From: a virus | DNA length: 28,490 nucleotides | Reading direction: 5' to 3' (one strand) | Virus record (IMG/VR): IMGVR_UViG_3300025138_012327 | Span: 1-28,490 of that record | In this document: positions 1 through 28,490 of the stretch, piece by piece | Layout of the letters: every line of letters starts with the position of its first letter | Numbering within the stretch: the first letter of the stretch is position 1 | The notes under the pieces: generated by a model | What the model saw: only the letters and a program-made list of their open reading frames with translations | What the model was told of the DNA's origin: nothing | Databases searched by the model: none | Program-made: the position numbers and the translations under genes

Positions 1-123
1 AAACATCAAGGAGCTGCTATGGTAACTACCAAAGCATCAGGAGTATTTAGAGATAATGATAATTTATCAAGAAAAGAATTTTTTGACAGTCTGAAGATTA
101 ATAACGGAGGACATAATATTTAA
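1..123 (+). CDS. 3' end of an unidentified phage protein (partial)
   Basis: An open frame enters from the left edge and ends at a TAA at 121-123, giving the last 40 residues of a protein whose start is outside the window. The tail is hydrophilic and ends in GGHNI. It carries no motif I recognise, so I assign no function. It lies 12 nt upstream of the MazG-like gene on the same strand, probably in the same transcription unit. Confidence 0.6.
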   Translation, partial: KHQGAAMVTTKASGVFRDNDNLSRKEFFDSLKINNGGHNI

Positions 124-135
124 ATAATAATAGTT

Positions 136-633
136 ATGAGTAAAAGTAATGTACCATTTGTAAATGAAGTAGAGGAATTTAATTCCACTATGGGTAAACC
201 AAACAATTATGAACCAACAATTCCTGAAAAGAAAGAATGGCAGTTTGTTTATGATTTCATCCTTGAAGAGCTTGAAGAATATAAAGCTGCATGTGAAGCA
301 GGTGATATTGTTGAGGTTCTTGATGCTTTATGTGATATTGCCTACGTTTCGTTTGGTAACGGAACTATGTTACATGGTCTTAAGGATAAAATATGGCCAG
401 CGTATCAAGAAGTACAAGGGTCGAATATGTCAAAAGCTTGTTCAAGCGAAAAAGATGCACAAGCGACAGTGGTTAAAAGGTCAGCTGAACAAAAGGAACC
501 GTGTCACTATGAAAAAGTTGGCGATTATTATATTGTCTATAGAACACGTGATCGAAAAGTAATGAAAAATATTAATTATTATAGACCAAATCTTAAACAA
601 TTTTTTACTAAAGAAGAATTAAAGAATGTATAA
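136..633 (+). CDS. MazG-like nucleotide pyrophosphohydrolase
   Basis: A 165-residue protein of the all-alpha NTP pyrophosphatase (MazG/PRA-PH-like) superfamily, which hydrolyses nucleotides to a monophosphate and pyrophosphate with Mg2+. The metal-binding pattern EExEE is at about residues 44-48, followed by ExxD at about 60-63 (EVLDALCDIAY). The motif EVQGSNMSK at about 92-100 matches the EVHRSNMSK signature of the phosphoribosyl-ATP pyrophosphohydrolase-like branch. The C-terminal 40 residues (YEKVGDYYIVYRTRDRK) form a small extension. It overlaps the polymerase start by 8 nt, suggesting coupled expression. By family analogy its role is nucleotide-pool housekeeping during replication; the exact substrate cannot be read from the sequence. 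Confidence 0.8.
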   Translation: MSKSNVPFVNEVEEFNSTMGKPNNYEPTIPEKKEWQFVYDFILEELEEYKAACEAGDIVEVLDALCDIAYVSFGNGTMLHGLKDKIWPAYQEVQGSNMSKACSSEKDAQATVVKRSAEQKEPCHYEKVGDYYIVYRTRDRKVMKNINYYRPNLKQFFTKEELKNV

Positions 634-2308
634 AAAGGCATTTGCAAGACGTCTTAAAGATAATAAGTTTTTAATACATTTATGGGAAGATAGTGGTTAT
701 TCTAAAGTAGAATGGGATAACCAAGCTTACATTGAATGTCATGAAGCTGATGCTCAATTTATGGGGCTAAATGGTGAACCATTAAAGAAAACTAAAAATT
801 GGAGATCAGATAATTCAAAACTTCATTTTCATGATATGCCAGCCTATCAAAAATTTCTAGTAGAAAAATATGGTGTTAATGATGAACCTTCCACAACACA
901 TAGAGAAATATTTTTTGATATAGAAACAGAGATGGGAGATGCTCTTACTGAAGAATATATAAAATCAGCACCTAAAAAAGTAACATCAATAGCTTGGTAT
1001 GATAAACAAGTAGATTTATGGGGTATAGTAATTCTTGATCCTAAAGGTCAATTAAATCATACTAAGGCTAAAAATAAAGAAATTATACCTTGCAAAACTG
1101 AAGAAGAATTATTAGGTAAGTTTTTAGAAAGATTTAGGGATATTGATCCTGATATAATTGTAGGATGGAATAGTGATTATTTTGACGTTCCTTATTTATA
1201 TTATAGAATGTGTAATGTATTAGGTGAAGATTTTGCTAAACATTTATCTCCTATAGGATATGTAAGAGAAACTCCATGGTTTAAAGATCAATACATACAA
1301 ATTTGTGGAGTTGAATCTTTAGACTATATGCGTTTGCATAAAAAGTTTAGTTGGGCAGATGAACCTTCAATGAGATTAGATGCTATTGGAGAAAAATATG
1401 TTGGAATGAATAAAATAGAATATGAAGGTAATCTTGATGCTTTATTTGAAACTGATATTCATAAATTTATTAAATACAATTTTGTTGATGTTGAAATTCT
1501 TAAAAAATTAGATGAAAAATTAGATTATTTAGCACTTGTAAAGAATTTATCTCATAAAGGAAAACATAATTATAGTGAAGTATATGCTAATACTAAAACA
1601 CAAGATGGAGCAATATCAGCTTATTTATTAAGTAAAGGAATAATTCCACCTGCTAAAGATAGAAATCCAATGTCTAAAAAAGGATATGCTGGGGGGTATT
1701 TATTTTGCCCTAAAGCTGGAATTTATAACTATGTATTTGATGAGGATTTAACTTCACTATATCCATCAATTATTATGACGGTTAATATTGGAAAAGAAAC
1801 TATGGTTGGGAGAATTATAGATGCTGATGATAGAAATAATCGTTTAGGATTAAATGATTTAAAATGTAGAGATTATGCTGAAGAATTAATTGTTGAAAAT
1901 CTTAAAAGAAATAGAACAAAAGTTAATATAGGTAGAATAGTTAGAATGATTGAAGAAAATAATTTATCTATATCAGCAAATGGTGTTATGTTTAATACAG
2001 ATCGTGAATCAGTATTATCAACTATATTAAAAAAATGGTTTGATGAAAGGGTTTTGTATAAAGGTAAAATGCAAAAGGCATTTAAATCTGGAGATAAAGA
2101 ATTAGGTGCGGCTTATTATATGAAACAATATACTATGAAAATTTTACTTAATTCGTTATATGGTGCTACAGCTTTGGGTAGTTTCAGATATGGCAACGTT
2201 ATATTGTCTGAAGCTATAACGCTTAGTGGACAGCGTATAATACAAGAATCTGCACTAACTGCAAATACTCATATGAATAAAGTTATAAGAGAAGAAATTA
2301 CATTATGA
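626..2308 (+). CDS. 43A: DNA polymerase, family B (T4 gp43-like), N-terminal part of a split enzyme
   Basis: 560 residues covering the 3'-5' exonuclease and much of the polymerase domain of a T4 gp43-like replicative polymerase. Exo I is FFDIETE at about residues 96-102, Exo II is WNSDYFDVPY at about 181-190, and Exo III is YNFVD at about 284-288. Polymerase motif A is DLTSLYPSII at about 374-383, and motif B is KILLNSLYG near residue 505. Motif C (DTDS) is absent here and lies in the next gene. The frame stops at TGA 2306-2308, overlapping the ATG of the second part by ATGA. The two parts total 870 residues, close to the 898 of T4 gp43, so little or nothing is missing. Both halves should assemble into one active enzyme. 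A programmed frameshift or a one-base sequence error in 2278-2304 are the alternatives. Confidence 0.93.
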   Translation: MYKKAFARRLKDNKFLIHLWEDSGYSKVEWDNQAYIECHEADAQFMGLNGEPLKKTKNWRSDNSKLHFHDMPAYQKFLVEKYGVNDEPSTTHREIFFDIETEMGDALTEEYIKSAPKKVTSIAWYDKQVDLWGIVILDPKGQLNHTKAKNKEIIPCKTEEELLGKFLERFRDIDPDIIVGWNSDYFDVPYLYYRMCNVLGEDFAKHLSPIGYVRETPWFKDQYIQICGVESLDYMRLHKKFSWADEPSMRLDAIGEKYVGMNKIEYEGNLDALFETDIHKFIKYNFVDVEILKKLDEKLDYLALVKNLSHKGKHNYSEVYANTKTQDGAISAYLLSKGIIPPAKDRNPMSKKGYAGGYLFCPKAGIYNYVFDEDLTSLYPSIIMTVNIGKETMVGRIIDADDRNNRLGLNDLKCRDYAEELIVENLKRNRTKVNIGRIVRMIEENNLSISANGVMFNTDRESVLSTILKKWFDERVLYKGKMQKAFKSGDKELGAAYYMKQYTMKILLNSLYGATALGSFRYGNVILSEAITLSGQRIIQESALTANTHMNKVIREEITL

Positions 2309-3237
2309 AACATTTAGAAGATACTCCATGGTGGATTTGTGATCCTGAAGATAAAAATTATGTAGCATACTCTGATACAGATTCTATTTATATTCATGCT
2401 GAACCTTTACTTAGACATTTATATCCAACCTTTGATGAAATGCTTAGTGAAGAAAAAGATGATAAATTAGAAGAAATTGCTTTAAAATATCAGGATATTA
2501 TAACAGATTCTTATAGTTCATTAGCAACTGATTGTTTTAATGCTAAGGGGAAGCATAGATTAGAAATGAAAACAGAATGTGTAATTAGATCAGCTTATTT
2601 TAGAGCTACAAGACGTTATGCACAATGGATTACAAAACAAGAAGGTATAACAAAAGAAACATTAGATGTTAAGGGATTAGAATTTAAAAAAGCAAATTTT
2701 CCTCCGGTATTAGGTGATTTTTTTAGAAAAGCATTAATTGATGTTTTAAAAGGAGCAGAACAAAGTGAAATTGATAATAGATTAAAATTATTTAAAACAC
2801 AAATTTTAGATGGAACTATATCTTTAACTAAATTAGGCAACCCAACATCAGTAAAAAAACTAAATAAATACACAGAACGTAAAGCTAGAGCTGGAGAAAT
2901 GTTTTCAATTATGGCTAAAGGAGCACCTGCAGCTGTTAAAGCAACAGTAGTTTATAATGATTTATTAAAATTTTGGGGTTTACATAAAGAGCATAATTAT
3001 ATAACTCAAGGTAGTAAAGTAAAGTGGATTTATATGAAACCAAATCCTTACCAAATTGATGCTATTGCTTTTTTAGACTATGATCTACCAGAAAAAATTC
3101 GTATATTCATTGAGCAGTATGCAGATAGAAAAAAAATATTCGAGTCCATACTATTAAATAAATTAGAAGGATTTTATAATGATTTAGGGTGGACACTAAA
3201 TCTAAATCCTTACCAACAAATGTTTTTCAATATATGA
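2305..3237 (+). CDS. 43B: DNA polymerase, family B (T4 gp43-like), C-terminal part of a split enzyme
   Basis: 310 residues that complete the polymerase begun upstream. Motif C, YSDTDSIYIHAE, is at about residues 22-33 and carries the catalytic aspartates. The palm/thumb region follows, including ETLDVKGLEFKKANFPP near 120-136. The protein ends in a hydrophobic tail, YQQMFFNI, at the position where RB69/T4 gp43 carries the peptide that binds the sliding clamp. The ATG at 2305 overlaps the stop of the first part (ATGA), which favours translational coupling. Upstream in this frame the nearest stop is TGA 2275-2277, so only about 30 nt overlap. The 3' end overlaps the clamp gene by ATGA. Without part A this chain lacks motifs A and B and cannot be a polymerase alone. 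Confidence 0.92.
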   Translation: MKHLEDTPWWICDPEDKNYVAYSDTDSIYIHAEPLLRHLYPTFDEMLSEEKDDKLEEIALKYQDIITDSYSSLATDCFNAKGKHRLEMKTECVIRSAYFRATRRYAQWITKQEGITKETLDVKGLEFKKANFPPVLGDFFRKALIDVLKGAEQSEIDNRLKLFKTQILDGTISLTKLGNPTSVKKLNKYTERKARAGEMFSIMAKGAPAAVKATVVYNDLLKFWGLHKEHNYITQGSKVKWIYMKPNPYQIDAIAFLDYDLPEKIRIFIEQYADRKKIFESILLNKLEGFYNDLGWTLNLNPYQQMFFNI

Positions 3238-3968
3238 TAAATAAAGCAAAATTACAATCAGTAATTAACAAATATTACCTAAATGTTAATGAAGCCGTAA
3301 AATGGGTTATTGAAGATAATAAACTTCAAATTGATTTTATGTCACCAACTAAAGATATTATAGGAAAGTTAACCTGTAATGATTTTCAATTAGAAGATAG
3401 TACATTAGCTATTTATGATACTAAAAAATTAAATAGTTTAGTTAGTATTTGTAATGGAGATTTACTTTTAGAATTAGAAAAAACTAATAAAATATATACT
3501 AAATTAAAAATATCAGATTTAAACTTTAATTTAACATATGCTTTATCTGATGCATTATTGATTGGTAAAGTTGGAACAATAAATATGCCTGAATTTGTAG
3601 TTAAGTTAAATTTAACTACTGAAGATATTGAAAATCTTATTAAAGCTAAAAGTGCATTATCTCAAGTAGATAATATGTTAATTACAACTACCACTAATTT
3701 AGATGGAGAAAATGTTTGTGAATTTATATTTGGTGATGAATCCGGACATAATAATAAAATTACATATCAAATAATGGGTAATATTACAGAACAAGATTTA
3801 AAAATTCCCTTTAATTCAGATACATTTAAAACAATTCTTCATGCTAATAAAGATATGGAAGAAGGAACATTAAATATTAGTACAATGGGATTAATTGAAA
3901 TGAAATTTAAAACAGATACTATTTCTTCGGAATATTTTATGGTAAGGAAAGCAGAAACTGATTTTTAA
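3234..3968 (+). CDS. 45: Sliding clamp, DNA polymerase processivity factor (T4 gp45-like)
   Basis: A 244-residue protein (T4 gp45 has 228). It begins MINKAKLQSVINKYYLNVNE, has LxC-type strands such as IIGKLTCNDFQLEDSTL, and ends in STMGLIEMKFKTDTISSEYFMV, the pattern of the gp45 clamp fold. In this family three subunits form a ring around DNA, tether the polymerase, and in T4 also activate late transcription. I start it at ATG 3234, which overlaps the polymerase stop by ATGA. An upstream in-frame start at 3189 would add 15 residues coded inside the polymerase gene and is less likely. Order polymerase-clamp, with clamp loader 3.2 kb downstream, supports the call; the primary sequence is divergent. 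Confidence 0.8.
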   Translation: MINKAKLQSVINKYYLNVNEAVKWVIEDNKLQIDFMSPTKDIIGKLTCNDFQLEDSTLAIYDTKKLNSLVSICNGDLLLELEKTNKIYTKLKISDLNFNLTYALSDALLIGKVGTINMPEFVVKLNLTTEDIENLIKAKSALSQVDNMLITTTTNLDGENVCEFIFGDESGHNNKITYQIMGNITEQDLKIPFNSDTFKTILHANKDMEEGTLNISTMGLIEMKFKTDTISSEYFMVRKAETDF

Positions 3969-4060
3969 TATATGTATTAGAGAATAAACTGACCTAAGGG
4001 CGTAAGTTATTTATTTTATTATTAACCGCTGATCTAACGACAGCATAAAAACAAAGTGAT
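3969..4060. other. Intergenic region between clamp and Hsp20 genes
   Basis: A 92-nt gap. It contains ACCTAAGGGCG at 3992-4002, which is nearly the reverse complement of part of the hairpin downstream of the Hsp20 gene. A TATATGTAT at 3969-3977 resembles the -7 element at 10435, but the best upstream partner (AAGG 3944-3947) is 21 nt away instead of 19, so I do not call it a promoter. No strong terminator is visible. Confidence 0.35.
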
Positions 4061-4480
4061 ATGAGTACACATTTTTTAGAGAGATTTTACAACCCGTATG
4101 ATCTATTATTTCGCAACCTGTTTGAATCAGGAGCACAATTTGCACCGGCTACAGAAGCCAAGCAACAATACCCAATTAATATTTTTGAAGATGATCTAGG
4201 TCTAACTTTTGAGTTAGCTTGTACTGGCATTCCTAAGGAAGCCATTGAAGTTCAACTAGAAGGAGATATGATTACTTTTTCTTATAATAAGGATAAAACC
4301 CCCGAACCTGAAAGAAATTACATTCACAGAGGGATTACTAAACGTTCTTTTAATTTAGCTTATAAATTAGGAACAAAATTTACACCAAATAAAGCAAGTG
4401 CTAATTTTAATGATGGACTACTAATAGTTACAGTACCATTTGCTAAAGAAGCTGCGCCTAAAGTTTTAAAAATAAATTAA
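4061..4480 (+). CDS. Small heat shock protein, Hsp20 / alpha-crystallin family
   Basis: A 139-residue small heat shock protein, an ATP-independent holdase that keeps unfolding proteins soluble. The N-terminal arm (FYNPYDLLFRNLFE) precedes an alpha-crystallin domain from about residue 38 (PINIFEDDLGLTFELACTG). The domain ends in the hallmark strand ASANFNDGLLIVTVPF at about 113-128. The tail VLKIN provides the short hydrophobic I/V/L-x-I motif used for oligomer assembly. Hsp20 genes are known in many marine T4-like phages. Here it sits directly ahead of GroES and GroEL, forming a folding block. It has its own short intergenic flanks and a hairpin follows it, so it may be transcribed separately from the chaperonin genes. 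Confidence 0.95.
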   Translation: MSTHFLERFYNPYDLLFRNLFESGAQFAPATEAKQQYPINIFEDDLGLTFELACTGIPKEAIEVQLEGDMITFSYNKDKTPEPERNYIHRGITKRSFNLAYKLGTKFTPNKASANFNDGLLIVTVPFAKEAAPKVLKIN

Positions 4481-4488
4481 AAAGTCAT

Positions 4489-4511
4489 AACCTAAGTTCG
4501 CCCTTTAGGTT
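4489..4511 (+). terminator. Hairpin after the Hsp20 gene, possible terminator or mRNA end
   Basis: AACCTAA (4489-4495) and TTAGGTT (4505-4511) are perfect 7-bp complements around a 9-nt loop, starting 8 nt after the Hsp20 stop. No T-run follows directly, so it is not a classic intrinsic terminator; it could protect a 3' end. Its right arm overlaps the -33 element of the next promoter by two bases. Confidence 0.4.
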
Positions 4512-4542
4512 GGATTATTCAATAAAAGTTCGTATATTACGG
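4510..4542 (+). promoter_or_regulatory. Bacteroidota-type promoter for the chaperonin unit
   Basis: TTGG at 4510-4513, then exactly 19 nt, then TATATTACGG at 4533-4542, preceded by GTTCG. The same spacing and -7 sequence recur at five other intergenic sites in this window. Counting from the Bacteroidota model, the start point would be near 4544, giving about a 21-nt leader to the ATG at 4565. Confidence 0.65.
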
Positions 4543-4564
4543 TAAACAAAAAATAAAAAGTTAT

Positions 4565-4861
4565 ATGGCAAGAATTACAGACCCAATTTTACACCCCTAT
4601 TTTATAGGGAAAGACACACATTGTTATACAGTGTATGAAACAGTAACTCCCCAAGCTAAATATTTAGAAAAAGGTAGTAAAGGTTTAGATTATGAAAAAC
4701 CTCAAGGTCATTATAGTTCGTTTGGAGCTGCTTTGCAAAAAATAGCAAAAGAAAAACTAAATAATGAAAAAGACCACTATACTTCTATTAAAGAATATAT
4801 AAAAAGGTGGGATGAATTATTAATCGAATTAAAAAAATTACAAAATTATAAAGGACTATGA
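4565..4861 (+). CDS. Small phage protein of unknown function
   Basis: 98 residues, beginning MARITDPILHPYFIGKDTHC, with a charged helical C-terminal half (KEYIKRWDELLIELKKL). The opening motif DPILHPYFIGKD...YTVYE and the later FGAALQKIAKEKLN remind me of a small phage family of unknown function (possibly DUF5405), but I cannot confirm that. It is the first gene after the promoter at 4510-4542 and overlaps GroES by ATGA, so it is made together with the chaperonins. No transmembrane segment or catalytic motif is visible. Confidence 0.7.
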   Translation: MARITDPILHPYFIGKDTHCYTVYETVTPQAKYLEKGSKGLDYEKPQGHYSSFGAALQKIAKEKLNNEKDHYTSIKEYIKRWDELLIELKKLQNYKGL

Positions 4862-5238
4862 ATTTAGAAGCATTAAGTAACGCAGTTATTGTAAAACCTC
4901 TTGAAGTAGAGGAAGAAACATATGGATCTATTATTGTACCTGATATAGGTAAAGATAAAAATGAGCATGGAGAAGTTGTAGCAGCTGGACCTGGATCAAA
5001 CACACACATGGGGCACTTCATTCCAAATCAGATTAAAGTTGGAGATATAGTTATTTTACCTACACAAGGTTTTACAAAATTAGAACATGAAGGTGAAGAA
5101 TATTATATTGGAGCTGAAAATCAAGTTTTAGCAAGAGTTAAAAAAGTAGTAGATGTAGAAAATATTTTATCTGTTACAGAACCTCTTGAAGAAAGTGAAT
5201 TAATAAGTGAAGAAGAATTTAATAAATTAGAAAAATAA
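4858..5238 (+). CDS. groES: GroES-like co-chaperonin (Cpn10) with C-terminal extension
   Basis: 126 residues. The Cpn10 fold is clear: SNAVIVKPLEVEEETYGSII at about residues 7-26 contains the mobile-loop region, followed by VPDIGKDKNEHGEVVAAGPG and later VGDIVILPTQG and YYIGAENQVLARV. The protein forms the seven-subunit lid of the GroEL folding cage. Usual length is about 95-100 residues; here an acidic tail of about 28 residues (VENILSVTEPLEESELISEE...) is added. T4 uses its own lid, gp31, with host GroEL, but this phage also carries a full GroEL just downstream. The start overlaps the previous stop by ATGA and GroEL begins 4 nt after the stop. Confidence 0.94.
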   Translation: MNLEALSNAVIVKPLEVEEETYGSIIVPDIGKDKNEHGEVVAAGPGSNTHMGHFIPNQIKVGDIVILPTQGFTKLEHEGEEYYIGAENQVLARVKKVVDVENILSVTEPLEESELISEEEFNKLEK

Positions 5239-5242
5239 AACA

Positions 5243-6868
5243 ATGAGTAAAATTATAGAGTTTGGCCCTGAAGGGAGAAAAAAATTAGTAAAGGGTATTG
5301 ACACATTAGCTGATGCTGTAGTATCTACTTTAGGACCTAATGGAAGAAATGTTGTAATTGAAAAAGAACATAATCAAGTACAATCAACTAAAGATGGTGT
5401 TACTGTCGCAAGACAGATTTCTTTAAAGGATCCAATAGAAAATTTAGGTGTTAATTTAGTAAGAGAAGCATCAATTAAAACAGCAGATAAAGCAGGTGAT
5501 GGAACAACAACATCTACTTTATTAGCTAGAGAAATGATTAAAGAAGGTCTTCAACATTTAACAAATGGGGCTAATGCTGTTGAAATTAAAAGAGGAATTG
5601 ACAAAGCTGTTAGTTCAATTGTAAAAAGTTTAAAATCTAATATTGCTGAAGATATATCTGAAGAAGGTCAATTAGAACAAGTAGCAACAATTTCAGCTAA
5701 TAATGACCCTGAAGTAGGAAAATTAATAGCTACAGCTATTCAAAAAGTAGGACATGAAGGAGTGGTACACATTGAAGAGAGCAAATCAGGAGATACCTAT
5801 CTTGAAACTGTTGAAGGAATGCAATTTGAAAGAGGTTATAAGTCTCATTATTTTGTAACTAACAATAATACAATGACTTGTACTTTAGAAGATGTTTCTA
5901 TTCTTATTGTTGATGAAAAACTAACTACAGTAAAAGCATTACTTCCTATTTTAGAAAATGTAGCGTCACAGAATAAATCTTTATTAATTATTGCTGAAGA
6001 TATTGATAATGAAGCTTTAGCTACATTAATTGTTAATAAAGGAAGAGGAACAATAAAAACTTGTGCTGTTAAAGCACCTGATTTTGGAGATAGAAGAAAA
6101 CTTATATTAGAAGATATTGCAACTTTAACAGGTGGTACAGTTTTTTCAAAAGATAAAGGTCATAAATGGGATAAATTCCAAATGGAATGGTTTGGTGAAG
6201 CTCGTACAGTTACTATTAATAAAGATAAAACAACTATTATTGATGGTAAAGGTGAAGAAGTAAAAGTAAATGATAGAATTGATAATTTAACAAATCAAGT
6301 TGAATCTGCCGAAAGTGATTTTGAAAGAGAACAATTACAAAATAGACTAGCTAGATTGTGTGGAGGAGTTTCTATTATTCATGTTGGAGGGTATACTGAA
6401 ACTGAAATGAATGAGAAAAAAGATAGAGTTGATGATGCCTTAAATGCAACAAAAGCAGCTATTGAAGAAGGTATTGTACCTGGGGGAGGAACAGCATTAT
6501 TATATGCTAGAGAATCTATAGATCAATGTAACATTGGAGCTGGTATAGTTTATAAAGCATGTGGTAAACCATTTGAACAAATTCTTATTAATGCTGGACA
6601 TGATTCAGTTGGAGCACAAATGCTAGGTAAATATCAATTAGTAGAATCTGGTAATGATAATTGGGCAGGTTACAATCTTAAAGAAGGAAAAGTTGTAAAT
6701 ATGAAGGAAGCAGGAATTATTGATCCAACTAAAGTAACTAGAGTTGCTATTGAAAATGCTGCAGCAGTAGCTGGCACAGTATTACTTACAGAATGTATAG
6801 TAGTAAATACACCAAAAGAAAATAAAGATCAATCTCAAATAGATCCTTCACAAATGATGGGAATGTAA
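5243..6868 (+). CDS. groEL: GroEL chaperonin (Cpn60), full length
   Basis: 541 residues against 548 in E. coli, complete over equatorial, intermediate and apical domains. ATP-site features are present: GPNGRNVVIE at 31-40, TKDGVTVA at 49-56 (the catalytic Asp equivalent to E. coli D52), and GDGTTTSTLLA at 86-95, with the nucleotide-binding Asp at 87 as in E. coli. Later landmarks are LIIAEDIDNEALATLIVNK (apical), DRVDDALNATKAAIEEG (the D398 region) and VPGGGTALL. The C-terminus is MMGM, a much reduced version of the usual GGM tail. It should form a two-ring ATP-driven folding chamber with the adjacent GroES. A complete phage GroEL is uncommon; the family in this phage appears intact with no missing catalytic residue. 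Confidence 0.97.
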   Translation: MSKIIEFGPEGRKKLVKGIDTLADAVVSTLGPNGRNVVIEKEHNQVQSTKDGVTVARQISLKDPIENLGVNLVREASIKTADKAGDGTTTSTLLAREMIKEGLQHLTNGANAVEIKRGIDKAVSSIVKSLKSNIAEDISEEGQLEQVATISANNDPEVGKLIATAIQKVGHEGVVHIEESKSGDTYLETVEGMQFERGYKSHYFVTNNNTMTCTLEDVSILIVDEKLTTVKALLPILENVASQNKSLLIIAEDIDNEALATLIVNKGRGTIKTCAVKAPDFGDRRKLILEDIATLTGGTVFSKDKGHKWDKFQMEWFGEARTVTINKDKTTIIDGKGEEVKVNDRIDNLTNQVESAESDFEREQLQNRLARLCGGVSIIHVGGYTETEMNEKKDRVDDALNATKAAIEEGIVPGGGTALLYARESIDQCNIGAGIVYKACGKPFEQILINAGHDSVGAQMLGKYQLVESGNDNWAGYNLKEGKVVNMKEAGIIDPTKVTRVAIENAAAVAGTVLLTECIVVNTPKENKDQSQIDPSQMMGM

Positions 6869-6869
6869 T

Positions 6870-7142
6870 ATGGAAACAGTAATTAATGAACATAATGAAT
6901 TGATCGCAACAAGAGTACCACCTGGTGACAGGTGGAAACTCGTTGCTGATCCTAAAAAACAAGTATATCCTAGTTTAACTGAAACATTAGAAGCATATCT
7001 AGGTAAAACAGGATTTAAAGGAGAATATAGATTAGATCCTATGGGGAGTAAATTATATGCTATACATTCAACAGAAGAAGAAGTAGCTCCAAAGGAAGAA
7101 AAAATGTTTTCATTATATGGTGAATTTAAGCAGGGTGCTTAA
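6870..7142 (+). CDS. Small protein of unknown function after GroEL
   Basis: 90 residues starting 1 nt after the GroEL stop (TAATATG). Readable segments include RVPPGDRWKLVADPKKQVYPSL, GEYRLDPMGSKLYAIHST and an acidic EEEVAPKEEK stretch. I do not recognise a family. Its tight spacing suggests it is the last gene of the chaperonin transcript, since a predicted promoter begins directly after its stop codon. Confidence 0.65.
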   Translation: METVINEHNELIATRVPPGDRWKLVADPKKQVYPSLTETLEAYLGKTGFKGEYRLDPMGSKLYAIHSTEEEVAPKEEKMFSLYGEFKQGA

Positions 7143-7144
7143 GG

Positions 7145-7177
7145 TTGGAGAATTAAATAATATTTTGTATATTTAGG
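7145..7177 (+). promoter_or_regulatory. Bacteroidota-type promoter abutting the clamp-loader start
   Basis: TTGG at 7145-7148, 19 nt, then TATATTTAGG at 7168-7177, preceded by TTTTG. The gene's ATG is at 7180, so the expected transcription start (near 7179) falls at the start codon. Either the mRNA is leaderless or this copy is not used. Confidence 0.6.
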
Positions 7178-7179
7178 TT

Positions 7180-8088
7180 ATGAAAAATCACGGATTATTA
7201 GTAGAAAAATATCGTCCTACAAATTTAGATAATTATGTAGGTAATGAAAACATCAAGAAATCAATATCAAATTATATTGGTCAGAATGATATTCAAAATT
7301 TGATATTTTATGGACCAGCTGGAACAGGTAAAACTACATTAGCAAAATTAATTGTTAAAAATATTGATTGTGACCATCTTTATATTAATGCTTCTGATGA
7401 GCGTGGTATTGAAACTATTAGGGATAAAGTTTCGGGTTTTGCATCTACTATGTCATTTAAACCTCTTAAAGTTATTATCCTGGATGAAGCAGATTTTCTT
7501 ACAATCCAAGCACAAGCATCATTAAGAAATGTTATTGAAACATTTTCTAGAACTACACGCTTTATCTTAACTTGTAATTTTATAGAACGTATTATAGACC
7601 CTTTACAGTCAAGATGTCAAACATTAAAAATTATACCACCTAGTAAAGTAGATGTTGTTAAACATTTACAAAAAATTGTTGTAAAAGAAAATATTAAATA
7701 CAAGACTGTAAATGATTTAGCAATAATAGTTAATAATAATTATCCTGATGTTCGTAAGATGCTTAATACTATACAGGTATCTACAACAGATAATGAATTA
7801 AATTTAGACACAACAGCATTAGTATCCTCTAATTACATGACAAAAGTATTAGAATGTTTAAAACAATCTAGTCCTAAATTTAATGAAATTAGACAAATAA
7901 TTGCAAATGCAAATGTAAAAGATTTTGAAGAATTTTATAGATTTTTATATGACAATTCCTCAGAATATGCAAATAATAAAGAAGGTATGGTTGCCTTCCA
8001 CATAAATGAATATTCATATCAATCTAATTTTAGGATAGATAAGGAAATAAATTGTATGGCTTTGATAAACCAATTAATTAAACTTTAA
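7180..8088 (+). CDS. 44: Clamp loader large subunit, AAA+ ATPase (T4 gp44-like)
   Basis: 302 residues (T4 gp44 has 319). The RFC-family opening LLVEKYRPTNLDNYVG at residues 6-21 is followed by Walker A GPAGTGKTTLA at 45-55, Walker B VIILDEAD at 98-105 and the arginine-finger SRC motif at 144-146. With gp62 it forms the ATP-driven complex that opens the sliding clamp and loads it on primer-template DNA. The conserved YRP box at the very N-terminus fixes the start at ATG 7180; the next Met is near residue 91. It is first in the unit containing gp62. Confidence 0.95.
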   Translation: MKNHGLLVEKYRPTNLDNYVGNENIKKSISNYIGQNDIQNLIFYGPAGTGKTTLAKLIVKNIDCDHLYINASDERGIETIRDKVSGFASTMSFKPLKVIILDEADFLTIQAQASLRNVIETFSRTTRFILTCNFIERIIDPLQSRCQTLKIIPPSKVDVVKHLQKIVVKENIKYKTVNDLAIIVNNNYPDVRKMLNTIQVSTTDNELNLDTTALVSSNYMTKVLECLKQSSPKFNEIRQIIANANVKDFEEFYRFLYDNSSEYANNKEGMVAFHINEYSYQSNFRIDKEINCMALINQLIKL

Positions 8089-8107
8089 ATAAATAAATAA
8101 TAAAAAA

Positions 8108-8350
8108 ATGAGTGAAAAACTACAACAACCTCAGGTAGACTTAAAAAGTACTACTGGATTTGAAGATGAAAATGGAAATAAAATTTTCCAACAAGGTTAT
8201 ATTCTTCGAAAAGTATCTAAATTTATAGCTGGAACAGATGAAGACGCAATAATGCCAATCCCAGTTTTTTTCGAACCAAAAACCGGAAAAATGGTAGCAT
8301 CTACATTACACCCAGATTTAAAAGAAGAATATAAGAATGACTGTATTTAA
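8108..8350 (+). CDS. Small phage protein of unknown function between clamp-loader genes
   Basis: 80 residues: MSEKLQQPQVDLKSTTGFED, then KIFQQGYILRKVSKFIAGTDEDA and PIPVFFEPKTGKMVASTLHPDL. No family recognised. It overlaps the gp62-like gene by 14 nt and lies 19 nt after the gp44-like gene, so it belongs to the clamp-loader unit. It looks like a small soluble beta-rich protein. A role at the replication fork would be a guess from position only. Confidence 0.7.
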   Translation: MSEKLQQPQVDLKSTTGFEDENGNKIFQQGYILRKVSKFIAGTDEDAIMPIPVFFEPKTGKMVASTLHPDLKEEYKNDCI

Positions 8351-8753
8351 TTGGTTAAATGAAATAACTGTTAAGAAATCTCCATCTACCCAATTTGAAA
8401 AAGAAGATTGGGATGGATGGAATTCTTATATGGTTCATAGATTTTTATCTATGAATAAAGGATATATTGACTTAGTTAATATAGCCCAAAAATTTCACCC
8501 AACCGATAAAAAAGGACTTTATAATTTTTATAAAGAACTAATTCCAAAAAAGAAAGTTTGGAATAAATATATTAAAAATCAAAATAAAAAAGACGTAAAA
8601 GAATTATCTAAGATAGTAGCTAATTATTTAGAAGTTGGATGTAATGAAGCTAGTTTGTATATTCCTATATTAGGAAAAGAAGGAACTAATGATATTTTAA
8701 GTGGGATAGGCTTAGAGAATAAAGAAATTAAAAAATTATTAAAAACAATATGA
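8337..8753 (+). CDS. 62: Clamp loader small subunit (T4 gp62-like)
   Basis: 138 residues, shorter than T4 gp62 (187) but in the range of marine T4-like phage homologues. The pattern NWLNEIT, then WNSYMVHRFLSMNKGYIDLV at about 26-45, then FYKELIPKKKVWNKYIKN is the arrangement I associate with gp62 of marine T4-like phages. It would be the single non-ATPase subunit that clamps the gp44 ring together. Position close behind gp44 supports the call. The sequence is strongly diverged from T4 itself, so confidence rests on pattern plus position. It ends by overlapping the next gene (ATGATAA). Confidence 0.7.
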   Translation: MTVFNWLNEITVKKSPSTQFEKEDWDGWNSYMVHRFLSMNKGYIDLVNIAQKFHPTDKKGLYNFYKELIPKKKVWNKYIKNQNKKDVKELSKIVANYLEVGCNEASLYIPILGKEGTNDILSGIGLENKEIKKLLKTI

Positions 8754-8983
8754 TAACACAAGTATATAATATGTTAAAATCATCTGCGGAAGCAGATAAA
8801 ACAAAAGCTTTACTAAGTTTAGAATTATTAACTAACCATGCTGCTGGTATTGGGGACCATTCAACAGGAGATTTTTATAAAAATGCTGAAGAAGCACTTA
8901 TAATGTTAGTTGATGCAGATGATAGGTTAGCTACATTAGAAAAATATTTTGCAAAACCATCAAAAGAAATAATTAATGAGTGA
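8750..8983 (+). CDS. Small conserved phage protein of unknown function
   Basis: 77 residues, predicted mostly helical. The central segment AGIGDHSTGDFYKNAEEALI, followed by DADDRLATLEKYF, looks conserved in type (I have the impression of similar proteins in marine phages), but no function is known to me. The start overlaps the gp62-like stop by ATGA and the end overlaps the DUF1599-like gene by 8 nt, so it is translated within the clamp-loader unit. Confidence 0.7.
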   Translation: MITQVYNMLKSSAEADKTKALLSLELLTNHAAGIGDHSTGDFYKNAEEALIMLVDADDRLATLEKYFAKPSKEIINE

Positions 8984-9470
8984 TATAATTAAAAAGTTCG
9001 AGGAACAACATGGTAATATGAGTGATAGAGAAATAATGAATGCCAAATATCCAAAAAATGAAAAACCAACATTTATCAATGATGGTAATCCTGTGCAAAA
9101 CAAAATGCTAGAAAGATCAGCTCCTCATTTGAATTCAACCACAGTAGAAATATTTGAACATGAATACCCAGAATTAGCAGAGGAATTTAAACAAATACAA
9201 AAAGAAATGTACAAAATGTTTGCAGCTAAGCATATGGATTATGGTTTAAATAATATTTCATTAGGTGGTGATTTAAACAATGCATCAGATAAAAAATTCT
9301 CACTTACAGGATTAGCCATTAGATTAACAGATAAAATTAGTCGTTTAAAAAATCTCTTACTTAATGGTAAAAATTTCGTTAAAGGAGAAGGTATGGAAGA
9401 TACATTTCTTGATATAGCTAATTATGGCATTATTGGTCTTTTAGTAGGACGAGATAAATGGAAAAAATAA
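8976..9470 (+). CDS. DUF1599-like protein, MazG-related nucleotide-modification domain
   Basis: 164 residues. The C-terminal half has the pattern of DUF1599 (also named nucleotide modification associated domain 1): AAKHMDYGLNNISLGGD, then LTGLAIRLTDKISRLKNLLL and EDTFLDIANYGIIGLLV. The RxxDKxxRL and EDTxxDxANYG motifs are the probable metal and nucleotide site. This family is an all-alpha relative of MazG and is often found near genes for modified DNA bases. The first 60 residues are a low-conservation leader. It is the second MazG-superfamily protein in the window (the other is at 136-633). Its substrate is unknown. Confidence 0.75.
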   Translation: MSDIIKKFEEQHGNMSDREIMNAKYPKNEKPTFINDGNPVQNKMLERSAPHLNSTTVEIFEHEYPELAEEFKQIQKEMYKMFAAKHMDYGLNNISLGGDLNNASDKKFSLTGLAIRLTDKISRLKNLLLNGKNFVKGEGMEDTFLDIANYGIIGLLVGRDKWKK

Positions 9471-9471
9471 A

Positions 9472-10428
9472 TTGGCAAAGAAAAAACTTCCTATAGTAGT
9501 AAGAGATATTAGGGAAAACCCTCCAACTCCCCTTAATTTTGCAATTGAGAAAAATATATCATACTCACAATTATCAATGTTTACTCAATGTCCTAAAAAA
9601 TGGGCATTACAGTATAGAGATGGTCATAAAATAAGTGAACAAAGTATTCATATGACTTTTGGAACAGCTTTACATGAGGTTTTACAACATTATTTAGATA
9701 TAATGTATGAAACAAGTGGAGCTGAAGCTGATAGAATTGATATTGAAGAATTATTTGAAGATACATTAAGAAAATGTTATGCTAATGATTATAAAAAAAA
9801 TAAGGGCAAGCATTTTTCATCACCTGAAGAGCTAAGAGAATTTTTTGAAGATGGTAAAGCTATTTTAAGTAACTTTAAAAAGAAAAAAGGTGGACATTTT
9901 AATAAAAAAGGATGGTATTTAGTAGGTTGTGAAGTGCCAATAGTTATTGCGCCTAATATGCGTATTAACCGCGTTAAATACATGGGTTATTTAGATATCG
10001 TAATGTACCATGAACCCACAAATACATTCAAGATAATCGACATAAAAACATCAACTAAGGGATGGGGTTCATATGCTAAAAAGGATGAATCTAAACAATT
10101 TCAGTTAGTGCTTTATAAATATTTCTTTAGTAAACAATATAATATACCAATTGAAAATATTGATATTGAATTTTTCATTGTTAGACGTAAAGTATATTTA
10201 GATGGTGAATATCCTCAAAAAAGAATACAAACATTTACTCCAGCCTCTGGAAAAAATAAAGTTAATAAAGCCACTAGAAATTTAGATGATTTTATAAATA
10301 AAGCTTTTAATTTGGATGGGACATATAAAGATACTATATTTGGGGCAAAACCAAGTAAATGGAATTGCACATTTTGCCCTTATAAAGAAAATATAGAGTT
10401 ATGCAATGCTGTTGGTAAGAATTTTTAA
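9472..10428 (+). CDS. PD-(D/E)XK nuclease, Cas4/RecB-like, probable iron-sulfur cluster
   Basis: 318 residues. The RecB/Cas4-like opening SYSQLSMFTQCPKKWALQY at about 30-48 is followed by FGTALHEVLQHYL (His 68). The catalytic core is MGYLDIVMYHEPTNTFKIID, then IKTS, then a QFQLVLYKYFF helix. Cysteine 40 and the C-terminal Cys 299, 302 and 311 (CX2CX8C) match the four-cysteine 4Fe-4S arrangement of Cas4/AddB nucleases. A DNA exonuclease for recombination or replication-end processing is likely. The start is TTG at 9472, 1 nt after the previous stop. The first in-frame ATG (residue 36) would cut away the conserved SxSQL segment, so TTG is preferred. Confidence 0.85.
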   Translation: MAKKKLPIVVRDIRENPPTPLNFAIEKNISYSQLSMFTQCPKKWALQYRDGHKISEQSIHMTFGTALHEVLQHYLDIMYETSGAEADRIDIEELFEDTLRKCYANDYKKNKGKHFSSPEELREFFEDGKAILSNFKKKKGGHFNKKGWYLVGCEVPIVIAPNMRINRVKYMGYLDIVMYHEPTNTFKIIDIKTSTKGWGSYAKKDESKQFQLVLYKYFFSKQYNIPIENIDIEFFIVRRKVYLDGEYPQKRIQTFTPASGKNKVNKATRNLDDFINKAFNLDGTYKDTIFGAKPSKWNCTFCPYKENIELCNAVGKNF

Positions 10429-10444
10429 TCTGCATATATGTATA
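10412..10444 (+). promoter_or_regulatory. Candidate Bacteroidota-type promoter for the sugar cassette
   Basis: TTGG at 10412-10415 (inside the end of the nuclease gene), exactly 19 nt, then TATATGTATA at 10435-10444. The -7 differs from the other copies by G for T at the sixth position and lacks the preceding TTCG/TTTG, so this is the weakest of the six. The predicted start is near 10446, 28 nt before the ribbon-helix-helix gene. Confidence 0.45.
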
Positions 10445-10473
10445 GACAAATATAACATTAAAAATAATTAATT

Positions 10474-10665
10474 ATGGCACAAAAAGAAATGACACTAACT
10501 AGTGTAAAAGTACAAAGTGGTTTGTTTGAAGATTTTAAAATTGAATGTGTAAAACGAAAGTTTAGTTTTCAAAAATTAGCAGATAGATCATTATTTTTAT
10601 ATTTAACTGATGAGGAATTTAGAAAAAAAATAAACTCACAAGTAAATATAGAATTAGAAAAATAA
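10474..10665 (+). CDS. Small ribbon-helix-helix DNA-binding protein
   Basis: 63 residues. MTLTSVKVQSGLFEDFKIEC at about 6-25 gives the single beta strand and first helix, and KFSFQKLADRSLFLYLTDEEF gives the second helix, the layout of Arc/MetJ-type ribbon-helix-helix regulators, which bind DNA as dimers through the strand. It is the first gene after the promoter candidate at 10412-10444 and heads the long sugar cassette, so it may repress its own unit. That role is inferred from position. No other domain is present. Confidence 0.6.
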   Translation: MAQKEMTLTSVKVQSGLFEDFKIECVKRKFSFQKLADRSLFLYLTDEEFRKKINSQVNIELEK

Positions 10666-10692
10666 ATATTAACATCAATAACAAGTTTTTAA

Positions 10693-12123
10693 ATGAAAGA
10701 AGGTTACATCAAAAAAGAAAATAGAAAAAAAATCTTACTCTTAACGGATGATATTAGGGTACATTCAGGAGTAGCTCAAATTGGTAGAGAGCTTGTAGAA
10801 AATACAGCTCATAGATACAACTGGGTACAATTAGCAGGAGCTATTAAACACCCAGAAACAGGGAAAATCCAAGATTTAAGTGAAGAGATTAACAAAAAAC
10901 GTAATATAAAAGACTCTTCAATTTTGTTATATCCTTGTGATGGGTATGGAGATGAAAAACTTATTAGATTAGTTATTGAAAGAGAAAAACCAGATGCAAT
11001 TCTTTTAATAACTGACCCTCGTTATTTTGAGTGGTTATTTAATATTGAAGACGAAATTAGGTCACAAATTCCAATTACATATTTAAATATTTGGGATGAT
11101 TTACCAGCTCCAATGTATAATCAAGAATTTTATGATTCATGTGATGGTTTATTTGGTATTTCTAAACAAACCAAAAATATTAATGAAATGGTTTTAGGAA
11201 GTAAAGCTAAAAATAAAGTAATTAAATATATTCCTCATGGGTTAGATCATAAAATATTTGCTCCCTTAGATAAAAATAATTCTGAATTATTAGACTTTAA
11301 AAGAATTTTCAAACCAAATAAAGAAACCAGTTTTACTTTATTATTTAATTCAAGAAATATTAGAAGAAAATGTATTCCTGATACTATTTTAGCATGGAAG
11401 TTATTTTTAGATACCTTATCAAAAAAAGAAAGAAACCAATGTCAATTAATTATGCATACCCAACCTGTGGACCAACATGGTACAGATCTTCCAGCAGTAA
11501 TTAATTTTTTATTCCCAGAAGAAGATCATAATATTATAATGTCTCATCAAAAACTGACAACCGAGCAGATGAATTTATTATATAATGTAGCTGATGGAGT
11601 AATATTATTATCATCTGCTGAAGGGTGGGGATTATCTCTTACAGAAGCTATGTTAACATCAACCCCTTTTATAGCTAATGTTACTGGAGGTATGCAAGAT
11701 CAAATGAGATTTGTAGATGAAAATGGGGATTGGTATACACCAAACCCAGATGTTCCATCAAATCATAAAAAAACATATACTAAATGTGGGGATTGGGCCT
11801 TACCTGTATATCCTTCAAATATTTCATTAGTTGGTTCTCCTAAAACACCTTACATTTATGATGATAGATGTAGTGCTGAAGATGCTGCTATAAAAATAAA
11901 AGAATTATATAGTATGGGAGATAAAGGAAGAAAATTAATTGGAAATAAAGGATTGAAATGGGCTTTAAGTGAAGAAGCAGGATTTACTGCTGAGGTAATG
12001 GCTAAAAGGTTTACTATTGCTTTAGAAGAAACATTAGAAAATTTTATTCCAAGGAAAAGATTTACTTTTACTAGTGATAGTAAAAAAAATGAAAAAGTTT
12101 TAAATCATAAATTAACATATTAA
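10693..12123 (+). CDS. Glycosyltransferase, GT4 type (GT-B fold)
   Basis: 476 residues. The N-terminal Rossmann half starts KILLLTDDIRVHSGVAQIGR, containing the sugar-acceptor-side loop. The C-terminal donor-binding half contains LLFNSRNIRRKC and the GT4 motif EGWGLSLTEAM at residues 310-320, whose Glu contacts the nucleotide sugar. It would move a sugar from an activated donor to an unknown acceptor with retention of configuration. It is followed after 1 nt by a second GT4 enzyme, so the pair may build consecutive linkages. No transmembrane segment is seen, so the enzyme is cytoplasmic. Donor and acceptor cannot be read from sequence. Confidence 0.88.
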   Translation: MKEGYIKKENRKKILLLTDDIRVHSGVAQIGRELVENTAHRYNWVQLAGAIKHPETGKIQDLSEEINKKRNIKDSSILLYPCDGYGDEKLIRLVIEREKPDAILLITDPRYFEWLFNIEDEIRSQIPITYLNIWDDLPAPMYNQEFYDSCDGLFGISKQTKNINEMVLGSKAKNKVIKYIPHGLDHKIFAPLDKNNSELLDFKRIFKPNKETSFTLLFNSRNIRRKCIPDTILAWKLFLDTLSKKERNQCQLIMHTQPVDQHGTDLPAVINFLFPEEDHNIIMSHQKLTTEQMNLLYNVADGVILLSSAEGWGLSLTEAMLTSTPFIANVTGGMQDQMRFVDENGDWYTPNPDVPSNHKKTYTKCGDWALPVYPSNISLVGSPKTPYIYDDRCSAEDAAIKIKELYSMGDKGRKLIGNKGLKWALSEEAGFTAEVMAKRFTIALEETLENFIPRKRFTFTSDSKKNEKVLNHKLTY

Positions 12124-12124
12124 T

Positions 12125-13420
12125 ATGAAAAATACATTTGTTGTAAGTTGTCCAATTGATACTTATAGTGGTTATGGAGCTAGAAGTAGAGATTTTGTAA
12201 AAGCACTAATTGAATCAAATAAATATGATGTACAAATTCTAGCTCAGAGATGGGGAAAATGTTCTGAAGGATTTATTAAAGATAATAAAGAATGGAAATT
12301 CTTATCAAAACATATAATTCCAAACTTAACAACTAAACCTGATTATTGGTGTCAAATTACAGTTCCTAATGAATTTCAATCTGTAGGATCATTTAATATA
12401 GGATTAACAGCTGGAATTGAAACTACTATATGTGATGGTAGTTGGATTGAAGGATGTAATAGAATGAATTTAATATTAACTTCTTCAAATCATTCTAAAA
12501 ATACTTTTTTAACATCTACTTTTTATAAAAATGGGGATGAAAAACAAGTAGTAGAATTAACAACTCCTATTGAAGTTTTAATGGAAGGTTTAAATTTAGA
12601 TGTTTATAAAATTACAAGTAAATTTATAAATAAAGATTTATACAACGAGGTAAATAGTATTCCTGAAGATTTTGCTTATCTGAATGTTGGGCATTGGATG
12701 CAGGGTGAGTTAGGAGAGGATAGAAAAAATATTGGTTTAACAATAAAAGCCTTTTATGAACTATTTAAAAATAGAAAAAACTCACCAGCATTAATTTTAA
12801 AAACATGCATTGTAAATGGGAGTATAATGGATAAAGCTGAAGTACTTAGAAGAATGAAAATTATTAGGGACTCAATTCAAGATGCTAAAACTCTTCCAAA
12901 AATATACTTATTACATGGTAGTTTTTCTGATTCTGAAATGAATGAATTATATAATCATCCTAAAGTAAAAGCAATGGTTAGTTTAACAAAAGGAGAAGGA
13001 TTTGGAAGACCTTTATTAGAATTTAGTTCTCTCGACAAACCCATTATAGCAACTAATTGGTCAGGACATATAGATTTTTTAAATGGGGAATATACATCTT
13101 TAATAGGAGGTGAATTAGCTCAAGTTCATAGTACAGCTGCAGTTAAAAATATGATTTTACCAGAATCACAATGGTTTAAACCTAAATTAGAAGATATTGG
13201 ATATGCTTTTAATAATGTGTGGGAAGATTATAATACTTGGGTCAAAAGATCTAAAAAACAAGGTAAATATTCAAGAGAAAATTATTCATATTTAGAAATG
13301 AAAAATCAAATTGAAAACATTTTTAATGAGCATCTTACAAAATTACCTAAAAAAATGGAATTAAATATTGGAGATATTAAGATGCCCAAAAAACCAAAAC
13401 CAACATTAAAAAAAGTATAA
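12125..13420 (+). CDS. Glycosyltransferase, GT4-like (GT-B fold)
   Basis: 431 residues. The start FVVSCPIDTYSGYGARSRDF gives the N-terminal glycine-rich loop. The C-terminal half has AMVSLTKGEGFGRPLLEFSS, with the GT4 Glu motif EGFGRPLLE at 291-299, and then KPIIATNWSGHIDFL. The basic, proline-rich C-terminus (KMPKKPKPTLKKV) is disordered in appearance. It is distinct from the preceding GT4 and is not a duplicate at the sequence level. It lies 1 nt after that gene and 1 nt before the zinc-ribbon gene. Confidence 0.85.
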   Translation: MKNTFVVSCPIDTYSGYGARSRDFVKALIESNKYDVQILAQRWGKCSEGFIKDNKEWKFLSKHIIPNLTTKPDYWCQITVPNEFQSVGSFNIGLTAGIETTICDGSWIEGCNRMNLILTSSNHSKNTFLTSTFYKNGDEKQVVELTTPIEVLMEGLNLDVYKITSKFINKDLYNEVNSIPEDFAYLNVGHWMQGELGEDRKNIGLTIKAFYELFKNRKNSPALILKTCIVNGSIMDKAEVLRRMKIIRDSIQDAKTLPKIYLLHGSFSDSEMNELYNHPKVKAMVSLTKGEGFGRPLLEFSSLDKPIIATNWSGHIDFLNGEYTSLIGGELAQVHSTAAVKNMILPESQWFKPKLEDIGYAFNNVWEDYNTWVKRSKKQGKYSRENYSYLEMKNQIENIFNEHLTKLPKKMELNIGDIKMPKKPKPTLKKV

Positions 13421-13421
13421 A

Positions 13422-13919
13422 ATGGTAGAACAAGATAAATTAATAAAATGTAATAGGTGTGGAGGAGATGCATGCTATCACCAAGAAATAAATGGTGTAG
13501 AATTATACTCATGTTATGGGTGTGGTTTTCAAACATCATCTGTAATGAAAAAAGATGAAAAATTTTTTGAAGAACAAATGGAAATACTTCCTGAATTATA
13601 TAAGGCTTTATTAGGAGAAGATGATGAAGGAATGATTTGGATGCCTCAAACAGTTAATCTACCTCAAAACGGAATGGTATTTGCGTCATCAGCTAAAGAT
13701 CATGGTGTTGAAAATGAAACACCTTCTCAAAATAATTATGAATGGGCGGCTGTAAAAGCAATTGAAATATCCGAAGAGGATAAAGAAAAATACCCAATCC
13801 CTCATAAAAAAGGAGAATATTATGAGTGGAGAATGGATATGACTACTGAAAAAAGATTTCCCCACAATGATTTTGTTGAAGCCTTAGATTACATAGGGGT
13901 ATTTGGAGAAGAAAAATAG
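13422..13919 (+). CDS. Zinc-ribbon protein of unknown function
   Basis: 165 residues. An N-terminal zinc ribbon is formed by KCNRCGG at about 9-15 and SCYGCGF at about 30-36 (two CxxC knuckles). The rest is acidic, with WMPQTVNLPQNGMVF near 73-87 and a C-terminal FVEALDYIGVFGEE. This two-part layout resembles a protein conserved among marine T4-like phages, but no activity is known to me. It sits between glycosyltransferase genes and starts 1 nt after the upstream stop. It might bind nucleic acid or protein through the ribbon. Confidence 0.7.
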   Translation: MVEQDKLIKCNRCGGDACYHQEINGVELYSCYGCGFQTSSVMKKDEKFFEEQMEILPELYKALLGEDDEGMIWMPQTVNLPQNGMVFASSAKDHGVENETPSQNNYEWAAVKAIEISEEDKEKYPIPHKKGEYYEWRMDMTTEKRFPHNDFVEALDYIGVFGEEK

Positions 13920-13922
13920 AGT

Positions 13923-14546
13923 ATGAGAATAAGTTATGCAATAACAGTATGTAATGAATTTGTAGAAATTCAAAAACTCATTCCTTTTTTACTTAAAAAT
14001 AAAAGAGTTGAGGATGAAATTGTTATACTTTATGATATCAATAATGGTCATGAAGGTGTAGAACAATTTTTAAGAGCTAAATCAATTAATGGTGAATTTG
14101 CTTGGATACCTGGTGAATTCGAAGGACATTTTGCTGATTGGAAAAATAAATTAACTTCATTTTGTAGTGGTGATTGGATATTTCAAATTGATGCTGATGA
14201 AATACCCCACAAAGATTTAATTGAATACTTACCAGAAATAATTTTAAGTAATATAGATAATGAAGTAATTAGAGTTCCAAGAGTTAATACTGTATATGGA
14301 TTAACTGAAGAATACTCTAAAAAATGGGGGTGGAGAGTTAATGAAAAAGGCTGGGTTAATTGGCCTGATTTTCAATGGAGAATTTGGAAAAATCATCCAA
14401 AAATTAAGTGGGTAAATAAAGTACATGAAGTACTAGAAGGTTATGATTTTTATTCTGATTTACATGAAGACGAAAGATTTTCACTTTATCACCCTAAAGA
14501 TATAGAAAGACAAGTAAAGCAGAACAAATATTATGAAAGTTTATAG
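13923..14546 (+). CDS. Glycosyltransferase, GT2-like (GT-A fold)
   Basis: 207 residues. The N-terminal strand ISYAITVCNEFVEIQKLIPF and the metal-binding DxD motif in FQIDADEIPHKDL (Asp 90, Asp 92) are typical of GT2 enzymes. Later WPDFQWRIWKNHPKIKWVNK, then VHE, provides the usual aromatic segment and His-Glu of the acceptor side. At 207 residues it is shorter than many GT2 enzymes and lacks membrane helices, so it is a cytosolic transferase. Its last 14 nt overlap the GT10-like gene. Donor sugar unknown. Confidence 0.82.
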   Translation: MRISYAITVCNEFVEIQKLIPFLLKNKRVEDEIVILYDINNGHEGVEQFLRAKSINGEFAWIPGEFEGHFADWKNKLTSFCSGDWIFQIDADEIPHKDLIEYLPEIILSNIDNEVIRVPRVNTVYGLTEEYSKKWGWRVNEKGWVNWPDFQWRIWKNHPKIKWVNKVHEVLEGYDFYSDLHEDERFSLYHPKDIERQVKQNKYYESL

Positions 14547-15432
14547 TAACTATCTACCTATTGAAAGATACGAACAATTTATTTTAAGTAAAAAAAAGTA
14601 TAAAAATATTCCTATTACAATATTTAATGACTATTTTACTAAAAATAATTGGAAAGAATTATCTGACAATCCAATTAATATTATAATACTAAATGAACCA
14701 AACCAACTATTTGGTCATCATTCTCAAATACAACAATATTACAATAACTATAATTTAATTTTAACTTGGGGTCAAGACGTAGTTGATAATTGTTCTAATG
14801 CAAAGTTATTTATTCATGGTGAAACCAATTTAGATAAAAATTATATTAATTCTTTTAACTCAAACCCAAAAAGAAAATTTGAAGTAACTTTTTTAAGTGG
14901 AGTATTAAAACTAATAGAAGGTCATAAATTAAGACATAAAATTTTAGATATAGAATCTAAAGTGAAAATTCCAAATAAATTTTGGAAAGTATTAGATGAT
15001 TTTAATCACGAAACTGGAAATAGACCAGGTTATAGAGACCCAGGGTGTGATGTAATTACTAAAGAAGGAACACCTATTGAGGGGGAAGGTAAAAAACAAG
15101 TATGGAATAGAAATTCTATGTTTCATATAGCAGTAGAAAATTCTAAAAATTTAAATTACTATACAGATAAAATTGTAGATTGCTTTGCAACCAAAACTAT
15201 TCCAATATATTGGGGTGCTCCTAATATAGAAGATTACTTTAATAAAGATGGTATAATTACTTTTAAAGATGAAAATGATTTAGTTGAAATATTAAATAAT
15301 TTAACAGAAAAAGATTATCAAAATAGATTGGAAGCTGTAGAAGAAAATCATATATTAGCGTTAGAAAATGGATTCTTTTTTCAAAGATTAGAAAATACTT
15401 TAGATCAAATTATAAAATTAAATAACTTATGA
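14533..15432 (+). CDS. GT10-like fucosyltransferase
   Basis: 299 residues. The C-terminal domain contains the alpha-1,3-fucosyltransferase signature: FHIAVENSKNLNYYTDKIVD at 197-216, then FATKTIPIYWGAPNIEDYF. In GT10 enzymes the EN...TEK and PIYWG segments bind GDP-fucose; here TDK replaces TEK. The N-terminal half is diverged and carries the acceptor side. The product would be a fucosyl (or related GDP-sugar) linkage on an unknown acceptor. A GDP-fucose-synthase-like gene at 19350-20255 in the same cassette fits this. Retargeting to another GDP-sugar is possible. Confidence 0.75.
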   Translation: MKVYSNYLPIERYEQFILSKKKYKNIPITIFNDYFTKNNWKELSDNPINIIILNEPNQLFGHHSQIQQYYNNYNLILTWGQDVVDNCSNAKLFIHGETNLDKNYINSFNSNPKRKFEVTFLSGVLKLIEGHKLRHKILDIESKVKIPNKFWKVLDDFNHETGNRPGYRDPGCDVITKEGTPIEGEGKKQVWNRNSMFHIAVENSKNLNYYTDKIVDCFATKTIPIYWGAPNIEDYFNKDGIITFKDENDLVEILNNLTEKDYQNRLEAVEENHILALENGFFFQRLENTLDQIIKLNNL

Positions 15433-15827
15433 GTAGAAAATATTTACCCACATTATCAGAATTAGTTGACAGACTTTCAATAGCTCAATTAAAAGAAGTA
15501 TTCATAACCGACCATAAAAATGAATATGCTCAAGAAATAAAAGATATAACCCATGATATAGATTTAATTTTAAATGATGAAAATATCAAATTAAGTGGTA
15601 AAGATATTAGAGCAATAGTTGTCCTTTCTCAAATGAATCTTCATATTTGGCATAATGAAACTAAGTATCGTGCTGGAACTGGTAATGGTAATTTAGGGTT
15701 AACCCATGGATTAAATGGTATTAGGAATACTGCTAAAAATATGATTCAAAAAAATAGTGGTGGGAGAAAAGATTACAAAATTGATTGCATAGCAGCAGAA
15801 TTTAAAGATTGGGAGATATCATGGTAA
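15429..15827 (+). CDS. Small conserved protein of unknown function in sugar cassette
   Basis: 132 residues, helical. YLPTLSELVDRLSIAQLKEV at 5-24 and MNLHIWHNETKYRAG, then GGRKDYKIDCIAAEF near the end are the readable landmarks. The ELVDRLSI...L pattern recalls DUF4254 proteins that occur in polysaccharide gene clusters, but I hold that only weakly. The start overlaps the GT10-like gene by 4 nt and its end overlaps the kinase-like gene by 7 nt. Its constant company with sugar genes suggests an accessory role there. Confidence 0.6.
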   Translation: MSRKYLPTLSELVDRLSIAQLKEVFITDHKNEYAQEIKDITHDIDLILNDENIKLSGKDIRAIVVLSQMNLHIWHNETKYRAGTGNGNLGLTHGLNGIRNTAKNMIQKNSGGRKDYKIDCIAAEFKDWEISW

Positions 15828-16576
15828 AAGTATTAGTAATAGGAGATAGTTGTTTAGATGAATACATTTATTGTACAATAGATAGATTTTGCCCAGATGC
15901 ACCTGTACCTATCTTAAAACCAGAATCATATGTTTCAACTGAAGGTATGGCCGGTAATGTAGCTGATAATTTAAGAGCACTAGGAGCTGAAGTTGATTTG
16001 ATTTCAAATGCTAATAGAATTAAAAAAACAAGATATGTTGATGAAAGAACAAATCATATGTTTGTTAGAATTGATGAAGGTGAAGATGATATATTTCCTA
16101 TAGCTAAAAAAACATTAGAAAATATTGAATGGAATAAATATGATGCTGTTGTTATAAGTGATTATTGTAAAGGGTTTCTTACAGAAGATGAAATAGCTTA
16201 TATTTCCTATCAACATACAAATACTTTTTTAGATACTAAAAAATTATTAGGTTCTTGGGTTGAAAATATTACATTTATAAAAATTAATGATGTAGAACAT
16301 AAATTTAATTTAGATAATCTTTATTCAATTAATATGATTGAAAAAATGATTATTACTAGAGGATCTAATGGTGCAGAATATTGCAAAACTATATATCCTG
16401 TAGATAAAGTAGATGTTAGAGATACCAGCGGAGCTGGTGATACATTTATGGCTGGTTTAGTATACGCATATATAACCGAAAATAACGTAGAAAATGCGAT
16501 TAAATTCGCAAATAAATGTTCTACTCAAGTAGTACAGAAAAAAGGTACTGCAAAAATAAACAAAAAAGAATTATGA
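15821..16576 (+). CDS. PfkB-family sugar kinase, HldE kinase-domain-like, shortened
   Basis: 251 residues. The opening VKVLVIGDSCLDEYIYCTID, then RFCPDAPVP, then EGMAGNVADNLRALGAEVDL is that of heptose-7-phosphate kinase (HldE/RfaE N-terminal domain). DTSGAGDTF at 201-209 holds the catalytic Asp 207. HldE kinase domains are usually about 310 residues; here the part between LISNAN and KKTRYVDERTNHMFVRIDE is roughly 40 residues short. There is no cytidylyl/adenylyltransferase domain attached. It probably phosphorylates a sugar 7- or 1-position, but the substrate may have changed. I use ATG 15821, whose product begins at the conserved strand, over an upstream TTG at 15809. Confidence 0.8.
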   Translation: MVKVLVIGDSCLDEYIYCTIDRFCPDAPVPILKPESYVSTEGMAGNVADNLRALGAEVDLISNANRIKKTRYVDERTNHMFVRIDEGEDDIFPIAKKTLENIEWNKYDAVVISDYCKGFLTEDEIAYISYQHTNTFLDTKKLLGSWVENITFIKINDVEHKFNLDNLYSINMIEKMIITRGSNGAEYCKTIYPVDKVDVRDTSGAGDTFMAGLVYAYITENNVENAIKFANKCSTQVVQKKGTAKINKKEL

Positions 16577-17109
16577 AATATCAATTTAGTAAAGTATTAA
16601 AAGATGTAGCAATTATCACACCTGATATACATTATGATTATAGGGGTGAATACATTGAAACTTGGAATAGTGAAAACTATAAAATATTTGATCATTTAGT
16701 TAATAACAATAAACCTATAATATTTAAACAAGATGATATTAGCACATCAGTAAAACATACATTAAGAGGATTACATGGTGATGATAAAACATGGAAATTA
16801 GTTTCATGTGTTTATGGTTCATTGTTACAAGTAGTGGTTGATATGAGAGAGTCAAGTGATACTTACTTAAAATATGATATGTTCAGCATTAATGATAAGA
16901 ATAGGAACCAAATATTAGTACCACCTGGTTTTGCTAATGGTCATTTAGTAATGAGTGACTTTGGAGTATTTAGTTATAAACAATCAACACTATATACAGG
17001 TGCATCAACTCAATTTACAGTTAGGTGGGATGATAAAAAAATAAATATTCCTTGGCCTATTAATAATCCTATATTATCTTCCAGGGATAACAACGCAAAA
17101 TCACTATGA
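16573..17109 (+). CDS. dTDP-sugar 3,5-epimerase-like protein (RmlC family)
   Basis: 178 residues, a cupin of the RmlC family (about 180-185 usual). TLRGLHGDDKTWKLVSCVYG at 63-82 carries the catalytic His 68. VVVDMRESSDTYLKYD matches the VDxRxxSxT block, and ILVPPGFANGHLV at 114-126 is the second cupin block. The standard motif there is GFAHGF; here it is GFANGH, with the His moved by two positions. WDDKKINIPWPINNPILSSRD at the end is canonical in type. It probably epimerises or isomerises a nucleotide-bound keto sugar. I start it at ATG 16573 (ATGA overlap) and not at 16516, which lies inside the kinase gene. Confidence 0.82.
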   Translation: MKYQFSKVLKDVAIITPDIHYDYRGEYIETWNSENYKIFDHLVNNNKPIIFKQDDISTSVKHTLRGLHGDDKTWKLVSCVYGSLLQVVVDMRESSDTYLKYDMFSINDKNRNQILVPPGFANGHLVMSDFGVFSYKQSTLYTGASTQFTVRWDDKKINIPWPINNPILSSRDNNAKSL

Positions 17110-18047
17110 AAGAAAACGTACTAATAACAGGGGGAGCTGGTTATCTAGGGTCAGTATTAGTTGAAGTATTATTAGATAACGGTTATAATGTAACTGTATT
17201 TGATAATTTGATGTATAAACAAACATCATTATTACATTTATGTGATGATAAAAGCTTTAATTTTATTAAAGGTGATGTTACTAATAAAAAAGAATTTCTA
17301 CCCCAAATTATTAATAATGATGTAATTATTCCTTTAGCTGCTATAGTAGGAGCTCCGGCTTGTGATTCTAATGAAGAATTAGCAACAGCTATTAATTATA
17401 GTCAAATTGAATTTATTGTAGATAATTTAAGAAAAGATCAAAAATTAATTATGCCTAATACTAACAGCCAATATGGTAGTTCAGAAAACATAATTACTGA
17501 GGATTCCCCATTCAACCCTTTATCCCATTATGCTATTACAAAATGTAAAGCCGAAGAATATATAATGGATTGGGGTAATGGTATTTGTTTAAGGTTAGCT
17601 ACTGTGTTTGGTTCATCTCCTAGAATGCGTACTGATTTACTAGTAAATGATTTTGTTTATAAAACTTTAACAGAGGGATGTTTAGTATTATTTCAATCAC
17701 ATTTTAAAAGAAATTATATACACGTAAGAGATATTGCGTATACTTTTCTCCATTGTATTGAAAATTATGATAAATTAAATGGTGAAGTATTTAATGTAGG
17801 GTTATCTAACGCTAATTTAAATAAAAAAGAATTAGCTGAAACTATTAAAAAATATTTTCCAAAGTTAGTAATTATTGAAAATGAATTTTCAACTGATATA
17901 GATAATAGAAATTATATAGTATCTAATGATAAATTAGAAGCAACAGGATGGAAGCCAAGATACACTATTGAAGATGGTATTGATGAATTAATTTCAGCAT
18001 ACAAAATGGTTATTACAGATAATAATAAAAAATATACAAATTTATGA
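17106..18047 (+). CDS. NAD-dependent nucleotide-sugar epimerase/dehydratase (extended SDR)
   Basis: 313 residues. The dinucleotide loop VLITGGAGYLGSVLVEVLL is at about 4-22, PLAAIVGAPACDSN near 76-89, and the catalytic pair is in SHYAITKCKAEEYI (YxxxK). NSQYGSS provides the Ser/Gln region, and FKRNYIHVRDIAYTFLHCIE is the usual substrate-side segment. It uses NAD(P) to rearrange a nucleotide sugar, likely acting on the same substrate line as the RmlC-like neighbour. Overlaps are ATGA at the start and 4 nt with the methyltransferase at the end. Substrate cannot be stated. Confidence 0.87.
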   Translation: MKENVLITGGAGYLGSVLVEVLLDNGYNVTVFDNLMYKQTSLLHLCDDKSFNFIKGDVTNKKEFLPQIINNDVIIPLAAIVGAPACDSNEELATAINYSQIEFIVDNLRKDQKLIMPNTNSQYGSSENIITEDSPFNPLSHYAITKCKAEEYIMDWGNGICLRLATVFGSSPRMRTDLLVNDFVYKTLTEGCLVLFQSHFKRNYIHVRDIAYTFLHCIENYDKLNGEVFNVGLSNANLNKKELAETIKKYFPKLVIIENEFSTDIDNRNYIVSNDKLEATGWKPRYTIEDGIDELISAYKMVITDNNKKYTNL

Positions 18048-18691
18048 TAACCCTTAAAACTAATAACCCTATTGCAGTTAATTCCCCTGATCATATTTTT
18101 CCTTGGGGTACTAAAAGGGATAATTTTACAAATGATGGTTTTATAGATGAAACAATAGATTTTTGGAAACAAAGAGGGAAAGATAAATTTAATTTTTTAG
18201 ATTTAGGATGTTCTGGTGGTCAATTAGTTATAGATTATATTGATAGAGGACATTTAGGCATAGGATTAGAAGGAAGTAATTATAGTGTAATTAATAAAAG
18301 AGCAAATTGGCCAAAATATCATAATAAAAATTTATTTACTTGTGATGTTACAAAAAAATATGAATTATTTGAGAATAATAAAAAATTAAAATTTGATGTT
18401 ATTACAGCATGGGAAGTTATAGAACATATTAGCCCAAATGATCAAAAATCATTTTTTAAATATATAAATGACAATTTAAATAGTGGAGGATTTTTTTGTG
18501 GTTCTATTTCTATTAGAGAAGAAATTATAGAAGGTCATGCTTTACATCAAACTGTTTGGGATGAAAATACTTGGTATAAAAATTTTCCTGATATTTTAAA
18601 AGATACTACTTTGAACTTATATCAATATCCATTTACTAATAAAGTAAGAAATTTAGATGATTCTTTTTATATACTGTTATTAAAATCCTAA
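18044..18691 (+). CDS. Class I SAM-dependent methyltransferase
   Basis: 215 residues. The SAM loop FNFLDLGCSGGQLVIDYIDR is at about 46-65, an acidic residue follows in GIGLEGSNYS, and VITAWEVIEHISPNDQ, then LNSGGFFCGSI are motifs of methyltransferase families acting on sugars and small molecules. The N-terminal part (NSPDHIFPWGTKRDNFTNDG) resembles a substrate-side lid. Its place inside the sugar cassette suggests O- or N-methylation of the sugar or glycan. No DNA-methyltransferase motif (DPPY/NPPY) is seen, so a base methylase is unlikely. Confidence 0.82.
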   Translation: MITLKTNNPIAVNSPDHIFPWGTKRDNFTNDGFIDETIDFWKQRGKDKFNFLDLGCSGGQLVIDYIDRGHLGIGLEGSNYSVINKRANWPKYHNKNLFTCDVTKKYELFENNKKLKFDVITAWEVIEHISPNDQKSFFKYINDNLNSGGFFCGSISIREEIIEGHALHQTVWDENTWYKNFPDILKDTTLNLYQYPFTNKVRNLDDSFYILLLKS

Positions 18692-18695
18692 AAAA

Positions 18696-19343
18696 GTGAA
18701 AAATATTGTAAACAATTTATTAAATGATTCTCCACAAAAATTTGTAGACTTAATCATGACTTATCCTCATTACACAACAAAATATGGAAGTTTAAAACAT
18801 GCAGCTCAAAAATCAAACAGAGAAGGATTGTGGTTAGAATTTGGTTCATTTAGTGGGGAAACATTAAAGTTACTAACACATTTAACTAGTCAAAAGTTAT
18901 ATGGGTTTGACTCGTGGGAGGGTTTACCTGAAGATTGGAATGATGAAAACCCTAAAGGAAAATTTAATACAGAAGGAAAACCTCCATTTGAACCCCTTCC
19001 TCAAATGGAATTAGTTAAAGGATGGTTTAATGATACAATACCCCAATTTATTAAAAACCAGGATAGTATTGATTTGGACTTTTTACACTTAGATGCTGAT
19101 TTATACTCATCAACAAAGTGTGTTTTTGATAATTTTAAACCTTATTTTAAGGGTAAAGTAATATTAACTTTTGATGAATTTTTTGGATATGATGGTTGGG
19201 AAAATCATGAATATAAAGCATTTAAAGAGTTTATTTCAGATATAAAAGATAATATTAAAAATTTAAAAATTTTATCATATTCATATAATGGTGTTAACGT
19301 TTTAGGGTATCATCCCACGGCTTTTGAAATTAACTTTAAATAA
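18696..19343 (+). CDS. TylF-like SAM-dependent methyltransferase
   Basis: 215 residues starting at GTG 18696. GLWLEFGSFSGETLKLLTH at about 48-66 is the SAM loop, followed by YGFDSWEGLPEDWN and LDFLHLDADLYSSTKCVFDN, then VILTFDEFFGYDGWENHE. The FDSWEGLP and HLDADLYSST segments mark the TylF/macrocin-O-methyltransferase family, which methylates sugar hydroxyls and depends on a metal bound by the Asp residues. The GTG start lies just after the previous stop; the next Met is at about residue 22 and would lose the N-terminal helix. It could add a methyl cap to the phage-made glycan. Confidence 0.82.
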   Translation: MKNIVNNLLNDSPQKFVDLIMTYPHYTTKYGSLKHAAQKSNREGLWLEFGSFSGETLKLLTHLTSQKLYGFDSWEGLPEDWNDENPKGKFNTEGKPPFEPLPQMELVKGWFNDTIPQFIKNQDSIDLDFLHLDADLYSSTKCVFDNFKPYFKGKVILTFDEFFGYDGWENHEYKAFKEFISDIKDNIKNLKILSYSYNGVNVLGYHPTAFEINFK

Positions 19344-19349
19344 AATAGC

Positions 19350-20255
19350 ATGAAAATTTTAATAACTGGATCTACTGGATTTGTAGGTAAACATTTAATA
19401 AAGACCCTAAAAATGGGTCATTTAAATTTTGAGGAAGATCATGAAATAACTGAAATAAATTCTACTAACTTTAGTAGTATGTGGTCATTAGAAAAAAATT
19501 CTTATGATGTAATTATTCATTTAGCTGTAAAAACAGCAGCAGGAGGATATTGCCAACAACATCCAGGAGAACAATGGATAGTTAATTCTAGTATTAATAC
19601 TGATATGTTAGCATATTGGACTCAATATCAACAAAGAGCAACAATGATTACCTTTGGTTCATCATGTAGTTATAGTAATAATGAAGTTAAATCAGAAGAT
19701 AATTATTTAAAAGGAGAAGTTGAAAAAGGATATGAAGTATATGGAAATGTTAAACGTAACTTGTTAATAGGATTAAATGCATTAAAGTCAGAATTTCAAA
19801 TGGATTCTTATTATTTAATTCCTTCTGTATTTTATGGTCCTGAATATGATTTAGAGGATAAACATTTTATTTTTGATCTAATTAGAAAAATAGTAAGTGC
19901 AAAAAATGGTGGAGATGAAGTAGTTTTATGGGGTGACGGAAGTCAAGAAAGAGAATTAATTTATATAGATGATGCTGTAGATATTATTATAGCATGTATA
20001 AATAATGCAGATGCTCCTAAAATGCTTAACTTATCGTCAGGTAAAACACATACTCTTAAAGAATATGCTCAAACAATATGTGATATAGTAGATTATGATT
20101 ATAATTTAATTAAATGGGATACTAATGCCTTTGTAGGATCTAAAAGCAAAAAATTAGTTAATACTCATTTAAAAAAATATCCATTCACCTCATTAAAAAA
20201 GGGTTTAAAAAATACAATTAAATATTATGAAAATAGCATCGGTAGTAGTAAATAG
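19350..20255 (+). CDS. fcl-like: GDP-L-fucose synthase-like NADPH epimerase/reductase
   Basis: 301 residues. MKILITGSTGFVGKHLI is the dinucleotide loop. FGSSCSYSN at about 102-110 aligns with the GSSCIYP of E. coli GDP-fucose synthase, keeping the catalytic Ser and Cys; YGNVK at 131-135 is the YxxxK pair. YGPEYDLEDKHFIFDLIRK keeps the catalytic His before the hydrophobic stretch, and VVLWGDGSQERELIYIDDAV matches the VWGSGxxxREFxxVDD block. The enzyme turns GDP-4-keto-6-deoxymannose into GDP-fucose. The GDP-mannose 4,6-dehydratase that precedes it in the pathway is not in this window, so that step would be the host's or elsewhere in the phage. It pairs with the GT10-like gene. Confidence 0.82.
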   Translation: MKILITGSTGFVGKHLIKTLKMGHLNFEEDHEITEINSTNFSSMWSLEKNSYDVIIHLAVKTAAGGYCQQHPGEQWIVNSSINTDMLAYWTQYQQRATMITFGSSCSYSNNEVKSEDNYLKGEVEKGYEVYGNVKRNLLIGLNALKSEFQMDSYYLIPSVFYGPEYDLEDKHFIFDLIRKIVSAKNGGDEVVLWGDGSQERELIYIDDAVDIIIACINNADAPKMLNLSSGKTHTLKEYAQTICDIVDYDYNLIKWDTNAFVGSKSKKLVNTHLKKYPFTSLKKGLKNTIKYYENSIGSSK

Positions 20256-21099
20256 AAATGATGGTTATAAAGATTTTAAAAGGGGGATAATTCATTTTAA
20301 ATTAATGGATGAAACTTTTGATGAAGTTAATTATGTTGATTGGAATTCTTCAAAAGGATCATTTATATGGGAAATTGAAAATAAAATTCCTACTAAAGGT
20401 AAAATCAGACACTATTGCATCCCTCCTAGTGTAGTTAGGCAAATTATAATGGATAAAAATGCCCAAAAATGTAATGAAGCATTAAGTAGAAATATAGCGA
20501 TTAGGAGAAGTAATGCAGATTGGATTGTATCTACAAACATAGATATTATCCCACCAACAAGAAGAGAATTAAAATCATTAATTAAAAATTTAAATAAAAA
20601 TACATTTTATACAATATCAAGAAGAGAAGCACCTAAAGATATAATATATAATACTCCTGTTAACAAATTACGTGAATCACTTTCAACTATACCAGCAAGA
20701 CATTTTCCAGCTAAGGTCACACAAAATGATAACTATAGTTTAATTAATTGTTGTGGGGATTTTCAGATAGCTCATAGAGATGTTTGGGATAAAATAAAAG
20801 GATTTGAAGAAGAGATGATATATGCTTGTTTTGTAGATACAAATGTACAGAAAAAAGCAGTATTAAATGGTTATAATTTAGAAGTATTATATGAACCAGC
20901 TTTATATCACATGGAACATGGGGCCTATTTTACTAAAGAAGATGGCACTAGAGTATTAGATTCTAATAATAAAGGCTCATTTAAAGGTGATAATAAAGCT
21001 TATAATGATGCCCACAAATGGGTTGAAAATTATGTTAAATCAAATAACAATAATAACTGGGGGCTTAATAATGTTAATATAGAAGTAGAAGTAATCTAA
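20227..21099 (+). CDS. Glycosyltransferase, GT2-like (GT-A fold)
   Basis: 290 residues. It begins IASVVVNRNDGYKDFKRGII, has an acidic metal site in STNIDIIPPTRREL, and ends the core with FEEEMIYACFVDTNVQKKAV followed by EPALYHMEHG. The DTNVQKKA...G pattern and the late His-x-x-His-like MEHG are typical of GT-A enzymes (the usual GxDxxxxxR segment). It overlaps the previous gene by 29 nt, an unusually long overlap here. The C-terminus is Asn-rich (KSNNNNNWGLNN). It is the last transferase of the cassette; donor sugar unknown. Confidence 0.75.
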   Translation: MKIASVVVNRNDGYKDFKRGIIHFKLMDETFDEVNYVDWNSSKGSFIWEIENKIPTKGKIRHYCIPPSVVRQIIMDKNAQKCNEALSRNIAIRRSNADWIVSTNIDIIPPTRRELKSLIKNLNKNTFYTISRREAPKDIIYNTPVNKLRESLSTIPARHFPAKVTQNDNYSLINCCGDFQIAHRDVWDKIKGFEEEMIYACFVDTNVQKKAVLNGYNLEVLYEPALYHMEHGAYFTKEDGTRVLDSNNKGSFKGDNKAYNDAHKWVENYVKSNNNNNWGLNNVNIEVEVI

Positions 21100-21109
21100 T
21101 ATTTATAAT

Positions 21110-21460
21110 ATGGATAATCTAAATACTACTTTAATGGAAAAAGATATAAAAAAACAAAAAAAAGAAACTACAAGTATTGAAATTGTTTACAATAATAGTG
21201 AAGACCTAAAAAAGCTGTCAACAAGAGAAGAATTTATTGAGTTTATACTGGAAGATAGTTTTAAAACTATAGAAATGGCTTTAGAAAATAAATTAGATAA
21301 GGTAGAATTATTTAATATATTTAATTTATCATTAGTAGTTGAGTTAGAAAAATCTAATTACAAAAACGTTCTTAACAATTTAGTTAAACATTGTATAGAT
21401 ACCGAAGATTATGAAAGATGTTCATTAATTCAAAATATTATAAAAAAATATGAAATATAA
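21110..21460 (+). CDS. UVR-like helical protein of unknown function (copy 1)
   Basis: 116 residues. The C-terminal 25 residues, LNNLVKHCIDTEDYERCSLI and onward, resemble the UVR domain (two helices with a short EDYERA turn) of UvrB/UvrC/ClpC-type proteins. The part before (FIEFILEDSFKTIEMALENK) is helical. The gene at 23113-23409 shares the same architecture, with the tail TLEENLQTFIYHEEYEVCSG. These look like diverged paralogues. A protein-binding role is likely by family analogy; partner unknown. It starts 10 nt after the sugar cassette and may be its last part. Confidence 0.55.
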   Translation: MDNLNTTLMEKDIKKQKKETTSIEIVYNNSEDLKKLSTREEFIEFILEDSFKTIEMALENKLDKVELFNIFNLSLVVELEKSNYKNVLNNLVKHCIDTEDYERCSLIQNIIKKYEI

Positions 21461-21599
21461 ATTTCAACAAAAATTATCAAATGAAATTTTAGGATATGTT
21501 GATGCTAGTAGTCTTGAAAATGCACAAAAATATTTTTCAAAAATCAAACATCTTCCATTAGATAAATTCCTCTTAATATTTGTAGTAGAAAAAGCATAA
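21450..21599 (+). CDS. Small protein of 49 residues, unknown function
   Basis: Begins MKYKFQQKLSNEILGYVDAS and ends in a hydrophobic FLLIFVVEKA tail. The frame overlaps the UVR-like gene by 11 nt and its TAA shares bases with the next ATG (TAATG, 21597-21601), the same coupling used by true neighbours here. The pattern of a short beta strand, a helix (SLENAQKYFSKIKHLP) and a second strand suggests a compact alpha/beta fold. No family recognised. Confidence 0.6.
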   Translation: MKYKFQQKLSNEILGYVDASSLENAQKYFSKIKHLPLDKFLLIFVVEKA

Positions 21600-21997
21600 T
21601 GGAAGAGGAAATTGAAGGAATGGATGATTTAAAGAATCTATTTGAAAAAATATTAGGATCTAATATTACGTTAAAGGATACAATGGTAGCTAATGAAGAA
21701 AGTGTATTTTGTTTATTAGTAAATAAATTAGATAAAGCTCATAAAGATGACGAAGCAATATTCGAATTAACAGGAATTGATCTAACAAAAGCTAAAAATG
21801 AATTGTGGTTTGTTATTGAAGCTTTATTAAAAATATCATATGGAAATGAATCTTTTGATATGATTATGTGGTACATTTTAGATAGGTTTAATCCTGATGG
21901 AAAAGTCGTTCCTTTTGAGGATGAAGAAGGAAAACAATTCTCATTACTTACAGCAAAAGATTTATTTCATTTTTTAAAACATAGGTTTCCCAACTAA
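21599..21997 (+). CDS. Acidic helical protein of unknown function
   Basis: 132 residues, acidic at the start (MEEEIEGMDDLKNLFEKILG), followed by helices VFCLLVNKLDKAHKD and ELWFVIEALLKISYG, and ending LLTAKDLFHFLKHRFPN. No catalytic or metal motif is evident and I do not recognise a family. It is followed by a promoter-bearing gap, so it closes the transcription unit that begins near 10446. Confidence 0.65.
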   Translation: MEEEIEGMDDLKNLFEKILGSNITLKDTMVANEESVFCLLVNKLDKAHKDDEAIFELTGIDLTKAKNELWFVIEALLKISYGNESFDMIMWYILDRFNPDGKVVPFEDEEGKQFSLLTAKDLFHFLKHRFPN

Positions 21998-21999
21998 AT

Positions 22000-22032
22000 T
22001 AGGATTATTCATTATTTTTTTGTATATTTACG
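22000..22032 (+). promoter_or_regulatory. Bacteroidota-type promoter for the accessory gene unit
   Basis: TAGG at 22000-22003, 19 nt, then TATATTTACG at 22023-22032, preceded by TTTTG. The -33 here is TAGG instead of TTGG, but the bases after it (GGATTATTCA) are identical to those at 4512-4521. The predicted start is near 22034, giving a 43-nt leader before the ATG at 22077. Confidence 0.6.
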
Positions 22033-22076
22033 TAGAAATTTATAGTTATATCGTAAGTATAATTAAATTATAAAAA

Positions 22077-22313
22077 ATGAATATAGAAATGATATCTTGC
22101 ATGTCTTGCAAGGAACCAATGCCAAAGTTAAGATTATCTAAATATGGATATAAAGTTTGTATTAATTGTTCAACAACCGGAGCTTATAGAGCTGTAACAA
22201 CAATAAACGGTACAGGAGACCATACATGGAATGATATTCAAATAATGACGCCTGAACAATATGATTCTTATGAAAAGAATGAGGAAAAAGCAAATAAAAT
22301 AAAAAACGAATAA
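22077..22313 (+). CDS. Small zinc-binding protein, DksA/TraR-type finger-like
   Basis: 78 residues. Cys 8, 11, 28 and 31 (SCMSC...VCINCS) form a four-cysteine zinc site. The spacing and RLSKYGYKVCINC resemble the zinc finger of DksA/TraR (RLxxxP...CIxC), but the long coiled coil of DksA is missing, so it is at most a truncated relative. The C-terminal 40 residues (NGTGDHTWNDIQIMTPEQYD) are not recognised. It is the first gene after the promoter at 22000-22032. A role in regulating transcription is possible but unsupported beyond the finger. Confidence 0.55.
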   Translation: MNIEMISCMSCKEPMPKLRLSKYGYKVCINCSTTGAYRAVTTINGTGDHTWNDIQIMTPEQYDSYEKNEEKANKIKNE

Positions 22314-22314
22314 T

Positions 22315-22941
22315 ATGCCTTTACCAAAACCATTGAGTAAAGAATTAATTGTAGGAGCTATGGGTAAAACCAAATCTAATAGAGCAGCTGCTAGATACTT
22401 AAATGTTTCCTACGTACATTATAAAAGATGGGCAAAGTTATATGAAAGTAAAACTCATGACAACCTATTTGAACAACATAAAAATCAATCAGGTAAAGGT
22501 ATTCCTAAATTTTTAAAAAGTAATGGTAAAGAACCAGCATTAATTGATATAATAGAAGGAAGAGTTGATGCATCATCATTTTCTCCTGATAAACTTAAAT
22601 ATAGACTTATAACTGAGGGGTATTTATTAGAAGAATGTAGTTCTTGTGGATTTCAAGAACGTAGAGTTTTAGATTATAAAATGCCTTTACTTCTCCATTT
22701 TAAAGATAATAATAAAAAAAATTATAGAAAGGAGAATATAGAATTACTTTGTTATAACCATTTTTTTCTTACTGTGGGGAATATTTTCTCAGATAAACAA
22801 GTTAAAGGTATTGAAGACCATAAACCTGTAAATCAAGGAGATGTAGAATGGGAATTAGATGACTATCAAAGACAAAGATTAATTGAATTAGGTTTAGAAA
22901 AAGAAGATGATGATGGTTTAGATTTAATATCCTATAAATGA
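22315..22941 (+). CDS. HTH plus HNH-like protein, possible DNA-binding nuclease or regulator
   Basis: 208 residues with two readable parts. Residues 20-42 (KSNRAAARYLNVSYVHYKRW) form a helix-turn-helix of the type seen in phage regulators. Residues 105-155 form a treble-clef/HNH-like module: ECSSCGF (Cys 108, 111), LLLHFKDNNKKNY (His 128) and ENIELLCYNHFF (Cys 146, His 149). HNH nucleases normally have CxxC...HxxD/N...CxxC; here the last Cys is His. The zinc-structural frame looks intact; whether it cuts DNA is uncertain. KNQSGKGIPKFLKSNG between the parts could bind DNA. The C-terminus is acidic. It overlaps the next small gene by ATGA. Confidence 0.6.
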   Translation: MPLPKPLSKELIVGAMGKTKSNRAAARYLNVSYVHYKRWAKLYESKTHDNLFEQHKNQSGKGIPKFLKSNGKEPALIDIIEGRVDASSFSPDKLKYRLITEGYLLEECSSCGFQERRVLDYKMPLLLHFKDNNKKNYRKENIELLCYNHFFLTVGNIFSDKQVKGIEDHKPVNQGDVEWELDDYQRQRLIELGLEKEDDDGLDLISYK

Positions 22942-23111
22942 AAAAAACAAGAAATATAAAAAAGAAAAAACATGATCAAATTATTAATGATTATGATAAA
23001 ATTAAATCTAGACATTTAGAAAAATTAGCTAACAAAATGCTAAAGGATGATGAAAAAAATGAGAAATTAAGAAATAAAAATATAAAAGGAGACTTTTTAG
23101 ACAAATTTTAA
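22938..23111 (+). CDS. Small lysine-rich protein (57 residues)
   Basis: MKKTRNIKKKKHDQIINDYD, then a charged helix to NIKGDFLDKF. The sequence is strongly basic at the N-terminus and alternates Lys and acidic residues after, consistent with one long helix. The start overlaps the HNH-like gene by ATGA and the stop is 1 nt before the next ATG, so position supports a real gene. Unknown function. Confidence 0.6.
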   Translation: MKKTRNIKKKKHDQIINDYDKIKSRHLEKLANKMLKDDEKNEKLRNKNIKGDFLDKF

Positions 23112-23112
23112 T

Positions 23113-23409
23113 ATGGCTGCAAGTATAAGTGTAAGAGATTCAGAAGAATTTAACCAATTGTTAAAGGATAGAGATATAAGAATATCAAAGGGTATTGTAG
23201 AAGGAATATTAAAAAACTTAATAGGTAAAAAAAAGAATATTCATGTATTAGAAATTCACCTTAAAGATGAAGATTCTATTGTTGATATAACTGTTCATAG
23301 AGAAGACTTTATAATGACATTAGAAGAAAATTTACAAACATTCATATATCATGAAGAATATGAAGTATGTTCTGGAATACAAAAAGCAATTAATTATTTA
23401 AAATCATAA
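23113..23409 (+). CDS. UVR-like helical protein of unknown function (copy 2)
   Basis: 98 residues. DFIMTLEENLQTFIYHEEYE, then VCSGIQKAINYLKS at the C-terminus is a UVR-type two-helix motif, alike in position and pattern to the C-terminus of the 21110-21460 protein. The segment SKGIVEGILKNLIGKKKNIH aligns with LEDSFKTIEMALENKLDKVE of that protein, followed in both by a hydrophobic strand (VLEIHL / LFNIFN). This supports an old duplication. Function unknown. Confidence 0.6.
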   Translation: MAASISVRDSEEFNQLLKDRDIRISKGIVEGILKNLIGKKKNIHVLEIHLKDEDSIVDITVHREDFIMTLEENLQTFIYHEEYEVCSGIQKAINYLKS

Positions 23410-23411
23410 CT

Positions 23412-23972
23412 ATGAAACTATACACATACAATAAAAACCAATTAAAATATAATCAAGTAGATTATGTATTAACTTTTTTAAAAATAGCATTAATATTTTT
23501 CACCATTTTTTTATTTTTAGGATTGTCACAACCCACCCCAACAGAATATATTACTAATACTGAAAATATTTTGATTGTTGAGGATTTAAATGAATTTAGT
23601 GAGGAACACTTAATTGAGGAAATTAATAGACTAAATTTTAAATTCCCTCATATAGTACTAGCACAATCTATTTTAGAAACAGGTCATTATGGGTCTAAGA
23701 TATTTAAAGAAAACCATAATTTATTTGGAATGAAAGAGGCTAGAGTTAGACTTAATTTAGCTAAAGGCACTCAATTTGGTCATGCTTATTATAATAATTG
23801 GAAAGAATCACTTACAGATTATGCTTTTTGGTATTCGACATATGCTTATAAATGTAAAACAGAAAAACAATTATACAAATTATTAGATAAGCAATATGCT
23901 GAAGCTGATGCATATGTATCATCGTTGCAACAAGTAATAATAATTAATAATTTAAAAGAAAAATTCGAATAA
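23412..23972 (+). CDS. Membrane-anchored glucosaminidase, cell-wall hydrolase
   Basis: 186 residues. A single transmembrane helix (VLTFLKIALIFFTIFLFLGL) at about 19-38 follows a short positive N-terminus and acts as a signal anchor with no cleavage site apparent. The outer domain has the glucosaminidase pattern: FPHIVLAQSILETGHYGSKI with the catalytic Glu 89, then NHNLFGMK and later YNNWKESLTDYAFW. Relatives (FlgJ, bacterial GH73) cut the N-acetylglucosamine-N-acetylmuramic acid bond in peptidoglycan. As an anchored enzyme on the periplasmic side it could serve as a lysin that reaches the wall without a holin. That use is inferred. Confidence 0.85.
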   Translation: MKLYTYNKNQLKYNQVDYVLTFLKIALIFFTIFLFLGLSQPTPTEYITNTENILIVEDLNEFSEEHLIEEINRLNFKFPHIVLAQSILETGHYGSKIFKENHNLFGMKEARVRLNLAKGTQFGHAYYNNWKESLTDYAFWYSTYAYKCKTEKQLYKLLDKQYAEADAYVSSLQQVIIINNLKEKFE

Positions 23973-23973
23973 A

Positions 23974-24111
23974 ATGGCAAAAATGGTTACCTCAACAGCT
24001 CCATCAGGTTCAAAGAAAAAAAGACCAGGGATACATAGTAAAAGCAGAACCTCTAATTTAAAGGGTAGTAGAAATTATAAAAAGAAATATAGAGGACAAG
24101 GCAAATCATGA
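23974..24111 (+). CDS. Small highly basic protein (45 residues)
   Basis: MAKMVTSTAPSGSKKKRPGI, then repeated Ser/Lys/Arg and the end KKKYRGQGKS. It has no acidic residues and about a third Lys/Arg, so it likely binds nucleic acid or a negative surface. The start is 1 nt after the glucosaminidase stop and the stop overlaps the next ATG (ATGA). I have the impression of similar short basic proteins in other marine phages, but no function. Confidence 0.6.
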   Translation: MAKMVTSTAPSGSKKKRPGIHSKSRTSNLKGSRNYKKKYRGQGKS

Positions 24112-24311
24112 TAGAAGATAAAGATCAACATTTAAGAGGAGCTGGGGATGTAGTTGAAATGATTACTGAAATATTAGGAATTAAATATTTAGTTAGAAGA
24201 GTATATGGTGAATGTGGTTGTAGTAAAAGAAAAGATAAATTAAACAATTTAATACCTTTTAATCCAAAAATAGATTATACTGAAAGTATAAAAAAACTAA
24301 AAGATGAGTAA
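24108..24311 (+). CDS. Small protein with CGC motif, unknown function
   Basis: 67 residues. HLRGAGDVVEMITEILGIKY and a C-terminal GECGCSKRKDKLNNLIPFN segment. The CGCxxRKxxLNxLxPF pattern is one I associate with short phage proteins of unknown role. Two cysteines at 36-38 may bind metal together with a partner. It overlaps both neighbours (4 nt at the start, 8 nt at the end), so it is part of the 22 kb unit. Confidence 0.65.
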   Translation: MIEDKDQHLRGAGDVVEMITEILGIKYLVRRVYGECGCSKRKDKLNNLIPFNPKIDYTESIKKLKDE

Positions 24312-24504
24312 TAATACAAAAATTGCAGCATTATTTGATGAGTTATCATTTGCAGATGTATTTGAAACATTTGATGAAGAGTATCTAACATTAATAGCTC
24401 ACAAAAATCCAGAACAATTAAAAAGAATGTGTATATTTCTAAGTTTGGATGATCAAATACGAAAGGAAAAAATTGAAAAACTATCTTTAAAAGATATGAA
24501 TTAA
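24304..24504 (+). CDS. Small acidic protein of unknown function
   Basis: 66 residues: NNTKIAALFDELSFADVFET, then DEEYLTLIAHKNPEQLKRMC and a charged tail. It looks like a small helical protein. It overlaps the preceding gene by 8 nt and is 8 nt from the next gene. No family recognised. Confidence 0.6.
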   Translation: MSNNTKIAALFDELSFADVFETFDEEYLTLIAHKNPEQLKRMCIFLSLDDQIRKEKIEKLSLKDMN

Positions 24505-24512
24505 AAATTAAT

Positions 24513-24809
24513 ATGGTAAATAAATATATTATAACAGAATTACAAAGAACATTAGTTGAACAAGTAGTGTTCACTGTAGGGTATAAATTAGAATCTACAG
24601 ATGATAAGGGGAAAGTATATATTTGGGAAGGTAATATTAATTTAACTGGATCATCATCTGACCCAGGATTTATAGCATTCGAGAGTTTAACTGAAGCTGA
24701 CGCTTTAGCATGGGTTTACTCTAAAATTGATAAACCCACTATTGAAGGATATACAGTTCGAATGAAAGAAGTAGAAGATAATAAACCATCAATTCTACCG
24801 TGGGAATAA
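24513..24809 (+). CDS. Small phage protein of unknown function
   Basis: 98 residues. ELQRTLVEQVVFTVGYKLES, then VYIWEGNINLTGSSSDPGFI and LTEADALAWVYSKIDKPTIE suggest a beta-rich core with one helix; the ending is MKEVEDNKPSILPWE. The LTEADALAWV plus late LPWE arrangement recalls small phage proteins placed near tail or accessory genes, but I cannot name the family. It precedes the lipoprotein gene by 15 nt. Confidence 0.65.
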   Translation: MVNKYIITELQRTLVEQVVFTVGYKLESTDDKGKVYIWEGNINLTGSSSDPGFIAFESLTEADALAWVYSKIDKPTIEGYTVRMKEVEDNKPSILPWE

Positions 24810-24824
24810 TTTAAAACAATAAAT

Positions 24825-25508
24825 ATGAAAAAAATATTAAGTATTATAGTAATATTATTAAGTAGTTGTGGTATTTACCAATCAACACCTATAGATAAAT
24901 GTTGTGAGACTGATGTTGTTTATTTAGAAGATATAAAATCTGGAACTACAACATTTTCAACTTTAGATTTTAATACTATTACATTAGATTTTAAAAGTAA
25001 TTTTTATAGACACTCTGATTGGTATTGGGGTAGAACATATGGTTATTGGGGGAATAGACCTTTATGGTTAGATTTTGATTTTTATTATGGGGGTTATTCC
25101 TACTTTAATAGACCTTGGAATTTTTGGGATTATTACATGATACCTTGGAGTCCAAATAATAATTGGTATCAAGGACCGTATGATAATCAAGGCTATAATG
25201 TAGTGTACAATTCAAGTAGAAGAAATAGCCTTATAGCTAATAATATTCAAGATACTAATATTTCTAATAAAACAAATAGAAAAATAGTAATTTCAAAACC
25301 TATTGTTAATAAACCTATTATTAATAAACCTATATATAATTTTAACCCTATACGTGATAATAATAAGCCTATATATAATAGACCTGTATATAATAATAAT
25401 AAACCTGTTATAAACAACAGTAAACCAAGTAATAACAATATACCTGTTAGAAATAATAATTTGAGATCTACGCGTAGTAACGCAAAATCTGGTAAAAATC
25501 CCCGCTAA
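24825..25508 (+). CDS. Phage lipoprotein with aromatic core and Asn-Lys-Pro repeats
   Basis: 227 residues. The signal sequence MKKILSIIVILLSSCG has a lipobox with the lipid-carrying Cys at 15, so the protein should be exported and lipidated. Residues 60-125 are extraordinarily rich in Tyr, Trp and Phe (YWGRTYGYWGNRPLWLDFDF). Residues 158-208 are a degenerate repeat of the form NKPI(I/Y)N (see the repeat entry), and the end is basic (STRSNAKSGKNPR). It would sit on the inner or outer membrane and could face the cell surface. Phage lipoproteins often block entry of other phages (T5 Llp is the known case); here that is only a hypothesis. It closes the unit started at 22034. Confidence 0.8.
   Translation: MKKILSIIVILLSSCGIYQSTPIDKCCETDVVYLEDIKSGTTTFSTLDFNTITLDFKSNFYRHSDWYWGRTYGYWGNRPLWLDFDFYYGGYSYFNRPWNFWDYYMIPWSPNNNWYQGPYDNQGYNVVYNSSRRNSLIANNIQDTNISNKTNRKIVISKPIVNKPIINKPIYNFNPIRDNNKPIYNRPVYNNNKPVINNSKPSNNNIPVRNNNLRSTRSNAKSGKNPR
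25296..25448 (+). repeat. Degenerate AAT-AAA-CCT repeat coding for NKP motifs
   Basis: In-frame repeated units such as AATAAACCTATT and AATAAACCTATA encode NKPI, NKPI(Y)N and related NRPV/NNKPV steps, about seven times within 51 residues. Spacing and length vary between 5 and 10 codons, so the copies are old or under weak constraint. Such repeats may expand or contract and could change the reach of the lipoprotein tail. Confidence 0.65.
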
Positions 25509-25546
25509 AATATTTGGATACCTGAAGAAGGGTTCGTATATTTACG
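25499..25546 (+). repeat. Direct repeat copy A, shared promoter module
   Basis: TAAAATATTTGG (25506-25517) and GGGTTCGTATATTTAC (25530-25545) are identical to stretches in copy B (26617-26663), with the same 12-nt gap but different gap sequence. Together they make a near-identical 40-nt module bracketing the esterase and its neighbour. Confidence 0.6.
25514..25546 (+). promoter_or_regulatory. Bacteroidota-type promoter for the esterase unit
   Basis: TTGG at 25514-25517 (part of TTTGG), 19 nt, then TATATTTACG at 25537-25546, preceded by GTTCG. This is the closest match to the Bacteroidota model in the window. The predicted start is near 25548, giving about a 28-nt leader to the ATG at 25576. 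Confidence 0.7.
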
Positions 25547-25575
25547 TATAAATGAGGTGCGAGCCCAACACAGTT

Positions 25576-26061
25576 ATGAAACAAAAAGTATTATATTTAC
25601 ATGGTTTAGAAAGCCCACAAGGTGGTGAAAAAGTTGATTATTTAGCAACTAAATGTTATGTTCATGCACCTTCTTTAGATTATACTAGAAATGATATTTT
25701 TTCATTTTTACTCAAAACAATAGATGAATTCCAACCTGATTTAATTATCGGCTCTAGTATGGGTGGGTATGCAGCTTATGTATTAGGAGGTCTTTATCAA
25801 TTACCAGTATTAGCATTTAATCCAGCATTACATAGTAGAACAATTGAGCCCAATTTTCCTAAATTTGCTAAATATCACATACCTAGTGAATTAACAGTTG
25901 TTATTGGTAAGCAAGATAATATTGTTGATGGAAATAGAACATTAGATTACTTAAAAGATCATATTCAAGATAAAACAGTTAATTATAAAATTGAACATAT
26001 TGAAGAAATGGGTCACAGAATTCCACTTCAAGTGTTTACTGATATGTATAATAAAATATGA
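25576..26061 (+). CDS. YqiA-like esterase (alpha/beta hydrolase)
   Basis: 161 residues from ATG 25576. The core KVLYLHGLESPQGGEKVDYL holds the oxyanion loop, LIIGSSMGGYAAYVLGG holds the nucleophile Ser 61 in the GxSxG elbow, LTVVIGKQDNIVD holds the likely Asp, and IEEMGHRIP the catalytic His 147. This is the small YqiA/UPF0227 hydrolase group, an esterase of unknown natural substrate. An alternative ATG at 25552 would add MRCEPNTV, but the family starts at the first strand, so I use 25576. It could remove ester groups from host or phage glycans; unproven. Confidence 0.82.
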   Translation: MKQKVLYLHGLESPQGGEKVDYLATKCYVHAPSLDYTRNDIFSFLLKTIDEFQPDLIIGSSMGGYAAYVLGGLYQLPVLAFNPALHSRTIEPNFPKFAKYHIPSELTVVIGKQDNIVDGNRTLDYLKDHIQDKTVNYKIEHIEEMGHRIPLQVFTDMYNKI

Positions 26062-26612
26062 GCTTTAATTTAACAAAATATTTTAGAAACCAGTACTTAA
26101 ATGAAGGTAATTGGGATCAAGTTGATAATAAAGAATTAAAAGATTACGAAGGAGATATATTTACTTTAATTTCTCAAGCATATGCTTATTTAGATGGTGG
26201 TCATTCTAATTATAGTTCACCTAGTGATGTTAGTAGAGAAGCAAGTAGAGGCGCAGAATACGAAATAATTGATTTAGATGATGATGGAGAATTAGATGCA
26301 GTTAATGTTTCTAAAAAGAAAAGAGCAGGGGAAAAATTTGTAGCAACAGGACACGATGGTACGTCCCAAGCAAAAAGAGCAGTTATTACACATAAGATTG
26401 ATAAATTAAAAAAACCTGGGTTTTATGTAGAGGTATCAGGTAAAATTAAAGACATTTTACTTAAAGCAGGTGTGCCTCAAGTAACAGATGAAGCAACAAT
26501 TGAAAAAGCTTTAGAAGGTAAAGATGTTATAATGAACAAAGATGGTTCATATAGGAGAAAAATTGGTGGATCTTATCATGAAAAAATATTATTGGGCTCA
26601 CCAATAGTTTAA
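26058..26612 (+). CDS. Conserved phage protein, possibly GNAT-like
   Basis: 184 residues. FNLTKYFRNQYLNEG at the start, then DIFTLISQAYAYLDGGHSNY, IIDLDDDGELDAVNVSKKK, ATGHDGTSQAKRAVI, KKPGFYVEVSGKI and a closing YRRKIGGSYHEKILLGSP. I recall this motif order from a widespread phage family sometimes annotated as acetyltransferase-like, but I do not see an unambiguous acetyl-CoA motif (the GHDG segment is the nearest). It overlaps the esterase by ATGA, so they are made together between two promoters. Confidence 0.6.
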   Translation: MSFNLTKYFRNQYLNEGNWDQVDNKELKDYEGDIFTLISQAYAYLDGGHSNYSSPSDVSREASRGAEYEIIDLDDDGELDAVNVSKKKRAGEKFVATGHDGTSQAKRAVITHKIDKLKKPGFYVEVSGKIKDILLKAGVPQVTDEATIEKALEGKDVIMNKDGSYRRKIGGSYHEKILLGSPIV

Positions 26613-26616
26613 AGAC

Positions 26617-26663
26617 TTCCCGTAAAATATTTGGAGAAGCGAAATAGGGTTCGTATATTTACC
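26617..26663 (+). repeat. Direct repeat copy B, shared promoter module
   Basis: Matches copy A at TAAAATATTTGG (26623-26634) and GGGTTCGTATATTTAC (26647-26662), 1,117 nt downstream of it. The pair flanks a two-gene unit (esterase plus conserved phage protein) with related sequence at both ends. Confidence 0.6.
26631..26663 (+). promoter_or_regulatory. Bacteroidota-type promoter with structured leader
   Basis: TTGG at 26631-26634 (part of TTTGG), 19 nt, then TATATTTACC at 26654-26663, preceded by GTTCG. The predicted start near 26665 is just before the hairpin of 26669-26719, and the leader to the ATG at 26751 would be about 86 nt. Confidence 0.7.
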
Positions 26664-26668
26664 ATGTA

Positions 26669-26719
26669 ATTAAGTTAAGGTACAACGTAGAATGTCGTTC
26701 ATTCAAGCCTTAGTTTAAT
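26669..26719 (+). ncRNA. Structured 5' leader hairpin
   Basis: ATTAAGTTAAGG (26669-26680) pairs with CCTTAGTTTAAT (26708-26719) as a 12-bp stem with two G-U pairs. Inside, GAATG (26690-26694) and CATTC (26700-26704) form a 5-bp hairpin with the loop TCGTT. The element begins a few nt after the predicted start site. It could stabilise the mRNA, control translation of the small gene at 26751, or be a short RNA on its own. No known riboswitch pattern was recognised. Confidence 0.5.
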
Positions 26720-26750
26720 ATTTAAAATAAAGGTTAATTACAATTAAAAA

Positions 26751-26906
26751 ATGAAGGTTATGATTAAAGCAATTCAAAGAAGTAGTAAAGATTATATGGG
26801 GTTTACGTGGTTTGAAATTTATAAAAATAATAAAACTACAGGTAATTCATTAAATGCTCTAGATAAGGAGCATGCAGTTAGAATGTATAATCAATCGAAA
26901 AAATAA
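26751..26906 (+). CDS. Small protein (51 residues), unknown function
   Basis: MKVMIKAIQRSSKDYMGFTW, then FEIYKNNKTTGNSLNALDKE and the end HAVRMYNQSKK. The pattern of two beta strands followed by a helix suggests a small alpha/beta fold. It is the first frame downstream of the promoter and leader hairpin and lies 5 nt before the SWIM gene, so it belongs to that unit. No family recognised. Confidence 0.6.
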   Translation: MKVMIKAIQRSSKDYMGFTWFEIYKNNKTTGNSLNALDKEHAVRMYNQSKK

Positions 26907-26911
26907 AGGTT

Positions 26912-27349
26912 ATGCCAATAGTAGAATTTTCAAATTTAAACAAATACGGAAATCTTCGAACTAGAAGATTTTGGCAAGAAAAAAGCAATTTAAGTATTAA
27001 TCCTAAAGGATTTGGTCCATTTATTGGGTTTAAATTATTTAAATATGATCACAACCATTATATGTCTCCTTCATTAGTTAATATAGGTGATAAAAGATAT
27101 ATAGTTCCTACATGGGTTGAAGTTTTACCTGAAACAAGGTTAGAGGATATTAATTGGATTAAACCTAAAACAAAATTAACTGTTAAAAAATCAAAAACAG
27201 TTATTAAAACTTTCAATAGTAGTAGTAGTGATGCTACTTATACAACTAAATTCTATCCAGACTCAGGAAAATATTTTTGTGATTGTCCTGGTTCTTGGAG
27301 ATCTTTTGGTAATTGTAAACATATTAAACAAATGAGAAATGAAAAATAA
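26912..27349 (+). CDS. SWIM zinc-finger protein
   Basis: 145 residues. The C-terminus has the SWIM pattern CxCx(n)CxH: FCDCPGSWRSFGNCKHIKQ, with Cys 123, Cys 125, Cys 135 and His 137, preceded by the usual strand YTTKFYPDSGKY. SWIM domains bind zinc and mediate contacts with DNA or proteins in helicases, recombination partners and plant transcription factors. The N-terminal 90 residues (FGPFIGFKLFKYDHNHYMSP) are a separate module of unknown kind. There is no helicase or nuclease domain beside it in this gene. It overlaps the small membrane gene by 11 nt. Confidence 0.78.
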   Translation: MPIVEFSNLNKYGNLRTRRFWQEKSNLSINPKGFGPFIGFKLFKYDHNHYMSPSLVNIGDKRYIVPTWVEVLPETRLEDINWIKPKTKLTVKKSKTVIKTFNSSSSDATYTTKFYPDSGKYFCDCPGSWRSFGNCKHIKQMRNEK

Positions 27350-27512
27350 TAAAGAGTATTTAACTGATAAAGAAGAAGATAATAAGTATAGGCAAGGTAG
27401 AACTAGAAAACAATATGAATCTTCTGCTATAGGAGCACAAATTACTATAGGAGGTTTTTTAATGTTTGTTATATTAATTATGGTATATAGATTATTAATA
27501 AATTTATTTTAA
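27339..27512 (+). CDS. Small single-helix membrane protein
   Basis: 57 residues. A charged N-terminal half (NKEYLTDKEEDNKYRQGRTR) is followed by one hydrophobic helix, IGAQITIGGFLMFVILIMVY, at about 31-50, with a short tail RLLINLF. It overlaps the SWIM gene by 11 nt and its TAA shares a base with the next ATG (27512), the same coupling as elsewhere. It would sit in the inner membrane. A holin-like role is conceivable but unsupported; the wall hydrolase is 3.4 kb away. Confidence 0.65.
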   Translation: MKNNKEYLTDKEEDNKYRQGRTRKQYESSAIGAQITIGGFLMFVILIMVYRLLINLF

Positions 27513-27922
27513 TGAATAGAGGTAGACCAGCAGAAAATGATGAAATAAGGAAGGTGTATGAACAAGTATTTTATGAATATCCTAGCAAACCAGAATTAGG
27601 AGAAACAACTACTTGGTATTATGATGTAGATAAAGCACCTAATGGTCCTTATAAAGTAGTAACAACATTTCCTAAAGGAGTTAAATATCCTAAACCAAAA
27701 ATTGAAAAAAATAAAACATATGGTAAAATGCCGGTTGTGTTGGTTTTCAAGACATCTAATAGAAGTAATGCAAAAATAAAAATGAAAATTTGGAGGAATA
27801 CAAATATAGATTATATTGCAGGTGCCGCAAAACTTCCGGGAGTATCAGAAAAAGCAATAATACTACATTTAGGTATTGGTGAAAATATGATTAAAAAATA
27901 TAAACAGGAATATAATCTTTAA
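27512..27922 (+). CDS. Phage protein of unknown function with AT-hook-like start
   Basis: 136 residues. The N-terminus MNRGRPAENDEIRKVYEQVF includes RGRP, a match to the AT-hook core that binds the minor groove of AT-rich DNA. The rest has GPYKVVTTFPKGVKYPKPKI and later KIKMKIWRNTNIDYIAGAAK, then LPGVSEKAIILHLGIG. A DNA-associated role fits such an AT-rich genome but rests on one short motif. Family unknown. Confidence 0.6.
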   Translation: MNRGRPAENDEIRKVYEQVFYEYPSKPELGETTTWYYDVDKAPNGPYKVVTTFPKGVKYPKPKIEKNKTYGKMPVVLVFKTSNRSNAKIKMKIWRNTNIDYIAGAAKLPGVSEKAIILHLGIGENMIKKYKQEYNL

Positions 27923-27946
27923 TATGTATAATAAAAGAACAAGATA

Positions 27947-28490
27947 ATGGCAACAAGAGCACTTATAGGACATTTAGATGATAATAAAAAGTTTGTGTCC
28001 ACATATAACCACTATGATGGCTACCCAGAAGGTTTAGGTAAATCACTAGATAAATTTTTTAATACTGATGAAAAAGCAAGGATTGTATCTAATACAGGAT
28101 ACATTTCATCAATTGACCCTGAAAATGGTAATGTTGAATCAAAATATGATGAAGTTGCAGATTCTGAAATATTAGATGAAGATGCATTTGAAGCTGGGTT
28201 ACAAATTGGAAGAAAAGTTGATGAGTATAGTGGGAATTATGGATATGTTTGGTTTGATGGTAAATGGATTACTGTAAAAAATAATGGTGTTGAATCTATG
28301 GCAATGCAGTTAGAAGATGAATTAGGGGAATCAGGGATGTTTATAGTAGACGAAAATAAAATAAAAGAAGAAAATATTATGGAACAAGGTTATGAAGCAA
28401 AATGGGCTAAGTTTTTAAACGAAGCCAAAGAAATGGATTTTAGTGTAATTAGAAAATTCATTCAAGACGATTTACAAAGAGGTGATCAAG
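27947..28490 (+). CDS. Conserved phage protein of the MATRxxIG family (partial at window end)
   Basis: Open from ATG 27947 to the right edge, at least 181 residues. The opening MATRALIGHLDDNKKFVSTY and NHYDGYPEGLGKSLDKFFNT match the MATRSxIG...HWDGYPExxG pattern of a phage family of unknown function. Later parts are acidic (DEVADSEILDEDAFEAGLQI) and then KWAKFLNEAKEMDFSVIRKF. The gene continues outside the window, so its full length and C-terminus are not known. Function unknown. Confidence 0.75.
   Translation, partial: MATRALIGHLDDNKKFVSTYNHYDGYPEGLGKSLDKFFNTDEKARIVSNTGYISSIDPENGNVESKYDEVADSEILDEDAFEAGLQIGRKVDEYSGNYGYVWFDGKWITVKNNGVESMAMQLEDELGESGMFIVDENKIKEENIMEQGYEAKWAKFLNEAKEMDFSVIRKFIQDDLQRGDQ

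Follow-up and report, generated by a model that had tools for sequence, protein, structure and literature searches.

A predicted bacteriophage glycan locus with a constant glycosyltransferase pair and an exchangeable sugar slot

The sugar cassette of this virus, a marine T4-like phage, is predicted, from gene content and order, to be part of a core-plus-cargo glycan locus, in which a fixed pair of GT4 glycosyltransferases is followed by an exchangeable set of sugar genes. The cassette lies at positions 10474-21099 of the window, the whole stretch of 28,490 nucleotides that was analysed; the window and most of its relatives are genome fragments. The core, consisting of a PD-DEXK nuclease, a small open reading frame (ORF), GT4a and GT4b, was common to about 100 viral loci and to Flavobacterium phage immuto, and the slot cargo across the loci amounted to 985 ORFs in 305 clusters. 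We give a probability of about 0.4 to the proposal as a whole, namely that the locus is built of core and cargo, that the slot would make a modified heptose, and that the glycan would be carried by the virion.

Organization of the locus

The gene classes named in the original prediction were all present on the plus strand: five glycosyltransferases, the fifth of which (GT2b) is a weak match, a PfkB sugar kinase, the epimerases and GDP-fucose-synthase-like enzyme (an RmlC-like epimerase and two SDR sugar enzymes), and two methyltransferases. The tight packing that it described was also seen, with genes arranged head to tail and inter-gene gaps of -61 to +6 bases across 10693-21099. Because the cassette order was seen again in independent viral contigs, the gene set is not a product of chance. 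The G+C content at third codon positions was 0.13 in the cassette and 0.13-0.14 in the flanks, and thus there is no sign of a recent foreign origin.

The left border is formed by a PD-(D/E)XK nuclease (9472-10428; PF12705, 8e-23), which lay immediately 5' of GT4a in 98 of the 104 testable loci. A 63-aa protein (10474-10665) follows that had no Pfam match and was kept in 83 of 104 loci; a by-eye reading, with no family match behind it, suggests that it is possibly a non-enzyme resembling a ribbon-helix-helix regulator. GT4a (10693-12123; PF00534, 1.8e-7) is a predicted retaining GT-B glycosyltransferase with an EGWGLSLTE motif and invariant E310 and E318, while the second GT-B core enzyme, GT4b (12125-13420; phrog_2170, 1.2e-22; model pLDDT 89), lay at most 60 bases from GT4a in 104 of 125 loci. 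Two semi-core genes come next: a zinc-ribbon protein (13422-13919; C10, C18 and C34 invariant), for which 80 of 101 loci had a counterpart 3' of GT4b, and the GT-A glycosyltransferase GT2a (13923-14546; PF00535, 4.5e-5), present in 83 of 101. The module is closed by GT2b (20227-21099), a GT2-like transferase whose PF00535 match (E=0.0099) fell under the cut-off and which was the final gene in all 11 loci that carry it. A conserved right border protein (22315-22941), whose same-place counterpart in immuto is annotated as an HNH endonuclease, followed the slot in 10 of the 11 module-bearing loci, with identities of 53-91%.

The zinc-ribbon protein, the 132-aa protein described below and the non-enzyme nature of 10474-10665 had been overlooked previously. 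The neighbours of the locus are replication genes, not structural genes. A T4-type late promoter 5' of the cassette was rejected, as TATAAATA was found only within genes, and so was a Bacteroidota-type promoter at 10311, a lone match that by our estimate is near the chance expectation for A+T-rich sequence.

When gene order was compared in related phages, a check suggested with the original prediction, the order recurred with a constant core and a changing slot. In 11 loci the order rmlC-SDR-fcl-GT2b was constant, and the intervening methylase switched family or was missing; methyltransferase 2 (MT2) was missing from the closest relatives (L082, L004, L009, L010 and L016). In L083 the core was 75-92% identical and the cargo wholly different, also from that of L082, so that cargo is polymorphic between related viruses. 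The cargo of L153 is a PseB/PseF/NeuB-type nonulosonic-acid set. Phage immuto (vB_FspM_immuto, MW353175) shares the order PD-DEXK, small ORF, GT4a (52%), GT4b (53%), zinc-ribbon, GT2, cargo and HNH, but its cargo consists of WecE aminotransferases, an acetyltransferase-type gene, an epimerase and other transferases, with no heptose module; the literature found on this phage does not describe the glycosyltransferases. The sugar coat may therefore be particular to each lineage.

The 132-aa protein (15429-15827) is a predicted four-helix bundle (pLDDT 77) and is strongly conserved, with 460 viral relatives, the best 80 of which were 74-86% identical. A fold search against the PDB gave no match at E<=0.001, and a weak resemblance to DUF4254/DUF7783 was observed. 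Its gene showed significant links with both the C4-dehydrogenase and the epimerase (p=0.002 each). For the kinase, loci sampled by GT4b gave no significant association with it (p=0.34).

The predicted sugar of the slot

The slot product is likely to be a heptose-type sugar, and most likely an O-methylated, epimerised NDP-heptose rather than a deoxy-hexose, since the first SDR matches 6vo6, the epimerase prefers the GDP-4-keto-heptose type, and the slot lacks a 4,6-dehydratase. This SDR (17106-18047) scored 356 bits against the solved structures 6vo6/6vo8 (1.2e-105), with the runner-up at 69 bits; 6vo6 we take to be Campylobacter Cj1427, a GDP-heptose C4-dehydrogenase. In fact, 4,6-dehydratases carry a T-D-E motif, and the SDR has TNSQYG at that position. 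The RmlC-like epimerase (16573-17109, probable start; listed ORF from 16516), with an LRGLH motif, scored 135-146 bits against eight GDP-4-keto-heptose C3 or C3/C5 epimerase entries (including 8dcl, 8dak, 7m14, 8dco and 8db5) and at most 100 bits against dTDP-type RmlC. The short PfkB kinase (15821-16576; listed ORF from 15809) has a GAGD motif and resembles HldE-N/heptose-7-phosphate kinases (TIGR02198 at 3e-39 but below the cut-off; heptose-7-P kinase 4e84 at 2.5e-12). Among the relatives, L009 has a GT9 'heptosyltransferase' within the slot, and L040 and L021 have an extra HldE-C-like nucleotidyltransferase. The nucleotide is probably GDP. GT10 family donors are GDP-sugars, and the cassette includes a GT10-like transferase (14533-15432; PF00852, 3.2e-8; H. 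pylori alpha-1,3-FucT 2nzw, 3.1e-9).

The original prediction was of a deoxy-sugar, and a rhamnose- or fucose-type deoxyhexose glycan, with the NDP-4-keto-6-deoxy sugar coming from the host, would fit the RmlC and GDP-fucose-synthase family membership and the GT10 family of fucosyltransferases. The family likeness of the second SDR (19350-20255) was upheld, but it scored 107.5 bits where the curated cut-off is 500, so that it is GDP-fucose-synthase-like and not a GDP-fucose synthase. It matched the GDP-L-fucose synthase 7ll6 (2.4e-18) and retains the GSSC cysteine, YxxxK and the aligned histidine, so the catalytic C/H pair is intact and a hexose substrate is possible; its match to the Campylobacter reductase 7anh was weak (7.3e-8). 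It is a predicted C4-reductase and possibly an epimerase too. The deoxyhexose is nevertheless improbable and was dropped, given the missing dehydratase, the matches of the first SDR and the RmlC-like enzyme to GDP-heptose enzymes far above hexose enzymes, and a heptose-7-phosphate-kinase-like gene that belongs to the module. O-methylation of the product, also part of the original prediction, is supported by two methyltransferases in the module: methyltransferase 1 (MT1; 18044-18691; PF13489, 4.1e-9), a probable sugar O-methyltransferase that occupies the variable methylase slot, and MT2 (18696-19343), of the TylF/Methyltransf_24 type (PF13578, 7.8e-7; TylF, 5e-6).

Gene content, gene order, homology and modular replacement were observed directly, and from them we infer substrate, product and host supply as follows. 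The two constant GT4 enzymes, usually with a GT2 enzyme, would build or anchor the first sugars, and the variable slot would then provide the outer sugar. The kinase would commit a sedoheptulose-derived heptose, and host enzymes would finish NDP-D-glycero-D-manno-heptose; a GmhA isomerase (PF13580) and a sugar-nucleotidyltransferase/guanosyltransferase (PF00483) were each found in 0 of 13 related records, which weighs against this reading. The first SDR would oxidise C4, the RmlC-like enzyme would epimerise C3 or C3/C5, the fucose-synthase-like SDR would reduce C4, MT1 and MT2 would O-methylate the sugar, and the GT10-like and GT2b enzymes would transfer it. The C. jejuni capsule heptose is modified by the C4-dehydrogenase Cj1427, the C3/C5-epimerase Cj1430 and the C4-reductase Cj1428 (PMC10680097, PMC7949155), and homologues for the first two steps, with a candidate reductase for the third, occur here in one module with methylases. 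In contrast to C. jejuni, the phage kinase is PfkB-type, its reductase is nearer to GDP-fucose synthase, the cassette lacks the isomerase, phosphatase and guanosyltransferase, and capsule export genes are missing.

Candidate acceptors of the glycan

We tentatively place the acceptor on the virion, at slightly less than even odds; between virion protein and host surface, virion protein is somewhat favoured. The glycan would most likely be joined to virion proteins in the cytoplasm, which would give each phage lineage a surface 'serotype'. The closest solved relative of both GT4a (3oy2, 5.6e-13) and GT4b by sequence was chlorovirus B736L, and 3oy2 was also the best fold match of the predicted GT4b model (2.6e-15). 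Chloroviruses make their own cytoplasmic capsid glycans, and their system (NY-2A B736L, PBCV-1 A064R) has in common with ours virus-encoded cytoplasmic transferases and O-methylation. However, these are eukaryotic viruses, the likeness is limited to fold and short-domain sequence, and a virion glycan that is proven there is predicted here from genes. We know of no glycosylated virion protein in this phage or a relative, and the position of the locus among replication genes also argues against a virion acceptor. The acceptor of B736L itself is unproven, and the enzyme may not act on capsid protein (PMC9614988). A Maf-like protein O-glycosyltransferase was suspected at L153:20295-21158 and was dropped because it had no Pfam/NCBIfam match.

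The absence of a membrane translocase, as originally predicted, was borne out in related records: the initiating sugar-phosphate transferase PF02397 and the flippase PF01943 were each found in 0 of 24, and PF00953 in 0 of 17, with positive controls detected. This favours the virion and differs from Wzx/Wzy- or ABC-type surface polysaccharide loci. The step from a missing translocase to virion or DNA is weak, however. The cytoplasm is also where the sugars of LPS and capsule are attached, to lipid carriers made and flipped by the host, so the same genes would fit a host envelope target. The glycan would then be added to nascent host LPS or capsule and would block superinfecting phages or alter grazing, a serious alternative, though less likely than not.

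The nearest known kind of locus is the cyanophage sugar cluster, and for P-SSM2-type clusters, with the same enzyme classes and polymorphism, a role on host polysaccharide has been proposed (Iyer et al. 2021, PMC7824862). Both kinds contain SDR epimerases, a cupin-fold sugar epimerase, a PfkB kinase, many glycosyltransferases and O-methylases, and in both the content is polymorphic between related viruses. In the present locus, in contrast, the slot has a constant position after the conserved PD-DEXK-GT4a-GT4b core, the module is of the GDP-heptose C4-dehydrogenase type, Flavobacterium is the host of the isolated relative that has this core, and the HIGH nucleotidyltransferase is missing from the window, although present in L021 and L040. 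An envelope target also agrees with the same sugar type being a capsule sugar in Campylobacter (PMC10680097) and with NeuB/PseI-type and WecE-type cargo in relatives, typical of surface polysaccharides. It is countered by the missing initiating transferase and flippase, by an investment of 7-10 genes by apparently virulent phages, and by a core pair that is constant in phages of Flavobacterium, Microcystis and Rhodothermus, hosts whose envelopes differ greatly and would all have to offer an acceptor that suits it.

Phage DNA, glycosylated as in T4 or RB69 and possibly on 7-deazaguanine, is a very improbable acceptor. In its favour, sugar transfer genes lie beside replication genes, as in T4 and RB69; positions 8976-9470 encode a DUF1599 'nucleotide modification associated' protein, and the core transferases co-occur with a deazaguanine operon in this lineage. 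At the window edge (1-123, plus strand), frame 1 reads KHQGAAMVTTKASGVFRDNDNLSRKEFFDSLKINNGGHNI and then a stop, which is the 3' end of folE (GTP cyclohydrolase I) and near-identical to the L201 FolE C-terminus. In a close relative, a preQ0/DpdA DNA-modification operon ends with folE; a sugar-free operon of this type, separate from the cassette, therefore appears to adjoin the window beyond its edge. The gene set does exceed the needs of T4-style glucosylation, as the original prediction held, and searches for the latter were all empty. Of 24 related records, three had PF00303 proteins, and these were true thymidylate synthases with PFNI and not dCMP hydroxymethylases; TET/JBP (PF12851) exceeded the cut-off in 0 of 24; and the core transferases matched GT4 models and phrog_2170 and not the AGT/BGT families of T4, which were also missing from a list of the 50 best fold matches. 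The lack of this chemistry in relatives, unlike T4 and RB69, and the sugar-free operon nearby argue against DNA, as does the transferase core in phages that have no DpdA or QueC, including complete Mel-JY01.

Implications

Phage sugar clusters are usually catalogued gene by gene and assumed to act on host LPS. The comparison here points to a core that stays the same, a slot whose contents are exchanged, and a definite sugar prediction, namely a modified heptose that is methylated. Each of these is testable, and the locus as a whole is testable in one cultured relative, phage immuto. The window also highlights a widespread, highly conserved 132-aa partner protein of unassigned function. A bolder and rather doubtful extension is that this is a virion serotype locus of virulent phages, in which the GT4 pair would prime a virion protein and the slot, with its exchangeable heptose, nonulosonic-acid, aminosugar and other sets, would vary the glycan between lineages. 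It would be a phage counterpart of the bacterial O-antigen locus; a version with glycosylated 7-deazaguanine DNA is remoter. Should the virion carry the glycan, lytic phages would possess surface serotypes that resemble O-antigens, and adsorption, grazing and phage-phage competition at sea would be affected.

Gene content and the transferase core

The 28,490-base virus record examined here is from a T4-like phage and, outside the sugar genes, encodes a family-B polymerase, a protein at the clamp position, a clamp loader, GroES/GroEL, Hsp20 and a PD-(D/E)XK nuclease. The ten-kilobase sugar cassette (10474–21099) and the gene classes named for it in the original prediction were confirmed by family and profile matches in the window, and the intergenic gaps within the cassette range from −61 to +6 bases. 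Some of the listed ORF starts are probably too early; the true starts of the kinase gene and the RmlC-like gene are probably at 15821 and 16573, respectively.

Several features were observed to the left of the cassette. The polymerase gene (626–3237) consists of two overlapping ORFs, 626–2308 and 2305–3237, with the break located between the SLYPS and DTDS motifs; this split is also present in a close relative (L201), and the gene is a single ORF in Microcystis phage Mel-JY01. The phage-encoded Hsp20-like, GroES and GroEL genes are clustered at 4061–6868, and a DUF1599 "nucleotide modification associated" protein is encoded at 8976–9470, immediately 5′ of the PD-DEXK gene.

A total of 160 related viral loci were fetched, and both core glycosyltransferases, GT4a (10693–12123) and GT4b (12125–13420), were present in 125 of them. 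The spacing between the two genes was 60 bases or less in 104 of these 125 loci, and the PD-DEXK gene was found immediately upstream in 98 of the 104 loci that were testable for it. A remote version of the core occurs in Mel-JY01. Rhodothermus phage RM378 (L206:7001–9744) carries a GT4a homologue and an adjoining GT4b-like gene with no sugar cargo.

Sugar chemistry of the module

Matches to solved structures are a better guide to the chemistry of the cassette than family names. The short-chain dehydrogenase (SDR) at 17106–18047 matched 6vo6/6vo8 with 356 bits (1.2e-105), compared to 69 bits for the second-best structure; we take 6vo6 to be Cj1427 of Campylobacter jejuni. For the RmlC-like protein, the matches to GDP-4-keto-heptose epimerases scored 135–146 bits and those to dTDP-rhamnose epimerases no more than 100 bits; the kinase is similar to heptose-7-phosphate kinase. 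The third sugar enzyme, an SDR encoded at 19350–20255 (fcl), is similar to GDP-fucose synthase and retains the cysteine, the YxxxK motif and the histidine of that enzyme. The original prediction of a deoxy sugar was not supported, given the matches to heptose-type enzymes and the lack of a dehydratase motif in the SDR at 17106, which has TNSQYG in its place. Judged by gene content, the product would be a modified heptose carrying one or two O-methyl groups.

No isomerase or nucleotidyltransferase for the early steps was found in 13 related records, and the host would therefore have to supply these steps. An HldE-C-like nucleotidyltransferase has been added in two relatives.

Exchangeable cargo downstream of the core

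The region downstream of the core contained 985 ORFs in 129 loci, and these fell into 305 clusters at 35% identity. In one related locus (L083) the core is 75–92% identical to that of the window while the cargo is wholly different. Another marine virus with the same core locus (L153:12287–21158) carries a nonulosonic acid set of the PseB/PseF/PseH/NeuB type in this slot, and in the Flavobacterium phage immuto the slot holds aminotransferases together with other genes. Among the loci fetched with GT4b that extend at least 7 kb downstream, the C4-dehydrogenase (17106–18047) and the epimerase were each present in 5 of 32, so that heptose-type cargo represents a minority.

The module order rmlC, SDR, methylase (where present), fcl and GT2b (20227–21099) was retained in 11 loci, and the methylase position is occupied by differing families or is empty depending on the locus. 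Both MT1 (18044–18691) and MT2 (18696–19343) are present in the window, and its close relatives do not have the two together.

The cargo also includes a 132-aa protein (15429–15827), whose frequency in the fetched loci is inflated because it served as the bait for half of them. It shows 74–86% identity to the best 80 of its 460 viral relatives, is predicted to fold as a four-helix bundle, and has many invariant polar residues. A homologue is found as a lone chromosomal gene beside genes of the thrS-infC-rplT type in marine Flavobacteriales, and also in Neomarinimicrobiota (loci L178, L196, L173, L190 and L198).

Acceptor of the glycan

DNA was considered as a possible acceptor. No hydroxymethylase was found in the relatives, in which the PF00303 matches are thymidylate synthases, and no TET/JBP enzyme was found in 24 related records. 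Positions 1–123 of the window encode the final 40 codons of FolE, and in a close relative (L201:11567–16927) DpdA, QueC, QueD, QueE and FolE are located directly upstream. Together these five genes form what looks like a complete 7-deazaguanine DNA-modification operon, which adjoins the window on its left. Both DpdA and QueC occur in immuto and in the eight largest contigs having a close GT4 core, and the core is also found in the absence of DpdA or QueC. The DpdA/QueC/QueD/QueE/FolE set is reported to lead to dPreQ0 (PMC6884629). This base provides no sugar acceptor.

The closest solved structure to GT4a and GT4b by sequence, and to GT4b also by fold, is chlorovirus B736L. Chlorovirus capsids are glycosylated by the viruses' own cytoplasmic enzymes, including methylases, although B736L itself may have an acceptor other than the capsid protein (PMC4691112, PMC9614988). 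We tentatively favor a virion protein as the acceptor, with a probability of roughly 0.45. Attachment of the glycan to the host envelope is a plausible rival that we hold to be somewhat less probable: no initiating transferases or flippases were found in the 17–24 related records searched, and their absence is compatible with the use of host carriers.

The sugar clusters described previously in cyanophages have the same enzyme classes and the same polymorphism (PMC7824862), and on both counts the present locus is of a kind already known. Three elements appear to be new: the arrangement, in this phage group, of a constant core followed by a slot with interchangeable contents; the assignment of the sugar as a heptose; and the separation of the glycan locus from the DNA-modification operon.
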